Of a DNA stretch of 64,000 nt, positions 1-64,000 are shown one piece after another. The stretch comes from Rhodanobacter panaciterrae (GTDB lineage Bacteria; Pseudomonadota; Gammaproteobacteria; Xanthomonadales; Rhodanobacteraceae): assembly GCF_014651895.1 (NCBI RefSeq), contig NZ_BMXT01000001.1, positions 124,001 through 188,000 on the forward strand, given 5' to 3'. Position 1 is the first letter of the stretch. Every line of letters starts with the position of its first letter. The position numbers and the translations under genes are program-made. The notes under the pieces were generated by a model. The model made no database searches, had not been told where the DNA came from, and saw only the letters and a list, made by a program, of their open reading frames with translations.

Positions 1-1
1 G

Positions 2-559
2 CGCTGGAGCCTGACGCTGGTGTGGGTGCTGCTGTTGACGCACGCGCTGCTGGACTGGCGCGGTGCGCTGGGCTGGCTGTGGCTGGTGGATATTCCGCTG
101 GCGCTGGTGTTCGGTTGGCACGCGCTGGCGTGGCAACCATGGAAGGCGCGGCGGCCGGGTTTGCTGGCGGTGCTGCATCTGGCGTTTGCGTGGTTGCCGC
201 TGGCGTTCGTGCTGTTTGCGGTGCAGGACGTGATTTACGCGATCAACGGCCAGCAGCTGCTCGGTCGCGCGCCGTTGCATGCCTTGGCGATCGGCTATTT
301 CGGTTCGATGCTAGTGGCGATGGTTACGCGCGTGACCCAGGGTCATTCGGGTCGGCCGCTGCAGATGGGTGCGGTGGCGTGGCTGTGCTTCGGCTTGCTG
401 CAGATCGTGGTGCTGCTGCGTATCCGTGCCGAGCTGGGCGGTGATGTTTACTGGTGGCTGGCGATCGCAGCGTACGGTTGGCTGCTGGCGTTCCTGCCGT
501 GGGTGCTGCGTTCGGTGTGGATTTATCTGACCCCGCGGGTAGACGGCAAGCCGGGTTGA
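2..559 (+). CDS. NnrS family haem-copper membrane protein, C-terminal part
   Basis: The gene is cut by the window start; the last 186 codons or so are present and end in TGA. The product is a string of hydrophobic helices. The segment HALAIGYFGSMLVAMVTRV, followed by a TQGHSGRPL stretch, is the conserved signature of the NnrS family, polytopic inner-membrane proteins linked to nitric oxide or denitrification stress. A small membrane protein gene follows on the same strand after about 90 bases, and a truncated haemoglobin gene lies nearby, which fits a nitrosative or oxidative stress theme. The family assignment rests on the motif; the exact role is inferred. Confidence 0.8.
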   Translation, partial: RWSLTLVWVLLLTHALLDWRGALGWLWLVDIPLALVFGWHALAWQPWKARRPGLLAVLHLAFAWLPLAFVLFAVQDVIYAINGQQLLGRAPLHALAIGYFGSMLVAMVTRVTQGHSGRPLQMGAVAWLCFGLLQIVVLLRIRAELGGDVYWWLAIAAYGWLLAFLPWVLRSVWIYLTPRVDGKPG

Positions 560-652
560 GGCGCCAGCGTAGCCATGCGCACCTGATCCAAATCAGCGCG
601 TCTACCAATGATGACATGCAGACTTCGCTGATGACGTCCCGGGAGAATGCGC

Positions 653-1090
653 ATGGCTGCTTGGTATCCGTGGATCGTGTTGCTGCACCTGTCCTGCGTG
701 ATCGTGTTTGTTGGCGCAGTGGCGTTCGAGGTATTGGTGGTCGAGTCGCTGCACAAGCACTTCGATGCCGCCATCATGCATCGCATCGAGCAGGCGGTGA
801 TCGCGCAGGTGCGCCGGTTCATGCCGGTGGTGGTGATCGTGCTGTTCGTCAGCGGCGGCCTCCTGTTTGATATCCGTTGCGATGGTTTCGGCTGCGTCGG
901 CTCGCGCTTCGGCAACCTGTTGCTGCTGAAGGTGCTGCTGGCGTTCGGCGTGCTTGGTGTGTTCGTCAATGCGATGTGGGCGTCACGGCGTGGCAGCATG
1001 GACGTCTGCCGGTTCCGGCACACCCACCGCATCGTGCTGGTCCTGATGATCGGGATCGTCTTTCTGGCCAAGACCATGTTCTACTTGTAG
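653..1090 (+). CDS. small four-helix membrane protein, CopD-like
   Basis: The product of about 145 residues has four predicted membrane helices. A His lies in helix 1 ([11 protein letters not shown]) and a conserved-looking HTHR precedes helix 4, the kind of layout seen in CopD-like or DUF2269-type membrane proteins. I prefer the ATG at 653 over the in-frame ATG at 647, because the purine run GGGAG at 641-645 is correctly spaced only for 653. It sits between the nnrS-like gene and tpx on the same strand and may be transcribed with them. The function is unknown; haem or copper handling is only a guess. Confidence 0.6.
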
Positions 1091-1116
1091 GCCGTTTTTT
1101 CCTCACGAGGTGCAAC

Positions 1117-1617
1117 ATGTCCAACGTCACGCTCAAGGGTCAGCCGATCCGCATCAACGGCCAGTTTCCGGTGGTGGGTACGCCGGCGCCGGCGTTCACC
1201 CTGGTCGGCGGCGACCTGTCCGATGTCACGCTGTCGAATTTTTCCGGCAAGCGCAAGGTGCTGAACATTTTCCCCAGCGTCGATACGCCGACCTGTGCCA
1301 TGTCGGTGCGCCATTTCAACGAATCGGCGAGCCAGCTCGACAACACCGTGGTGCTGTGCATCTCGGCCGACCTGCCGTTTGCGCAGGCGCGCTTCTGTGG
1401 CGCCGAAGGGCTGAAGCAGGTCATCAACCTGTCGCTGATGCGCGGTCACCAGTTCCTCAACGACTACGGCGTGGCGATCGTCAGCGGCCCGCTGGCCGGC
1501 CTGGCCGCGCGTGCAGTCGTGGTGCTGGACGAACACGACAAGGTGATCCACGCCGAACTGGTCGGCGAGATCGCGCATGAGCCGAACTACGACGCGGCGC
1601 TGAAAGCGCTGGCGTGA
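1117..1617 (+). CDS. tpx: thiol peroxidase Tpx
   Basis: This 166-residue peroxiredoxin reduces hydrogen peroxide and alkyl or lipid peroxides using thioredoxin. The peroxidatic cysteine is Cys60 in [11 protein letters not shown], and a second cysteine near residue 94 (ARFCGAEG) matches the resolving cysteine of the atypical two-Cys Tpx class. Length and motif order match the family along the whole protein. The start ATG has an AGG-containing purine stretch (ACGAGG) just upstream. The gene ends close to a perfect 13-bp hairpin that separates it from the convergent haemoglobin gene. Confidence 0.95.
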
Positions 1618-1620
1618 TGG

Positions 1621-1649
1621 CGCAGGAGCGCACTCGGTGCGCTCCTGCG
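1621..1649. repeat. REP-like palindrome between convergent tpx and haemoglobin genes
   Basis: A perfect 13-bp stem (CGCAGGAGCGCAC) closes on a 3-base loop and lies right after the tpx stop. No T-run follows, so it is a weak candidate for an intrinsic terminator. Its core AGGAGC...GCTCCT is shared with the much longer palindrome at 52018-52090, which suggests a dispersed REP-type repeat placed between 3' ends. Confidence 0.6.
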
Positions 1650-1658
1650 GAGCTTTTC

Positions 1659-2066
1659 TCAGCGGCTGATGCCCACGATCGGCACGCCGAACGGGTGTGC
1701 CTGCGGACGCAGGCCGAGTCCGAGCTTGAGGCTCTGGCCGATGCGCTGGGCATATTCCAGCATCTGCGCAGCATGGGCTTCGTTCAGCTCCTCCGCACAG
1801 GTTTCGCGCCATAGCGTGAGCCAATGATCGAAGTGTTCGGCGCGGATCGGATGCGGCCGATGCGCCGCCATCGGGTTGCCGCGATAGCTGCTTGCACGCA
1901 ATGCCACCGAGGCCCAGAACGAGGTCAGCAGGTGCTTGTGTTCGTCCCAGTCATGCACGGCCGCGTTGAACACCGGGCCGAGTTCCGGATCGAGCCGCAC
2001 TTTTTCGTAGAAGCGGTCGACCAAAGTGGCGATCGCAGACTCGTCGAATGGAGTCGATGGGTTCAT
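1659..2066 (-). CDS. group III truncated haemoglobin
   Basis: The product of about 135 residues fits the short globin fold. Features of the group III family are VDRFYEKVRLDPELGPVF near the start, the block SSYRGNPMAAH, and EHFDHWLTLW holding the likely proximal histidine. Such proteins bind oxygen or nitric oxide and are tied to nitrosative stress or microaerobic growth in other bacteria. The frame is open further upstream; I chose the ATG at 2066 (MNPSTPF), where family similarity begins, and the ATG at 2075 is equally possible. The gene converges on tpx. Confidence 0.85.
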   Translation of the reverse strand: MNPSTPFDESAIATLVDRFYEKVRLDPELGPVFNAAVHDWDEHKHLLTSFWASVALRASSYRGNPMAAHRPHPIRAEHFDHWLTLWRETCAEELNEAHAAQMLEYAQRIGQSLKLGLGLRPQAHPFGVPIVGISR

Positions 2067-2211
2067 GGCGAGCATCGTGGGTCGCGATTGCAGAGCGTGC
2101 TTGAAATATGTACTGCGCTGGGGCCACATCGGTGTGGTGAAGGGCAGCGTTGCGATTCTGCGCCGTTCGCGAGCCAGTCGCGCTGATCTGGATCAAGGCC
2201 GTCATTAACGA

Positions 2212-2239
2212 AAAAGCCGCACCAAGGGGTGCGGCTTTT
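2212..2239 (-). terminator. terminator downstream of gap
   Basis: A 12-bp stem (AAAAGCCGCACC) with loop AAGG is flanked by A-runs and T-runs on both sides. It lies 20 bases past the stop of gap and is a classic intrinsic terminator read on the minus strand. Confidence 0.85.
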
Positions 2240-2259
2240 CATTTCGGGGATGGCACGCC

Positions 2260-4305
<2,046 letters not shown>

Positions 4306-4318
4306 CTAGGCTCCCTGC

Positions 4319-5794
4319 ATGACTACTGAAACCCCCACACGCCGTACCAAGATCGTTGCCACGCTCGGGCCCGCCACCGACGCGCCGGGCATGCTCGAAA
4401 AAATCATCGCCGAAGGTGTCGACGTGGTCCGGCTGAACCTGTCGCATGGTCAGCCGGACGATCACCGCGCACGTGCCAACGCGGTACGTGTGGCGGCGGC
4501 GGCGGCCGGGCGCGAGGTCGGCGTGCTGGCTGATCTGCAGGGGCCGAAGATCCGCATCGAGACGTTCGCGAACGGGCCGGTGGAATTGGTCGACGGCGCC
4601 TCGTTCGTGCTGGATTGCCGCCCCGATGCGCCGCCCGGCGATGTTTCCCGCGTCGGCGTCAGTTACTACGAATTGCCGCAAGACGTGCATGCAGGTGACG
4701 TGTTGCTGCTGGACGACGGTTTGGTCGCGTTGACCGTGCTGGCCGTGGTTGGCGCCGAAGTGCGTTGCCAGGTGCTGATCGGCGGCAAGCTGTCCAATCG
4801 CAAGGGCCTCAACCGGCAGGGCGGTGGATTGTCGGTCACGGCGCTGTCGGACAAGGACAAGGCCGATATCAAGCTGGCTGCCGAGATCGGCGCGGATTTC
4901 CTGGCGGTGTCGTTCGTGCGCTCGGCCGATGACATGCATCAAGCGCGTCGATTGCTGCATGAGGCCGGCGGCAACGCGTCGCTGGTGGCGAAGATCGAGC
5001 GCGCCGATGCGATCCCGGTACTGGGCGAGATCATCGACGCCTCCGACGTGGTGATGGTGGCGCGCGGCGACCTCGGCGTGGAGATCGGCGATGCCGAGCT
5101 GCCCGGCCTGCAGAAGAAGATCATCCGCGAATCGGTGCAGCGCAATCGTGCGGTGATCACCGCCACCCAGATGCTGCAGTCGATGGTGCGTTCGCCGATC
5201 CCGACCCGCGCTGAGGTGCTGGACGTGGCGAACGCGGTGATCGACGGCACCGACGCAGTGATGCTGTCGGAGGAAACCGCGGCCGGCGCGCATCCGGACA
5301 AGGCAGTGGCGGCGATGCGCCGGATCTGCCTCGGTGCCGAGCGCCAGTTCGAGCCGAAGGAAGACCTGACGGGCACCAATCACCAGATGAACCGCACCGA
5401 TCAGGCGATCGCACTGGCTGCGATGGTGCTGGCCGGCCAACTGGGTGTGCGCGCGATCGTGGCGTTGACCGAGTCCGGTGCTACCGCGCAGTGGCTGTCG
5501 CGCTACCGCAGCGCGGTGCCGATCTACGGCATGTCGCCGTTCGCGGCCGCGCGTCGGCGCATGCAGGTGCTGCGCGACGTGCAGCCGGTAGAGTTCAGCC
5601 ATGGCGAGAAGCAGAGCATGGCCTCCTCCACCCGCGCCGCGGTGCAACTGTTGTTCGAGAAGGGCAAGCTGGTCGAGGGCGACAGTGTGGTAATCACCTA
5701 CGGTGACCGCGTCGGCCACGTCGGCGGTACCAACACGCTGAAACTGCTCTCGGTCGGTGCCGGCGGCACGATCGAGAGCCTGCGCGATCTTTGA
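4319..5794 (+). CDS. pyk: pyruvate kinase
   Basis: This 491-residue enzyme transfers phosphate from phosphoenolpyruvate to ADP, the last step of glycolysis. It begins with RRTKIVATLGPATD. It has the VAKIER lysine region and the metal and substrate loop MVARGDLGVEI. The pyruvate kinase signature region TATQMLQSM and the C-terminal allosteric domain are also present. Length is normal for the family. It lies close behind the nuclease gene on the same strand. Confidence 0.97.
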   Translation: MTTETPTRRTKIVATLGPATDAPGMLEKIIAEGVDVVRLNLSHGQPDDHRARANAVRVAAAAAGREVGVLADLQGPKIRIETFANGPVELVDGASFVLDCRPDAPPGDVSRVGVSYYELPQDVHAGDVLLLDDGLVALTVLAVVGAEVRCQVLIGGKLSNRKGLNRQGGGLSVTALSDKDKADIKLAAEIGADFLAVSFVRSADDMHQARRLLHEAGGNASLVAKIERADAIPVLGEIIDASDVVMVARGDLGVEIGDAELPGLQKKIIRESVQRNRAVITATQMLQSMVRSPIPTRAEVLDVANAVIDGTDAVMLSEETAAGAHPDKAVAAMRRICLGAERQFEPKEDLTGTNHQMNRTDQAIALAAMVLAGQLGVRAIVALTESGATAQWLSRYRSAVPIYGMSPFAAARRRMQVLRDVQPVEFSHGEKQSMASSTRAAVQLLFEKGKLVEGDSVVITYGDRVGHVGGTNTLKLLSVGAGGTIESLRDL

Positions 5795-5891
5795 TGCTGT
5801 CTGGCAGCCATCTGACTGGCTGCGGTCGGCAGCTCCCGATCCGCCGGACGGTTACACTCTCAACTTGGTGCAATGTGCGCAGGAGATCGCC

Positions 5892-6332
5892 ATGAAAACG
5901 ATGTTTCGCCCGTTTCGTCAGACTCTGTTGCTGGCATTGGCGCTGGGCTTCGTCGCGCCGTTGCTGGCGCAGTCGCGCAAGGTCGACCAACAGGATCTTT
6001 ACCGCTACTGGATCCTGTTGAATACCAAGGTGCAGATGGATGCGCCGAACAGCGGGTTGAATCTGGACAAGCCCGGTTGTGCGGCGGTGACCTATACGAT
6101 CGGTTCCAACGGCGTGCCGATGGATGTGCAGGTGGTCAAGGTTGTGCCCAAGAGCGACCTGGGCCCGGTAGCGCGCAGTGCGGTTTCCAATTTCCGCTAC
6201 GGTCCGTCGCTGAGCAACCGCATCGGTGATCCAGTCGCCACCTATTACGTGGTGCCGTTCAACTCACCGCAGGATCCGGCGCAGCGTCAGCAGTTGATGG
6301 ACGCGTGCAAACTGCCCGGTTACACGCCCTGA
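5892..6332 (+). CDS. periplasmic TonB C-terminal-like protein
   Basis: The 146-residue product has an N-terminal signal sequence (ending near LLAQSRKVD). The mature part, with AAVTYTIGSNGVPMDVQVVKV and then ARSAVSNFRYGPS, resembles the TonB C-terminal fold found in energy transducer TonB family proteins of Xanthomonadales. It lacks the proline-rich spacer and a clear permanent membrane anchor, so it is unlikely to be a working TonB. The ATG at 5892 has AGGAGA seven bases upstream. It lies between pyk and fba; its role is unknown. Confidence 0.6.
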   Translation: MKTMFRPFRQTLLLALALGFVAPLLAQSRKVDQQDLYRYWILLNTKVQMDAPNSGLNLDKPGCAAVTYTIGSNGVPMDVQVVKVVPKSDLGPVARSAVSNFRYGPSLSNRIGDPVATYYVVPFNSPQDPAQRQQLMDACKLPGYTP

Positions 6333-6389
6333 ATCGGCATTGACACGGCGCCAGCGGGCCCGGCGGCGGCCGATCGCGCCGATCTGGCC

Positions 6390-6395
6390 TATAAT
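6390..6395 (+). promoter_or_regulatory. candidate -10 element upstream of fba
   Basis: A perfect TATAAT occurs in otherwise GC-rich DNA about 85 bases before the fba start. No convincing -35 box lies at the usual spacing (the TTGACA at 6340 is too far away), so this is only a candidate. Confidence 0.35.
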
Positions 6396-6479
6396 TGACG
6401 TTTTTAACCATGCCGCTTCGCTCTCGAGGCGGTTTCAACCTTGTGCGGGCACGCATCGTCCTCGCTATACGGAGTCGTC

Positions 6480-7484
6480 ATGAGTATTGAAGATCTCGAA
6501 AGCATCGCCTTGGCGATGGTCGCGCCCGGCAAGGGCATCATCGCCATCGACGAGTCGACCAACACCATCAAGAAGCGTTTCGAGGCCGTCGGCATCGAGA
6601 ACACCGAAGAGAATCGCCGTGCCTACCGCGAGTTGCTGCTGACCACGCCGGGCCTGAACGAGCACATCTCCGGCGCGATCCTGTACGACGAGACGATCCG
6701 TCAGTCGACCAAGGACGGCGTGCCGTTCACCCAGCTGATGAAGAAGCTCGGCATCATCCCGGGCATCAAGGTCGACAAGGGCCCGCAACCGCTGGCCGGC
6801 TTCCCCGGCGACGTGGTCACCGAAGGCCTCGACGGCCTGCGCGAACGCCTGCAGGAATACGCCAAGTTGGGCGCACAGTTCGCCAAGTGGCGCGCGGTGA
6901 TCAACATCTCCGAAGACAACCCCAGCTCCACCGCGATCGAGGCGAACTGCCACGTGCTGGCCCGTTACGCCGCGCTGTGCCAGGAAGCGGGCATCGTGCC
7001 GATGGTCGAGCCAGAAGTGATCATGGACGGCGACCACAGCATCGAAGTCAGCTACGAAGTGCACGAGGCCGTGCTGCGCAGCCTGTTCAACGCGTTGTAC
7101 GAGCAGAACGTGATGCTGGAAGGCACCATCCTGAAGGTCAGCATGGTCATCCCGGGCAAGGATTCGGACGAGCAGGTCGACGTCGAGGAAGTCGCCGAGG
7201 CCACCGTGCGCGTGCTCAAGACCACGGTGCCAGCCTCGCTGCCGGGCATCGTGTTCCTCTCCGGCGGTCAGACCGACCTGCAGTCGACTGCGCATCTGAA
7301 CGCGATGAACCAGATCGGTCCGCATCCGTGGCCGCTGTCGTTCTCCTACGGTCGTGCCATGCAGCAGGCGGCGCTGAAGTTGTGGGCGAAGGATATGAAG
7401 GCGAACTACGCCGACGCACAGAAGACCGTGCACGCCCGCGCCCGCGACAACGGCCTGGCAGCGCTGGGTCAGTGGAAGGGCTGA
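6480..7484 (+). CDS. fructose-bisphosphate aldolase, class I
   Basis: The 334-residue enzyme splits fructose 1,6-bisphosphate into two triose phosphates. It is the eukaryote-like Schiff-base type: the catalytic lysine is Lys219 in GTILKVSMVIPG, and other hallmarks are GIIAIDESTNTIKKRF, the KWRAVINI block and FLSGGQTD. There is no zinc site of the class II enzyme. The ATG at 6480 has GGAG at 6471-6474. It ends before a large bidirectional terminator. The gene groups with pyk, gap, tkt and pgk. Confidence 0.95.
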   Translation: MSIEDLESIALAMVAPGKGIIAIDESTNTIKKRFEAVGIENTEENRRAYRELLLTTPGLNEHISGAILYDETIRQSTKDGVPFTQLMKKLGIIPGIKVDKGPQPLAGFPGDVVTEGLDGLRERLQEYAKLGAQFAKWRAVINISEDNPSSTAIEANCHVLARYAALCQEAGIVPMVEPEVIMDGDHSIEVSYEVHEAVLRSLFNALYEQNVMLEGTILKVSMVIPGKDSDEQVDVEEVAEATVRVLKTTVPASLPGIVFLSGGQTDLQSTAHLNAMNQIGPHPWPLSFSYGRAMQQAALKLWAKDMKANYADAQKTVHARARDNGLAALGQWKG

Positions 7485-7524
7485 TCGAGCGGGGACGTAT
7501 TTCTAGCGCGACTCAGCGCTCGCG

Positions 7525-7568
7525 ATGTAAATAAAACGGGCGCCTTAAGGCGCCCGTTTTATTTACAT
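7525..7568. terminator. perfect 44-bp palindrome, bidirectional terminator
   Basis: The stem starts ATGTAAATAAAACGGGCGCC and is fully self-complementary. The GC core is flanked by A-rich and T-rich arms on both strands, so it can end both fba from the left and the convergent lipoprotein gene from the right. Confidence 0.9.
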
Positions 7569-7605
7569 GGTTCTCAATGGATCTGTAGCGGTATTCGGCG
7601 ACGAG

Positions 7606-7956
7606 CTAGCTTTGCTTGCCGCACGATTTTAGATCAATAGCTTTGCGAACTGCTTCTTTCTCGCCCCTGATATTTGCAAGCTCTGATGCCTCGACGCCAT
7701 CACCTTGACCATAACCAAGCCAGAAAGCCTGAACTTTACTTGATTTGCGGCGCTGCTCTTGAGCGATTACAAGCTGATCCTCGCGCCGAGCCAGAGTGTT
7801 GAGTTCTATGCCGAGGCGTGGGCAATCATAAGGCTCGTATTTGAGCTCAGACGTATACGACGGAGTGATTTGGGATGGCTGAGTTGCCAAGTTGAAACAA
7901 CCTCCGAAAAGCGGCGTAAAAGCGGCGATCAATGCGATGCGCGAAATGATTTTCAT
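7606..7956 (-). CDS. small lipoprotein of unknown function
   Basis: The 116-residue product starts MKIISRIALIAAF and carries a lipobox FGGC, so it should be lipid-anchored at Cys20. The mature part has an EYDCP-like segment (KYEPYDCPRLGIE), then a charged helical stretch with EQRRKSSKVQAFW and a C-terminal Cys (SCGKQS). The frame is open upstream to about 8034, but the ATG at 7956 starts the signal peptide and has AGGGG upstream. Base composition is visibly less GC-rich than its neighbours, which may mean a recent arrival. No function can be given. Confidence 0.65.
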   Translation of the reverse strand: MKIISRIALIAAFTPLFGGCFNLATQPSQITPSYTSELKYEPYDCPRLGIELNTLARREDQLVIAQEQRRKSSKVQAFWLGYGQGDGVEASELANIRGEKEAVRKAIDLKSCGKQS

Positions 7957-8040
7957 AGTGGCCCCTGTGCCATTTGGTGAAGCTATTGCATAGATGAACG
8001 TAACATATTGCGATTTTGACAAACAGGGTCGCAAATAAAA

Positions 8041-8062
8041 ACGGGCGCCTTGCGGCGCCCGT
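8041..8062 (-). terminator. terminator of the outer-membrane barrel gene
   Basis: A 9-bp stem ACGGGCGCC with a 4-base loop is followed, on the minus strand, by a T-rich tract. It lies 28 bases past the stop of the barrel gene at 8090-8683. It shares its core with the terminator at 7525-7568. Confidence 0.8.
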
Positions 8063-8089
8063 TTCGTTTCTTTCCATGTTGCAGACGGA

Positions 8090-8683
8090 TCAGAAGCGGT
8101 ATTCCGCGCTGGCCGAGACCATGTCGGTGCTCAGATCAACGTTGCGCTTCTGCGCGTCGAAGTAGTCGTAGTTCAGACCGACACTGAGGTTGCTGGTGAT
8201 GTTGTAGCCCACACCGGCACCGGCGTACCAGCTGTTGTCGCTCAGGCCCTTGCGGACCGGATTGACGTCGTTGCTCATGCCGTGGCCGGTCCAGCTGTAG
8301 AGGCCGGCGCGACCGCTGAGGTACCAGTTCGGGCTCAGGTCAAGGTGGGCATTGGCACCGGCGGTCCAGCCGTGCAGCTGGGACTTGCCTGGGGCGATCA
8401 CCGGCTGGCTGTTGAAGACGTTCTTGGCGTGGATGTTGCCCAGATCGTTGTAGCCCACTTCGGCGCCCAGCGAGAAGTTCGGCGCCAGCGACCAGCGGTA
8501 GCCGCCGTTGAGGGCGTAGCCGGTGTCATGGCCGTCGTACGGACCTTGGTTGATGGAGGTGCGGCCGACGTTACCGTTGATGAACCAGCCGCCGTTGTCG
8601 GTCGGCGCGCTCTGCGCAAACACGGCAGGAACGGCCAGCAGGCCGGCGGTGGTGAGGGCGAGGGCAAGCAGGGTCTTTTTCAT
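8090..8683 (-). CDS. outer-membrane beta-barrel protein (OmpA-like fold)
   Basis: The 197-residue product has a signal peptide ending in VFAQ and then alternating amphipathic strands such as WFINGNVGRTSI, GYRWSLAPNFSLGAEVGY and YLSGRAGLYSW. The last residues AEYRF, ending in Phe, are the usual barrel assembly signal. It is a small eight-strand-type barrel without an OmpA peptidoglycan domain. The next gene upstream encodes a clear paralogue with the same strand pattern and the same ending, so the pair arose by tandem duplication. Function may be structural or adhesive; the family is broad. Confidence 0.8.
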   Translation of the reverse strand: MKKTLLALALTTAGLLAVPAVFAQSAPTDNGGWFINGNVGRTSINQGPYDGHDTGYALNGGYRWSLAPNFSLGAEVGYNDLGNIHAKNVFNSQPVIAPGKSQLHGWTAGANAHLDLSPNWYLSGRAGLYSWTGHGMSNDVNPVRKGLSDNSWYAGAGVGYNITSNLSVGLNYDYFDAQKRNVDLSTDMVSASAEYRF

Positions 8684-8896
8684 TTTGAGATGCTCCAGTT
8701 GTCATGGCAGTCGGCCCGAAAGGGGGGAGTGGCCGCTGCTGAAGGTGCGCTGCCCAAGTCAGGCGGCGACACTTGTACCGTTAGATGGGGTGCTGGCTGA
8801 AAGATTCAATACCGACTAGTTCAGTATTAAGCCAAGGTTAATGCAGCGCGCAAAGATGGCGCGGAAATGAGCCTCCGCACCATTCGTTGCGTATCT

Positions 8897-9562
8897 TCAG
8901 AAGCGATATTCCGCCGTCAGCGATGCGGTATCGGTGGACAGGCTGACGCGGTCCTTCTTGGCGTGGAAGTAGTCGTAGGACAGGCCCAGGCCAAAGTGCT
9001 CGCTGAAGTCGTAGCCCACGCCGGTGCCGGCGTAATAGTCGACCTTGTCGAGGTCGTGCCGATTGATGCTCTGGTTGTCGTAGCCCTGACCTTTCCAGCC
9101 GTACACGCCGGCGCGGCCGCTGAGGTACAGGTCTTGCCACACGTTGATCTTGCCGTTCACGCCGGCAGTCCAGCCGCGCAGGGCATTGCGCTGCGAGGTC
9201 AGGTTGACGTCGTTGCTGTTGAAGGCGTTCTTCAGCTTGAAGTTGCCCAGGTCGTTGTAGCCGACATCGACGCCGAGACCCAGATCCTGGCCCACTTTCC
9301 AGCGGTAGCCACCGTTGATCGCATAGGTGGTCGGGTGGTCGTTGTACGGGCCCTTGTTCAGATGCGCCTGGCCGACACTGCCGTCGACAAACCAGTTGCC
9401 ACTGCCGACCGGCTGATTCGGCTGATAGTTGCCGCCAGCGGGCTGGGTGCTGCTGGTTGTCGTGTCAGGCGTTGAGGATGCCGGTGCCGCGTCCTGCGCC
9501 AAGGCGGGCAGGGCAAGCAGGCTGGTAGAGGCGAGTGCAAAGGCAAGCAAGGTCTTTTTCAT
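8897..9562 (-). CDS. outer-membrane beta-barrel protein, paralogue
   Basis: The 221-residue product begins MKKTLLAFALAS and has a signal peptide ending ALAQ. A Pro/Ser/Thr-rich linker (PASSTPDTTTSST) follows that the neighbour lacks, and then a barrel closely related to that of 8090-8683 (GYRWKVGQDLGLGVDVGYNDLGN, ending AEYRF). The ATG at 9562 has AGAAGGAGAA upstream; the longer open frame is not needed. The two genes are 213 bases apart, so each may have its own promoter. Divergent from tkt. Confidence 0.8.
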   Translation of the reverse strand: MKKTLLAFALASTSLLALPALAQDAAPASSTPDTTTSSTQPAGGNYQPNQPVGSGNWFVDGSVGQAHLNKGPYNDHPTTYAINGGYRWKVGQDLGLGVDVGYNDLGNFKLKNAFNSNDVNLTSQRNALRGWTAGVNGKINVWQDLYLSGRAGVYGWKGQGYDNQSINRHDLDKVDYYAGTGVGYDFSEHFGLGLSYDYFHAKKDRVSLSTDTASLTAEYRF

Positions 9563-9692
9563 GGGGTTCTCCTTCTTATAGACAACGCACCGTCGGGCAC
9601 TTGGGGACGTGCGCAGACGGTGGCGCGCGGAAGCCACGCGCCGGCCATTGAACGCATTCCAGCCTGAAGCTCGGCGGTATCCGCTCCGGAGA

Positions 9693-9711
9693 AATTAAGG
9701 ATGAGTTAATT
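9693..9711. promoter_or_regulatory. AT-rich inverted repeat in the barrel/tkt divergent region
   Basis: AATTAA and TTAATT flank a 7-base spacer in a GC-rich setting, about 130 bases from each of the two divergent starts. It looks like an operator half-site pair or promoter element; no regulator can be named. Confidence 0.3.
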
Positions 9712-9828
9712 CACGGCACACTATTCGCGCGCATCGAAAAGTAGTGTGCAGACGAGGTGACCGGGGCGACAGCGCCAGGTCGGATCGGCGACAATCAGCG
9801 TTTTGCCAAGCCTTCCGGAGATGTGCCG

Positions 9829-11838
9829 ATGACCACCCGCCGCGAACTCGCCAACGCCGTGCGCGCCCTTGCCATGGACGCCGTGGAGGCGGCCAAGTCC
9901 GGTCATCCGGGCATGCCGATGGGCATGGCGGATATCGCCGAGGTGCTGTGGAACGATTTCCTGCAGTTCAATCCGGCCAATCCGAAGTGGTTCAACCGCG
10001 ACCGCTTCGTGCTCTCCAACGGCCACGGCTCGATGCTGCAGTACGCGCTGCTGCACCTGACCGGGTTCGACCTGCCGATGGATCAGCTCAAGCACTTCCG
10101 TCAGCTGCACTCGAAGACTGCCGGCCATCCGGAAGCCAGCGAAACCCCGGGCGTGGAAACCACTACCGGTCCGCTCGGCCAGGGTCTGGCCAATGCGGTC
10201 GGCTTCGCGCTGGCGGAGAAGGTGCTGGCGGCGCATTTCAACCGCGACGGGCATGCCATCGTCGATCATCACACCTACGTCTTCCTCGGCGACGGTTGCC
10301 TGATGGAAGGCATCTCGCATGAAGTCGCTTCGCTGGCCGGCACCTGGCAGCTGGGCAAGCTGGTCGCGATCTACGACGACAACGGCATCTCGATCGACGG
10401 CGAAGTGCACGGCTGGTTCACCGACAACACGCCGGCTCGTTTTGAAGCGTACGGCTGGAACGTGATCCGTGGTGTCGATGGCCATGACGCCGAGGCGGTG
10501 AAGAAGGCGATTGCCGCCGCTACTGTGCAGAACGACAAACCCACCCTGATCTGCGCCAAGACCATCATCGGCTTCGGTGCGCCACACAAGCAGGGCAAGG
10601 AAGAAAGTCACGGCGCGCCGCTGGGCAAGGACGAGATCGCCGCCGCTCGTGCGCAGCTGGGCTGGAACTACGCGCCGTTCGAGATCCCCGCGGAGATCTA
10701 CGCCGGTTGGGATCACAGAAAGTCAGGTAATGAAGCCGAACAGGCCTGGAACGACGCGTTCGCGAAATACGCTGCGGCGCATCCGGAGCTGGCCGCTGAA
10801 TTCAAGCGCCGCCTGGCCGGCGAATTGCCGACCGACTGGGCCGCGAAGTCGCAGGCGTATATCGCAAAGCTGCAGGCGGAAGGTCCGGAAGTCGCTACGC
10901 GCAAGGCCTCACAGATGACGTTGGACGCGTTCGGTCCGCTGCTGCCGGAACTGATCGGCGGTTCGGCCGATCTGGCCGGCTCCAACTTGACCAAGTGGAA
11001 GGGCAGCCTCGATGCCGCCAACGGCAACAGCGCGGACGGCAAGGGCAACTACGTCTACTACGGCGTGCGCGAATTCGGCATGACCGCGATCGCCAACGGC
11101 CTGGCGCTGCACGGCGGCTTCATTCCGTACGATGCCACCTTCCTGGTGTTCTCCGACTACGCACGCAACGCAGTGCGCATGAGCGCGCTGATCCCAGCGC
11201 ATGCGATCCACGTCTACACGCACGATTCGATCGGTCTGGGCGAAGACGGCCCGACGCATCAGCCGGTCGAGCACATGGCCAGCCTGCGCTACATCCCGAA
11301 CAACCAGCTGTGGCGCCCGTGCGACGCGGTGGAGTCGGCGGCGTCATGGAAGGCGGCGATCGAGCGCAAGGGCGCGCCGTCGTGCCTGATCTTCTCGCGA
11401 CAGAACCTCAAGCATCAGCAGCGCAGCGAGCAGCAGGTTGCCGACATCATGCGTGGCGGCTATGTGCTGTCCGATCCGCTGGACACGAAGTTCCAGGCGA
11501 TCCTGATCGCCACCGGCTCGGAAGTGGAGCTGGCGATGGAGGCTTCGCGCGCATTGGCCCAGCAAGGCATCGCGGCACGCGTGGTGTCGATGCCGTGCAC
11601 CGAGGTGTTCGATGCGCAGCCGCTGGAATACCGCGAAGGTGTGCTGCCGGGCTGGTGCCGCGCGCGCGTGGCGGTGGAAGCGGCGACGGCCGACTTCTGG
11701 TGCAAGTACGTGGGCCTGGACGGCGAGGTGGTCGGCATGACCACGTTCGGCGCGTCGGCGCCGGCACCGCAGTTGTTCGAGCACTTCGGCTTCACGGTGG
11801 CGCATGTGATCGATGCGATGAAGCGCGTTATCCGCTGA
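9829..11838 (+). CDS. tkt: transketolase
   Basis: The 669-residue thiamine diphosphate enzyme moves two-carbon units between sugar phosphates in the pentose phosphate pathway. Motifs appear in order. They are [18 protein letters not shown] near residue 25, [18 protein letters not shown], the cofactor motif [12 protein letters not shown], and in the second domain [18 protein letters not shown]. The ATG at 9829 starts family similarity; a GGAG lies just upstream. It ends before a strong bidirectional terminator. Confidence 0.96.
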
Positions 11839-11855
11839 GCATCCGCGACGGATAC

Positions 11856-11888
11856 AAAAAAGGCCGCGGTTATGCCGCGGCCTTTTTT
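11856..11888. terminator. bidirectional terminator between tkt and the HAD phosphatase gene
   Basis: A 14-bp perfect stem AAAAAAGGCCGCGG closes on a 5-base loop, with T-runs reading out on both strands. It serves two convergent genes. Confidence 0.92.
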
Positions 11889-11905
11889 CATGTGCGGCAT
11901 GGAAT

Positions 11906-12544
11906 TCAGCCGAGCAGCAGTCTGGCCAGTTCGTCCGGTGTCGCGGCGATCGCGCTGGCGCCGGCTTGTTCCAGTTCGGCACGACTGCCGAAGCCCCACA
12001 GCACGCCGAGACCGCGTACCTGGTTGGCGACCGCGCCGTCGATGTCGAAGTGGCGGTCGCCGATCATTACCGCATCGGCCGGGTCGGCATCGAAGTCCGT
12101 CAATGCCTCGGCAATCATCGAGGCCTTCTCGCTGTGCGGGCTGTCGGGATGCGGACCGTACAGGCGCAGGAAGGCCTCACCGAACGGCAGGTGGGCAATG
12201 ATCGGCGCAGCATGTCGTTGCGGCTTGCTGGTCACCACGGCGAGCTGATGGCCGGCGGCGAGCAATCGCTCGATCAGCGCTTCGATGCCCGGATAGATTT
12301 CATGCTCGCGCCAGCCGTGCGTGTTGAAGCGCTCGTGGTAGAACTCGACGGCCGCCTCGATCCGCGCGGCGTCGTGATCCAGCAGTGGCGCGAAGCTGTG
12401 CCGCAGTGGCGGGCCGATCCAGCCACGCAGTTCCCCATGCGCCGGCGCGGGAACATCCAGTCGTGCCAGCGCATGTTTCACGCACGCGGTGATGCCGTGC
12501 TCGGAATCGATCAGGGTGCCGTCGAGGTCGAACAGGCAGAGCAT
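11906..12544 (-). CDS. HAD-family phosphatase, phosphoglycolate phosphatase-like
   Basis: The 212-residue product has the HAD nucleophile motif FDLDGTLIDSE (Asp6 and Asp8), a helical cap, the VVTSKPQRH threonine/serine motif, the lysine region and the final MIGDRHFDID acid motif. It resembles Gph-type phosphoglycolate phosphatases. Its ATG overlaps the pgk stop codon by one base (TAATG), so it is translationally coupled to pgk. Co-expression with a glycolytic kinase supports a metabolite clean-up or phosphoglycolate role, but the substrate cannot be read from sequence. Confidence 0.8.
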   Translation of the reverse strand: MLCLFDLDGTLIDSEHGITACVKHALARLDVPAPAHGELRGWIGPPLRHSFAPLLDHDAARIEAAVEFYHERFNTHGWREHEIYPGIEALIERLLAAGHQLAVVTSKPQRHAAPIIAHLPFGEAFLRLYGPHPDSPHSEKASMIAEALTDFDADPADAVMIGDRHFDIDGAVANQVRGLGVLWGFGSRAELEQAGASAIAATPDELARLLLG

Positions 12545-13710
12545 TACTTCGCGGCTCGCGCCTTCAAGGCGGTGACCGCCGGCAGTTCCTTGCCTTCGAG
12601 GAATTCGAGGAAGGCGCCGCCGCCGGTGGAGATGTACGAGACATCATCGGCAATGCCGTATTTGTCCACCGCGGCCAGCGTGTCGCCGCCACCGGCGATC
12701 GAGAATGCGCTCGAGGCGGCGATGGCGCGCGCCAGCGTCTCGGTGCCCTTGCCGAATGCATCGAACTCGAACACGCCGACCGGACCGTTCCACACCACCG
12801 TGCCGGCCTTGGCGATCATTTCGGCGTAGCGCCTGGCGGTCTCCGGCCCGATATCGAGGATCATCTCGCCGGCGCCGACCTGGTCGACCGGTTTCACCGT
12901 GGCCGGGGCCTGCGCGGAAAACGCTGGCGCCACCACCACGTCGACCGGCATCGGCACTTCGGCGCCGCGGCGTTTGGCGTCGGCCAGCACTTTTTTCGCG
13001 GCATCGATCAGGGCCGGCTCGTACAGCGAGTTGCCGACCGAATAGCCCATCGCGACGATGAAGGTGTTGGCGATACCACCGCCGACGATCAGCTGGTCGA
13101 CTTTGCCGATCAGGTTGTCGAGCAGGGTCAGCTTGGTCGAGACCTTGGAGCCGGCGACGATCGCCAGCAGCGGATGCGCCGGATGCTCCAGCGCCTTGCC
13201 CAGCGCGTCGAGCTCCGCCGACAGCAGCGGGCCGGCCGCAGCGATCGGTGCGAACTTGATTACGCCATGAGTCGAGGCCTGTGCGCGGTGCGCGGTGCCG
13301 AACGCGTCCATCACGAAGATGTCGCACAGTGCGGCGTACTTCTTCGCCAGCGTCTCGTCGTCCTTGCCCTCGCCGACGTTCATGCGGCAGTTTTCCAGCA
13401 GCACTACTTCGCCGGCAGCGACTTCGACGCCATCGAGATAATCGGCCACCAGCCGCACCGGCGTGCCGAGCTGCTCGCGCAGCCACGCGGCGACCGGCGC
13501 CAGCGAGGACTCGGCGTCGAACTGGCCTTCCTTCGGTCGGCCCAGGTGCGACAACACCAGCACGCGTGCGCCGACATCGCGGGCGGCCTTGATGGTCGGC
13601 AATGCGGCGTCGAGGCGCTGGGTCGAGGTGATCTGGCCGTGGTCGTCGATCGGCACATTCAGGTCTTCGCGGATCAGCACGCGCTGGTCGCGCAAATCAA
13701 GGTCACTCAT
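12544..13710 (-). CDS. pgk: phosphoglycerate kinase
   Basis: The 388-residue enzyme makes ATP and 3-phosphoglycerate from 1,3-bisphosphoglycerate. It begins [20 protein letters not shown] with the substrate-binding RxDxNVP block. It continues with [11 protein letters not shown], the [10 protein letters not shown] segment and the C-terminal nucleotide motif ([16 protein letters not shown]). Length is standard. The frame is open upstream, but the ATG at 13710 fits homologues. It forms a two-gene unit with the HAD phosphatase. Confidence 0.96.
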
Positions 13711-13910
13711 GCGGATGACTGACACGGCAGAACTCCAGTAGTGGGTTGAGTTCGCCCTGGGTGGGCGGCAACCGCCTATTGTCCGACGCGTTGCCTGTCG
13801 ACGCAAACGCCGGCCGGCCACGCAGGGTGCCCGAAGGCGGCGTTGCGGTTGGCCATGTGTCGAGCCCACACTGTGGCTAAACTGCGGTTACTCGTCCAGG
13901 GGGATGGTTC

Positions 13911-14585
13911 ATGACTACCGGTCTGGTGCTTTACGGCTACTGGCGCTCCAGTGCCGCCTATCGCGTGCGCATCGCGCTGAATCTGAAGGGTCTCAGTTAC
14001 GAGACGCGACCGGTGCATCTGGTGCGTGATGGCGGCGAGCAACATGCGGAGGGCTACCGCTTGCTCAACCCGCAGGAGCTGGTCCCCTGTCTGCTCGATG
14101 GCGACCGGGTGATCACCCAGTCGCTGGCGATCATGGAATACCTCGACGAAATGCATCCCGAGCTGGAGACGGCGCTGCTGCCGGTCGATGCGCGCGGCCG
14201 GGCGCAGGTGCGCGCGCTGGCGATGGCAGTGAGTAGCGACATCCATCCACTGGGCAACCTGCGCGTATTGCAGCAGCTCGAAGCGCAGTTCGGTGCCAGC
14301 GAGGAACAGCGCGCGGCGTGGTCGCGGTACTGGATTGCCAGTGGTTTCAAGGCGATCGAGGCGATACTGGCCGACAGTGCGGCGACTGGTCGTTACTGCC
14401 ACGGCGAATCGCCGAGCATGGCTGACATCTGTCTGGTGCCGCAGGTCTACAACGCGTTGCGCTGGAAACTGCCGATGGACGATTACCCGATCATCTGGCG
14501 TATCTACCAGGCCTGCAACGAACTGGAGGCGTTCCAGCTGGCGGCGCCGGAAGCGCAGCCGGATGCGCCGAAGAGCGAGAAGTGA
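13911..14585 (+). CDS. maiA: maleylacetoacetate isomerase (zeta-class GST)
   Basis: The 224-residue product has a thioredoxin-like N-domain with the zeta-class active-site motif SSAAYRVRIALNLKG and the glutathione site (QSLAIMEYLDEMHPE), then an all-helical C-domain. The enzyme isomerises maleylacetoacetate to fumarylacetoacetate in tyrosine and homogentisate breakdown. Homogentisate dioxygenase and fumarylacetoacetase genes, often adjacent, are not in this window. The 3' end runs into a GAGAAGTGAG-rich low-complexity stretch. Confidence 0.88.
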   Translation: MTTGLVLYGYWRSSAAYRVRIALNLKGLSYETRPVHLVRDGGEQHAEGYRLLNPQELVPCLLDGDRVITQSLAIMEYLDEMHPELETALLPVDARGRAQVRALAMAVSSDIHPLGNLRVLQQLEAQFGASEEQRAAWSRYWIASGFKAIEAILADSAATGRYCHGESPSMADICLVPQVYNALRWKLPMDDYPIIWRIYQACNELEAFQLAAPEAQPDAPKSEK

Positions 14586-14659
14586 GTGATGAGAAGTGAG
14601 CAGGGCGAGATGGCTGTGCCTTCTCTCACTCCATACTCCTCTCCTCTCACTCCTTGACT
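14586..14659. repeat. purine/pyrimidine tract with GAGAAGTGAG and CTCTCACTCC motifs
   Basis: The gap between convergent maiA and pilU has repeated GAGAAGTGAG on the left and CTCTCACTCC twice on the right. The two halves are roughly complementary and could pair as an imperfect hairpin joining the two gene ends. No T-tract terminator is visible. Confidence 0.4.
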
Positions 14660-15769
14660 CTAGAAGCCCATCCCGTACGGATCGTTGCCAACCAGTTCCT
14701 GATCGCTGCCGCCTTCGGCCAGCCGGATCTTCAGCGCCAGGCCATCGCGCGAATCGGACTTGTTGAGTACTTCTTCCAGCTCCACGCGACCCTCCTTGTA
14801 CAGCCGGTACAAGGACTGGTCGAATGTCTGCATGCCTTCCTGCAGGCTGCGATCCATCGCTTCCTTGATCTCGTGGGTTTGGCCGCGACGAATCATGTCG
14901 CGGATCAGCGGCGTGTTCAGCAGCACTTCTGCAGCCGGAATGCGCCGGCCGTCCTTGCCCACTACCAGGCGCTGGCTGATCACCGCGCGCAGGTTCAGGG
15001 CTAGGTTCATCAGCACGTTCTTGTGCGCCGATTCGGGGAAGAAGTTGAGGATGCGCTCCAGCGTCTGGTCGGCGTTGTTCGAATGCAATGTGGCCAGGCA
15101 CAGATGGCCGGTTTCGGAGAACGCGATCGCCGCCTCCATCGTGTCGGTGTCGCGGATCTCGCCGATCATGATCACGTCCGGCGCCTCTCGCATCGCGTTC
15201 TTCAGCGCCTCGTGATAGCTGTGCGTGTCCAGTCCGACTTCGCGCTGGTTGACGATGGATTTCTTGTGCCGGTGCAGGTATTCGATCGGATCCTCGATGG
15301 TGAGGATGTGCCCGGGGGTATGCGAGTTGCGCTGGTCGATCATCGCCGCCAGCGTGGTGGACTTGCCCGAGCCGGTGGCGCCGACCACCAGGATCAGGCC
15401 GCGCGGCTCCATGATCAGATCGCGGAAGATGCTGGGCAGCTGCAGCTGATCGATGCTGGGGATCTCGCTCTTGATCGCGCGGATCACCATGCCCACTTCG
15501 CCGCGCTGCTTGAACACGTTGATGCGGAAACGGCCGGCTTCCTTCACCGCCAGTGCCATGTTCAGCTCGAGGTTGCGCTCGAACTGGGGCACCTGACCTT
15601 CGTCCATCAGCGAGTAGGCGATCTTCTTGACCATGCCGCCGGGCAGGCCGGTATTGCCCAGTGGATACAGCTTGCCCTCGACCTTGATGTTCACCGGGGC
15701 ACCCGTCGTCAGGAACATGTCCGACGCGCCCTTGTCTACCATAAGCTTGAGGAAGTAACCGATATCCAC
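14660..15769 (-). CDS. pilU: type IV pilus retraction ATPase PilU
   Basis: The 369-residue hexameric ATPase helps PilT pull back type IV pili (twitching, DNA uptake). Walker A is GATGSGKS at about 130-137. Walker B-side motifs are ILTIEDPIEYLH and REAPDVIMIGEIRD, and the His box is TGHLCLATLHSNNA. The N-terminal line DIGYFLKLMVDKGASDMFL and the longer C-terminus separate PilU from PilT. PilU usually follows pilT; here pilT is not in the 15.8-17 kb region, so the gene stands alone. Confidence 0.9.
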   Translation of the reverse strand: MDIGYFLKLMVDKGASDMFLTTGAPVNIKVEGKLYPLGNTGLPGGMVKKIAYSLMDEGQVPQFERNLELNMALAVKEAGRFRINVFKQRGEVGMVIRAIKSEIPSIDQLQLPSIFRDLIMEPRGLILVVGATGSGKSTTLAAMIDQRNSHTPGHILTIEDPIEYLHRHKKSIVNQREVGLDTHSYHEALKNAMREAPDVIMIGEIRDTDTMEAAIAFSETGHLCLATLHSNNADQTLERILNFFPESAHKNVLMNLALNLRAVISQRLVVGKDGRRIPAAEVLLNTPLIRDMIRRGQTHEIKEAMDRSLQEGMQTFDQSLYRLYKEGRVELEEVLNKSDSRDGLALKIRLAEGGSDQELVGNDPYGMGF

Positions 15770-15850
15770 GTGTGACCCCTGTTTCTATGCGCGTTGCAAT
15801 GATGGATTATGCCTGTCCACAATACGCCGCGACACACCATGAGGAATGTG

Positions 15851-16423
15851 ATGTACATCTTTTCCCCGCTGGCCGGATCCCTGGGCCGCATCCGTACGGC
15901 AACGGCTGTTCTGGTACTGACACTGGCGCTGACCGGCTGCGCCACGGTGCCCCCGCCCGATGATTCGATGAATCTGGCGCAGACGCAGCTGCAGGCGGCG
16001 CGCGATGCCGGCGCCGCCGACTATGCGCCGGTCGATCTGGGCTTCGCGCAGGACAAATTCCAGCAGGCGCAAGCGGCCATGGCCGAGCGCAAATACGCCG
16101 ATGCGGCCAATCTGGCCGAGGAGTCGCGTGCCGACGCCGATCTGGCCCGGGCCAAGGCGAGGCTTGGCGCGGCGCGGGCGCAGATCCAGGGCAAAGTGCA
16201 GGAAAATACCAGTTTGCGCAGTCAGGGCGAGCAGGCTGCTGCTGCCGAGCAGCAACAACAGGCACCTCCGGCGGCGTCTTCCAGCTCAGTACCCACTGAG
16301 GACATGCCGGCACCGTCCTCGTCGGAGTTGTCCGCGCCAGCCTCCGGCGCCGGTTTCCAGACCCTGCCCGAGAACGGCCAGCAACCCGCCTCCAGCTCCA
16401 GCACTCAGGAGGTGCAGCCATGA
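15851..16423 (+). CDS. DUF4398-type lipoprotein
   Basis: The 190-residue product has a signal peptide with a lipobox LTGC, lipidated at Cys30. After it comes a helical DUF4398-like region (MNLAQTQLQAARDAGAADYA) and a Ser/Ala/Gln-rich tail. The start is the ATG at 15851 with GAGGA six bases upstream; earlier in-frame ATGs lack a ribosome site. The stop overlaps the next gene's ATG by four bases. Such lipoproteins are often encoded next to OmpA-type proteins and may bridge outer membrane and cell wall; the precise role is unknown. Confidence 0.75.
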   Translation: MYIFSPLAGSLGRIRTATAVLVLTLALTGCATVPPPDDSMNLAQTQLQAARDAGAADYAPVDLGFAQDKFQQAQAAMAERKYADAANLAEESRADADLARAKARLGAARAQIQGKVQENTSLRSQGEQAAAAEQQQQAPPAASSSSVPTEDMPAPSSSELSAPASGAGFQTLPENGQQPASSSSTQEVQP

Positions 16424-17079
16424 AGCGGCTCAGCATCATCATTGCCTCGATGGCATTGGCCATGGCCGCGGTGGGAGCCGCGCACGCGCGCCAGGACGAT
16501 ATCGACATCAACCGGCTGACCGGCAGCCTCGACCAGCTCGCCAACGACCCCAGTCTGGGCGGTTATGCGCAGGCCGAGCAGGCGCGCGCGCGCGATGCGA
16601 TCAACCGGTTGGCACAGGCGAGTTCGCGCGAGCGTCCGCATGACCTGTATCTGGCCGAGCGCCGCGTGGATCTGGCCAAGGCTGCCGCGCAACTGCAGGA
16701 TGCCCAGCTCAAGCTGACCCAGCTTGATCGCGAACACGACCAGATCCTGCTCGACAACAGCCGCCGAGATGCCGAAATGGCGCGCCGCGAGCTGGAGCGT
16801 CAACGCCTGCAGTACCAGTTGTCGCAGGAAGAAGCTGCCCGGCTGCAGCAGCAGGGGCAGGAATACTCGCAGGCGGCCGACCAGGCGCGTGCCGAAGCCG
16901 AGCAGGCGAAGAAGCTGGCGGCGGCGCAGAGCAAGGTGGCCAATGCGGCTCGCCGCGAAGCCGCACTGGCGGCGCAGGCGGCCAAGGCGATGCGTTCGCA
17001 GATGCAGGATGGCGGCACGGTCGAAACGGCCCCGGCCCCGAAGAAAAAGGCCACCAAAAAGCATACAGACCAACCCTGA
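16420..17079 (+). CDS. exported coiled-coil protein coupled to the DUF4398 lipoprotein
   Basis: The 219-residue product starts with a signal peptide (cut near AHARQDD). The rest is an almost continuous coiled coil rich in Ala, Gln, Glu and Arg (for example DAEMARRELERQRLQYQLS). It ends in a Lys/Pro tail (APKKKATKKHTDQP). It overlaps the lipoprotein gene by ATGA, so the two are made together. In related genomes this pair often precedes an OmpA-domain gene; none follows here. A periplasmic spacer or envelope role is inferred. Confidence 0.7.
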   Translation: MKRLSIIIASMALAMAAVGAAHARQDDIDINRLTGSLDQLANDPSLGGYAQAEQARARDAINRLAQASSRERPHDLYLAERRVDLAKAAAQLQDAQLKLTQLDREHDQILLDNSRRDAEMARRELERQRLQYQLSQEEAARLQQQGQEYSQAADQARAEAEQAKKLAAAQSKVANAARREAALAAQAAKAMRSQMQDGGTVETAPAPKKKATKKHTDQP

Positions 17080-17447
17080 GCTGGCGTTGCCGGGTGGGCT
17101 GAAGGCCGCCATCTGGCGCACGCCAACGGGTGGGGCGGGTGAACTGCCGTGGTCCGGTTATGTAAATGTAAAATGCTGTTTTGACAGGTTTTTCTTCGAC
17201 GTTCCGATGATGGCTTGCGCGCCTGACAATGGGCTTGCGCCACCCGGATCGGGAGAGTAGGGTCAAAGCCCCACGAGGCATCCAGGCCTTGTGGGTCACT
17301 GACCTGAACCATGCGCCTATCCCACGTTCAAAGTTCCACCTGCGTTCCGATGTATCGGCGTGGGTTGTGGCTGTGTGCATCGTTCAACGGTCTGCGGATG
17401 CCCACTGTCGCGGCATCCGGCAAGTCCACTCGCGAGGAGGTCGGATC
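17080..17447 (+). other. 368-base gene-free stretch with hairpins, possible leader or small RNA
   Basis: No convincing coding frame is present. A 10-bp stem (17270-17279 pairing with 17286-17295, one G-U pair, 6-base loop) lies next to the palindrome GGTCACTGACC. An AT-rich patch with TTTTGACA near 17180 could hold a promoter. The stretch ends in a strong GAGGAGG ribosome site for the YdcH-like gene. The folding could mark a 5' leader or a small RNA, but it matches no RNA family that I can recognise with confidence. Confidence 0.35.
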
Positions 17448-17675
17448 ATGTTTGAAAACCAGCAGCGTGATGATGTCGAGGCATTGATGAAGGCCGATGC
17501 CGAATTCCGTCGGCTCTATCAGCACCACCGAGAACTCGACAGCAAGGTGCACGACGCCGATATCGGCGTGCTGCCCATCGACGATGTCACCCTTGCCAGC
17601 ATGAAGAAAGAGAAACTGCTGGCCAAGGCACGACTCGAGCGCATGTGGCAGAGTCGCGCGCACCTCATCCACTGA
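17448..17675 (+). CDS. YdcH family small protein (DUF465)
   Basis: The 75-residue product is highly charged and helical. Segments such as ALMKADAEFRRLYQHHRELD and KKEKLLAKARLERM match the short YdcH/DUF465 family, which has an N-terminal hairpin and a C-terminal Lys-rich helix. The start at 17448 has the near-perfect site GAGGAGG. The molecular role of the family is unknown. A long hairpin lies directly downstream. Confidence 0.8.
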   Translation: MFENQQRDDVEALMKADAEFRRLYQHHRELDSKVHDADIGVLPIDDVTLASMKKEKLLAKARLERMWQSRAHLIH

Positions 17676-17695
17676 GTCTGCGATTTCACGTGAAG

Positions 17696-17744
17696 CGCGG
17701 CCCCGGGTCCTTCCTGCTGTATCGGATAGGACGCCGGGGCCGCG
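17696..17744 (+). terminator. long hairpin downstream of the ydcH-like gene
   Basis: An 11-bp outer stem CGCGGCCCCGG and a 5-bp inner stem GTCCT/AGGAC form a tall hairpin 20 bases past the stop. Only a short T-run follows, so it may be a terminator or an mRNA-end stabiliser. Confidence 0.5.
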
Positions 17745-17842
17745 GCGTTTCCGGCGTACCGCGGAGTGGCTCGGTTATCATGGCGGTCTTGCCGGACTGA
17801 TACGCAGCCTGCGTGACCGGCGTTCCCTGCGACGGAGCCCCC

Positions 17843-19213
17843 ATGACGGTCCACCAGAGTGTTCTTGAACTGATCGGACGTACCCCGATGGTGCGCGCAC
17901 AGCGCCTCGATACCGGGTTGTGCGAACTATTCCTCAAGCTCGAGAGCGCCAATCCCGGTGGTTCGATCAAGGATCGCATCGGCCTGTCGATGATCGAGGG
18001 CGCCGAGAAGGATGGCCGGATCCGGCCGGGCGATATCCTGGTCGAAGGCACCGCCGGCAATACCGGCCTAGGTCTGGCGCTGGTGGCGCAGCAGAAAGGT
18101 TACCGCCTGATCCTGGTGGTGCCGGACAAGATGAGCCGCGAGAAGATCTTCAACCTCAAGGCGATGGGTGCCGAAGTCGTGCTGACCCGTTCGGATGTGG
18201 CCAAGGGTCACGCCGATTACTACCAGGACATGGCCGAACGCATCGCGCGCGAAACGCCGGGTGCCTATTTCATCAATCAGTTCGGCAACCCGGACAATCC
18301 GGCGGCGCACATCCAGACCACGGGTCCGGAAATCCTCGAGCAGATGGATGGCAAGGTCGACGCGATCGTGGTCGGCTGCGGTTCGTCCGGCACGCTGAGT
18401 GGCCTGTCCAAATTCTTCGCCGAACATTCGCCACAGACGGAGCTCGTGCTGGCCGATCCGGTCGGCTCGATCCTCACCCAGTACATCAACGAAGGCACGC
18501 TCTCGACCAAATCCGCCAGCTGGATGGTCGAAGGCATCGGTGAGGATTTCCTGCCCGGTATCAGCGACTTCACCCGAGTCAAGAAAGCCTATGCGATTCC
18601 CGACAAGGAGAGCTTCCTGACCGCGCGTGAGCTGTTGGCGAAGGAAGGTATCCTGGGTGGCTCATCCACCGGCACGCTGGTCGCCGCAGCATTGAAATAC
18701 TGCCGCGAACAAACCACGCCGAAGCGGGTGGTGACCCTGGTCTGCGATACGGGCAACAAGTACCTGTCGAAGATGTACAACGACTACTGGATGCTCGACA
18801 ACGGTTTCCTCGAACGCGAACAGCACGGCGACCTGCGCGACCTGCTGTTGCGCCCGTTCGCCCAGCGCGACACCGTGGTGATCGGTCCGAACGAGTTGCT
18901 GATCACCGCCTACACCCGCATGAAGCTGTACGACGTGTCGCAGCTGCCGGTGATGGATGGTCACAAGCTGGTCGGCATCGTCGACGAGTCGGACGTGCTG
19001 ATGCACGTGCACGCCGACGAAACGCGTTTTCGCGACCAGGTGTCCACCGCGATGATGACCAACCTGCAGAAGCTGCAGGTTGGCGAGACGATGGAGGCGC
19101 TGTTGCCGGTATTCGAGCGCGGCCATGTGGCGATCGTGGTCGATGGTGAGGACTTCCTCGGCCTGATCACCCGTATCGATCTGTTGAACTATCTGCGCCG
19201 CAAGGTGAACTAA
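17843..19213 (+). CDS. cystathionine beta-synthase with CBS domain pair
   Basis: The 456-residue PLP enzyme condenses serine with homocysteine to cystathionine. The catalytic lysine is Lys43 in NPGGSIKDRI; the cofactor loop EGTAGNTGLGLAL and the phosphate loop GCGSSGTLSG follow. Residues from about 335 form two CBS domains (RPFAQRDTVVIGPNE onward, ending LGLITRIDLLNYLRRKV), which split it from plain cysteine synthases. The ATG at 17843 has GGAG upstream. A matching cystathionine gamma-lyase/synthase gene lies 11.5 kb away at 30761; together they would run transsulfuration. Confidence 0.9.
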   Translation: MTVHQSVLELIGRTPMVRAQRLDTGLCELFLKLESANPGGSIKDRIGLSMIEGAEKDGRIRPGDILVEGTAGNTGLGLALVAQQKGYRLILVVPDKMSREKIFNLKAMGAEVVLTRSDVAKGHADYYQDMAERIARETPGAYFINQFGNPDNPAAHIQTTGPEILEQMDGKVDAIVVGCGSSGTLSGLSKFFAEHSPQTELVLADPVGSILTQYINEGTLSTKSASWMVEGIGEDFLPGISDFTRVKKAYAIPDKESFLTARELLAKEGILGGSSTGTLVAAALKYCREQTTPKRVVTLVCDTGNKYLSKMYNDYWMLDNGFLEREQHGDLRDLLLRPFAQRDTVVIGPNELLITAYTRMKLYDVSQLPVMDGHKLVGIVDESDVLMHVHADETRFRDQVSTAMMTNLQKLQVGETMEALLPVFERGHVAIVVDGEDFLGLITRIDLLNYLRRKVN

Positions 19214-19282
19214 GCGGTTCATTCGATCGCTCGCATCATGAAAGTTTGCGGTAATGCGGCCAGCTCAGAATGGCCGCCTGTG

Positions 19283-19304
19283 ACGGAGCCCCGACTGGCT
19301 CCGT
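19283..19304 (+). promoter_or_regulatory. hairpin in the glmS leader
   Basis: ACGGAGCC and GGCTCCGT pair around a 6-base loop, ending 22 bases before the glmS ATG. No T-run follows. It could affect mRNA stability or glmS translation; it does not resemble the Gram-positive glmS ribozyme. Confidence 0.3.
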
Positions 19305-19326
19305 GTTTATCAAAGGAAGTCCTGCC

Positions 19327-21156
19327 ATGTGTGGAATTGTTGCTGCTGCTGCCCAACGCGATGTCGCGCCGCTGCTGATTGTTGGCCTGAAGGCGCTGGA
19401 ATACCGGGGCTATGATTCCTCCGGTGTGGCCGTGCTCGATCATGGCGTGATCCAGCGCGTGCGGGCCAAGGGCAAGGTACGCGAAATGGAAGCGCTCTAT
19501 CTCGCCAACCCGTTCCCCGGCGGCACCGGCATCGCGCATACCCGCTGGGCCACGCATGGCGTGCCGAATGAGGCAAATGCGCATCCGCACATCGCCGGCC
19601 GCGTCGCCATCGTGCACAACGGCATCATCGAGAACTACGTCAGTCTGCGCGCCGAACTGCAGGCGCGTGGCCACGTGTTCACCTCCGATACCGATACCGA
19701 GGTGATGGCGGCGCTGATCGATCAGCGCATCAGCCAGGGTATGAAGCTGCGTGAAGCGGTACTGGCCACCGTGCGTGAGCTCGAAGGCGCCTATGCGATC
19801 GCGGTGATCAGTCGTGACGAACCGGGCCGCGTGGTGGGCGCACGCCGTGGTGCGCCGCTGCTGGTCGGCATCGGCATCGGCGAGAACTTCCTCGGTTCGG
19901 ACGCGCAGGCGTTGATCCAGGTCACCAACAAGATGCTGTATCTCGACGAGGACGATGTCGTCGAGATCACCCGCGACAGCGTGCAGGTGTTCGGCCTCGA
20001 CGGGCATCCGGTCGAGCGTGCGGTGCACGAGAGCGAGCTGTCCTCCGATGCGGTGGAGCGGGGTGAATATCGTCATTACATGCAGAAGGAAATCTTCGAG
20101 CAGCCACGCGCGGTCGCCGATACGCTGGAAGCACGCATCGGCCCGCACGGCGTACTGCCGAACATCTTCGGCATCGACAGCGATGCGCTGTTGCAAGCCA
20201 CGCGTGGCCTGCACATCATCGCCTGCGGCACCAGCTATCACGCTGGCCTGGTCGCCAAGTACTGGATCGAGGAGTACGCGCGGCTACCGGTCAGCGTGGA
20301 AGTGGCCAGCGAGTATCGCTATCGCGATGCCGTGGTGCCGGCCGACACGCTGTTCGTCGCCATCTCACAGTCCGGTGAAACCGCCGACACCCTGGCCGCG
20401 ATGCGCGAGTCGCGCCGCCGCGGCTATCTGGGCACCCTGGTCATCTGCAATTCGCCCGAGTCCTCGCTGGTGCGTGAGGCAGATCTGAAGCTGATGACGC
20501 GCGCCGGTCCGGAAATCGGCGTGGCGTCGACCAAGGCGTTCACCACCCAGCTCGCCGGCCTGGCTCTGTTGACGCTGGAGCTGGCGCGCCGCAATGGACT
20601 CGATCCGCAACGCTACGCCACTTTGTGCGCCGAGCTTCAGCATCTGCCGCGTGCGATCGAAAGCGCCTTGAAGCTGGAGCCGGCGATCATCGAACTGGCG
20701 GGTGAATTCATCCATCATCAGCACGCCTTGTTTCTCGGCCGTGGCGCGCAATATCCGGTCGCGCTGGAGGGTTCGCTCAAGCTCAAGGAAATTTCCTATA
20801 TCCACGCCGAGGCCTATCCGGCCGGCGAGCTCAAACATGGACCGCTGGCCTTGGTCGACGAGCACATGCCAGTAGTGGCGGTGGCGCCGAATGGCCCGCT
20901 GCTGGACAAGCTCAAGTCCAACCTGCAGGAAGTGCGTGCCCGTGGCGGCCGCTTGATCGTGTTCGCTGACGGTGCTGCCGGCATGGACGATATGGCCAAA
21001 CATGGCGCGATGCTGCGGGTGGAATCCGGCGGCAGTTTCATCGCGCCGGCGGTGTTCACCGTGCCGCTGCAACTGCTGGCCTATCACGTCGCCGTGTTGC
21101 GCGGCACCGATGTCGACCAGCCGCGCAACCTGGCAAAGTCGGTGACGGTGGAATAA
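19327..21156 (+). CDS. glmS: glutamine-fructose-6-phosphate aminotransferase
   Basis: The 609-residue enzyme makes glucosamine 6-phosphate, the entry to peptidoglycan and lipid A amino sugars. The N-terminal glutaminase starts MCGIV with the catalytic Cys2. Two SIS sugar domains follow, with motifs GTSYHAGLVAKYWIE, SQSGETADTLAAMR and STKAFTTQL. The C-terminus AKSVTVE is the conserved end. AAGGA lies before the ATG at 19327. The last codons are the attachment target of Tn7-type elements, and here a decayed island begins directly behind the stop. Confidence 0.97.
   Translation: MCGIVAAAAQRDVAPLLIVGLKALEYRGYDSSGVAVLDHGVIQRVRAKGKVREMEALYLANPFPGGTGIAHTRWATHGVPNEANAHPHIAGRVAIVHNGIIENYVSLRAELQARGHVFTSDTDTEVMAALIDQRISQGMKLREAVLATVRELEGAYAIAVISRDEPGRVVGARRGAPLLVGIGIGENFLGSDAQALIQVTNKMLYLDEDDVVEITRDSVQVFGLDGHPVERAVHESELSSDAVERGEYRHYMQKEIFEQPRAVADTLEARIGPHGVLPNIFGIDSDALLQATRGLHIIACGTSYHAGLVAKYWIEEYARLPVSVEVASEYRYRDAVVPADTLFVAISQSGETADTLAAMRESRRRGYLGTLVICNSPESSLVREADLKLMTRAGPEIGVASTKAFTTQLAGLALLTLELARRNGLDPQRYATLCAELQHLPRAIESALKLEPAIIELAGEFIHHQHALFLGRGAQYPVALEGSLKLKEISYIHAEAYPAGELKHGPLALVDEHMPVVAVAPNGPLLDKLKSNLQEVRARGGRLIVFADGAAGMDDMAKHGAMLRVESGGSFIAPAVFTVPLQLLAYHVAVLRGTDVDQPRNLAKSVTVE
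21145..21156 (+). repeat. left copy of 12-bp direct repeat (glmS 3' end)
   Basis: ACGGTGGAATAA covers the last three codons and stop of glmS. An identical copy lies at 25570-25581. The two copies bracket the mobile island and are likely a target duplication or attachment core. Confidence 0.6.
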
Positions 21157-21189
21157 TTTCCAACGAGGTGTTGTTCGTTGGTATGACCT

Positions 21190-21269
21190 AATAAAGCTTA
21201 CAACTCTTTAATAGAGCTTCCAACTGAACTGTAAATTCGAGGCCAGCGGCGCGAATAGACCTTGCAACG
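21190..21269. repeat. three imperfect 16-bp direct repeats, Tn7-end-like
   Basis: AATAAAGCTTACAACT (21190), AATAGAGCTTCCAACT (21210) and AATAGACCTTGCAACG (21254) agree at 13 to 14 of 16 positions between neighbours. Their layout AATA-purine-A...CAAC(T) resembles the TnsB-binding repeats at the ends of Tn7, and they lie 34 bases past the glmS stop, where Tn7-type elements land. The likeness is judged from memory of Tn7 end sequences. Confidence 0.5.
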
Positions 21270-21344
21270 TCTAAAATAGCCTGAGCTTATCTGCGGGACC
21301 ATCCGGGATACCGCTCGGTTTCGAGCGGCGCCCATGTCTCCTGA

Positions 21345-21572
21345 TTAGAGACGATCCAACGGGCTTATGGTTCGCCGGATGGCTTGATGGACGTGGGTGT
21401 AGATCATCGTCGTCTTCAGATTGCGATGGCCGAGGAGTAACTGGATGGTGCGGACGTCGGTGCCTTCTGCAAGCAGATGCGTGGCAAAAGAGTGACGAAG
21501 GGTATGCACGGAGGCGTGCTTTGAGATACCGGCATCAGCAAGTGCCCGTTTAAGGCAATCTGAACGTTTGAC
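21345..21572 (-). pseudogene. tyrosine recombinase (integrase) remnant, C-terminal part
   Basis: The frame holds the catalytic end of an integron/plasmid-type tyrosine recombinase. It has [20 protein letters not shown] (His and second Arg), [16 protein letters not shown] (His and nucleophile Tyr) and a natural-looking end. The N-terminal two thirds, including the first catalytic Arg, are missing; the open frame upstream of about 21572 is unrelated. It abuts the IS3 fragment, which may have replaced the lost part. It lies just inside the left island end, a typical place for an integrase. Confidence 0.75.
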
Positions 21573-21687
21573 TCCGAGGCGTGCCAACGCAGAAGTCGAC
21601 CGCTGAGGGGACAGACTGGAGTTACCAGGTTTTCTTGGACAAGAGCTAGCATCTGAGTTCGTGGCTGGAGGTAATTGCCATATCTGG

Positions 21688-21910
21688 GACAAGGCTCCAA
21701 GCAAAGCTAGGCAAACGTACAAGTTCATCGAAGCGCATCGGGATGAGTTCAGCATCCAAGTGATGTGCCGGCTTCTCGGCGTTGCCCGCGCCAGCTACTA
21801 CGCATGACTGGATCATCCGGTATCTGACCGAGCTCAGGAAGATGCGCGACTGCCCCGACTTATCCGCGCATCCTTCACTGCAAGTCACGGAATTTATGGT
21901 GCCCCTAGTC
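21688..21910 (+). pseudogene. IS3-family transposase orfB, 5' fragment with stop
   Basis: Reading from GAC at 21688 gives the typical orfB start [20 protein letters not shown], then [16 protein letters not shown]. An in-frame TGA at 21805-21807 follows where homologues have Trp (TGG). After the stop the similarity goes on (LDHPVSDRAQEDARLPRLIR, then ASHGIYGAP) and ends near 21910. The DDE catalytic core is absent here; a matching 3' part lies at 24938-25289. Confidence 0.8.
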
Positions 21911-22098
21911 GCCGCGACGTTCAATTGACCCCCACATCTTTTTTGTAGCCCATCGATCGTGATCGGCCAGTCAGATCTTCAGGCAGGTCTGCAGCGCTCC
22001 AGTGCCGTGCCAACGCTCGAAATCTTCGGTACCGGGATGCTGGTCGCCCCGGACCGTGTCACCCCGAGGGAAAACTGTGAAAGACTTGGCAGAGTAAA

Positions 22099-22114
22099 GT
22101 CAGAGGGGTCTGAC
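22099..22114 (+). promoter_or_regulatory. inverted repeat GTCAGA-GGGG-TCTGAC upstream of the FG-GAP gene
   Basis: A 6-bp perfect inverted repeat around GGGG lies 55 bases before the start. It may be an operator for the cargo gene; no regulator is encoded nearby. Confidence 0.25.
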
Positions 22115-22169
22115 TATCGCCGTCCAGGATTACTGGTGGCCGCGACGTCACAAACAGGGGAGGTTGCAT

Positions 22170-24371
22170 ATGTTCTACCGACGGTCGCCGGGGTTTGCCC
22201 GGAGTAAGGCAATGGCTTTTTGCGCTGCACGACAACTGGCCATGGTGATGGCAGGCGTGCTTGCAGGGGCTAGTCAAGCATGGGCCGCTTCACCGCACTA
22301 CAGTCTTTTTGCGCAATTTTCGCCGCCTAATGCTGGGCCACCAAGCACCGGCACTGAAATGAGAAACCCGCAGACCATCATTCTTGGTTCGGACGGGCAA
22401 CTCCTTGGCGTGTCTACCGCCGGTGGATACTTCGGTTCCGGTGGTGTTTTTTCCGTCAGGCCTGACGGCATCATCGACTCGCAAATTGACTACGGCAGCA
22501 CCGCTGACAGCAGTATTGGCTGGATGCTGCCGCCCTCACTGCCGGCCAACAATTTCACCCCTCTCGCTTTAATGCCGAATGGCAGCATCCTGAGTACCTC
22601 CAACGCGGGTGGTTACTATGGAAGCGCCTTTGGAACCCCTTCAGGCGTGCTCTACGCATATACGGGAAACGGTGGCTACGGTAAATTGCATACGTTTTAT
22701 CCGAGTACAGGCGACGTCACTCAGCCACAAAGTGTTGCTGTGGGAAGCGATGGCAGTGTTTACGGACTTGCACTCGGAGGCACCTGGTCCGGCGGCAAGC
22801 TCACCAGCAACGCCAACCTGTTCCGGTTCGCTCCGGTTAGCTTGAATGGTGTGGTGACCAACCTTTTCAGCTTTCAAAGCTACAGCCCCACCAACTTCGT
22901 ACTGGGCGCGGGTGACAACATGTACGTCACGCTGCCAAAAGGTGTCGTCTTGCCCGGGGCCGTCACAGGGTCCTCCGGCGACGTGATCTACCAGGTGACC
23001 AAAGGCGGCGCAGGTAGCGTCGTCCACGTGCTCGATCCTGCCACCGAAGGTCAAGGGATCGACGAACTCGTAGGCGACGGCCAAGGCAATCTGTACGGCG
23101 CCGCCCTGAACGGGGGAGTGCTCGGCAACGGCGACGGAACGGTCTTCAAGGTCAGTGCCACGGGTGAGTTTTCGGTACTGCATAGTTTCAGCAGTTTTGT
23201 CGGCGCGAGCCAACAAGGCTTCTGGCCCAATTCCCTGGTGGCCGGTTCCGATGGCAATGTCTACGGCATGACACGCCTTGGTGGGTTGCCGTCCGCTCCC
23301 AATGGCACTTTGTTCCGAGTCACGCCCTCCGGCGCTTACTCAGTACTGCATGTGTTTGGCGCTCCACAGGTCGAAGGCGGCAATGCACGCTCGCTGATCC
23401 AGGCCGGACCAAGGAGCTTTTACGGCATCGTGGACGGAGGACCCACCACGTCAGGTGCGATCTTCAAACTGGTCGTGCCCATCCAGGACGATATCTATGG
23501 CGCAGGTAAATCCTCCCTTCTCATGAGTGGCCCGGGAGCACTAAGTGTCGGCACCACCACCAATATCGGCGCGCCGATCTCGATCGCCAATGGCTACTAC
23601 CCCGTGGCCGTAGGTGATTTGGATGGCGACGGCATCGCCGATATTGTCTGGACCAGCCAGAACCATGACCTCTATGTCTGGTTCGGAGGCGTCAACGGCT
23701 TCCAACCTAAATATATTGGCACCTACCCTGCTGGATGGACTGTCGTGGGAGCGGGGGACATCAATGGCGATGGCAAGGACGATCTGATCTGGATGAATGA
23801 CCAGGTGCATCAGTTCGCCTACTGGCTGATGGACGGCTCCACTCGAATCGGATCACGCACCTTCAATATCACGCCAGGCTACTACCCTGCCGCTTTGGGT
23901 GATTTTGATGGAAACGGCAAGCTCGACATCATGTGGACGAGTGCCAAGAATGATTTGTACGTCTGGTTAGGCGATGGCGCTGGGTTTTCGTCAAAGTACA
24001 TAACGACCTATCCAGCCGGCTGGCGTATCAGTGGCCGAGGCGATCTCGATGGCGACGGTCGCGACGATCTCATTTGGTCCACCGCTGACAACCAGCATTG
24101 GGGCTATTGGCTGTTGAATGGCGCATCCATCATCAAGATGGACAGCTTCGGCGTTCCAGCCGGACTGAATGGTTATGCCATTGCAGCAACCTCCGACTAC
24201 AACGGTGATGGTCTGGCCGACATTGTCTGGACGAACGGGTCAAATGTTGTTCCATGGTCGAACCAGGGGCAATGCTCCGCCACCGTGAGTTGCACCTTCT
24301 CCGCGGGCGCCACGCTGCAAGTTCCGTCTGGTCAGACCATCTTCAATAGCGGCATTCCACGAGTGCCGTAG
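22170..24371 (+). CDS. exported GloVer-repeat and FG-GAP/VCBS-repeat protein
   Basis: The 733-residue product has a signal peptide (ending SQAWAA). Residues 40-430 carry repeats such as GSDGNVYGMTRLGG and NGTLFRVTPSGAYSVLHVF, typical of the GloVer tandem-repeat beta-propeller type. From about 470 onward there are FG-GAP/VCBS repeats with calcium-loop motifs DLDGDGIADIVW, DINGDGKDDLIW, DFDGNGKLDIMW and DYNGDGLADIVW. It has no membrane anchor or enzyme domain, so a secreted, calcium-binding, surface or matrix role is inferred. I chose ATG 22170, with GGGGAGG upstream, over the TTG six bases before. It is the only intact gene in the glmS island and looks like cargo. Confidence 0.75.
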   Translation: MFYRRSPGFARSKAMAFCAARQLAMVMAGVLAGASQAWAASPHYSLFAQFSPPNAGPPSTGTEMRNPQTIILGSDGQLLGVSTAGGYFGSGGVFSVRPDGIIDSQIDYGSTADSSIGWMLPPSLPANNFTPLALMPNGSILSTSNAGGYYGSAFGTPSGVLYAYTGNGGYGKLHTFYPSTGDVTQPQSVAVGSDGSVYGLALGGTWSGGKLTSNANLFRFAPVSLNGVVTNLFSFQSYSPTNFVLGAGDNMYVTLPKGVVLPGAVTGSSGDVIYQVTKGGAGSVVHVLDPATEGQGIDELVGDGQGNLYGAALNGGVLGNGDGTVFKVSATGEFSVLHSFSSFVGASQQGFWPNSLVAGSDGNVYGMTRLGGLPSAPNGTLFRVTPSGAYSVLHVFGAPQVEGGNARSLIQAGPRSFYGIVDGGPTTSGAIFKLVVPIQDDIYGAGKSSLLMSGPGALSVGTTTNIGAPISIANGYYPVAVGDLDGDGIADIVWTSQNHDLYVWFGGVNGFQPKYIGTYPAGWTVVGAGDINGDGKDDLIWMNDQVHQFAYWLMDGSTRIGSRTFNITPGYYPAALGDFDGNGKLDIMWTSAKNDLYVWLGDGAGFSSKYITTYPAGWRISGRGDLDGDGRDDLIWSTADNQHWGYWLLNGASIIKMDSFGVPAGLNGYAIAATSDYNGDGLADIVWTNGSNVVPWSNQGQCSATVSCTFSAGATLQVPSGQTIFNSGIPRVP

Positions 24372-24937
24372 TGAGGTCATAGGTTGGCTATGCAGGAGAA
24401 CAGGATGGGGCTGCCTATCCTGTTCTCCGTGGGCGACTCTCGTAGTGCGTTCGATACGGCAACAAAAATAGGGGCGGCTGAATCCACCAGTTCTTCCCAA
24501 TGGAATGGGCGCCACGCGCCATGCGCTGGTGATGTCGCCTAGCGGCATAGAGTGGCATGCCGCGTCCGCCATTCAGCGCCTGGATCTGATCGGCCACAAA
24601 CCCCAGGTCCATGTCCGCGGACTGCGCGGGCAGCACCCAGTCACTGTCATGGCGACCTGTACGCTCGGACGATCCGATGGCCGCGCAACGGTTGCCAGTT
24701 GCGGCATTCACTGGCATCGGTAAAGGCTGGAGCAAAAACAATACTTCGCAAAACCAGCGATGTCTGTATCGTCATGAGCTCTGTCGTCTGGACTGTTGAT
24801 TGACCTGAGCGATATCGAACCGAAAATATGGGAACGGGTTCTCCCCGCTTTGATTTCTCCTCTGAAAACTGGGCGATCAGAACGGGTGCTGCCGGTAAAA
24901 TTGCTCAAGCTGCCGATACACATCCGACAAGTGCTGG
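24372..24937. other. gene-free decayed stretch with a pRiA4b ORF-3-like scrap
   Basis: No intact gene is visible. On the plus strand 24796-24878 reads LIDLSDIEPKIWERVLPALI, like the start of the plasmid pRiA4b ORF-3 family (a DIEPKIWRRV-type motif), and then decays. On the minus strand around 24500-24640 a short patch (DLGFVADQIQALNGGRG) loosely recalls IS3/IS481 transposase cores. Both are weak and rest on short matches. Confidence 0.3.
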
Positions 24938-25289
24938 CGCAAAGTTGTCGGCTGGGCGATGTCCGATCGCAATGACGAACCGCTCGTCTCGGTCGCCTTA
25001 CGCATGGTCGTCGCTCATTGGAAGCCAGCCGCAGGCCTCATCCATCACACCGATCGCGGCGTACTGTACAGCTCGGGCAACTACCGCTGCCTGATGGCCC
25101 GCCACGGCCTGCTTCCCAGCATGAGCCGTCATGGCGACTGCTATGACAACGCGTGTGCCGAGAGCTTCTTCTCAACGTTGAAGAACGAACTTATCCATGG
25201 CCAAGCCTTTTCGCCATGCGAGGCGAGGCGAGGATAGCATCGTCAATTACATCGAGGGCTTCTACAGCCGCAAACGGCTGCATAAGACA
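24938..25289 (+). pseudogene. IS3-family transposase orfB, 3' fragment
   Basis: From CGC at 24938 the frame reads RKVVGWAMSDRNDEPLV, then LIHHTDRGVLYSSGNYRCLM (second Asp of the DDE triad) and DNACAESFFSTLKNELIHG (Glu). A GCGAG triplication near 25217-25232 breaks the frame. Similarity resumes as SIVNYIEGFYSRKRLHKT and stops at 25289. The first Asp is missing. It continues the piece at 21688-21910 in the same orientation, with the cargo gene in between. Confidence 0.8.
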
Positions 25290-25332
25290 GGTTGTGGATG
25301 ACGAAGCCATGAGTGCTTAATGAAAAAGCCGG

Positions 25333-25422
25333 GTCACCTCAATCCTCAAAATCCTGTTGAATACCCATTACATCGGTTACTACACGTATTCGGGCAAGTC
25401 GCTCAAGGAAACACCTGCTTGA
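25333..25422 (+). pseudogene. possible serine recombinase scrap
   Basis: The frame reads VTSILKILLNTHYIGYYTYS then GKSLKE and a stop. This resembles the recombinase-domain pattern of large serine recombinases (ILxNPxYIGxxxYxGK). The match is short and no catalytic domain is present, so it is only a possibility. Confidence 0.3.
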
Positions 25423-25569
25423 GCTCAAGTTCGCACAAACAATTTCTGGTGACGCCATCATTGAGCGGGGTTCCAGCTTCTGGTGAGTCCCCGGGATTGG
25501 TGCTGTGAAGCTTCACGCAGGAGAGTCATCTGAGGGGTGGCGACTGACCCCGTTGGAAAACGTTACGCT

Positions 25570-25581
25570 ACGGTGGAATAA
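25570..25581 (+). repeat. right copy of 12-bp direct repeat (glmS 3' end)
   Basis: ACGGTGGAATAA repeats the last bases of glmS. It stands 13 bases before a perfect 18-bp terminator stem, which is what one expects right behind an undisturbed glmS. Confidence 0.6.
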
Positions 25582-25594
25582 ATCGTGCCGTAAA

Positions 25595-25635
25595 GTCCAT
25601 AAAAAACCGCGCACTCGGCGCGGTTTTTTATGGAC
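25595..25635. terminator. 18-bp-stem bidirectional terminator
   Basis: The stem GTCCATAAAAAACCGCGC closes on a 5-base loop, with A- and T-runs on both sides. It ends the rml-xanB operon from the right and was probably the original glmS terminator before the island came in. Confidence 0.9.
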
Positions 25636-25646
25636 CGTGCAATGAC

Positions 25647-27059
25647 TCACGCGCGACCGTAGACGTCGTCGAAACGCACGATATCGTCTTCGCCCAGATA
25701 GCTGCCGGACTGCACCTCGATCAGCTCAAGCGGTGTCTTGCCGGGATTGCGCAGGCGATGTTTGCTGCCAAGCGGGATATAGGTGCTCTGGTTCTCGCTG
25801 AGCAGGAACACCTTGTCGTCGCAGGTGACTTCGGCTGTGCCGGAAACAACGATCCAGTGTTCGGCACGATGATGATGCTTCTGCAGGCTCAGGCTGGCAC
25901 CGGGCTTGACCACGATACGCTTGACCTGGAAGCGCTCACCCGCTTCGAGTGAGTCGTAGCTGCCCCATGGGCGATGCACCACGCGGTGCAGCGAATGTTC
26001 GCTGCGGTTGGCGGTCTTGAGCTGCTCGACGATTTTCTTGACGTCCTGCGCGGCGTCGCGATGCGCCACGAGGGTGGCGTCCGGTGTGGTGACAACGATC
26101 AGGTTGTCGACGCCGACGGTGGCGATCAGATGGCGGTCGTGCGAACGCAGCAAGGAGTTGTGCGTGTCGATCGCCATCGTGTCGCCTTCGCACAGATTGC
26201 CCTGCGGATCCTTGTCGCCGGTCAGCCACAGTGCCGACCACGAGCCGATGTCGCTCCATGCACAGCTGACCGGGATCACCGTGGCGCGCTGGGTTTTTTC
26301 CATCACCGCGTAATCGATCGAATTGTCTGGCACCAGCGCGAACGCATCGCGGTCGATGCGCACGAAATCCAGGTCGGTGGATGCCTTCGCATGCGCCTCG
26401 CGCACGGCAGCGAGCATCGCTGGCGCGTGTGTGGCCAGTTCTTCCAGATAGCGCGAAGCCTTGAACAGGAACATGCCGGAGTTCCAGTCGTAGCCGCCAT
26501 CGGCGAGGTACGACTCGGCGGTCGTCAGGTCTGGCTTTTCGACGAACTGTTCCACCCGGTAACCATCACTGCCGATCGCCTCAGCGCGGCGGATGTAGCC
26601 GAAGCCGGTTTCCGGACGATCCGGTCGGATGCCGAACGTGACCAGCCAGCCTTGTGCGGCCAATGGCATGGCTAGCTTCACCGCATCAACAAAGGCACTG
26701 GTGTCGCCGATCAAGTGATCGGCCGGCAGCACCAGCAGCATGGCGTCGGCATCGCGCTGCAATGCTTGTAGCGCACCCAATGCGATCGCCGGCGCGGTGT
26801 TGCGCGCCAGCGGCTCCAGCACAATGGTGGCGTTCTCGATACCCGCTTCCAGCAACTGGTCGGCGGCGAGGAAGCGATGATCCTCGCTGGCCACCACGAT
26901 CGGCGCGGCGAGGTCCGGCAGCTGGCGGGTGCGCGCGATGGTCTGCTGGAACAGCGTGCCCTTGCCGGCCAACGCGAGGAACTGCTTGGGCAGATTCTTG
27001 CGCGATACCGGCCACAGGCGTGTACCGCTGCCGCCACTGAGAATGAGGGGTATCAACAT
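25647..27059 (-). CDS. xanB: mannose-1-phosphate guanylyltransferase / mannose-6-phosphate isomerase
   Basis: The 470-residue bifunctional type II enzyme makes GDP-mannose. The N-terminal nucleotidyltransferase has GGSGTRLWPVSRKNLPKQFL and FVEKPDLTTAESYL. The C-terminal cupin isomerase has RPWGSYDSLEAGERFQVKRI and the metal site KHHHRAEHWIVVSG. Its start follows the rmlD stop by three bases, making it the last gene of the rml operon. No phosphomannomutase/phosphoglucomutase (xanA) partner is present here. GDP-mannose can feed LPS core, O-antigen or exopolysaccharide. Confidence 0.93.
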   Translation of the reverse strand: MLIPLILSGGSGTRLWPVSRKNLPKQFLALAGKGTLFQQTIARTRQLPDLAAPIVVASEDHRFLAADQLLEAGIENATIVLEPLARNTAPAIALGALQALQRDADAMLLVLPADHLIGDTSAFVDAVKLAMPLAAQGWLVTFGIRPDRPETGFGYIRRAEAIGSDGYRVEQFVEKPDLTTAESYLADGGYDWNSGMFLFKASRYLEELATHAPAMLAAVREAHAKASTDLDFVRIDRDAFALVPDNSIDYAVMEKTQRATVIPVSCAWSDIGSWSALWLTGDKDPQGNLCEGDTMAIDTHNSLLRSHDRHLIATVGVDNLIVVTTPDATLVAHRDAAQDVKKIVEQLKTANRSEHSLHRVVHRPWGSYDSLEAGERFQVKRIVVKPGASLSLQKHHHRAEHWIVVSGTAEVTCDDKVFLLSENQSTYIPLGSKHRLRNPGKTPLELIEVQSGSYLGEDDIVRFDDVYGRA

Positions 27060-27062
27060 GGC

Positions 27063-27998
27063 TCAGGATCCTGAAGTGACCAGCTGGCGGATGACCTCGT
27101 TCAGGCCGTGCTGCCAATCGGGTAGCGGAAAATCAAAATGCTGCTGGAAGCCGCGATTGTCCAGCAGTGACCACGCCGGGCGCACCGCCGGCGTGGGGAA
27201 TTCGGCGCTGCCGATCGGGACCACACGCGGTTGCCGTGGGATCAGACCCTGCGCGGTAGCTTGCTCGAAGATTGTGCAGGCGAAGTCATGCCAGGTCGTG
27301 GCGCCGCTGGCGACCAGGTGATACGTGCCGCTGAGCTGCCTGCGTTGTGCGGCATCGGCGTGTTGCCAGTGATCGAGTGCAGCGAGGCTGGCGTTGACGA
27401 TCAGCGTGGTGTCGGTCGGCGCACCGTGCTGGTCGGCCACCACGCGCAGTTCCTCGCGTTCGGCGCCGAGTCGCAGCATGGTGCGCAGAAAGTTGTGGCC
27501 GTGCGCGGCATAGACCCATGCGGTGCGAAGCGTCAGATGATTAGCGCCGCTGTCGCGCAGCGCCTGTTCACCGACCAACTTGCTGCGACCGTAGGCACCA
27601 AGCGGACCAGTGGCAGCATCGACGGCATACGGCTGTGATTGGCTGCCGTCGAACACGTAGTCGGTCGAGTAATGCATCACCAAGGCGCGGTGCGCCGCCG
27701 CCCATGCACCGAGGACACCTACCGCTTCGCCGTTGACGCGGGTGGCGAGTGCCTCTTCCTGCTCGGCCCGATCGACGGCGGTGTAGGCGGCGGTATTGAT
27801 GATCACGTCGGGCCGCACGCGGTCGAGCAGGGCGGGCAGGTTGGTCGGTTCGGCAAGATCGGCGATCTCGCCGTGGCCGCCCGTCGTCAGCACGCCGTCG
27901 CGGCTGGCCGCGATGACTTCGCCGCAGGCGCTCAGGCCAGCGTGCTTGAGAAACGTGCGGCCAAGCTGGCCGTTGGCCCCGAGCAGCAGGATCCTCAT
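27063..27998 (-). CDS. rmlD: dTDP-4-dehydrorhamnose reductase
   Basis: The 311-residue short-chain-type reductase makes dTDP-L-rhamnose, the last step of the Rml pathway. The nucleotide motif GANGQLGRTFL is at residues 8-18, and the catalytic region has MHYSTDYVFDG and YGRSKLVGE (Tyr-x3-Lys). Its ATG overlaps the rmlC stop (ATGA). Middle of a tight operon rmlB-A-C-D-xanB. Confidence 0.95.
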   Translation of the reverse strand: MRILLLGANGQLGRTFLKHAGLSACGEVIAASRDGVLTTGGHGEIADLAEPTNLPALLDRVRPDVIINTAAYTAVDRAEQEEALATRVNGEAVGVLGAWAAAHRALVMHYSTDYVFDGSQSQPYAVDAATGPLGAYGRSKLVGEQALRDSGANHLTLRTAWVYAAHGHNFLRTMLRLGAEREELRVVADQHGAPTDTTLIVNASLAALDHWQHADAAQRRQLSGTYHLVASGATTWHDFACTIFEQATAQGLIPRQPRVVPIGSAEFPTPAVRPAWSLLDNRGFQQHFDFPLPDWQHGLNEVIRQLVTSGS

Positions 27999-28552
27999 GA
28001 CACGAAAATCGGCAGTCGCTCGGGTGGCACGTCTTTCAGTAGGGGTGTCTTGCTGTCCTTGTCGGACAGCAGCGGCACGCTCAGCGGCCAGTCGATGCCG
28101 AGATCAGCGTCGTTCCAGCGGATGCCGGCATCGGCCTTGGCGTCGTACAAGGCGGTGCATTGGTAAGTGAAGGTGGCAAATTCCGACAGCACGCAGAAGC
28201 CGTGTGCAAAACCTTCCGGCACCCAGAAGTGGCGATGGTTGTCGGCGGTCAGCATGACGCTGAATGACTTTCCGAAGGTGGGCGAGCCACGGCGGATATC
28301 CACCGCCACGTCATACACCTCGCCTTCGAGCACGCTGACCAGTTTGCCCTGCGGGTTCGGCCACTGGTAATGCAGGCCGCGCAACACACCCTTGGCCGAG
28401 CGCGAGACGTTGGACTGGATGAAGTGGTGATCAATACCAGCTTCGCGATACTTCGCCTGGTTGTAGCTCTCGTAGAAGAAGCCGCGGGCGTCGCCGAACA
28501 CCTGGGGTTCGAGGATCAGCGCGCCGGACAGTCCGGTGTCTATCACTTTCAT
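27995..28552 (-). CDS. rmlC: dTDP-4-dehydrorhamnose 3,5-epimerase
   Basis: The 185-residue cupin enzyme epimerises the keto sugar at C3 and C5. Family motifs are [37 protein letters not shown] with the catalytic His, and [15 protein letters not shown]. The ATG at 28552 overlaps the rmlA stop by four bases; a longer open frame upstream lies inside rmlA and is not used. Confidence 0.96.
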
Positions 28553-29439
28553 CGTACGAGGCCCTGCCTGGTCAATTGCTGCAGATACTGGCCGTAGCCG
28601 GTCTTGGCCAGCGGCGCGGCCAGCGCCAGCAACTGCTCGGTATCGATCCAGCCGTTGAGGTAGGCGATCTCCTCCGGGCAGCACACCTTGAGGCCCTGCC
28701 GGTTCTCGATCGTCTCGATGTAGTTGCCGGCTTCCATCAGCGAGTCGTGCGTGCCGGTATCGAGCCACGCGAAACCACGGCCAAGCTGTTCCAGATGCAA
28801 GGAATTGTCATCGAGGTAGCAGCGGTTGAGGTCGGTGATCTCGAGTTCGCCGCGCACCGAGGGCTTCAGCGCCGCCGCGTAATCGCAGACGCGGCCGTCG
28901 TAGAAGTACAGGCCGGTGACCGCGTAGTTCGACTTCGGCTGGGCCGGTTTTTCTTCCAGTCCGATCACCCGGCCAGCGGCATCGAATTCGGCCACGCCAT
29001 AACGCTCGGGATCCTTTACCCAGTAGCCGAAGACGGTCGCGCCGTGATCACGCGAGGCCGCGCGCTTGAGCCGCTCGGTCAGGCCAACGCCGTAGAAGAT
29101 ATTGTCGCCGAGCACTAGGCAACTTGGCTTGCCGCCGACGAAATCGCGGCCGATGGTGAACGCCTGCGCCAAACCATCCGGTGACGGCTGCACGGCATAT
29201 TGAATGTCGATGCCCCACTGCGAGCCATCGCCGAGCAGGCGCTGGAACATTTCCTGCTCGTGCGGCGTGTTGATCATCAGCACTTCGCGGATGCCGGCCA
29301 GCATCAGCGTGGCCAGCGGGTAATAGATCATCGGCTTGTCGTACACCGGCAGCAGCTGCTTGCTGACCGCGCGGGTGATCGGATACAGCCGGGTGCCGGA
29401 ACCGCCGGCCAGGATGATGCCTTTCTGCGTCGTGCTCAT
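28549..29439 (-). CDS. rmlA: glucose-1-phosphate thymidylyltransferase
   Basis: The 296-residue enzyme makes dTDP-glucose. It has the pyrophosphorylase loop [14 protein letters not shown], the lysine region ([12 protein letters not shown]), LGDNIFYG with a metal-binding Asp, and [20 protein letters not shown]. Overlaps rmlB and rmlC by four bases each. Besides rhamnose, its product would feed the WecE-type aminotransferase branch further along. Confidence 0.96.
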
Positions 29440-30506
29440 GAACCGAGGCGCTCCATGCGATAGCTGCCGTCAAGCACGCGCTGGCTCCACGGCTGGTTGG
29501 CGAGGTACCAATCCACCGTCTGCCCAATGCCTGTTTCGAACGTTTGCGACGGTCGCCAGCCCAGCTCGTTCTGCAACTTGCTGGAGTCGATCGCATAGCG
29601 GCGGTCGTGACCGGGTCGATCCTTCACGTAGGTGATCAACGACTCGCGCGAACGACCATCGGCCAGCGGGCGGCGCTGATCAAGCAGCGCGCAAATGGTT
29701 TTCACCACCGCGATGTTCTCGCGCTCGGCATTCCCGCCGACGTTGTAGGTCTCACCGATGCGGCCCGCTTCCAACACGCGACTGATCGCGCTGCAATGGT
29801 CGCCCACGAACAGCCAGTCACGGATGTTCTTGCCGTCGCCATAAACCGGCAGTGGTTCGCCGGCCAGCGCCTTCTGGATGATCAGCGGAATGAGCTTTTC
29901 CGGGAACTGGTACGGCCCGTAATTGTTCGAGCAGTTGGTGGTCAGTGTTGGCATGCCATAGGTATGCTGGAACGCGCGCACCAGATGATCCGACGCTGCC
30001 TTCGAGGCGGAGTACGGTGAATTCGGCGCATATGGCGTCTGCTCGGTGAACTTGCCTTCGGCACCGAGCGAGCCATACACCTCGTCGGTTGACACGTGCA
30101 GGAAACGGAACGCGTCGCGCGTGGCACCTTCCAGCCCGCGCCAGTAGTCGCGGGCGCATTCGAGCAGGCCCAAGGTGCCGACCACGTTGGTCTGCACGAA
30201 TTCGGCTGGACCGTCGATCGAACGATCCACGTGGGATTCGGCGGCGAAGTTCACGATGGCATCGGGGCGGTGTTCGGCGAGCAGCTTCGCCACCAGCTCA
30301 CGATCGCCGATATCGCCCTGGACGAACGTGTGGGCAGAGGTTTCCTTCAGCGAGCTGAGCGTGTCCAGATTGCCGGCATAAGTCAGCTTGTCCAGGTTGA
30401 TCACGTGCAGGCCGTCGGCCACCGCCTGCAGCACGAAATTCGCGCCGATAAAGCCGGCGCCGCCGGTTACCAGTAGCGTTTTGGTCCCTGTGGATGGGCT
30501 ATTCAT
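29436..30506 (-). CDS. rmlB: dTDP-glucose 4,6-dehydratase
   Basis: The 356-residue enzyme makes dTDP-4-keto-6-deoxyglucose. It carries the NAD motif [12 protein letters not shown], the [11 protein letters not shown] block, HVSTDEVYG, and the catalytic [11 protein letters not shown]. The start is the ATG at 30506 ([16 protein letters not shown]); the open frame upstream of it has no family similarity. First gene of the operon; its promoter must lie in the 250-base divergent region before the cystathionine enzyme gene. The keto sugar is the shared precursor of rhamnose and of 4-amino-4,6-dideoxyhexoses. Confidence 0.96.
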
Positions 30507-30760
30507 CAAGTACGTCCATGGTTTGACGGAGAGTGGCCAAGGCAACTTGGCCACCTGGCAGACAGTAAATGATGCCTGTTCTTGCCTTGTCGACCAAGCG
30601 CAGAGGGGTCGTAGGGCCAGGTTGGGCGAGAAAAGGCCGCAGTTTGCCCATTCCTGCATGAACGCGAAGCTTGGCGCCATTCGGCAACGAGGGGCATAGA
30701 AGCTAAGATGACGGACTTCATAACACGAGGCAGCCCGCCAGGCGGGCTGTGAGAACAGCG
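30507..30760. promoter_or_regulatory. divergent region between rmlB and the cystathionine enzyme gene
   Basis: About 250 bases hold both promoters by position. A 9-bp palindrome (CAGCCCGCC/GGCGGGCTG, 30731-30749) ends 11 bases before the downstream ATG and could hide its ribosome site. No clear -10/-35 pair was found for either side. Confidence 0.35.
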
Positions 30761-31927
30761 ATGAAAACTGGTGCAAAGCGTAGCCAACATGGCATGGGAA
30801 CCCGGGCCATTCATGCCGGCCAGCATCCGGATCCCAGCACCGGCGCGATCATGACGCCGATCTACGCTACCTCGACCTACGTGCAGGCAAGCCCCGGCAA
30901 GCACAAAGGTTACGAGTATTCACGCACACAGAATCCCACCCGTATGGCGTACGAGCGCTGCGTGGCGGAACTGGAAGGTGGCGTGGCCGGCTTTGCGTTT
31001 GCCTCCGGTTTGGCCGCGGCCGCGACGGTGCTGGATCTGCTCGATTCGGGCAGCCATGTCATTGCGATGGACGACCTCTACGGCGGCACCTATCGCCTGT
31101 TCGAAAAGGTGCGGCGGCGTTCGGCCGGGCTGGATTTCAGCTTTGTCGACCTGAATGACACCGGCGCCATGAAGGCGGCGCTGAAGCCCAACACGCGGAT
31201 GATCTGGGCCGAAACGCCGACTAACCCGATGCTTAAGCTGGTCGACCTGACCAAGGTCGCCGCATTCGCCAAGAAACACGGCCTGATCCTGGTGGTCGAC
31301 AACACGTTCTGCTCGCCGATGCTGCAGCGTCCGCTGGAATACGGCGCGGATCTGGTGCTGCATTCGGCCACCAAGTACCTCAACGGCCATTCCGACATGG
31401 TGGGCGGCATCGTGGTCGCCGGCAGCCAAGAACTCGCCGAGCAGATGGGCTTCCTGCAGAACTCGGTCGGCGCCGTCGCCGGTCCGTTCGACTCTTTCCT
31501 TGCGATGCGCGGCCTGAAGACCCTGCATCTGCGTATGAAGGCACACTGCGAAAGCGCGCTGGAACTGGCGAAGTGGCTTGAAAAGCATCCGGCGGTCGAA
31601 CGCGTGATCTATCCCGGCCTCAAGAGTCATCCGCAACATGCCCTGGCGAAACGCCAGATGGATGGCTTCGGCGGCATCATCACGATCGAGGTGAAGGGTG
31701 GCCTGAAAAAGGCCAGACGCATGCTGGAACGCTGCGAATTGTTTGCGTTGGCCGAATCACTCGGCGGCGTCGAGAGTCTGATCGAGCACCCCGCCATCAT
31801 GACCCACGCCTCGGTACCGGCGGCCAACCGCAAGCGGCTGGGTATCAGCGACGGGCTGATCCGGTTGTCGGTGGGCGTGGAGGACATCGAGGATCTTCGC
31901 CACGAATTGTCCGAGGCACTGAGCTGA
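30761..31927 (+). CDS. metB: cystathionine gamma-lyase / gamma-synthase
   Basis: The 388-residue PLP enzyme belongs to the Cys/Met metabolism family. It shows [18 protein letters not shown], the [11 protein letters not shown] block, [10 protein letters not shown], and the PLP lysine Lys205 in [13 protein letters not shown]. Gamma-lyase and gamma-synthase cannot be told apart safely; with a CBS-type beta-synthase at 17843, the lyase is likely. The ATG at 30761 is chosen over a GTG twelve bases upstream. In Xanthomonas this gene marks one border of the LPS locus, as it does here. Confidence 0.85.
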
Positions 31928-32044
31928 AGGAGGCGCCACAAAGCTGCCGAAGACTGTTCAAGAAATGTTCCCGGGTTTTGAGCTTGTCACATCAAGAGCG
32001 CGAGCATTGGCAGCGGGTGTTTCACTCCTCCGTAAAACAAGGCG

Positions 32045-32866
32045 ATGCATTTGAACAACATGAGTTGGCTATTGAGTCCTGTCGGGGCTCTGCGAGAACA
32101 CCGGTCACTGACCTTCGAGCTTGCGAAGCGCGATGTGCTTGGTCGCTATCGTGGCGCCAGCTTCGGACTGCTTTGGTCCCTGATCAGCCCGTTCCTCCTG
32201 CTATGCGTGTACACGTTCGCTTTCGGTACCGTAATGGGAGGGCGCTGGCCGCAAATCGGCGATGGCCACGCCCATTACTCGATCATTCTTTTTGCGGGAA
32301 TGATTGTTCATGGATTCCTGGCTGAATGCATCAATCGGGCGCCCCAGCTAATCGTGGGGAATCCGAATTTCGTGAAACGGGTGATATTTCCGCTGGAAAT
32401 TCTTCCGTGGCCCATGGTCTTTTCGGCGCTGTTTCATGTGTTCATGAATCTGATCGTATTCATGGCGCTGCGCTGGTTCATGGATGGGGCGTTTTCATGG
32501 ACGATCATCATGTTCCCATTAGTCATGTTTCCATTGGTCGTGTTGGCGCTTGGCGTTTCCTGGTTCCTGGCCTCGGCAGGTGTCTACATGCGCGATGTGG
32601 GCCAGGTAACTGGCGTGCTGACCATGGCATTGCTTTTTCTTTCTTCGGCCATGATGCCGATAGCTTCGGTACCTGCATCGTATCGTTGGGTGTTCATTGC
32701 CAATCCTCTGACGTTCATCATTGACCAAGCTCGCAATGTGATGCTGTGGGGTCAGATGCCGGACTGGGCCGGGCTTGGCATTTATCTGTTGGTTGCGCTA
32801 GTCGTGGCCTATTTGGGGCGCGCTTGGTTCGTGGCCACCCGGAAAGGATTTGCGGATGTCCTCTGA
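32045..32866 (+). CDS. wzm: O-antigen ABC transporter permease Wzm
   Basis: The 273-residue ABC-2-type permease exports lipid-linked O-polysaccharide across the inner membrane. The N-terminal AKRDVLGRYRGASFGLLWSL is the family gate helix, followed by about six membrane helices and the NPLTFIIDQARNVMLWG loop. The downstream gene encodes its ATPase, with an overlap of 11 bases. An in-frame ATG at 32060 is an alternative start. This defines an ABC-dependent O-antigen pathway, in line with the absence of wzx and wzy in the window. Confidence 0.93.
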   Translation: MHLNNMSWLLSPVGALREHRSLTFELAKRDVLGRYRGASFGLLWSLISPFLLLCVYTFAFGTVMGGRWPQIGDGHAHYSIILFAGMIVHGFLAECINRAPQLIVGNPNFVKRVIFPLEILPWPMVFSALFHVFMNLIVFMALRWFMDGAFSWTIIMFPLVMFPLVVLALGVSWFLASAGVYMRDVGQVTGVLTMALLFLSSAMMPIASVPASYRWVFIANPLTFIIDQARNVMLWGQMPDWAGLGIYLLVALVVAYLGRAWFVATRKGFADVL

Positions 32867-34232
32867 TGCTGCCATTCAGGTGCGTGGCCTGTCCAAAGCC
32901 TTCCCCATTTACAGCAAGCCTCATCATCGCTTGCTGCAGATGATTGCACCGGGACCGAAGGATCGTTGGTTCCGCGAATTTCACGCCTTGCGAAATATCG
33001 ATCTCAACATCTCCCGCGGCGAGACCGTTGGGATCGTTGGCCGCAACGGCTCCGGCAAATCGACGTTGCTGCAGCTCATCTGCGGTACGCTCACGCCGAG
33101 TGCTGGCGATATCCAGGTCAATGGACGAATTGCCGCATTGCTCGAGCTGGGCGCAGGCTTCAATCCGGAATTCACCGGGCGCGAGAATGTTTTTCTCAAT
33201 GCGACCGTGCTGGGATTGAAGCATGCCGAGATTATCGAGAAATTCGATGAGATTGCCGCATTTGCGGATATCGGCGACTTTATTGATCAGCCGGTAAAGA
33301 GCTATTCCAGCGGCATGTACGTTCGTCTGGCTTTCGCGGTGGCGATCAATGTTTCGCCGGAAATCCTGGTGGTGGACGAGGCGTTGTCGGTGGGCGATGA
33401 AGGGTTTCAGCGCAAGTGTTTCGCGCGCATTGACGCGATCCGCGACTCGGGTGCGACCGTGCTGTTTGTTTCACATTCCGCCAGTACCGTCGTCGATCTG
33501 TGCGACCGCGCGATCCTGCTCGATCGGGGTGAATTGTTGACGCAGGGTACACCCAAGCATGTGGTTTCGCGATACCAGAAGCTGCTCTATGCGCCGGCGG
33601 ATCGGGTGGTACAGATCCGCGAGGAGATTCGCGCATCGTCAGTAGACGGCGCCGGGGCGGTGAAGCGATCCGTGGCCTTGGGTAATGACGATGCCTCATC
33701 AACAACGGACTCGGCTCCTGTTGCAGCACCGGAAGAGGAACGCCAGCCCTATTGGGAGGAGGGCATGGTGCCGTCAAGCACCGTTTCTTACGAAAATCGC
33801 GGTGCGGCCATCGAGGCTCCTCACTTGCAGACGCTGGATGGGCACAAGGTCAACGTGCTGGTCCCTGGAGGCACTTACGTCTACACGTACAAAGTGCGGC
33901 TGGAGCGCGCGCTGGTGAATGTGCGGTGCGGGATGATGATCCGTTCCATCACCGGCATCGAAGTGGGTGGCGCAGCCACCTCGCAGCCGCATAGTGGGTT
34001 GCCGGTGGTCGAGGCGGGTGAGGTGATCAATGTGCGCTTCCGGTTCCGGTGTCTGCTTGCACCGGGTACCTATTTTCTCAACGCAGGCGTGCTCGCGACG
34101 CTCGGCGAAGGTGAGGAGTACGTTGATCGTCAGATCGATGTGGCCATGTTCCGCGTGATGCCTACCGCGGATCGACTGGCGACCGGTTTCGTCGATCTGG
34201 ACGTTGTGCCGCAGCTGTCGATTGCTTCATGA
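32856..34232 (+). CDS. wzt: O-antigen ABC transporter ATPase Wzt with glycan-binding C-domain
   Basis: The 458-residue product has an ABC domain with Walker A GRNGSGKS (about 62-69), the signature YSSGMYVRLAF (150-160) and Walker B EILVVDEALSVGDEG. After a linker of about 50 residues, residues about 305-455 form a beta-rich Wzt C-terminal domain (for example VNVLVPGGTYVYTYKVRLE). In known systems such a domain binds the capped end of the O-chain and selects finished chains for export. The ATG at 32856 has AAAGGA upstream. Its stop overlaps the next gene by ATGA, tying it to the sulfotransferase-like protein. Confidence 0.93.
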   Translation: MSSDAAIQVRGLSKAFPIYSKPHHRLLQMIAPGPKDRWFREFHALRNIDLNISRGETVGIVGRNGSGKSTLLQLICGTLTPSAGDIQVNGRIAALLELGAGFNPEFTGRENVFLNATVLGLKHAEIIEKFDEIAAFADIGDFIDQPVKSYSSGMYVRLAFAVAINVSPEILVVDEALSVGDEGFQRKCFARIDAIRDSGATVLFVSHSASTVVDLCDRAILLDRGELLTQGTPKHVVSRYQKLLYAPADRVVQIREEIRASSVDGAGAVKRSVALGNDDASSTTDSAPVAAPEEERQPYWEEGMVPSSTVSYENRGAAIEAPHLQTLDGHKVNVLVPGGTYVYTYKVRLERALVNVRCGMMIRSITGIEVGGAATSQPHSGLPVVEAGEVINVRFRFRCLLAPGTYFLNAGVLATLGEGEEYVDRQIDVAMFRVMPTADRLATGFVDLDVVPQLSIAS

Positions 34233-35623
34233 CCGCGGGCAATTCCACTGCCATTCTGGTTGCGGGCATGCATCGCAGCGGCACCTCGGCCCTGACGGGT
34301 GCGCTGAATGTGCTCGGCATATCGCTTGGCGAGCATTTGCTGGCTCCCGGCGAGGACAATCCCAAAGGCTATTGGGAGCACCAGGGCGCGGTCGAGATTC
34401 ATGAACGCTTGCTCGTGGCGCTGGAGCGGCGCTGGGACGACGTTCGTCCGTTGCCGGCCGGATGGTTGACCAGCGACGCAGCACAAATGGCGTTGGCTGA
34501 AATCAGCGAAATGGTTTCGCGGGAATTTGCCGGGGCACCTGTATGGGCGGTCAAGGACCCACGGATATGCAGATTTCTGCCGCTGTGGATTGAGGCGCTG
34601 CGGACGCTGGGCATCCGGCCGGTGGTCCTGTTTGCCGCCCGTCGGCCGAGCGAAGTGGCGGCATCGATCGCCGCTCGAAACCATTGGTCTGCGCCGGTCA
34701 GCGAGATGCTGTGGTTGCGACATGTGCTGGAAGCGGAGGCGGCCAGTCGGATGGTGCCGCGCGCCGCAGTCATCTACGACGATCTGCTGGCTGATCCCGC
34801 CGACACAGTTTCAACTGCCTTGGCGCGGCTGGATATCGGGATTACGCGCCCGTCTGCCATGGAGCAAGGCGCTCTTGCGGAGTTTGTGGACAGCGCTGAC
34901 CGGCATCACGCGCACCGTACGACGGAAGAGCGTCCCACCACGCTGGCCCAGATTGCTGATGCGGCTTATGCATCACTGACCGAAATTGCCCATGGCGTGG
35001 ATGCTTGGCAGTCGCTGCAGCACTGCGGCACTCGTTTCGAAGCGGAATGGCAGCACTGCGGATCCAGCATCGAGGCGGTTGCAGACATGGCTTATCGCTT
35101 CAGTATGAACGAGGTTGCCGCCGGTATCGAAGCGAGCCGACTGGCAAGCGACCTGAATGCCCAGATCCGCTGGTCGGAAGAGGCTGTTGAAATACGCTCC
35201 GCCTTGCAGGCGAATCACGACGAGCTGTCGGCCCAAGCGCAAGCGCTTGCGCGCGAGCGCCATCATCTCGTCACTGAGCTTGAGCGGGTGACGGGCGATG
35301 CGATGCGGGTCGGGCAGGAACTGTCGATTTCCGAGATTCGCGTGGCGCAAGTCGAGTCGGAGCTGTCGCTTTCTCAGACTCGCGTGGCGCAAGTCGAGTC
35401 GGAGCTGTCGCTTTCTCAGACTCGCGTGGCGCAAGTCGAGTCGGAGCTGTCGCTTTCTCAGACTCGCGTGGCGCAAGTCGAGTCGGAGCTGTCGCTTTCG
35501 CAGGCCGAAGCAAGTTCACGGGCTGCTGTGATCGAAGAGATGTTGCAGTCCCGCTCCTGGAAAATCACGCGCCCCATGCGCGGAATCGCTCGAGTGTTCC
35601 GAGGCATGGCACATCGGCGCTGA
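34229..35623 (+). CDS. sulfotransferase-like protein with long repeat coiled coil
   Basis: The 464-residue product has an N-terminal sulfotransferase fold. The 5'-phosphosulfate loop is AGMHRSGTSALTGAL (residues 12-26) and a 3'-phosphate region is FAARRPSEVAASIAARNHW. From about residue 320 to 445 it is a coiled coil. Its core is four copies of a 14-residue unit (TRVAQVESELSLSQ; the first copy starts with I) at residues 370-425. It ends in a basic, amphipathic tail (SRSWKITRPMRGIARVFRG) likely to touch the membrane. Translation is coupled to wzt. The layout matches chain-end modifying enzymes such as WbdD, whose coiled coil acts as a length ruler; sulfation instead of methylation is inferred. 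Confidence 0.75.
   Translation: MTAGNSTAILVAGMHRSGTSALTGALNVLGISLGEHLLAPGEDNPKGYWEHQGAVEIHERLLVALERRWDDVRPLPAGWLTSDAAQMALAEISEMVSREFAGAPVWAVKDPRICRFLPLWIEALRTLGIRPVVLFAARRPSEVAASIAARNHWSAPVSEMLWLRHVLEAEAASRMVPRAAVIYDDLLADPADTVSTALARLDIGITRPSAMEQGALAEFVDSADRHHAHRTTEERPTTLAQIADAAYASLTEIAHGVDAWQSLQHCGTRFEAEWQHCGSSIEAVADMAYRFSMNEVAAGIEASRLASDLNAQIRWSEEAVEIRSALQANHDELSAQAQALARERHHLVTELERVTGDAMRVGQELSISEIRVAQVESELSLSQTRVAQVESELSLSQTRVAQVESELSLSQTRVAQVESELSLSQAEASSRAAVIEEMLQSRSWKITRPMRGIARVFRGMAHRR
35336..35503 (+). repeat. four tandem 42-bp repeats within the coiled-coil gene
   Basis: Units start at 35336, 35378, 35420 and 35462 and are nearly identical at DNA level (first unit starts ATTCGC, others ACTCGC; the last ends TTCGCAG rather than TTCTCAG). 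Each unit is 14 codons, two coiled-coil heptads, so copy changes keep the frame. Such identity points to recent expansion. Confidence 0.95.
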
Positions 35624-35724
35624 TTGCCTGCCATATCAAGTTCCCACACAGCGTTTGCATTTGATCGTTATCATGGTGGCTTCGGGATGGGGCCACGTAA
35701 AAAATTCTGACTCAGGGTGTTCTC

Positions 35725-36870
35725 GTGATCTTCTATACCTCGATTTGCTCCAACTACCTGCCCAAGGCCATGGCATTGGCGGAATCCGTCAAGCGTCATT
35801 GCCCCAACGCGTACTTCGTACTCTGTCTGGTCGAGAGGCAGGTACCCGACGTGGCGGCTGCATATCCGCATTTTGACGAGATCATTCTTGCAAAGGACGC
35901 GGGTTGGGAGAATTTCGACAGCTTCATGTTCCGTCACTCCATCGTCGAGGCTTCCACTGCGGTCAAGCCGCGTTTTATGCAGCACCTGGTCGAGCGCTAC
36001 CAGTCAGAGTCCAAGTTTGTCTATCTGGACCCCGATGTGCTGGTCTACAGCGATCTGATGGAACTGGAGGCATTACTCGACCGTGAATCCATTGTGCTCT
36101 GTCCGCATCTGCTGCGTCCGGGCAATATCGACATGGAGATCAGCTCGCTCGCCCATGGCAGTTACAACCTTGGCTTCCTCGCGGTGAGTCGGGCGCAGAA
36201 TGCCATCGACTTCCTCGACTGGTGGGCGGAGCGCCTGTTCCTCTTCTGCTATGACGACAAGAGCCGCGGTATCTTCACCGACCAGAAGTGGATCGACCTG
36301 GTGCCGAGCTTCTTCGACGCGCACATCCTCAAGCATCACGGTTACGACTTCGCCACGTGGTCACTGCTTGGCAGCGACATGCGCCAGGTGGATGGCCGCT
36401 ACATGATCAATGGCGATCCGCTGCGTTTTATCCATTTCTCCGGGCTGGATTCGGGCACGATCGACAAGGCGATCGGCTGGTGGCTGACCGATGACAACAA
36501 GGACACATTTGTCTCGCTGTACAGGGAATACCTGAGCCTGTTGGCCCGCCATGGGCAGGAGAAGCTCGGCAAACTGCCCTGGACCTATTCAACCTACGCA
36601 GATGGCCGCCCGGTTGGAAAGGCTGCGCGAATTGCCTACCGCAACAGTGAGCTCTGGCAGATATTTCCGTCGCCATTCGATGTGGATGATGCACAGATCC
36701 TGCAAACGGCAGGCAGTGAAGGTGTCATGGTCGACTCGAATGCACCGTCGCCGGCTGTTGTGTCTGACGGTATCCTCGACCGGTTCGCCCGGTCGAGCCG
36801 GCAGATCGGACTAGGCCCGACCATGCTCAAGGCGTTCCGGAAGATCACGCGTCCGGGAAGCGGGGTCTGA
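35725..36870 (+). CDS. glycosyltransferase, GT8-like nucleotide-sugar fold
   Basis: The 381-residue product starts with a GTG codon (MIFYTSICSNYLPKAMALAE), preceded by an AGGGTG ribosome site. It has KFVYLDPDVLVYSD, a D-x-D type metal motif, and later GSYNLGFLAVSR and DQKWIDLVPSFFD, as in the nucleotide-diphospho-sugar transferase families related to GT8. It is soluble with a basic C-terminus (KAFRKITRPGSGV). The next gene starts two bases after its stop. It likely adds one sugar of the O-chain; donor and acceptor are unknown. Confidence 0.7.
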   Translation: MIFYTSICSNYLPKAMALAESVKRHCPNAYFVLCLVERQVPDVAAAYPHFDEIILAKDAGWENFDSFMFRHSIVEASTAVKPRFMQHLVERYQSESKFVYLDPDVLVYSDLMELEALLDRESIVLCPHLLRPGNIDMEISSLAHGSYNLGFLAVSRAQNAIDFLDWWAERLFLFCYDDKSRGIFTDQKWIDLVPSFFDAHILKHHGYDFATWSLLGSDMRQVDGRYMINGDPLRFIHFSGLDSGTIDKAIGWWLTDDNKDTFVSLYREYLSLLARHGQEKLGKLPWTYSTYADGRPVGKAARIAYRNSELWQIFPSPFDVDDAQILQTAGSEGVMVDSNAPSPAVVSDGILDRFARSSRQIGLGPTMLKAFRKITRPGSGV

Positions 36871-36872
36871 CC

Positions 36873-37712
36873 GTGCCACGGGTCTCGATCATCATCCCGT
36901 GTTACAACGCGGGTGAGTTGCTGACCGAAGCGGTGCAATCGGCACTTGCACAGACCTGGGAGGATCTGGAGGTCGTGATCGTTGACGACGGTTCGACCGA
37001 TTCGGCCACGCAGAAGATTCTCGAACAGGCCTCCTGGCCGCGGACCCGGATAGTTCACCAAACTAATGCAGGGCCTTCTGCCGCGCGCAATCGCGCCGTC
37101 CAGATGGCTACGGGGCAGTACATCCTGCCGCTGGATGCAGACGATACCATCGAGCCCCAATACGTTGCCAAGGCAGTTGCCGTGCTCGATGCAAGGCCGG
37201 AGGTAGGCGTGGTCTACTGCAAGGCAAGAAAGTTTGGGGCGGAGGAGGGGCCGTGGAATCTGCCGGCCTATTCACTGCGGGAACTGGTGATCGACAACGT
37301 GATCTTCGTGACTGCCCTGTACAGGAAGGCGGATTGGGCAGCTGTGGGCGGCTATAACGAAAAGTTGCGCCATGGCGTCGAGGACTACGAGTTCTGGGTG
37401 AAAATCGTTCACTTGGGCCGAGAGGTAGTGCAACTCGATGAAAGCCTTTTCAATTACCGCATTCAACAGAAATCAAGAACCACCTCTTTTCAGGATGGCA
37501 GGGCGGCCGTCGTGGAGACCTACGCTGAGATATTTCGTTCAAATATCAGCTTCTATGCGGCGCACGCAGATTTTCTCTTTGAACATCGATTCGGGTTGTA
37601 TGACGAATTAGGGCATTGGCGTTCACGCTATGGAAAGCTGGACGCATTCTTCAATCGTCATCCAGTGTTATTGAAAATCGGCAGACGACTGAAAAGGATT
37701 TGCAGATATTGA
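36873..37712 (+). CDS. family 2 glycosyltransferase
   Basis: The 279-residue product is a plain GT2 (GT-A fold) enzyme with VSIIIPCYNAGELLTEAV, VIVDDGSTDSATQ, PSAARNRAVQMATGQYILPL and LDADDTIEP, and the acceptor-side motif GVEDYEFWVKI. It uses a GTG start and directly follows the previous transferase, so the two are one unit. GC content drops towards its 3' end and stays low up to about 41 kb, which suggests acquired DNA. Confidence 0.85.
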   Translation: MPRVSIIIPCYNAGELLTEAVQSALAQTWEDLEVVIVDDGSTDSATQKILEQASWPRTRIVHQTNAGPSAARNRAVQMATGQYILPLDADDTIEPQYVAKAVAVLDARPEVGVVYCKARKFGAEEGPWNLPAYSLRELVIDNVIFVTALYRKADWAAVGGYNEKLRHGVEDYEFWVKIVHLGREVVQLDESLFNYRIQQKSRTTSFQDGRAAVVETYAEIFRSNISFYAAHADFLFEHRFGLYDELGHWRSRYGKLDAFFNRHPVLLKIGRRLKRICRY

Positions 37713-37870
37713 CGATATCAGAACTGTGGTTTTGGATCGTTGCGAACGAGCGGGTCAAATACATGTGAAAGTTACCCACGCATGGCTGCGCTTCACGGTT
37801 ACAGCAAAAAAGGTTGTTTTGGAAACACATTCATCACTTGCATTGCTGGTATGTACTTCAGGAGAAAAAC

Positions 37871-38434
37871 ATGACTGCGAAGGTACTTTTAACCTCAATT
37901 TTCATCGGCATGCTCACGCTTGCTGGATGTGGGAATAATGATCAACAGAACGCCGCTGGCGCGAAGAGTACGGCAGCTTCAGCGAACACACCTGCAGCAC
38001 CTGAGGTGACAACGGTTGTAGCCGAAGACAAGATCCAGCTGATTGGCGCGGATGTGCTTGCCGCCGCGCAGCGCACAGGCGATACGTGCTCGCTTGATTC
38101 GGTTGACGGAAACTACTCCAGGAATCAGGTGAAATTAGCCGAAGGAAAGCCGCACGTGTTTCGCGGTTGGTTGCTGGATGAAGCCAAACATCCTGCGGGT
38201 CAGTTCAGCCTGGTGCTGAAAGGCGCACAGGATTTTGAGATTCTGGTGTCAACGGGCGTTGTGCGAACAGACGTGGGTGAGTTTTTCAAGGATCCAACGT
38301 TGGGTGATGCGGGCTTCAATTTTTCATCGGCTCTGGCCTCGGTTAAAGCGGGCGATTATCACGTCATATATATGACCAAGAATTCCGAGAAAACATATTT
38401 TTGCGACACGGGTAAGACGCTGACGATTGAATGA
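37871..38434 (+). CDS. lipoprotein of unknown function inside the LPS locus
   Basis: The 187-residue product has a signal with lipobox LAGC, lipidated at Cys20, then a disordered Ala/Ser/Thr/Pro stretch and a compact beta-rich domain holding two Cys (GDTCSLDS and TYFCDTG) that could form a disulfide. The ATG at 37871 has AGGAG upstream. No known family was recognised. Its neighbours are glycosyltransferase and membrane protein genes; a role in O-antigen assembly is not proven. Confidence 0.6.
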   Translation: MTAKVLLTSIFIGMLTLAGCGNNDQQNAAGAKSTAASANTPAAPEVTTVVAEDKIQLIGADVLAAAQRTGDTCSLDSVDGNYSRNQVKLAEGKPHVFRGWLLDEAKHPAGQFSLVLKGAQDFEILVSTGVVRTDVGEFFKDPTLGDAGFNFSSALASVKAGDYHVIYMTKNSEKTYFCDTGKTLTIE

Positions 38435-38502
38435 AAATCCGCGGATTTTCTTGAATATCGCGTGTCAAAAAAACCTTGCATGACTATCAAGCGAGATTGC
38501 GT

Positions 38503-39861
38503 ATGCGGCTGTACCGCAGGTTGACCATCGGACTCTTCGCGACAATCGCTGTGACCTTGGCGGCGATTCATGCCCCGGGACAAATGTCGGTAGATTCAGT
38601 GACGGCGCTGTATGAGGGTGTGACAGGTACGGCAGTGGGCTGGGGACCGACATTTTTCGCTGCGTTTCTGGCGTGGCTGGGAGGCAGTCTCGTCGGAACC
38701 AGCATGTTCATCGCGATCAATTGCTATGCAATATATGGCTGTTTCGCTGCTCTGCTGACGAGCGGCGGATGTAAGCCGGTGCCGCGCTGGCAGCTGTTGG
38801 CGGCATTTGTGCTTGCGCTGAATCCGCTCTTCATGTTCTACGTCGGCATTATCTGGAAGGATGTCATGCTGGCGACGTTCGCGATGGTTGCCGCGACGTT
38901 CATGCTCCTTGCAGTCGATCGAAAAGGCCGCGGACGCTACCTGCTGCTCGCCGGCGCCCTGCTCGCGATCACCAGTCTGACGTTGATTCGACAGCAGGGA
39001 TTCCTGGTGGCTACTCCATTCGCTGTCGTGGCAGCGTGGCTGATGGCCAGGACATGGAGAAGCACACTTCCGGGTCGAGCCATCGTGTTTTTCACATGCA
39101 TCGGGTTTGTTGCCGGGACTTGCCTGATTCTTGAGAGTCTTTCAAACCAAACCGTCAAGCCGGCAGCAACTAGTCAGGTGTCAGTTGGCTTGTCGACAGT
39201 CCGCGCATACGATATTGCCGGAATAATCAATTACGCCAAACTTGGCGATGCGGCAGGATGGGCGGACGCTCCTGCTGCAGTTCAGGCCAAGATCAAGTCG
39301 TCTTACAGCCCGGAACGGATAGATACAATCTGGCATGAGCCGGTGATTCGAAATTACTTTAACTCGCTAAGTCCCAGCCAATATTCGCTGATTTGGGAGC
39401 GTGGGATCGAGCATGATCCGAAAGCTTATCTGGAGCATCGCATCAGTGCATTTATGTCACTGCTGGGATTGCGAAGCATAGAACGCTGCGTGCCGGCATA
39501 CTGGGGCATTGCAGGAATCCCTGAACAAGTCGCAGCGCTCAGTCTCCGAGAAGAAATGGATGCTCGGGCCAGGGTCATAGGGCGAACTTCGTTGGAGCTG
39601 CATGAAACGCCAGTGTTTCGCAACTGGTTCTACGTGCTGATACTGCTTGTGTCGACAGCGTTTGTTGTTCTAAGGACGCACGGTGAGCAAAGGTGGGCCG
39701 CGGGTGGGATTGCGATTGCAGCATGGTTGTATCTGTTCTCATTCATACCTACGACCATCGCGTGCGATTTCCGTTATCTGTATCCGGTGGCTGGCTTGTC
39801 CACGGTTCTGTGTCTATTTCTGTTAACTCATGTTCCGCTTGCAAGGCGGGACATTGCATGA
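38503..39861 (+). CDS. polytopic membrane protein, GT-C-like
   Basis: The product of about 452 residues has ten or so membrane helices and a larger periplasmic part (about residues 220-370). The first periplasmic loop has GQMSVDSVTALYEG with an acidic residue, a layout seen in GT-C-type glycosyltransferases and Gtr-like O-antigen modifying proteins. I use the ATG at 38503; the frame is open to a TTG at 38476. Lower GC than the housekeeping genes. The function is a guess from topology. Confidence 0.5.
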   Translation: MRLYRRLTIGLFATIAVTLAAIHAPGQMSVDSVTALYEGVTGTAVGWGPTFFAAFLAWLGGSLVGTSMFIAINCYAIYGCFAALLTSGGCKPVPRWQLLAAFVLALNPLFMFYVGIIWKDVMLATFAMVAATFMLLAVDRKGRGRYLLLAGALLAITSLTLIRQQGFLVATPFAVVAAWLMARTWRSTLPGRAIVFFTCIGFVAGTCLILESLSNQTVKPAATSQVSVGLSTVRAYDIAGIINYAKLGDAAGWADAPAAVQAKIKSSYSPERIDTIWHEPVIRNYFNSLSPSQYSLIWERGIEHDPKAYLEHRISAFMSLLGLRSIERCVPAYWGIAGIPEQVAALSLREEMDARARVIGRTSLELHETPVFRNWFYVLILLVSTAFVVLRTHGEQRWAAGGIAIAAWLYLFSFIPTTIACDFRYLYPVAGLSTVLCLFLLTHVPLARRDIA

Positions 39862-39991
39862 CAATACCTCGTCTCGTTTGCCTGTCACGTGGACATGATT
39901 CGTCTGCGACAGACTCCAGTTTGGTATCTGTCTGGTACCGAACAATGTGGAATATTGGCCACAGTAGCGGCCTACTCGACGAGGGAATTTG

Positions 39992-40870
39992 ATGAGCACG
40001 TGTCCAATTTGCGGCGCAGAGTTGTTTGTTGGGTTGAGATCATGGCATCTGGTTTGCGGAGTTTGCGGTTACGAAGGCAGCACACTGAATGCCCACATTC
40101 TCAGCCAGGCACCCGGCGGAGATCTCGACGAAGTGGCGCGCGAGGATGCGCTTGAGACGCTCAGGCGCTCAAATTTTCAGCGCCTGTTAGCAGCAATTCG
40201 TGGTCTGACATCGAAGACCTCCTCATGCCAACATCCGATGCGTCTGCTGGATGTGGGTTGCGCGCACGGTTGGTTTCTGGAGCAGGCTCGTGGGAATTTC
40301 GATGCGACGGGCATAGAGCCGGATCGCGGTGTAGCGGAGGCTACTGCAGCCAGGGGGCTACGCGTGCGCAAGGGCTTCTTCCCCGACGTCCTTGCTACGG
40401 ATGAGCGTTACGACATTATCGTGTTCAACGATGTTCTCGAACATATCCCCGATATCAACGCCACGTTGCAAGCCTGCATGCTCCATCTGGTACCTGGTGG
40501 CCTGCTGGTGATTAATGCGCCGAATCGCATGGGCACGCTTTATCGAGTATCGAAAAATTTACTCCGGCTTGGACGATCGGGTACGTTTGATCGCATGTGG
40601 CAACTGGGATTCCCATCACCGCATGTCCACTATCTCGACACCGAGGCAGTCACAGCGCTGGCGGAACGGCATGGTTTCACCCTACTCGCCAGTGAACGAT
40701 TGCCATCGGTATCGATCTCCGGACTTTATTCACGCGTGCGTTATTCGAAAGATGTATCGCCGGTGAAAGCATTGCTGTTGACGTTGGCTGTCGCAGTGGC
40801 TATCCCCGCCTTGGCCGTGCTTCCTCCCGATATCGAGGTCTGGTTCCTGAGACGCGAACCGGACGCTTGA
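39992..40870 (+). CDS. class I SAM-dependent methyltransferase with N-terminal zinc ribbon
   Basis: The 292-residue product opens with a CPIC...CGVC four-cysteine ribbon. A Rossmann methyltransferase follows: motif I LLDVGCAHGWFL, acidic GIEPD, FNDVLEHIPDINATL and LVPGGLLVINAPNR. Such proteins in O-antigen loci methylate sugars or chain ends. A hydrophobic segment near the C-terminus (ALLLTLAVAVAIPALAV) may anchor it to the membrane. The ATG at 39992 has GAGGGA upstream. Confidence 0.8.
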   Translation: MSTCPICGAELFVGLRSWHLVCGVCGYEGSTLNAHILSQAPGGDLDEVAREDALETLRRSNFQRLLAAIRGLTSKTSSCQHPMRLLDVGCAHGWFLEQARGNFDATGIEPDRGVAEATAARGLRVRKGFFPDVLATDERYDIIVFNDVLEHIPDINATLQACMLHLVPGGLLVINAPNRMGTLYRVSKNLLRLGRSGTFDRMWQLGFPSPHVHYLDTEAVTALAERHGFTLLASERLPSVSISGLYSRVRYSKDVSPVKALLLTLAVAVAIPALAVLPPDIEVWFLRREPDA

Positions 40871-40936
40871 AGCAGTTGCAAGACTGTGGCCCTATGAACG
40901 CAGTCATGTTCAAACTTGCTGCAGATTGGGCGTGCG

Positions 40937-40942
40937 TATAAT
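40937..40942 (+). promoter_or_regulatory. candidate -10 element upstream of the Gtr-like set
   Basis: TATAAT lies about 100 bases before the GT2 start at 41040, with TTGCTG at 40916 at a short 15-base spacing. A GCCTGACATCAGGC palindrome follows at 40971-40984. It may start the 41-44.5 kb unit. Confidence 0.4.
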
Positions 40943-41039
40943 GACCGATGGGTCAAACCAGTCTTTTAACGCCTGACATCAGGCCATTCGCCAGGCACGG
41001 ACGCCGGTCTGGCAAGCCGGCCGCAAAGAGAATACAGCT

Positions 41040-42026
41040 ATGAGCAAACGTATCGGGGTCGTGATACCAAGCTACAAGGTGCGGGATCACATCTTGCAAG
41101 TCATCATGGCGATAGGTCCGGAAGTCGATCGCATCTATGTAGTCGATGACTGCTGCCCCGACAAGACCGGTGATTTCGTTGCTGCCAACTGCATGGATCG
41201 GCGTGTGGTCATCGTACGCCATGAGCAGAATCAAGGCGTCGGGGGAGCGGTGATGAGCGGATATCAGGCTGCGATTGCCGAAGGTATCGACATCATCGTC
41301 AAAATCGATGGTGACGGGCAAATGGATCCGGCACATATTTCGGATTTCGTTGCACCAATCCTGCTGGGTGAGGCTGATTATACGAAGGGTAATCGTTTCT
41401 TTGATCTGGAGCAGATCCATGCCATGCCTAAAATGCGCCTGTTCGGCAATGCAGGCCTTTCACTTTTGACTAAAGTATCTTCAGGTTATTGGGATCTTTT
41501 TGACCCGACCAATGGTTATACGGCCATTCACCGTGATGTGGCTCGTCATTTGCCCTTCGAAAAGATCAGTCGGCGCTATTTTTTTGAGACTGACATGTTA
41601 TTTCGCCTAAACATCCTGCGAGCCGTTGCGGTCGATGTGCCGATGCACGCGAAATACGGAGATGAGGTAAGCAATCTGAAAATTTCAAAGGTCATTGGCG
41701 AGTTCTTTGTGAAAAACATGCGCAATTTCTTCAAGCGAATTTTCTACAACTACTATTTGCGTGATATGTCGCTTGCTTCATTCGAACTTCCAATCGGCGT
41801 TGTCTCCGTGCTGTTCGGGCTGTTCTATGGCATAGCCCATTGGGTAAGCAGTGCAAGTTCAGGCGCCATTGCGTCGAGCGGCACTGTGATGCTTGCTGCG
41901 ATGCCTTTCCTGATCGGCGTCCAGCTGATTCTGGCCTTCATCGGCTACGACGTCAGCTCCACTCCAAAGCGTGCCATACATTCCAAACTGAGCCGTTCTG
42001 CCCTCTTGAAGACGGGTGAATCGTGA
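41040..42026 (+). CDS. membrane-anchored GT2 glycosyltransferase (GtrB/DPM1-like)
   Basis: The 328-residue product has a GT2 domain (IGVVIPSYKVRDHILQVI, VVDDCCPDKTG, QGVGGAVMSGYQAA, KIDGDGQMDP). Two membrane helices follow at about 250-310. This is the plan of enzymes that load a sugar onto polyprenyl phosphate, such as GtrB and dolichol-phosphate mannose synthases. The next gene, an SMR-type flippase, overlaps it through GTGA, so product and carrier are made together. Part of a Gtr-like decoration set with the membrane protein at 42947. Confidence 0.82.
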   Translation: MSKRIGVVIPSYKVRDHILQVIMAIGPEVDRIYVVDDCCPDKTGDFVAANCMDRRVVIVRHEQNQGVGGAVMSGYQAAIAEGIDIIVKIDGDGQMDPAHISDFVAPILLGEADYTKGNRFFDLEQIHAMPKMRLFGNAGLSLLTKVSSGYWDLFDPTNGYTAIHRDVARHLPFEKISRRYFFETDMLFRLNILRAVAVDVPMHAKYGDEVSNLKISKVIGEFFVKNMRNFFKRIFYNYYLRDMSLASFELPIGVVSVLFGLFYGIAHWVSSASSGAIASSGTVMLAAMPFLIGVQLILAFIGYDVSSTPKRAIHSKLSRSALLKTGES

Positions 42027-42364
42027 CCTACCTCATCGCGCTTATCTGCGTCATCGGCATTGCATCGGGCCAGATTCTGTTCAAGTTGAGCGCTGTTTCG
42101 CTCAAAAAGACCGGCAGTTTTTTCGACCCCTCGACGATGACGCTGTTGTTTTTAGCGTTCGCTCTCTACGGAATCATGACCATCGCCTGGATATGGGTTC
42201 TGCAAAAGGCTGAGCTTGGACGTATCTATCCATTGATGGCGCTCGCATTCGTTATCGTTCCGATCGGCAGCTATTTCGTTTTTGGCGAGCGGTTTCAACC
42301 TCAATACTTTGTGGGTGTAGCTTTGATCATGGCGGGCATCGTGGTGGCGGTCAGATCAGCGTAG
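42023..42364 (+). CDS. SMR/EamA-type small membrane protein, likely lipid-sugar flippase
   Basis: The 113-residue product has four membrane helices and resembles the small multidrug resistance/EamA half-size fold, as in ArnE and ArnF (ASGQILFKLSAV, LGRIYPLMALAFVIVPIGSY). The start is GTG at 42023, overlapping the GT2 stop. Coupled to a polyprenyl-phosphate sugar synthase, it most likely flips the lipid-linked sugar to the periplasm. Drug export is the alternative but fits the context less well. Confidence 0.7.
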   Translation: MTYLIALICVIGIASGQILFKLSAVSLKKTGSFFDPSTMTLLFLAFALYGIMTIAWIWVLQKAELGRIYPLMALAFVIVPIGSYFVFGERFQPQYFVGVALIMAGIVVAVRSA

Positions 42365-42375
42365 ATATTTACGGC

Positions 42376-42480
42376 ATGGTACTCGGCCACAAGACACCAC
42401 GACAGGTGATGCGCGCGTGGCGAGAGAAAAAGCCGGAACTGTTTGTCAGGCGTCCGAAGAGCCAGGCTGGACTAGGCACT
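42376..42480 (+). pseudogene. IS481-like transposase C-terminal remnant
   Basis: The reading LGHKTPRQVMRAWREKKPEL, then FVRRP...GLGT, matches the end of IS481/IS3-type transposases, where a phrase like TPxQAMKDWxxKKPELF precedes the stop. Nothing of the catalytic core remains. It starts 12 bases after the flippase stop. Confidence 0.6.
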
Positions 42481-42664
42481 GGACCACATTCTCGGGTGAC
42501 GTGCGCCAAATTCTTAGTCACCTCTGCCACTCTCTATTCACATGGCGAGCGGGAGTAGTCGGTGTGATCGACGTGACCTTATTGAGCGTGATTCGACACA
42601 ATAGGGGGCTCGATTTCCGATGCATTTCCAGGTTCAATTTTCGGCGCCCATCAACAATCACCGG

Positions 42665-42850
42665 AGCACGTGTTGGTGTTGTGTTGCGGCGAAATGAGCC
42701 TGGTGCAGATGCTGGATCGAACGCAATCGGTTCGCCGTTTAAGACGGGGTGCGTGGCGACCAAGACTACAAACGTCATGACGAGACGATGCAGTTCGCCG
42801 CGCTCAACATGTTGGACGGTCAGGTCAACGCTCGCGAATTGCCTCAGCAA
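42665..42850 (+). pseudogene. IS630-family transposase remnant
   Basis: One frame reads LVLCCGEMSLVQMLDRTQS, like the DEKSQIQALDRTQ core of IS630 transposases with the first Asp changed to Gly. After a frameshift the next frame gives DYKRHDETMQFAALNMLDGQ, like the following DYKRHGTTTLFAALxxxxG block. Both ends are missing. The second part is in frame with the downstream membrane protein and falsely lengthens it. Confidence 0.65.
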
Positions 42851-42946
42851 TGTTCCGTCAAAATTTCACACATTGCACCTGCTACCGCAGTGGTTGGTCG
42901 GCAGGTTGATTTGGATGTCGCCGCCTCAGAAGAGATCTGTTTAGTG

Positions 42947-44548
42947 ATGGAACCGTCTGTTCGCAATTTCAAAGGTAACTGGCATCGATCGGACAACGTG
43001 GGCTTGTCTTTGGTCGTGTTACTAGGGGTGGTCGCTTGTCTCGGCACGTTTCTTCTGGATGGGCGTATCGGCTTCAGTCTGTGGGACGAGGGCTATCTCT
43101 GGTATGGCGTGCAGCAAGTGCTGCATGGCGAAGTACCCATCCGGGATTTCATGTCCTACGATCCGGGCCGGTATTACTGGGCGGCTGGCCTGCTGAGGCT
43201 CTTTCATGCGGATGGCATCGTGGCAGTGCGCGCCGCGACGATGGCGTTCGTTGCCATCGGAGTCGCTGCCGGCGGCGTGCTGGTGTGGCATCAATCTCCG
43301 GGTCGCGACATAGTGCGGTTCGGCAAGTGCGCATTGGCCATCGCGCTACTGGTCATGTGGGCTGTGCCGTGGTGGAAGGGGTACGACGCTGCGTTATCCG
43401 TCATTCTGACCGCGAGCCTGGCGTGGGTACTCACGCGCCCCTCCGCTGCGCGGTTTTTCCTGCATGGCGTCGTGATTGGAGTGGCAGCCATGATCGGCCG
43501 CAATCATGGCGTCTACGGCGTGATCGCTTGCTTGGTGGCTGCTCCGCTGCTGCTGTTGGGCACCAGCAAGCCGGCGTGGCGTCAATGCATACCGGCATGG
43601 ACTGCGGGTGTCGTGCTGGGATTTGCGCCGATTTGTTTCAGCCTTGTGCTGGACCATCGTTTCGCCGCGATGTTCTGGGACAGCATTCGATTCATGCTGT
43701 TCGAGTACAAGGGCACCAATCTTCCGCTGCCCGTGCCATGGCCGTGGACGATGCATGGCGGAGGTGCGCTGACACTTTCGCTAGTCACACAGTGGCTGAC
43801 AGGAAGCCTCTTCGTGCTGTTGCCGCTTTTCTGTATTGTCGGTCTTGCGGTTGTGCTGAATGGACTGCGCCGCGAACGCAATATGGCCCATGCTGGATTT
43901 GTCGCTTGTGTTGCCACGGCCATTCCCTATCTCAACGTAGCGTTCTCGCGGGCCGACGTTTCCCATCTCGCGCAAGCGATATGCCCGCTATTGATCGGTC
44001 TGCTGATCTTTCCCGTGCACGATGTTGCCCGATCCATGCACCGCTGGTTGGTCGTTCCATTGCTGCTTATTGTTTCTTTGCTAATCACGATTCCGCTGCA
44101 TCCCTGGTATCAATCGCGAGTGCAATCTGGCTGGCGAGTAATCGATGTGCGCGGCGACAAGCTCCGCATGAGCGATGCCGCAGCGGCTCCTGTCGAAGCC
44201 GTCGAGAGGCTCGCAAACCGTTGCATACCCAATGGGAGCACGCTCCTCGCCGCTCCGGTATGGCCGGGGGCGTACGCGTTGCTTGGGGTGAAATCGCCGG
44301 TCTGGGAAATCTATCCATTGTTTCCGCGCGGAGATGGCTTTCAGAACCAGGAAATCGCCCGGCTGCAACAGGCGCGTCCATCGCTGATACTGATTTACGA
44401 CATCAGTGTCGATGGGCGTGAGGATCTGCGTTACGCCCATACACATCCACGTGTATGGGAATTCGTGAGCGCGAATTATCGACAGATTCCGGGACCGGAC
44501 AATTTGCCGGGACTCCTGGTCTACATTCCGAAGTCGACAGTGGACTGA
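42947..44548 (+). CDS. polytopic membrane glycosyltransferase, GT-C-like
   Basis: The 533-residue product has ten or more membrane helices and a C-terminal soluble domain from about residue 400. The first periplasmic loop holds LWDEGYLWYGVQQVLHGEVP and SYDPGRYYW, acidic motifs typical of GT-C enzymes that use polyprenyl-phosphate sugars. It would be the final transferase of the set GT2, flippase, GT-C. The frame is open to 42749, but the upstream part is IS630 debris, so I start at the ATG at 42947. Confidence 0.65.
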   Translation: MEPSVRNFKGNWHRSDNVGLSLVVLLGVVACLGTFLLDGRIGFSLWDEGYLWYGVQQVLHGEVPIRDFMSYDPGRYYWAAGLLRLFHADGIVAVRAATMAFVAIGVAAGGVLVWHQSPGRDIVRFGKCALAIALLVMWAVPWWKGYDAALSVILTASLAWVLTRPSAARFFLHGVVIGVAAMIGRNHGVYGVIACLVAAPLLLLGTSKPAWRQCIPAWTAGVVLGFAPICFSLVLDHRFAAMFWDSIRFMLFEYKGTNLPLPVPWPWTMHGGGALTLSLVTQWLTGSLFVLLPLFCIVGLAVVLNGLRRERNMAHAGFVACVATAIPYLNVAFSRADVSHLAQAICPLLIGLLIFPVHDVARSMHRWLVVPLLLIVSLLITIPLHPWYQSRVQSGWRVIDVRGDKLRMSDAAAAPVEAVERLANRCIPNGSTLLAAPVWPGAYALLGVKSPVWEIYPLFPRGDGFQNQEIARLQQARPSLILIYDISVDGREDLRYAHTHPRVWEFVSANYRQIPGPDNLPGLLVYIPKSTVD

Positions 44549-44567
44549 GGATAGGATCAACCTTTGC

Positions 44568-45455
44568 TCAGCGGTTCCGTTGGCGATGCAGGACGAACAG
44601 GCAGGCCAGTCCCGCTAGGGCGATCAGGGGCGTGAGCAGGCGCAATGCAATCGCGATGGCATCCCCATCGGTAGCGGATGCGCCCAGCCACAGCATGATG
44701 CCGCGGCTGCCGAGTTCTGCCACGCCTATCCCGCCGGGGACCATGCTGGCGACGACAGCCAGCATGACGCCGCCAAGCAGGATGCAGACCTGGCTGAAGT
44801 CCAGCCTCACATTGATGGCAAGGATGGCGACCCACCACAGACCGGCATAGAGCATCCAGATCACGATCGTCAGCAGGCTGGCCTGAACGATGCGCTGTTT
44901 GTGGCGTAATGCCTCCAGATAAGGCTGCAGGCGAGATGGCAGCCGGTGCAAATGGCCGGTCAGCAGACCGAACAGCAAACCAGCGAGCAGCGGCAGCAGC
45001 AGGAGCAACGGAGCGAGCCATGCGAACCCGAAGTGCATGGCCAAGCCGCACAAGCCCATGCCCAGCACGCCGCTGAGATCAAGCAGCCGTTCGACAAAGA
45101 ATCCGGAAGCCCCGAGCCGCCAGGCGCTGCCGTGGTGGTCGGGGATCAATCGTATCTTGATGATCTCCCCGAGCTGGAACGGCGTGAGCGCAGCGAGCCC
45201 CGCTGCCGCACCATTGGCGCAGAACGATTGCCAGAACCTCCGGCGATTCGGCTTGATCCCGAGCACGACCAGCCAGCGCAAGCCGCGCAACGAGAAGATC
45301 GCAAGTAGTAGGGGTAGCGTGCCGGCCAGCAGCAGGCCCAGACGCATGCGCGAAAGTGCATGGGCTACCGCGTGCCAATCGAACAGCCTGAGCGTAGCGG
45401 CCACGCAAACCACCACGATCAGCAGCACCAGCAGATGGCGCAAGCGATGGCGCAT
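44568..45455 (-). CDS. YbhN/LPG-synthase-type flippase-like membrane protein
   Basis: The 295-residue product has about eight membrane helices and the family phrases FSLRGLRWLVVLG, LTPFQLGEIIKIRL, FFVERLLDLSGV and MVPGGIGVAELGSRG of the lysylphosphatidylglycerol-synthase transmembrane (UPF0104) family. Such proteins are thought to move lipids or lipid-linked sugars. It is the last gene of the minus-strand operon that starts at 50880, about 130 bases after the aminotransferase gene, and converges on the GT-C gene. The start is the ATG at 45455 (a TTG lies one codon before). Confidence 0.75.
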   Translation of the reverse strand: MRHRLRHLLVLLIVVVCVAATLRLFDWHAVAHALSRMRLGLLLAGTLPLLLAIFSLRGLRWLVVLGIKPNRRRFWQSFCANGAAAGLAALTPFQLGEIIKIRLIPDHHGSAWRLGASGFFVERLLDLSGVLGMGLCGLAMHFGFAWLAPLLLLLPLLAGLLFGLLTGHLHRLPSRLQPYLEALRHKQRIVQASLLTIVIWMLYAGLWWVAILAINVRLDFSQVCILLGGVMLAVVASMVPGGIGVAELGSRGIMLWLGASATDGDAIAIALRLLTPLIALAGLACLFVLHRQRNR

Positions 45456-45585
45456 CAAAGTGCGCGCCGGTGGCAGTCGTGGATTGCGGCGCGATATAGC
45501 CGGATTCCTGACCGATGCGGGATCGAAGCCACGATTACTTCATGCCATGGGCTCATGACGTGTCCCGAATTGGCAAGCATGAGCC

Positions 45586-46719
45586 TCAGGCTAGCCCCAG
45601 AATGTGCTGCGCGGCCTGCATGACGTGATCATGCTGATCCTCCAAGCCAACCCAGAGTGGCAGTCGCACCAGACGGTCACTGGTGGCGTCGGTGTGCGGC
45701 AGTGGCCCAGCTGCACGCCCATAGCGTTGGCCGGCCGGTGAGCTGTGCAGCGGAATATAGTGGAAAACCGTACCTATGCCGGTAGCCATCATCGCCTCGA
45801 TGAAGTGCGTTCGTGCTTCCAGATCGCGTAGCAGCAGGAAATACATGTGTGCGTTATGCATACAGTGATCCGGCACGATGGGACGACGCAGCGTGCCGTT
45901 CCTTTCCAGCGGAGCTGCCCATCGGTGGTAATGATCCCAGATCGCCAATCGTCGGGCGGTGATGCCTTCGGCTTCCTCCAGTTGTGCGGCGAGAAAGGCA
46001 GCAATCAATTCGCTGGGAAGGTATGACGAACCGATGTCGACCCAGGTGTATTTGTCGACCTGCCCGCGGAAAAACTTGCTGCGATTGGTACCCTTTTCGC
46101 GAATCACCTCTGCGCGTTCGATCAGCGCGGGATCATTGATCAGCAGCGCACCGCCTTCCCCGGAGATCACATTCTTCGTCTCATGGAAGCTCAGTGCGGC
46201 CAGGTCACCGATGCTTCCCAGGGCACGGCCCTTGTAGCTGGACAGAATGCCCTGAGCAGCATCCTCGATCACTTTCAACCCATGTCGTGCGGCGATCGCC
46301 ATGATCGTGTCCATCTCGCAGGCAACGCCGGCATAGTGCACCACGCAGATCGCACGGGTGTGCGGCGTGATTGCCTGCTCGATCAATGTCTCGTCAATAT
46401 TCAGCGTATCCGGCCGGATATCCACGAATACCGGCACGGCACCGCGCAACACGAAGGCGTTAGCGGTTGAGACGAAAGTGAATGACGGCATGATCACTTC
46501 GTCGCCTGGTTGCAGATCCAGCAGGATCGCCGCCATCTCCAGTGCCGCTGTGCATGACTGCGTCAACAGCGCCTTGCATACGCCGAGGCGCTGCTCCAGC
46601 CATGTGTGGCAGCGCCGGGTGAAAGCACCATCGCCGGACAGCTGGCCATTGGTATGGGCTTGCGCGATGTAGTCAAGCTCGCGGCCAACAAGATAAGGAC
46701 GATTGAACGGAATGGTCAT
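45586..46719 (-). CDS. dTDP-4-amino-4,6-dideoxyhexose transaminase (WecE type)
   Basis: The 377-residue PLP aminotransferase is very close to E. coli WecE along its length. It shows TIPFNRPYLVGRELDYI, SGDGAFTRRCHTWLEQR, MPSFTFVSTANAFVLRG, NIDETLIEQAIT, VHYAGVACEMDTIMA, the PLP lysine Lys182 in SFHETKN, and EKGTNRSKFFRGQVDKYTW. It should aminate dTDP-4-keto-6-deoxyglucose, the RmlB product, at C4. The ATG at 46719 starts similarity. No acetyltransferase (WecD) is nearby; the neighbours are WbqC and an ATP-grasp protein instead. Confidence 0.88.
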   Translation of the reverse strand: MTIPFNRPYLVGRELDYIAQAHTNGQLSGDGAFTRRCHTWLEQRLGVCKALLTQSCTAALEMAAILLDLQPGDEVIMPSFTFVSTANAFVLRGAVPVFVDIRPDTLNIDETLIEQAITPHTRAICVVHYAGVACEMDTIMAIAARHGLKVIEDAAQGILSSYKGRALGSIGDLAALSFHETKNVISGEGGALLINDPALIERAEVIREKGTNRSKFFRGQVDKYTWVDIGSSYLPSELIAAFLAAQLEEAEGITARRLAIWDHYHRWAAPLERNGTLRRPIVPDHCMHNAHMYFLLLRDLEARTHFIEAMMATGIGTVFHYIPLHSSPAGQRYGRAAGPLPHTDATSDRLVRLPLWVGLEDQHDHVMQAAQHILGLA

Positions 46720-46804
46720 GGGAATGTTAGCCGTGTCGGCAATCGAAGCCATTGGCTGGCGAGACGCTGGGCTATCGAGGGTATTGGCACGATGCCCGTA
46801 TTAT

Positions 46805-47512
46805 TCATGCGGCACCATGGCGATGGCCCCAGATGTATTCAGGTGCCTGTGGCCCCGTGTTGAAGATCAGGTCGACGATACTTACCGCGTGTTCGAATGG
46901 CGGATACAGCTGGACATAGTCCGGGTAGTCAGAATAGTTTTTGAACTGAAGCTCGATACCCATTGCTTCGAATCTTGAAGGATCGAGGTAGTCAGCAGCC
47001 ATCGGCCCAGAGATGTAACGCGTAGCGCCACTCAGTTGGAGAAGATCCAGGATGCGATCGAGCTTTGCCCCTTGCGCCGGATAACTGCGTGAATCGGAGA
47101 AAGTGGTATGGATACCAAGCAAGTCATGGGCTATGCGCTGCGTCATTGCCCTGTTCATGTGCGAAAGATTCGTCCAGGTCTTCCCGAGATACAGTTCTTC
47201 GAAGAAGGCAGCGTACTGCCGAAAGTAGGGCGCGCGCGAATAACTGTGACAAAGGGTCTTCCAGTGCTTCTGCTGCCAGCTCGATTCGTCCAGGCTCACT
47301 TCGCAGATGAGGCGATTGCGATTGGCGCCGGCCGGGACAGTCAGCCAGCTAGTGCCATTTGCAGTCTTGATGCGGTTTCTGGTGCGCCAGTCACGTACCG
47401 TGTACTGGACGTCATCGAGAAAAATGAACTCATCCACATCGTGGATGATGTCGAAATATCCCTTCCACGGAATATACGACGATTGAATGATGGCGACCTT
47501 GTGTCTGCTCAT
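46805..47512 (-). CDS. WbqC family protein
   Basis: The 235-residue product is a clear member of the WbqC family: KVAIIQSSYIPWKGYFDII, FLDDVQYTVRDWRTRNRIK, WLTVPAGANRNRLICEV, CHSYSRAPYFRQYAAFFEEL and ISGPMAADYLD. The family occurs in O-antigen and other glycan loci and its reaction is not settled; amide or acyl transfer to amino sugars is one idea. Its ATG overlaps the stop of the ATP-grasp/HAD gene by four bases, so the two work together. Confidence 0.85.
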   Translation of the reverse strand: MSRHKVAIIQSSYIPWKGYFDIIHDVDEFIFLDDVQYTVRDWRTRNRIKTANGTSWLTVPAGANRNRLICEVSLDESSWQQKHWKTLCHSYSRAPYFRQYAAFFEELYLGKTWTNLSHMNRAMTQRIAHDLLGIHTTFSDSRSYPAQGAKLDRILDLLQLSGATRYISGPMAADYLDPSRFEAMGIELQFKNYSDYPDYVQLYPPFEHAVSIVDLIFNTGPQAPEYIWGHRHGAA

Positions 47513-49161
47513 GGCACTAGACAGGCATGGCGGGCGGACAGCAGGCTGTCCACCATGTCGATCCTGCTGGTTAACTGTGCAGGAATTCGCGCCGCGATGC
47601 CTGCATGTGGGCTCAAAAAACCACCTTCGCGCCGGACAATCAATGCGTGCATGTATCCGGCCTGCACCGCACCGACGCCATCGCGAAAATAGTTGTCACC
47701 AATCATCACCAGATGCTTCGGTTCGGTGGAAAGTGCACGTGCGGCCTGGAGGAAGCCGGCGCTGTCGGGCTTTTCGTTACCGTGGTCTCGTGCATAAATC
47801 ACGGCATCAATGCCGCGCAATTCAGGCGCATGCTGCACTTTGGCTTCTTGCGTGGCGTGCGGGTTATCGGTGAGGATAGCCACGGGCAGACCAGCGGCCC
47901 TCAATGCAGTGAGCATGGGCACAACATCAGGAAACAGGGGTGTGTCGGACACGATGGCCGCACGATAGGCTGCGATGGCGCTGTCACGCAGCGTGGTCGG
48001 GAGAGCCAGTAAGGCGAGCAAACGGTCGATGAGAAGCGCCCGCTCACCCTCGTCAATCAGTTGCGTCGCGCGCATGAGGAAAGTCGTCTCCTCGACGTGC
48101 TCGGAGAATATTTCCGGAAAGATCGCCTCGAGTTTTCGCAACATCCACGCCTTGTGATCAACCAGTGTGTCGTCGAGGTCGAAAACGATACCTTTCGGCG
48201 GATGCGCCAGACGGGGGATCACGATGTCCGTCAGTACGCGAACGGTCTTGCCCATCTTACGGACTGGCGCGGGGCTGCTGACCGCGCCATCGGCGGAATC
48301 CATGAAGAACCCGGGTAGGTTGATACATTCGCTGAGCGCATGCGTCGCGGACGTGCCGATGCGCGGATTGACGTCGGAAACAAATGGCGCATCCGTGCCG
48401 GATTGCAGCATTTGTACGTTGAACAGACCGCGGCCACCTGCGTGACTGAGGCTGTTGGCAGTGCGCTGCGCGGTATCTCCCAGTACGGTATCGGCAACCG
48501 ACTCGGAGATCACCGCGAACCCGCCGGAGGTCCGCAGCCGCCTGCGCAGGACGATCGTCGAGATCTCGCCGTGCACGCCGATCGCAAAGTCGGCGGAGAA
48601 CTCCTCGAATTGCGCCAGCCAGGGTGTCCATACATGTGTTGACAAGTCGCCGTGATAGGCATGCGCCTCGTCGCGGCTGTGCAGCATGACGGTCCCGCGG
48701 CCACCCCAGCCATGGCGAAGGCGACCAAACAAGGGTTGGTCGTAACTGAAGGTCAGCGGATCGACCAGTGCGGGTACGGGCAGGCCGGCCGCATGCAGGA
48801 ACTCATGGGTAGATTGCTTGTCGAGCAGTCGATTCAGCAAACCTTCTTCCGCGATGGCAACAAGTACACCGCGCGCGTGCAGTTGGGCCTTCAATTGCGA
48901 CAGCGCATGCAGTTCAAGCGCGGTAGCGGGGAAGATCACATTCACCCGTTCACGTGCCACCGTCTCCAGCAGGAAATCGGCGAAGCCATGCGTGTCCGAA
49001 AGCGGCGGGGCTACTAGGTAGCCATCGCAGATGTAGCGGGTAATGTTTTCCGGATAAAGGTCGCAGACGAGCACTCTCGTGTCGCTACGTTGTTGCAGTG
49101 CGCTGACCAAGGTCAGTCCCTGAAAGCCGCCGCCATTGACGACCAAAGCCGTTTTTTTCAT
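47509..49161 (-). CDS. ATP-grasp ligase fused to a HAD phosphatase
   Basis: The 550-residue product has a CarB-like ATP-grasp unit in residues 1-315. It shows a pre-ATP-grasp fold (VVNGGGFQGLTLVSALQ), the glycine loop HGWGGRGTVML at about 150, a beta block FEEFSADFAIGVHGEIS, and the metal triad region FVSDVNPRIGTS with Asn265 and Arg267. Residues 322-530 are a HAD phosphatase with VFDLDDTLVDHK (Asp328, Asp330), ILTDNPHATQEAKV and MIGDNYFRDGVGA. ATP-grasp enzymes join an acid to an amine through an acyl phosphate. Overlaps by ATGA on both sides tie it to the methyltransferase and WbqC genes. Substrates are unknown. Confidence 0.8.
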   Translation of the reverse strand: MKKTALVVNGGGFQGLTLVSALQQRSDTRVLVCDLYPENITRYICDGYLVAPPLSDTHGFADFLLETVARERVNVIFPATALELHALSQLKAQLHARGVLVAIAEEGLLNRLLDKQSTHEFLHAAGLPVPALVDPLTFSYDQPLFGRLRHGWGGRGTVMLHSRDEAHAYHGDLSTHVWTPWLAQFEEFSADFAIGVHGEISTIVLRRRLRTSGGFAVISESVADTVLGDTAQRTANSLSHAGGRGLFNVQMLQSGTDAPFVSDVNPRIGTSATHALSECINLPGFFMDSADGAVSSPAPVRKMGKTVRVLTDIVIPRLAHPPKGIVFDLDDTLVDHKAWMLRKLEAIFPEIFSEHVEETTFLMRATQLIDEGERALLIDRLLALLALPTTLRDSAIAAYRAAIVSDTPLFPDVVPMLTALRAAGLPVAILTDNPHATQEAKVQHAPELRGIDAVIYARDHGNEKPDSAGFLQAARALSTEPKHLVMIGDNYFRDGVGAVQAGYMHALIVRREGGFLSPHAGIAARIPAQLTSRIDMVDSLLSARHACLVP

Positions 49162-49895
49162 GGGGCGCGTGCGATCAGCAGGATCCCATTGGCGATATCG
49201 GGATACTCGTAACCCACATCGATGAAGGCCTTCTCGACGCGCTCATCCAGCGACAGCTGGCGCAATTGCGATGTCGTCAGTGGCTTCAACACCAGGCCCA
49301 GTTTGTGCAGCAGGGCATAGCCGGATTCCTCGACCAGTTGGGTGATTGACTGGCTGTCGAAATAGCGTTTATGGCCTAGCTCCCGATCGAACTGGCTCAA
49401 GGCGTAGATATCCTGCATGAATCCCGCGGCCTGACCAAGCAGCCGGTGCAGCGAGCGCGCATTGGGCACCGATGCGAACAGCACACCACCCGGTTTCAGG
49501 AAGGTCCGGAAACGGCGCAGAATCAGACCCGGATCATCGACATGCTCCAGTACGAACCCCATTTCGACGGCATCAAAAGTCTGCTCGAAATGGGCGTTCT
49601 CGAAATATGTATGGTGAATCGTGACCGATGGCGGTGGTGAGGTTTCAGCTCGGTATCTTTCGATGATGTCCTGCGAGCCCTCGAGTATGTGGTACTCGGC
49701 AATATCGAGTTGCTCAAGCATCGTCCGACTGACCCGCTGTCCACCGATACCCAAGCTGAGCAGTTTGAGCGACGAGCGATCACGCAGCTGTTCCACGATC
49801 TTTTGCGCATAGGCCATCAATAACAGCTCTTCATCCCAATGGTAGGGGAACTGCTCGGTATAGGCGGCCTGATAGGCGTCGAGATTTTCTCTCAT
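49158..49895 (-). CDS. SAM-dependent methyltransferase
   Basis: The 245-residue product has motif I LKLLSLGIGGQRVSRTML, an acidic second strand (YHILEGSQD), MGFVLEHVDDPGLILRRFR and LKPGGVLFASVPNARS, all of the class I methyltransferase family. It overlaps the ATP-grasp gene by four bases and follows the GT2 gene by ten bases. It may methylate the sugar or the acyl group made by the operon. Confidence 0.8.
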   Translation of the reverse strand: MRENLDAYQAAYTEQFPYHWDEELLLMAYAQKIVEQLRDRSSLKLLSLGIGGQRVSRTMLEQLDIAEYHILEGSQDIIERYRAETSPPPSVTIHHTYFENAHFEQTFDAVEMGFVLEHVDDPGLILRRFRTFLKPGGVLFASVPNARSLHRLLGQAAGFMQDIYALSQFDRELGHKRYFDSQSITQLVEESGYALLHKLGLVLKPLTTSQLRQLSLDERVEKAFIDVGYEYPDIANGILLIARAP

Positions 49896-49905
49896 CCGGT
49901 CAACC

Positions 49906-50880
49906 TCAGTCGTGGAATTCGCGAACGATGAACAGCGGCCGGTTCTGTGTTTGCGTATAGATACGGGCGATATAGAGCCCGACGATGCCGAGTACGGTAA
50001 TGACCATGCCGGCCATGCCGATCGTCACCAGCATCAGGGAAGTGAATCCTTCCAGCACTGCTTCAGGATGCAGCAGTTTTCTGACAAGTAGCACGATCCC
50101 GACCGTCATCGCGAGCAGGGTGACACCAAGCCCAGCCAGCAGCACCACCTTGAGCGGTGCCGTGGAAAACGAAGTGACGGCTTCCAGCAATAGTGAGAGT
50201 CGCTTGCGGAAGGAATAGGTAGAGGCACCTTCACGCTGGGTTTTCTGCACCACGATACCCAACTGCCGGAATCCCGACCAGTACATCATGCCGCCAAGAA
50301 AGACATTTCGATCGCCCAGCGATAACAACGCCTGCACGTAGCTTCGCTTCATCAGGCGTTCGCTCAACACGTTTTCCGGAATCTTGGTATCACTGAGCAA
50401 ATTGAACAGTCGCCAGAACAGGGCTCCGCCGGTACGCTCTACCAGCGCTCCCTTGCGCTTCTCCTGCACGCCGTAGACGACATCCACGTCGGTCTCGCGC
50501 AGGGTGTCCAGAAAACGCTGCAGTACACCGGGGCGCACTTCCAGGTCGCAGTCGATGATGAACGTAAGATCGCCTTTCGCGTATGACAGCCCCGCCAGCA
50601 CAGCCTTGTGATGACCGAAGTTCCGCGACAGGTCGACGATCTTGATGCGCTGGTTATCGGCGTGCGCGCGGATCAGGTAGGGCAGTGATTCGTCAGGCGA
50701 CCCGTCGTTGACGAAGATCAGCTCATAGTTTTTGATGCCTGCCTTTTCGACTGTGGCCACCATCTCGTCGATGAAAGGGGCAAGGAATCGTTCGGATCGA
50801 TAAACCGAGGTCACCACGCTGAGCGACGGTATCGTACTGGTCGGATCCTGGGGATTGGTTTTGCCGGTGGGTTTCAGCAT
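49906..50880 (-). CDS. membrane-anchored GT2 glycosyltransferase (ArnC/GtrB-like)
   Basis: The 324-residue product has a GT2 domain (LSVVTSVYRSERFLAPFID, LIFVNDGSPDESL, RNFGHHKAVLAGLSYAKGD, FIIDCDLEV). Two C-terminal membrane helices at about 240-305 follow, the plan of ArnC and GtrB, which put a sugar on undecaprenyl phosphate. It is the first gene of the minus-strand operon running to the flippase at 44568. With a WecE-type aminotransferase and a flippase, the set recalls an Arn-like route for an amino sugar. Confidence 0.85.
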   Translation of the reverse strand: MLKPTGKTNPQDPTSTIPSLSVVTSVYRSERFLAPFIDEMVATVEKAGIKNYELIFVNDGSPDESLPYLIRAHADNQRIKIVDLSRNFGHHKAVLAGLSYAKGDLTFIIDCDLEVRPGVLQRFLDTLRETDVDVVYGVQEKRKGALVERTGGALFWRLFNLLSDTKIPENVLSERLMKRSYVQALLSLGDRNVFLGGMMYWSGFRQLGIVVQKTQREGASTYSFRKRLSLLLEAVTSFSTAPLKVVLLAGLGVTLLAMTVGIVLLVRKLLHPEAVLEGFTSLMLVTIGMAGMVITVLGIVGLYIARIYTQTQNRPLFIVREFHD

Positions 50881-50994
50881 GTGCAGGTTTCCTGCGGGTT
50901 GAAACGAAGTGACAGCCGCTCAGCAGGCATCTGCTCTGTACTTACCGCAGAGACAAGGATATCCCGGGAGATTAACTGTTAAGTATGCCCCGGA

Positions 50995-51030
50995 TGCAGA
51001 GCCGCCCCGACAATGCGGGGCGGCTCTGCA
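50995..51030 (-). terminator. 15-bp hairpin downstream of etfA
   Basis: TGCAGAGCCGCCCCG pairs perfectly with its complement across a 6-base loop, 23 bases past the etfA stop. No T-run follows, so it may be a weak terminator or an end-protecting hairpin. Confidence 0.55.
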
Positions 51031-51052
51031 TAGTTCTCGCTCTGGATGCCGC

Positions 51053-51997
51053 TCAGCCCAGCACCTGTTCCAGCTCCGGAATCAGCTTGAACAGATCGCC
51101 GACCAAGCCGAAATCGGCAATCTCGAAGATCGGCGCCTCGCCATCCTTGTTGATTGCGACGATGGTGCCGGCGTCCTTGATGCCAGTGAGGTGCTGGATC
51201 GCGCCGGAGATGCCGATCGCCATGTACAGCTCGGGGGCAATGATCTTGCCGGTCTGGCCGACCTGCATCTCACTCGGCACGTAGCCGGCGTCGACGGCGG
51301 CACGCGAGGCACCCACGGCGGCCCCAATCCTATCGGCGAACTTGTAGATGATCTCGAAGTTCTCTTTCGAGCCTACGCCGCGGCCGCCGGAGACAACCTT
51401 GCTGGCGCTTTGCAGGTCCGGGCGATCGCTGCTGCCCTGCTTGAGTTCGACGTAGCGGGTATGCGTGGGCAGCGCAGCATCGATGGCCAATACTTCGATC
51501 GGGGCGCTGTTGGCACCATTGCTCGCAGCAGCCCATGAGGCGGAACGGATCGTGGCGACCACGGTGTGATTGGCGTCAGCCTCGACCGTGATGATCGCGT
51601 TGCCGGCGTAGATCGGGCGCTTGAAGGTGTGTGCGGCTTCCACGCTCATCACGTCGCTGACCTGGGCCACGCCGAGCAGGGCGGCGACGCGCGGGGCGAC
51701 ATCCTTGCCGAACGTGGTGGACGGTACGAATACATGGCTGTAGCCGGCGGCGACCTTGGCGATCTGAGGCGCAAGCACGGCGGCCAGCGGTTGCGCGTTC
51801 TCGGGCCTGGCGACGGTGAGTACGCGGCTCACGCCGTCGATCTTTGCCGCCTCGACGGCGATCGCGTCGACATTGTCGGCGAGTACCAGTACGTCGATGG
51901 CATCACCCTTCACCGCGATCGCAGCGCTCACCGCACGCGCGGTGGAGGAGTTGAGTTTGCCGCCGAGGTGTTCGGCGATGACCAGAATCTTGCTCAT
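51053..51997 (-). CDS. etfA: electron transfer flavoprotein alpha subunit
   Basis: The 314-residue FAD-binding subunit passes electrons from acyl-CoA and other dehydrogenases to ETF-ubiquinone oxidoreductase. It has [59 protein letters not shown] and the FAD motif [19 protein letters not shown]. The open frame upstream crosses a palindrome and is not coding. In Xanthomonas etfA is the second border gene of the LPS locus. It follows etfB with a 103-base gap that holds a large palindrome. Confidence 0.96.
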
Positions 51998-52017
51998 GAT
52001 GTGTCTCCGAAGCTTTG

Positions 52018-52090
52018 TGTAGGAGCCCACCCTGTGGGCGATGCTTTTCGCCATGCATCCAGAGCATCGCCCACAGGGTGGGCTCCTACA
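52018..52090. repeat. perfect 28-bp inverted repeat (REP-like) between etfB and etfA
   Basis: TGTAGGAGCCCACCCTGTGG continues to a 28-base arm (52018-52045) that is perfectly complementary to 52063-52090, with a 17-base loop. It lies inside an operon, 11 bases after the etfB stop. The TGTAGGAGC arm ends are like repeated extragenic palindromes common in Xanthomonadales and Pseudomonas, and share a core with 1621-1649. Confidence 0.85.
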
Positions 52091-52100
52091 GATAATGGGG

Positions 52101-52847
52101 TTACAGCAGACCTTTCTGCTTAAGCGCGGCGACCAGTTCGGCGGCATCCTTCACCATCACGCCCTTGCTGCGCTTGGCCGGTGCCGCGTAGTGCGTGATC
52201 TTCAGATGATCGTGTGCCGCGACGCCGAGTGAGTCGAACTCGATCGTGTCGATCGGCTTGGACTTCGCCTTCATGATGTCCGGCAGCTTGATGAAGCGCG
52301 GTTCGTTGAGGCGCAGGTCGGTGGTGATCACCGCCGGCAGTTCAGCCTCGATCACCTCCAGGCCGGCGTCAACCTCGCGGGTCACCGTGGCCTTTCCATC
52401 GGTGATCTCGACCTTGCTGGCGAAGGTGGCTTGCGGGCGATCCCATAGCGCAGCGAGCATCTGGCCGGTCTGGTTGGCGTCATCGTCGATCGCCTGCTTG
52501 CCCAGGATGACCAAGCCCGGCTGCTCCTTCTCGATCAGCTTGAGGAAGACGCGGGCGGCGGTCAGCGGCTGCACCGATTCGCTGGTGAGTACGTGGATCG
52601 CGCGGTTCGCGCCCATCGCCAGGCCGTTGCGCAGGTGCGCTGTAAGGTCGGCCGGACCGATGCCGACCACGATCACTTCTGTGGCGACACCTTTCTCGCG
52701 CAGGCGCAGCGCCTCTTCCAGCGCGATGTCGTCGAACGGATTGGCGGACAGCTTGACGCCATCGGTGACCACACCGCTACCGTCGGGCTTGACCTGGATA
52801 CGCACGTTATAGTCCACGACGCGCTTGTAGCCGACCAGAATTTTCAT
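52101..52847 (-). CDS. etfB: electron transfer flavoprotein beta subunit
   Basis: The 248-residue AMP-binding partner of EtfA has MKILVGYKRVVDYNVRIQVK, SANPFDDIALEEALRLREKG, the family signature LPAVITTDLRLNEPRFIKLP and a C-terminal recognition loop. The start is the ATG at 52847, where similarity begins; the longer open frame is not supported. Upstream, 108 bases away, ends a large glycan gene rather than another electron transfer gene. Confidence 0.96.
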   Translation of the reverse strand: MKILVGYKRVVDYNVRIQVKPDGSGVVTDGVKLSANPFDDIALEEALRLREKGVATEVIVVGIGPADLTAHLRNGLAMGANRAIHVLTSESVQPLTAARVFLKLIEKEQPGLVILGKQAIDDDANQTGQMLAALWDRPQATFASKVEITDGKATVTREVDAGLEVIEAELPAVITTDLRLNEPRFIKLPDIMKAKSKPIDTIEFDSLGVAAHDHLKITHYAAPAKRSKGVMVKDAAELVAALKQKGLL

Positions 52848-52955
52848 CGGTGGATCCTTGCAGTTTGTACGATAGGGCAATAAAGGCTGCCATTGTAACG
52901 TGAGCCCTCTTTTCACGCTGCATAGGCACTTCACGGCCCTGGAGCAGGCCTTTCG

Positions 52956-55808
52956 CTAAGCCTTGTGGCCGCTGGCGGTGATCACCTCGCCGCGGCCGGT
53001 GTAGTTGTCCTCGACACGAAGCGCTTCGGCCCATTTGCCCAACTGCCACAGTCCAGTCCCGATGCAACGCAGTGGTTCTTGGACATGGATGCTGTCGAAG
53101 GCGAGGTCGGCTGTCTCTGCACCTGTCACGTTGCAGACATCGTCGATGAACTGTTGTGCGCCGGCCTGGATGCGTTCGATCATGTTCCACTTACTCGTGT
53201 TCACCGCATTCGGAAAGTGCACGGGGAGGGGGGTGCCAGAGCCGGATTCGAAGTGTGAAAACTGGCCATCCGGAGAGGTAAGGATGGCCTCGAGCATGAG
53301 GTGGAACTTCATTACAGGCGATTCGGAGGGGTCGCCGCGGCGCTCATCGAAGAAGCGGGCGCGAGCCCAGCCGTCATTTACCTGCACCTGGTCCATGGCC
53401 TGTTTTGCAGCGAAGTAGGCACCACCCAGCGTATGGCCTGTCAGTTTCGAAAGTTGGGTCTGGATGGTCCCTGCGTATCCGATGTCGGCGACGATGACGC
53501 TGCCTTCGCCTGCTTGGGCTTCCCAATATTTCATGTAGAGATCGCGCTCTTCCCTGGCGATATCGAGGATGGTCGCAGCGAGCGGGCGCAGCCAATCAAT
53601 AATCCTTGTGCTCATCTGCGGCAGGAATACCTCGGTGGCGACGAAGGGTCTGCCCAGATGTTTGGTTGCGACAGCAGTAATGCGTGCACCGAGTCTGACA
53701 TTGAGCAGGTTTTCCAGCGATCCGGTATAGGGCGCGCTGAATATCCCCGCCAGATCCTCGATCGTGCGCAGTGCTGGGGTGTTCACCCCGCGTCGCGAAA
53801 CCAGCAGGTAGCGTGCCTGGATGACGCCGAGATGGGGGCTTGCCATCTGCAGTCTCTGGAATGCGCGCTGAAGCAAGTAACCTTCGCGGCTGAGGAAGAG
53901 AATCCTTCCCGCCCCGCTGTCCAGCGTCAGGCGAGCTAGCCAGATGACGTAGTCGAGAACCAGCGGGCCCATGACGGTGTAGCCCAAGGTCTCAGGTTCT
54001 TCGATGGCCAGAGGCTGGCCAAAGGTGGTGGGATGGCCGTCGGCCAGTTCGTTGAAGTGGTTGGCGACCAGCCCAAGCCATAACTGATCCTGCCAGCGGT
54101 CAGGCTGCCCTGATTTCGGGCGCAGGCTGCGCAACGCAGGGACGACATCCAGCAGTGAGCTGGAGCGCAAGGCATGTACGGGGTGAATAAATCCCATCGC
54201 CAAGGGAAGTTGAACGTCGGAGTGCTCGTTGTCTCCAACATGCAGCCACTGTCCGGTTGGGACATTCTCGATTTTCGGCAGATGCCGCCATGCCTCGGCG
54301 GTGTCCTTGCGCCAGCCGTTCTCGCATGAAACGTGGATTTTCTGGAGAGTGTCCGAAACCACCGGAGGGAGTACGCGGCGCAGTTCGTCTGTGCTGAAAT
54401 ACATGTCGGATACGGCAACGATACGTTTGTCAGAGTGGGCAAGCTCACGGATGGAATCGATCAGGGTTGCCCTTGGCTTCAGTAGACGCTTTTCAGTGTC
54501 GAGCTCCAGCTCGCGGAGATCCGCCACGGAGATCCCTCGCAGTTCGGCCGTGTTTGCCATGGTGTCGTAGATGATGGTGCAGTCGACATCGCGCCCATGC
54601 TTAATGCGCGCCATCGTTTCGGCGCGGGACCTGAGAGTGGCGAAATCCATCAGTCCAAATTTTTTCTCGACGAGATGAGCGAGGTAATCCCGCGCGCCCG
54701 ACGGATGCAGGAACGGGCGCGTCACCAGGGTATCGAACAGGTCAAACGAGACGATCTTTGCATCGATCGCGGCGAAACGGACCTTGTGCGCCAGCGGAGC
54801 GGTGAAATAGGTCATCCAGTTCCGCTCTCCCTCGCTTCTCAACGTCGCCGTGCCATCCGCAGGAATGACTCCGAGCACCATGCCCTGGTGCCGAACGATC
54901 AGACCGAGCATTCGCTCCACGACATGCTGTGTGGTGCCGTCGGTCTGGCCCTGCTCTTCCGGGAAGGCATCCAGCGGCAACTTCAGTTCGTACAGCGGAC
55001 GCAATGCATCGGTGCGGGCCCAGAACATCGAGCCGGCTGGGTAATCCAGATACGCCATGGGATTGATGCCCACCCCAAGTCGCGTCCCCAATTCGCGCGC
55101 GGGGCCGCTGTTGGATAGCCATGTATGCGCCCACAACGGCATCGAGATGAAACTTTCCGGGTAGACCATGCCGAGGCGCGGCATGGCCTGGAACATGCCA
55201 AGGATCCAGGCCACCCGATCGTTGCTACCGAGCAGGGCGTCAATCAGGTAACGCCGCCACTTCCCCTGTTCGCTGCCGGAGTAGAGCGACTTCTTGGTGT
55301 GAATATGGCAGATGAGATCGAGAGCCAAGACCTCTTCGCGGAAGGTCAGCAGGAACGGTGCAATGTCACGACCACGGTTGGGTACGACACGGACATGCAA
55401 GGTCTGGACGTTCGGAATCTTTCCGAAACGCGACAGCGCCGCGATCCTGGTCTGCTCATCGATGACCGAAACCATCAGGACGAACGGAACGGGTACATGC
55501 GCGACATCATTCGCGAGTTCGTCGAGCAAATCCGCGTAGAAGACATGGATCATGATGCCGAGACTGAGTTCGAGCTGGCTCAGCTGGCTGGCTGTCGGAA
55601 ACGATATGGCATCGGGTGAAGTAGCGGCGCGGGGCTCAGCTTGTCGCGATGCGCGGATTCGCTGCGCGAAGCCGCTCCAGCCGAGCGCCCGGACGACCCG
55701 TAGGCTTCGGGCAGCCACCGAGCGCACCCCAGCCCATCCACCGCCGTGTCGGTCAATGGCGGCGCGTATCAGGTCCACGATGGCAGCGAGTTTTCTCATG
55801 ACTACCAT
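52956..55808 (-). CDS. large RgpF-domain and HAD-domain polysaccharide protein
   Basis: The 950-residue product has three parts. Residues about 85-350 match the rhamnan synthesis protein F family (IMIHVFYADLLDELA, VPNRGRDIAPFLLTF, ICHIHTKKSLYSGSEQGKWR). Residues about 370-560 are a HAD unit with SFDLFDTLVTRP, SDMYFSTDELRR and HVGDNEHSDVQLP. The rest (about 600-930) is a region usually fused to this HAD type (FLSREGYLLQRAFQRL, VADIGYAGTIQTQLSKL). The RgpF link and the dTDP-rhamnose operon suggest rhamnan or O-chain assembly. Starts at ATG 55808, or ATG 55799 three codons on. Confidence 0.75.
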   Translation of the reverse strand: MVVMRKLAAIVDLIRAAIDRHGGGWAGVRSVAARSLRVVRALGWSGFAQRIRASRQAEPRAATSPDAISFPTASQLSQLELSLGIMIHVFYADLLDELANDVAHVPVPFVLMVSVIDEQTRIAALSRFGKIPNVQTLHVRVVPNRGRDIAPFLLTFREEVLALDLICHIHTKKSLYSGSEQGKWRRYLIDALLGSNDRVAWILGMFQAMPRLGMVYPESFISMPLWAHTWLSNSGPARELGTRLGVGINPMAYLDYPAGSMFWARTDALRPLYELKLPLDAFPEEQGQTDGTTQHVVERMLGLIVRHQGMVLGVIPADGTATLRSEGERNWMTYFTAPLAHKVRFAAIDAKIVSFDLFDTLVTRPFLHPSGARDYLAHLVEKKFGLMDFATLRSRAETMARIKHGRDVDCTIIYDTMANTAELRGISVADLRELELDTEKRLLKPRATLIDSIRELAHSDKRIVAVSDMYFSTDELRRVLPPVVSDTLQKIHVSCENGWRKDTAEAWRHLPKIENVPTGQWLHVGDNEHSDVQLPLAMGFIHPVHALRSSSLLDVVPALRSLRPKSGQPDRWQDQLWLGLVANHFNELADGHPTTFGQPLAIEEPETLGYTVMGPLVLDYVIWLARLTLDSGAGRILFLSREGYLLQRAFQRLQMASPHLGVIQARYLLVSRRGVNTPALRTIEDLAGIFSAPYTGSLENLLNVRLGARITAVATKHLGRPFVATEVFLPQMSTRIIDWLRPLAATILDIAREERDLYMKYWEAQAGEGSVIVADIGYAGTIQTQLSKLTGHTLGGAYFAAKQAMDQVQVNDGWARARFFDERRGDPSESPVMKFHLMLEAILTSPDGQFSHFESGSGTPLPVHFPNAVNTSKWNMIERIQAGAQQFIDDVCNVTGAETADLAFDSIHVQEPLRCIGTGLWQLGKWAEALRVEDNYTGRGEVITASGHKA

Positions 55809-55849
55809 TGGCGCAACGTCGTCGGGCTATCCATGAGAGGCATTCGCGA

Positions 55850-57886
55850 TCAACCGAGAGTGCGCTGCAGGACGGCGGCTGCGGCGTCCGTCGAGAAATG
55901 TTCGCGCACGTTCGCCATGCCGTTGACGCTAAGGGTTTCCCATAGCCTGATGTCGTCATGCAGGCGCACTACGGCGGTGACGAAGGCGGCAGCATCTTCT
56001 GCCACCAGTACATCAATCTCATCGTTCAACTGCATACCTTCGACGGCGATCGATGTGGCAACCACGGGTACACCGTAACTCATTGCCATATTGATCTTGC
56101 CTTTCACGCCGGCCCCGAAACGCAAGGGTGCCAGCGACGCTAGGCAGCTTTCGAGCCATGTCGCCAAGTCCGGCACTCGCCCATGAAAATGGAGACCTGG
56201 CGAAGCCAACTGCTGACGTATCAGCTCGGGCACGTCACCCAGTATATGCACGCGGATATCGGGCAGCACTTCGCGCAATCGCGGCAGGATCTCGCCAGCG
56301 ATCCAGCGGATCGCGTCGCTGTTTGGTGGATGGCCGTAGCCGCCGATGAAGACCAGACCCTTGCGTTGTGCGTGGGGATGTCGGCAGCCGTGGACATCGT
56401 GGATATTGGATAGCAGCTCCACCCGGGCTTGCGGCAGCATCTGCGCAAGCAACGCCTGTTCGTGCGGGCTGACCACGAAGGTGGCATCGCATTGACCGAT
56501 CAACGCCAATTCGCTGCGACGTGACGCTTCGGCCTGACGGGCCATGGCGGAATTGCTGCTCAGTTCCGCGGCGCGTTGTTCGCGCAAAAAGTGCAGATCC
56601 ACCGTGTCGAACAGCAGCTTTGCCTGTGGTGCGTGTTTGCGCACCAGGTCGGCGTATTGGCCGGCTACGGTGTGGCGGCACAGGATCACTGCGTGCAATT
56701 CGCTGCCGTGTTCACGCAGCCACCCAGGCAGCTCGGACACCCACGGCTTGCACAACACCTCGACACCAAGCGAGCCGAGTGCCGTGATCTCCTGCGTGCT
56801 GGCGCGACCATCGTCGGGTAAAAAGCTGGTGGACCAACCCTGTTCATCCAGCAGGCGCAGGATCGCCGATAGCCGCAGCGAGCCCGAATCGCGCGCAGGC
56901 TCCGGCGTCATCGTATCCACCACCAGGATGCGGCCGCGCGCACGCCAGCGAACCGCGCGTTCCAGCGATGTGCCGACGGGCGGTTGCGAGGCAAGTTCGA
57001 CCTTCCATTTATCGACGAACTTCGCCTGATTGATCACCTGATGGCGTTTGATGCCGCTGGTGAGGTCGGTGCCCGCTGTTATGCCTTCGCAGTGGATGAT
57101 GGTGCTGGTCGGCTCGTAATAGACACGCAGGCCGAGTTGACGTACCGCGAACGCCAGATCGGTGTCCTCGTAATAGGCCGGCGCATAGCGGTCATCGAAG
57201 CCGCCAACGCGCTGGAACACCTCGCGGCGCATCAGCAGCGAGGCGCCGGAGACGTAATCAGTTTCGCGGCGATAGCGGAACGCGGGTGCGTCGCGTAGTT
57301 CGAAGCGGCCGGTGGCCCAGCAACTGCCGTCGGCGAATACCAACCCGCCGGCCTCCTGCAAGCGACCATCCGGATAGACCAGTCGGCTGCCGGCGATGCC
57401 ACAGTCGGCGCGTTCGGCGAAGCAGCGCAGCAAGGCATCCAGCCAGCCGGATGTCACCTGCGTATCGTTGTTGAGAAACAGCAGAAACTCGCCGCGCGCC
57501 ACGGCGGCACCGGCATTGCAACTGCCGATGAAACCGAGATTGCGCTCATTGCGCAACAACCGCAGGCCGGCGACTTGCGCCAGTGCGGTGGCGCTGTCGT
57601 CGGGCGAGGCATCGTCCACCACGATCACCTCGAACGGCGCTTGCGCACCGTGTCGGGCCAACGAGCGCAGGCAGGCGAGGGTATGGGCGAGCTTGCCGTG
57701 GATCGGTATGACGATGGAAACCTGTGATTCTTCAGCTACCGGCAGCGTAAACGGCGCGAACGCCTCATCCAGCGGCAGCAGCGACAGGTCTTCGTCGTGT
57801 TCAGGTCGTGACTGGAACTCCTGACGCATCCGCGCCAGCGTGCCGCGCCAGCCACGCAGGGCAAAGCTGCCACGTGTACGTTGCAA
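55850..57886 (-). CDS. two-domain glycosyltransferase (GT2 plus GT4-like)
   Basis: The product of 678 residues or more has a GT2 unit at about 55-290 (VSIVIPIHGKLAHTLACLRS, VIVVDDASPDDS, FLLFLNNDTQV, YAPAYYEDTDLAFAVRQLG). A GT-B, GT4-like unit follows at about 330-670 (GLVFIGGYGHPPNSDAI, DIRVHILGD, FGAGVKGKINMAMSYGVPVV). The start is unclear: TTG 57886 has no ribosome site, and coding-like sequence (IPLIGNLPWRLKRLSYLL) runs back without a stop to the ETF-QO stop at 57950. CTG 57931 or ATT 57937 after GAGGG may be used, or the 5' end was lost on insertion. Confidence 0.8.
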   Translation of the reverse strand: MQRTRGSFALRGWRGTLARMRQEFQSRPEHDEDLSLLPLDEAFAPFTLPVAEESQVSIVIPIHGKLAHTLACLRSLARHGAQAPFEVIVVDDASPDDSATALAQVAGLRLLRNERNLGFIGSCNAGAAVARGEFLLFLNNDTQVTSGWLDALLRCFAERADCGIAGSRLVYPDGRLQEAGGLVFADGSCWATGRFELRDAPAFRYRRETDYVSGASLLMRREVFQRVGGFDDRYAPAYYEDTDLAFAVRQLGLRVYYEPTSTIIHCEGITAGTDLTSGIKRHQVINQAKFVDKWKVELASQPPVGTSLERAVRWRARGRILVVDTMTPEPARDSGSLRLSAILRLLDEQGWSTSFLPDDGRASTQEITALGSLGVEVLCKPWVSELPGWLREHGSELHAVILCRHTVAGQYADLVRKHAPQAKLLFDTVDLHFLREQRAAELSSNSAMARQAEASRRSELALIGQCDATFVVSPHEQALLAQMLPQARVELLSNIHDVHGCRHPHAQRKGLVFIGGYGHPPNSDAIRWIAGEILPRLREVLPDIRVHILGDVPELIRQQLASPGLHFHGRVPDLATWLESCLASLAPLRFGAGVKGKINMAMSYGVPVVATSIAVEGMQLNDEIDVLVAEDAAAFVTAVVRLHDDIRLWETLSVNGMANVREHFSTDAAAAVLQRTLG

Positions 57887-57949
57887 CAGATAACTGAGGC
57901 GTTTCAGGCGCCATGGCAGATTGCCGATCAGCGGAATGCCCTCGGCCGC

Positions 57950-59551
57950 TCAGAGGTTCTGGTAATTTGGCCCGGAGCCGCCTTCCGGCGTGACCCAGGT
58001 GATGATCTCGTACGGATCTTTGATGTCGCAGGTCTTGCAGTGCACGCAATTCGCCGCGTTGATCTGCAGCCGCTTGGCGGCGCCATCGTCGACGATCTCG
58101 TAGACATTGGCGGGACAGAAGCGGGTGCACGGGTTGCCGTATTCGGTGGTGCACTGATCGATGCAGATATTGGTGTCGGCCACGTGCAGGTGGATCGGCT
58201 GGTCCTCGTCGTGTTCGGTGGCGGCGAAGTAGACGCCGGCGAGGCGATCGCGCGGAGCCAGCGTGCGCTGCACGTAGTCGCGCTTCGGCTCTTCCTGCGT
58301 GCCCAGCTTGTGCAGCGACGACCAGTCGGCCTTGTTCTTCAGCGTCCACGGCGAGGCGCCGCCGGTGACAGTTTCCCATGCGGCATTCAACATGCCGAAC
58401 CACAGGCCCTTCTTGAAGGCGGGTTTGATGTTTCGGACTTTCTTCAGCTCCGCCATCACGTCGGAGCCGCGCAGCTTCGCGTCGAAGCCGGCAGGTTTCA
58501 GCCCGTTGGCGACCAGGTGCTCGGCGGCAAGCATGCCGCTCTTGATCGCCTGATGCGTGCCTTTCACCTTCGGCACGTTGAGAAGGCCCGCGGTGTCGCC
58601 GATCAGCAAGGCGCCAGGCATCTCGCATTTGGGCAACGACTGGTAGCCGCCGGTGACGATCGCGCGGGCGCCGGCCGAGAGAATCGTGCCGCCGTCCAGC
58701 AGCGGTTTCATCATCGGGTGGTTCTTCCACTGCTGGAACGCCTCCCACGGCTGGTAGTTCGGGTCGCTGTAGTCGAGTCCACTGACGTAGCCGAGCGCGA
58801 TGCGATCCTTGTCCAGGTGATACAGGAAGCTGCCGCCATAAGTATGTGTATCGGCCGGCCAGCCGAAGCTGTGCACGATCTTGCCCGGGGTCACGCGCCC
58901 GGCCGGCAACTGCCACAGTTCCTTGATGCCGATGGAATAACCCTGCGGGTCGCTGTCCTGATCCAGCTTGAAGCGCTTGATCAGCTGCTTGGTCAAGCTG
59001 CCGCGAGCGCCTTCGGCGAGTACGGTGACCTTGGCCTTGATGTCGATGCCTTCGGTATAGCCGGGCTTGTGCGTGCCGTCCTTCGCCACGCCCATGTCGC
59101 CGATGCGCACGCCGGCGACTGAACCGTCCTCGTTATAGATGGTGTCGGCGGCGGCGAAGCCGGGGAACACGTCCACGCCCAGCGCTTCGGCCTGCGGCGC
59201 CAGCCACGCGCACATCGCGCCCAGCGAAACGATGAAGTTGCCATGGTTCTTCATGCCTGGCGGCACCGGTAGCTTGCGCCCGCCGGTTTTCGACAGAAGC
59301 CAGAACTCGTCTTCACCGGCCGGCACGCAGATCGGCGGTGGGTTGTCGCGCCAGCCCGGCAGCAGCGCGTCCAGCGGCTGCGGCTCGATCACCGCGCCGG
59401 ACAGGATCTGCGCGCCGATAGTCGAGGCTTTTTCGATCACACACACGCTCACATCGGGCTTCAACTGCTTGAGGCGGATCGCGAACGACAGCCCGGCCGG
59501 GCCGGCGCCGACGACGACAACGTCGTATTCCATGGTTTCGCGTTCGCTCAT
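57950..59551 (-). CDS. electron transfer flavoprotein-ubiquinone oxidoreductase
   Basis: The 533-residue membrane-associated enzyme takes electrons from ETF to ubiquinone. It has the FAD motif DVVVVGAGPAGLSFAIRLKQ, KTGGRKLPVPPGMKNHG, the ATP-like GG region (GDTAGLLNVPKVKGTHQAI). Near the C-terminus is the 4Fe-4S region with CTRFCPANVYE and CVHCKTCDIKDP. The first codons MSERETMEYD give a second possible ATG seven codons on. It is divergent from the amidase gene. Normally close to etfBA; here two glycan genes lie between. Confidence 0.95.
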   Translation of the reverse strand: MSERETMEYDVVVVGAGPAGLSFAIRLKQLKPDVSVCVIEKASTIGAQILSGAVIEPQPLDALLPGWRDNPPPICVPAGEDEFWLLSKTGGRKLPVPPGMKNHGNFIVSLGAMCAWLAPQAEALGVDVFPGFAAADTIYNEDGSVAGVRIGDMGVAKDGTHKPGYTEGIDIKAKVTVLAEGARGSLTKQLIKRFKLDQDSDPQGYSIGIKELWQLPAGRVTPGKIVHSFGWPADTHTYGGSFLYHLDKDRIALGYVSGLDYSDPNYQPWEAFQQWKNHPMMKPLLDGGTILSAGARAIVTGGYQSLPKCEMPGALLIGDTAGLLNVPKVKGTHQAIKSGMLAAEHLVANGLKPAGFDAKLRGSDVMAELKKVRNIKPAFKKGLWFGMLNAAWETVTGGASPWTLKNKADWSSLHKLGTQEEPKRDYVQRTLAPRDRLAGVYFAATEHDEDQPIHLHVADTNICIDQCTTEYGNPCTRFCPANVYEIVDDGAAKRLQINAANCVHCKTCDIKDPYEIITWVTPEGGSGPNYQNL

Positions 59552-59665
59552 GGCGGACTCCGTTGTGTTGGGGCTGGTGCAGGCGGTTGCCGTGCGTGGC
59601 GGTATGGATCAGACCGCCATTGTCCGGTTTCAGATGCTGCGCGGCAACGCGTGCTGCGCTACCGC

Positions 59666-59696
59666 TTGCAATCACTTGACCAGACGCGGCGATAAT
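59666..59696 (+). promoter_or_regulatory. candidate promoter for the amidase gene
   Basis: TTGCAA (59666) and GATAAT (59691) are 19 bases apart, and AAGGAG lies just before the ATG at 59722. The pair is a plausible sigma-70 promoter in the divergent region. Confidence 0.35.
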
Positions 59697-59721
59697 CGCG
59701 ACATAAACGTAAGGAGTACCC

Positions 59722-61119
59722 ATGAATTCGATGCCGCCGATCGCCGATCTTGACCTGCGTCGGGCCTCGTTGTGCCAGCTGCTGCACTGGCTGGCAGTGG
59801 GCCGGGTGCAGCCGCAGGCGCTGGCCGACGCCTATCAGCACGCGATCGAGCGGCTCAACCCCGAACTCAACGCCTATGTCGACCAGCGCTCGGGCCTGCT
59901 GCAGGAGCAGGCGCACATGGCCGATCGGCGCCGCCGCGACGGCGTGATCGGGCGACTCGACGGCATCCCGTTGGCGTTGAAGGACAATTTCGACATGGCC
60001 GGCTGGCCGACACGAGTGGGTTTGCCGGGTCGCGAAAAACCGGTGCAGGACGACGCGCACGTGGTGGCGCGGTTGCGTGCGTCCGGTGCGGTACTGGTTG
60101 GCAAGACCAATATGGACGAAGGCGCGCTGGGCGCAGCGACCGACAATCCGCATTTCGGTGCCACCCACAATCCGCATCGGCATGGCTACAGCGCCGGCGG
60201 TTCCTCCGGCGGCGCAGCGGCGGCGGTGGCGGCGGGTCTGGCCGTGGCGGCGGTCGGTTCGGACAGTCTCGGCTCGATCCGCATCCCGGCCAGCTATTGC
60301 GGTGTCTATGCACTGAAGCCCACGCATGGCGAGATTTCCGCCCGTGGCCTGGTGCCGGCGGCGCGTCGACTTGATGCAGTCGGCCTGCTGGCGCGCAGCG
60401 TAGACGATCTCACCGTGCTGTTGCAGGTGCTGGCCGGTTACGACGCCGACGATGCGCGCTCGCGCCGGCGCCGCGTCGCCTTCGCGCTGCCGGACTGGGA
60501 GCCGGGCAATCTGCGTGCGGGTCTGCTGCCGGATCTGGCCGCGGTCGGCGTGCAGCCGGAAGTCATTGAAGTATTCGAGGCAGCCATGGCGAAGCTGCCG
60601 CATGCGCTGGGCGATCGGCGCACGGTCGATTTTGCCGACTGGAATTTCAGCCGCACTCGTCGCGCCGGTCTGCTGCTGATGGAGGCGGAGATGCTCGGTA
60701 CGTTCGCCACCGATCTGGCGAACACCGAACGTCCGGTGTCTGCACGTTTCCGCGACATGCTCGGCTATGCGGCGGGCAAGAGCGCGGCCGACTACGCGGT
60801 GGCTGATCGCGTGCTCGACGCGGCCACCTTGAAGATGCGCCGCTTGTTCGCCCAGGTCGACGTGCTGGTGTTGCCGACCACGCCGCAGGGCGCGTTTCCG
60901 CTGGATGGCCCGGTGCCGGATTCGCAAGCCGACCTCACCAGTTTCGCCAGTCTGGCCGGTTGTCCCGCGGTGAGCCTGCCGATGGGCAGCTTGCCGAACG
61001 GCATGCCGGTCGGGCTGCAGCTGGTCGGCGCGCGCGGTTCGGACTTGCGTCTGCTGGAACTGGCGGCGGTATGCGCCGCGACGCTGGATGCGGAGCCAAC
61101 GTATCCGGTGATCGCCTGA
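59722..61119 (+). CDS. amidase-signature family hydrolase
   Basis: The 465-residue product has the Ser-cisSer-Lys triad of the amidase signature family: Lys87 in IPLALKDNFDMAG, the Gly/Ser loop GYSAGGSSGGAAAAVAAG and the nucleophile loop GSDSLGSIRIPASYCGVYAL. The usual GSDTGGSIR reads GSDSLGSIR here. It resembles AtzF/allophanate-hydrolase-like and indole-acetamide-type amidases, so the substrate is uncertain. AAGGAG precedes the start. The neighbouring cys genes are 86 bases downstream. Confidence 0.8.
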   Translation: MNSMPPIADLDLRRASLCQLLHWLAVGRVQPQALADAYQHAIERLNPELNAYVDQRSGLLQEQAHMADRRRRDGVIGRLDGIPLALKDNFDMAGWPTRVGLPGREKPVQDDAHVVARLRASGAVLVGKTNMDEGALGAATDNPHFGATHNPHRHGYSAGGSSGGAAAAVAAGLAVAAVGSDSLGSIRIPASYCGVYALKPTHGEISARGLVPAARRLDAVGLLARSVDDLTVLLQVLAGYDADDARSRRRRVAFALPDWEPGNLRAGLLPDLAAVGVQPEVIEVFEAAMAKLPHALGDRRTVDFADWNFSRTRRAGLLLMEAEMLGTFATDLANTERPVSARFRDMLGYAAGKSAADYAVADRVLDAATLKMRRLFAQVDVLVLPTTPQGAFPLDGPVPDSQADLTSFASLAGCPAVSLPMGSLPNGMPVGLQLVGARGSDLRLLELAAVCAATLDAEPTYPVIA

Positions 61120-61205
61120 GGATCGCGTAAGATGTCGAGTCTTGCACGGTGTCGCGCGGCACCGTTGATACGCCGTTGCGGCAAAAACATTCTGACTCTT
61201 CCGGC

Positions 61206-62123
61206 ATGACGACAGCTTCCCTGCAAACCCATTCCCACCTCGACGATCTCGAGGCCGAAAGCATCCACATTTTTCGCGAAGTGCAGGCGGCCTTTCAGCA
61301 TCCGGTGATGCTGTATTCGATCGGCAAGGATTCCTCGGTGCTGCTGCACCTGCTGCGCAAGGCGTTCTATCCGGCGCGACCACTGATGCCGGTACTGCAT
61401 GTCGATACCACGTGGAAGTTCCGCGAGATGATCGCGTTTCGCGATCAGGTCGCGGCCGCCGGCGATGTTGAAGTGCTGGTGCACATCAACGAAGACGGCG
61501 TGCGCCAGGGCATCTCGCCGCTGACCCACGGCGCCACCGTGCATACCGACGTGATGAAGACCGTGGCGCTGAAACAGGCGCTGGACCAGTACGGTTTCGA
61601 CGCGGCAATCGGCGGGGCGCGCCGCGACGAAGAGAAGTCGCGTGCGAAGGAGCGCATCTTCTCGTTCCGCAATGCCCAGCATCGCTGGGACCCGCGCAAC
61701 CAGCGCCCCGAGTTCTGGCACACCTACAACACGCACATCCGCAAGGGCGAGAGCGTGCGGGTGTTTCCACTATCCAACTGGACCGAGATGGACGTGTGGC
61801 TGTACATCCAGCGCGAGAACATTCCGGTGGTGCCGCTGTATTTTGCCAAACCGCGCCCGGTGGTCGAGCGCGATGGCGCGCTGATCATGGTCGACGACGA
61901 GCGCTTCGTGCTGCGTGAGGGTGAGTCTGTGCAGATGCGTGAGGTGCGCTTCCGCACGCTGGGCTGCTACCCGCTGACCGGTGCGGTGGAGTCCTCGGCC
62001 GACACGCTGGCGAAGATCATTGACGAAATGGCCAACTCGCGCAGTTCCGAGCGACAGGGTCGGGTGATCGACCAGGATCCGACCGCATCGATGGAGCGCA
62101 AGAAACAGGAAGGCTATTTCTGA
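61206..62123 (+). CDS. cysD: sulfate adenylyltransferase subunit 2
   Basis: The 305-residue ATP sulfurylase subunit makes adenosine 5'-phosphosulfate together with CysN. It has [15 protein letters not shown], the PP-loop [52 protein letters not shown] and [14 protein letters not shown]. The ATG at 61206 (MTTASLQ) fits homologues better than the upstream one. Its stop shares one base with the next start (TGATG). Confidence 0.96.
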
Positions 62124-63991
62124 TGAGCGTATCGACCGCACCTGGCCTGCTGCGCTTCATTACCTGCGGCAGCGTGGACGACGGCAAGAGCAGCCTGCTC
62201 GGTCGTCTGCTGTACGACGCCGGCATGCTGCCGGACGATCAACTGGCCGCGCTGGCCCGCGACAGCCGCCGGCAACATGCCGATGCGAGTGACGTGCTGG
62301 ATTTCTCGCTGCTCACCGACGGTCTGGATGCGGAGCGTCAGCAGGGCATCACCATCGACGTGGCGTATCGCTACTTTCATACCGCGCGGCGCAGCTTCAT
62401 CGTGGCCGACTGTCCGGGCCACGAGCAGTACACGCGCAACATGGCCACCGGCGCGTCCAATGCCGAGCTCGCGGTGGTGCTGGTCGATGCGCGCAAGGGT
62501 GTGCTGCCGCAGACGCGTCGACATACCTATATCTGTGGCCTGCTGGGCATCCGGCAGGTGGTGCTGGCGGTCAACAAGATGGATCTGGTCGATTACGACC
62601 CGGTGGTCTATGCGGCCATTGCCGCGCAGTACCGCGTGCTGGCGCAGGAGATGGGCATCGTCGAGGTGCATTGCCTGCCGGTGGTGGCGTTGACTGGCGA
62701 CAATGTGGGTGCGCGTTCGTCACGGATGCCCTGGTACCAGGGCGACAGCCTGCTCGAACTGCTGGAAAAGGTCGAGGTCACGCCGTTCCGTGCCGCCGAT
62801 TTCCGCATGCCGGTGCAATGGGTGAATCGCCCGGATCACGCGTTCCGCGGTTACGCCGGCACGATCTGCGGCGGCCGGGTGAGCTGCGGCGACGAAGTCA
62901 TCGTGCAACCGGGTGGACAGTCGGCGCATATCGAACGCATCGTCAGTGCCGATGGCGATCTGCCGAGCGCGGCGGACGGGCAGGCGGTGACGCTGTGCCT
63001 GGATCGCGAGATCGACGTCAGCCGCGGCGACGTGATTGCCGATGCGCTGCGTCCGGCGCCGGTGTCCGATCAGTTCACATGCCATCTGCTGTGGATGGGT
63101 GATGCCACCTTGTTGCCCAACCGTACCTACTGGCTGAAGATCGGCACGCGCACGGTCAATGCGCGGGTGATGTCGATCAAGTACAAGGTCGACGTCAACA
63201 GTCAGGCCAAGCTCGCGGCACGCCATCTCAGTCTCAACGAAGTGGGTTACTGCACGCTGGGGCTGGATGACGAGATCGCGTTCGAAGCCTATGCCAGCAA
63301 CCGCACGCTGGGCGGCTTCATCCTGATCGATCGCCAGAGCAACGCCACCGTGGCATGCGGCATGCTGGATTTCGCGCTGGGCCGATCGGCCAACGTGCAC
63401 TGGCAGCACGTCGATATCGACCGCACGGTGCGCGCCGCCAGCAAGGGCCAGCATCCGTTGTGCCTGTGGTTCACCGGCCTGTCTGGCGCCGGCAAGTCCA
63501 CCATCGCGAACCTGGTCGAGCGGCGGCTGCATGCGCTCGGTTATCACACCTATCTGCTCGACGGCGACAATGTACGCCACGGCATCAACAAGGATCTGGG
63601 CTTCACCCCGGAGGATCGCGTCGAGAACATCCGGCGCATCGCCGAGGTGGCGCATCTGATGGTGGACGCCGGGCTGATCGTGCTGGTCAGCGCAATTTCG
63701 CCGTACCGCAGCGAGCGGCAGTCGGCACGCGAGCTTTTTGACAAGGCGGAATTCATGGAGGTGTTCGTGGATACGCCGCTGGAGGAATGCGAACGGCGTG
63801 ACGTCAAGGGTCTGTATCGCAAGGCGCGTGCGGGCACGATCCGCAATTTCACCGGTATCGACGCACCGTACGAACGACCCGAGGCGCCGGATATCCACCT
63901 GTTGAGCAACGGAGAACGCGCCGAGCAACTGGCCGAGCAGGTCACCGTAGAGCTGTTGGCTAGACTGGACAACAGCGGCAGCCACGAGTGA
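62123..63991 (+). CDS. cysNC: bifunctional sulfate adenylyltransferase subunit 1 / APS kinase
   Basis: The 622-residue fusion has a CysN GTPase (P-loop [49 protein letters not shown]). Two beta-barrels follow, then from about residue 440 a CysC APS kinase with [35 protein letters not shown] and [20 protein letters not shown]. It drives APS synthesis by GTP hydrolysis and phosphorylates APS to PAPS. PAPS serves sulfate assimilation and would also supply the sulfotransferase-like protein of the LPS locus. The stop is just before the window end. Confidence 0.95.
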
Positions 63992-64000
63992 CGCGGCGGC

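Follow-up and report, generated by a model that had tools for sequence, protein, structure and literature searches.

A predicted sulfotransferase with a repeat-bearing coiled coil beside Wzt in Rhodanobacter panaciterrae, a candidate O-antigen chain terminator

The closest described systems are O-antigen chain terminators that carry their own coiled coil. In the published accounts (PMC11231755, PMC3482155, PMC5082667), WbdD of Escherichia coli O9a and Klebsiella pneumoniae O3 is an N-terminal terminating enzyme followed by a long coiled coil and a C-terminal amphipathic helix, and its cap is read by the C-terminal cap-binding module (CBM) of Wzt. According to a review, engineered insertions and truncations of the WbdD coil shift the modal chain length. 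Terminators are described in two formats, standalone or fused to glycosyltransferases (PMC11231755); there, ORF6 of K. pneumoniae O7 and WbbB of O12 are coil terminators fused to polymerising glycosyltransferases, with methyl-phosphate and Kdo caps. In the CBM of Aquifex aeolicus WzmWzt (8dku, 6o14) the cap is a methyl group, on which Trp362 stacks. Chain-termination chemistries were reportedly surveyed in a census by Mann, Kimber and Whitfield (2019, Glycobiology 29:822), which may already predict a terminator of the kind proposed here. A literature search over titles and abstract openings, which covered few subscription papers and did not extend to this census, gave, among the papers listed (20 of 296 for one of the queries), no description of a sulfotransferase chain terminator or of tandem-repeat growth of a terminator coil.

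The window analysed here, a stretch of 64,000 nucleotides from R. panaciterrae, contains a gene at 34229-35623 (forward strand, as for all features below; ATG start, 464 aa) which we read, with a probability of roughly three in four, as a WbdD-type O-antigen chain terminator that combines a sulfate cap, readout by Wzt and a ruler changing in two-heptad steps. As in WbdD, there is an N-terminal head, a predicted coil, a predicted amphipathic helix and a CBM-bearing Wzt partner; whereas WbdD is a methyltransferase-kinase, the window protein is a predicted sulfotransferase whose coil holds recent 42-bp units, and unlike O7 ORF6 and WbbB it is standalone. In the proposed mechanism the PAPS-dependent sulfotransferase would sulfate the growing chain at its non-reducing end, stopping elongation, and distance gating along the ruler would affect chain length. 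The co-translated Wzt would then read the anionic cap through its CBM, which has Arg in the pocket where methyl-reading CBMs have Trp, and ruler length would change by in-frame tandem duplication, two heptads per step. If this is correct, sulfate joins methyl, methyl phosphate and Kdo among the known chain-end signals.

Assignment of the catalytic head (aa 1-259; 34229-35005) to the PAPS-sulfotransferase fold is supported by its structural model and by its motifs. The earlier note had read a PAPS-type P-loop (HRSGTS) in this protein and had looked to structure prediction for a PAPS-binding fold; the P-loop is present at aa 13-20 as GMHRSGTS, and the fold is borne out by an AF2 model (pLDDT 94.5) whose best PDB matches in Foldseek are tyrosylprotein sulfotransferases (E 5e-6, probability 1.00, TM about 0.5, 16-18% identity). 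The full-length model is also consistent with this fold. Fold comparison was chosen because a sequence search of PDB structures with the head alone gave no sulfotransferase, only three chance matches at E of at least 0.2. The enzymes matched, TPST1/2 (3ap1-3, 5wri, 5wrj, 8w5z), have the fold and the PAPS motifs in common with the window head, but their acceptor is a protein tyrosine and they have no coil. The 5'-phosphosulfate-binding P-loop MHRSGTS (aa 14-20; 34268-34288) is invariant in one 49-sequence alignment, and in a second RSGTS is invariant with M and H nearly so. KDPR and, within the 3'-phosphate-binding motif R138...S146 (34640-34666), R138, P140 and S146 are invariant in both alignments (n=49 each), and in the first the PAPS motifs are kept down to 21% identity with the window protein. 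We take RSGTS to be the 5'-phosphate and R138/S146 the 3'-phosphate binding elements of PAPS sulfotransferases. Support from sequence profiles is weak: Pfam scores of the window protein are 13.8 bits for Sulfotransfer_3 (cut-off 27) and 15.4 bits for Sulfotransfer_4 (cut-off 22.8); the relatives L177, L181 and L117 reach 16.9, 26.7 and 41.0 bits against the same Sulfotransfer_3 cut-off.

The locus is flanked on the left by a presumably metB-like gene (30749-31927). Wzm, the O-antigen ABC exporter permease (32045-32866; ABC2_membrane E 5e-21), precedes Wzt, an ATPase with a C-terminal CBM (32850-34232; ABC_tran E 2.8e-23; Wzt_C, PF14524, E 7.7e-28 with 97.7 bits vs a cut-off of 30.4), and the head gene starts within the Wzt stop codon, the two sharing ATGA at 34229-34232, confirming both the coupling and the glycan-binding C-domain that had been claimed for Wzt. 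Downstream lie a GT8-like protein (35725-36870; Glyco_transf_8 18.7 bits, below the cut-off of 24.3), also found beside the closest heads (L037, L038, L033), and a GT2 glycosyltransferase (36873-37712; domain match) likewise kept beside the closest heads. The locus sits in a metB-etf interval and resembles the xanthomonad LPS locus type that PMC2238763 assigns to this interval, and an LPS-type context is supported. At 62123-63991 lies a CysNC-type sulfate adenylyltransferase/APS kinase, a candidate for PAPS supply and the sole APS kinase match found in the genome. Linkage of cysNC to the locus was dropped as specific evidence of PAPS supply: coordinates place cysNC within 40 kb of the locus, on its contig, in 10 of 15 genomes that have the sulfotransferase, but it is likewise near the locus in 6 of 14 controls, chosen as genomes that have a Wzt_C locus and are absent from the head list, so that linkage says little.

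The long coiled coil with four in-frame 42-bp repeats and the basic tail, both described in the earlier note, were recovered. The predicted coiled-coil ruler (aa 260-439; 35006-35545) is modelled as a single helix of 180 residues, within which four in-frame 42-bp (14-aa) tandem units occupy 35321-35488. The first unit (35321-35362) matches the next at 38/42 positions, and the other three (35363-35404, 35405-35446 and 35447-35488) are identical (42/42). The corresponding TRF array (35317-35503; period 42, 4.5 copies, 95% match) scores 332; the sole other array in the 64 kb scores 53, and among 200 codon shuffles of the gene no array scored at least 100 (maximum 59). Of the final 28 residues, eight are K/R and one is D/E. 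A basic amphipathic helix is predicted at aa 446-463 (35564-35617), within and after an SRSWKITRPMR motif that is found in relatives, and may anchor the protein to the membrane or to a partner; this 18-mer has the top hydrophobic moment among 447 windows, in a C-terminal region where the structure model has low confidence.

At four positions of the Wzt CBM (33744-34229), basic residues accompany sulfotransferase heads: Arg357, Arg425, Arg433 and Arg440 (residue 1 is the Met at 32856; Arg425 is encoded at 34128-34130). The Arg425 column, which aligns to Aquifex Trp362, holds Arg in 50 of 50 loci adjacent to sulfotransferases and Trp in all 31 adjacent loci of three methyltransferase classes (15/15 FkbM, 9/9 Methyltransf_11-type and 8/8 Methyltransf_24-type loci, the last comprising 7 adjacent and 1 further away). 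Arg is also found in 3/3 loci with a terminator that matches WbdD in both its methyltransferase and its kinase domain, in 7/7 L246-like loci, where a methyltransferase alone was recognised and a kinase match was not found, and in 5/5 loci with DUF4915 heads, two of which have Arg at the 357 position as well. Under a looser adjacency rule, 14 CBMs with the head further off comprise 13 with Arg and one with Trp (the second Wzt of L052). These classes were assigned with self-built profiles ('mtk', 'o7', 'mt24', 'mt11', 'duf') of 1-3 proteins each, with FkbM built from five and enlarged; 'mtk' is WbdD-like over both domains, 'o7' shows a methyltransferase alone, and absence of a kinase holds for those members on which Pfam domains were run. 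The perfect Trp/Arg match is not statistically independent, since the tree of the Wzt NBD has only three changes and two independent pairs, too few for significance in independent-pair tests (as are the 1-2 pairs for Arg357 and Arg440). With the CBM alone as query, phmmer gave no match, and a 31-sequence CBM profile matched 2r5o (best), 7k2t and 8dku in the PDB. The first, which we take to be the Wzt CBM of E. coli O9a, has Arg at the same column as the window Wzt and methyl phosphate as its cap. Since the column holds Arg with sulfotransferase heads vs Trp with three methyltransferase classes, this residue pattern favours an anionic cap, probably sulfate, where the homologous Aquifex CBM has Trp for methyl. 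If so, a one-residue readout of cap charge would be available from Wzt sequence.

Relatives place the head repeatedly beside Wzt. The head search gave 117 places, G000 and a further piece of G152 among them; 115 were counted, and the neighbourhood count left out 35 of these, three of which are G005, G227:C16 and G040. The 105 head genes compared come from 125 loci (20 being control loci) and are not a random sample, because loci were chosen mostly by head similarity; control Wzt_C loci, 20 at first and 40 later, were picked among the matches listed, and one head adjacent to Wzt (L250) was met there and not via the head list. A CBM-bearing Wzt lies directly upstream of 51 of the 105 head genes (23 of 422-720 aa and 28 longer), and is not directly upstream of the other 54 under the strict rule, among which L115-L123, whose Wzt has no CBM, are counted; ten of the 105 encode fewer than 360 aa (one, L126, at a contig end). 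The 54 and the ten both weigh against the chain-terminator reading. Both formats, standalone and glycosyltransferase-fused, occur among relatives; L179 has GT2 and GT1 domains fused, and many others are of fused size, as in O7 ORF6 and WbbB. In L117 the sulfotransferase domain is at the C-terminus. Adjacency of heads to a CBM-bearing Wzt is thus supported as recurrent, and this bears on an alternative in which the head decorates sugars inside the repeat unit, the coil merely scaffolds glycosyltransferases, and another enzyme, or none, caps the chain. Bacterial polysaccharide sulfotransferases are known chain decorators, and the fold evidently needs no ruler, since there are short head-only relatives (315-354 aa) that do not directly follow a Wzt. 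However, the long-coil form recurs immediately behind CBM-bearing Wzt, FkbM or other methyltransferase-coil proteins fill the same slot in other genomes, and the CBM pocket has Arg at the cap-contact column, which together make a decorating enzyme unlikely. It is more improbable still that the head, despite its fold, transfers another group or is a catalytically dead scaffold. The resemblance is at fold level, with low identity to the best structures, no PDB sequence match and Pfam scores below cut-off, but neither PAPS-binding motif varies across 49 sequences, even distant ones.

The part of the chain-terminator reading that concerns length depends on variation of the coil. The head protein of R. 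glycinis, the one close relative compared and of a different species, has 422 aa vs 464 here, and the two differ by a single gap of 42 aa, or three units; coil length differs by whole units, and some 6 nm of ruler would have been gained here or lost there. Tandem arrays scoring at least 100 are present in 21 of 105 head genes, whereas the 30 SMC genes compared have none (Fisher p 0.004; at scores of 80-99 one SMC gene, L223, has an array, scoring 90), and in 16 of the 21 the period is a multiple of 7 aa. An array in L052 (6512-6908) that extends beyond the end of the head gene was counted outside head genes. The units could instead be products of replication slippage, tolerated for keeping the coil in register, with no tuning of chain length; this contests the length dial alone, and its likelihood does not add to those of the other alternatives. 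GC-rich coil repeats may expand easily, and arrays scoring at least 100 occur in only 9 of the 51 Wzt-adjacent head genes. Against this, the density of arrays in head genes (7.0 per 100 kb) is about eight times that of the remainder of these loci (0.8 per 100 kb), the SMC coils have none at the same score, methyltransferase-coil proteins repeatedly carry arrays as well, and altered WbdD coils shift modal length, as noted above. Slippage without tuning is doubtful, though a serious contender. Tentative too, and in our judgement slightly likelier to fail than to hold, is a generalisation of the chain-terminator reading in which the order's O-antigens would be sulfate-capped, the single CBM position equivalent to Aquifex 362 would read charge (Trp for methyl, Arg for anionic caps), and both sulfate- and methyl-head rulers would vary by in-frame units of at least two heptads, giving a heritable dial for length in which the frame is preserved. 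Natural rulers differing by whole repeat units would make the evolution of ruler length, and its mapping onto surface-chain length, testable with repeat counts and LPS gels. Unit numbers range from one to four in Rhodanobacter, and L179 has about twelve units of 28 aa.

The complete ORF at 34229-35623 (+) encodes a 464-aa coil protein with a predicted sulfotransferase head (aa 1-259), and the observation made on it in the window stands. Its ATG overlaps the stop codon of the exporter ATPase gene Wzt (32850-34232, +) in the sequence ATGA, and this Wzt carries a C-terminal cap-binding module (CBM, Wzt_C), so that the coupling described in the earlier note is confirmed. The tandem repeat claimed there is equally clear. 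In a TRF scan of the whole window, a period-42 array at 35317-35503 scores 332 and the sole other array scores 53, while in 200 codon-shuffled controls the score never exceeded 59. Three of the 42-bp units are exact copies of one another, and the first agrees with them at 38/42 positions; every unit is in frame and encodes 14 residues, or two heptads. The gene is present as a single copy, a genome search returning one additional weak match (E 8e-4) limited to part of the head. The polymerase-terminator design with a coil as length ruler is known, for example from WbdD (PMC3482155), and another report describes a methyltransferase-coil protein needed for O-methylation in E. coli O101 (PMC13168486). 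Judged from sequence and structure models, the predicted sulfotransferase chemistry of the head and the repeat-built ruler would be new relative to this design. The first reading has largely been borne out for sequence, structure prediction and comparison, and we infer that the protein would sulfate chain ends and control chain length.

All Pfam sulfotransferase matches to the window protein are sub-threshold. In an alignment of 49 sequences including that of the window, MHRSGTS, KDPR, R138, P140 and S146 are invariant, and in a second 49-sequence set the M and H of MHRSGTS are nearly invariant and the remaining motif residues invariant; we take these to be the 5' and 3' PAPS-binding motifs of sulfotransferases. 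An AlphaFold2 model of the 260-residue head (pLDDT 94.5) has tyrosylprotein sulfotransferases as its top Foldseek matches (8w5z, E 5.2e-6; 3ap2, 3ap3, 5wrj), with probability 1.00 and TM of about 0.5. The bacterial sulfotransferase domains 4gox and 4gbm are also matched, and PFKFB kinases rank after the sulfotransferases as weaker matches. Motif invariance and predicted fold thus support the PAPS-type P-loop and sulfotransferase head proposed earlier.

CBMs beside sulfotransferase heads were compared with those beside other terminator classes (proteins capping the chain end). At column 425 (window Wzt numbering), Arg occupies 50/50 sulfotransferase-adjacent CBMs and 10/10 of those with the head further off (13/14 under a looser rule), whereas Trp is found with FkbM heads (15/15, adjacent), Methyltransf_11-type heads (9/9) and Methyltransf_24-type heads (8/8, 7 adjacent). 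Arg357 and Arg440 occur in 45 and 46 of the 50 sulfotransferase loci and in 0/24 FkbM and Methyltransf_11 loci. A profile of 31 CBMs matches 2r5o, 7k2t and 8dku in a PDB search. Arg is also the aligned residue in 2r5o, which we take to be the E. coli O9a Wzt CBM with its methyl-phosphate cap. At this column the Aquifex chain has Trp, at index 363, which corresponds to Trp362 because Met353 of the paper is index 354; according to that paper, Trp362 stacks on the methyl cap, and replacing it by Leu leaves essentially no LPS binding (PMC9445017). A tree of 122 Wzt ATPase domains has three changes of Trp/Arg state and eight of head class, which yields two independent pairs that both point the expected way. 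The association between CBM residue and head class is close in these sequences, on a small sample of events, and draws its weight from column 425 being a known cap-contact residue.

Arg at column 425 is also found with other heads. WbdD-like terminators at three of the comparison loci from the same family (L249, L257, L258), matching E. coli WbdD over methyltransferase and kinase at E 1e-45 to 1e-108 in a PDB search, have it in 3/3 cases. So do 7/7 loci with L246-like heads, in which Pfam and PDB searches recognised a methyltransferase and found no kinase; this class either breaks the Trp/Arg rule or hides a kinase, a case of which is described for K. pneumoniae O7 ORF6 (PMC11231755). At L246, L247 and L267, long methyltransferase-headed proteins of this class, which put the rule to the test, lie downstream of Wzt beside an Arg-type CBM. 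DUF4915 heads have Arg in 5/5 loci; two of them (L248:4119-5774, -; L255:6050-9280, +) directly follow a Wzt with CBM Arg at 357, 425 and 433 and may represent a further terminator chemistry that leaves an anionic cap. The 15 unclassified CBMs comprise 12 with Trp and three with Arg (L048, L178, L206), and L178 and L206 have a sulfotransferase head directly downstream that the class-assigning distance rule missed.

Among 233 family genomes, R. panaciterrae's own included, 99 have a match to the window protein at E 1e-10 or better, and the head profile matches 105 genes in 125 loci. A CBM-bearing Wzt lies directly upstream of 51 of the 105; by the same adjacency rule, one follows a Wzt without CBM and 53 have neither arrangement. 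Ten of the 105 encode fewer than 360 aa. The 51 Wzt-adjacent proteins divide into 23 of 422-720 aa and 28 longer ones (maximum 1709 aa), and that of L179 (1589 aa) has GT2 and GT1 domains in Pfam; standalone and GT-fused terminators are both described (PMC11231755).

Of the 105 head genes, 21 contain an array with a TRF score of at least 100, a density of 7.0 per 100 kb; the other 1.44 Mb of these loci hold 12 (0.8 per 100 kb). Six of these 12 belong to coil proteins whose head is of another kind: five of FkbM class (L129, L130, L136, L138, L141) and one methyltransferase plus GT (L145). Long-coil SMC genes, used as a control, gave 0/30 at this threshold (Fisher p 0.004), the sole array in their loci lying outside the gene by coordinates. 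Array periods are multiples of 7 aa in 16/21 (binomial p 3e-10) and sums of 7 and 11 in 20/21; kinship among the genes makes these p values guides. Arrays are recurrent and not universal, since they occur in just 9/51 Wzt-adjacent genes. The extremes are 28 aa by 6.5 copies (L177), 35 aa by 5.0 (L104) and 28 aa by 11.8, alternatively 56 aa by 5.8 at 96% (L179). The last is the extreme case, with about twelve 28-aa units between sulfotransferase head and two GT domains (L179:5021-9790, +). In an FkbM-class gene immediately downstream of a CBM-bearing Wzt (L139:5628-6737, +), a 21-bp unit (YRPNIAS) is repeated perfectly 5.7 times near the end of the gene and is not coil-like in appearance.

The full-length model (pLDDT 88.4) places a single helix at 260-439, then a break and a last helix at 442-458 with low confidence. 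The 18-mer tail (aa 446-463) is basic and has the protein's largest hydrophobic moment; the long coil and basic tail noted from sequence are both recovered. Such a tail would be as expected for a membrane-associated C-terminal helix like that described for WbdD (PMC11231755). The R. glycinis protein has 422 aa, and its alignment with the 464-aa protein needs one 42-aa gap, which falls in the coil and equals three 14-aa units in length; a looser nucleotide alignment breaks this gap into pieces. Because the units are near-identical, the sequences favour a recent gain in the window lineage over loss in R. glycinis. At a helix rise of 0.1485 nm per residue, the computed rods are about 27 nm (180 residues) and 20.5 nm (138 residues). 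For WbdD, a review gives a coil of about 20 nm and states that lengthening it by insertion or shortening it by truncation moves the modal length (PMC5082667).

In the window, Wzm and Wzt lie upstream of the head gene and GT8-like (below cut-off) and GT2 genes downstream, a set of five (Wzm, Wzt, head, GT8, GT2) common to the closest three clusters (L037, L038, L033). The interval is bounded by what we take to be a metB-like gene and etf-like genes, with presumed rml-like genes alongside. The xanthomonad LPS locus, as PMC2238763 describes it, lies between metB and etfA, with wzm/wzt toward metB and rml genes close by, and owing to this synteny an LPS O-antigen is the likely product. The genome's only APS kinase match, CysNC (62123-63991), also lies near the Wzt_C locus in 6/14 genomes without the sulfotransferase and therefore speaks solely for a capacity to make PAPS. 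At its far end, the O-antigen locus carries a convergent block (45586-49895, -) that encodes a DegT aminotransferase, WbqC, an ATP-grasp-plus-HAD fusion and a methyltransferase. Just past the etf-like genes (52956-57886, -), an RgpF-domain protein (950 aa) and a GT2-plus-GT1 protein (678 aa) are possibly a second glycan set. At L115-L123, proteins of 868-1050 aa with sulfotransferase domains lie close to a Wzt without CBM match; the L117 protein runs GT2, GT1 and then a C-terminal Sulfotransfer_3.
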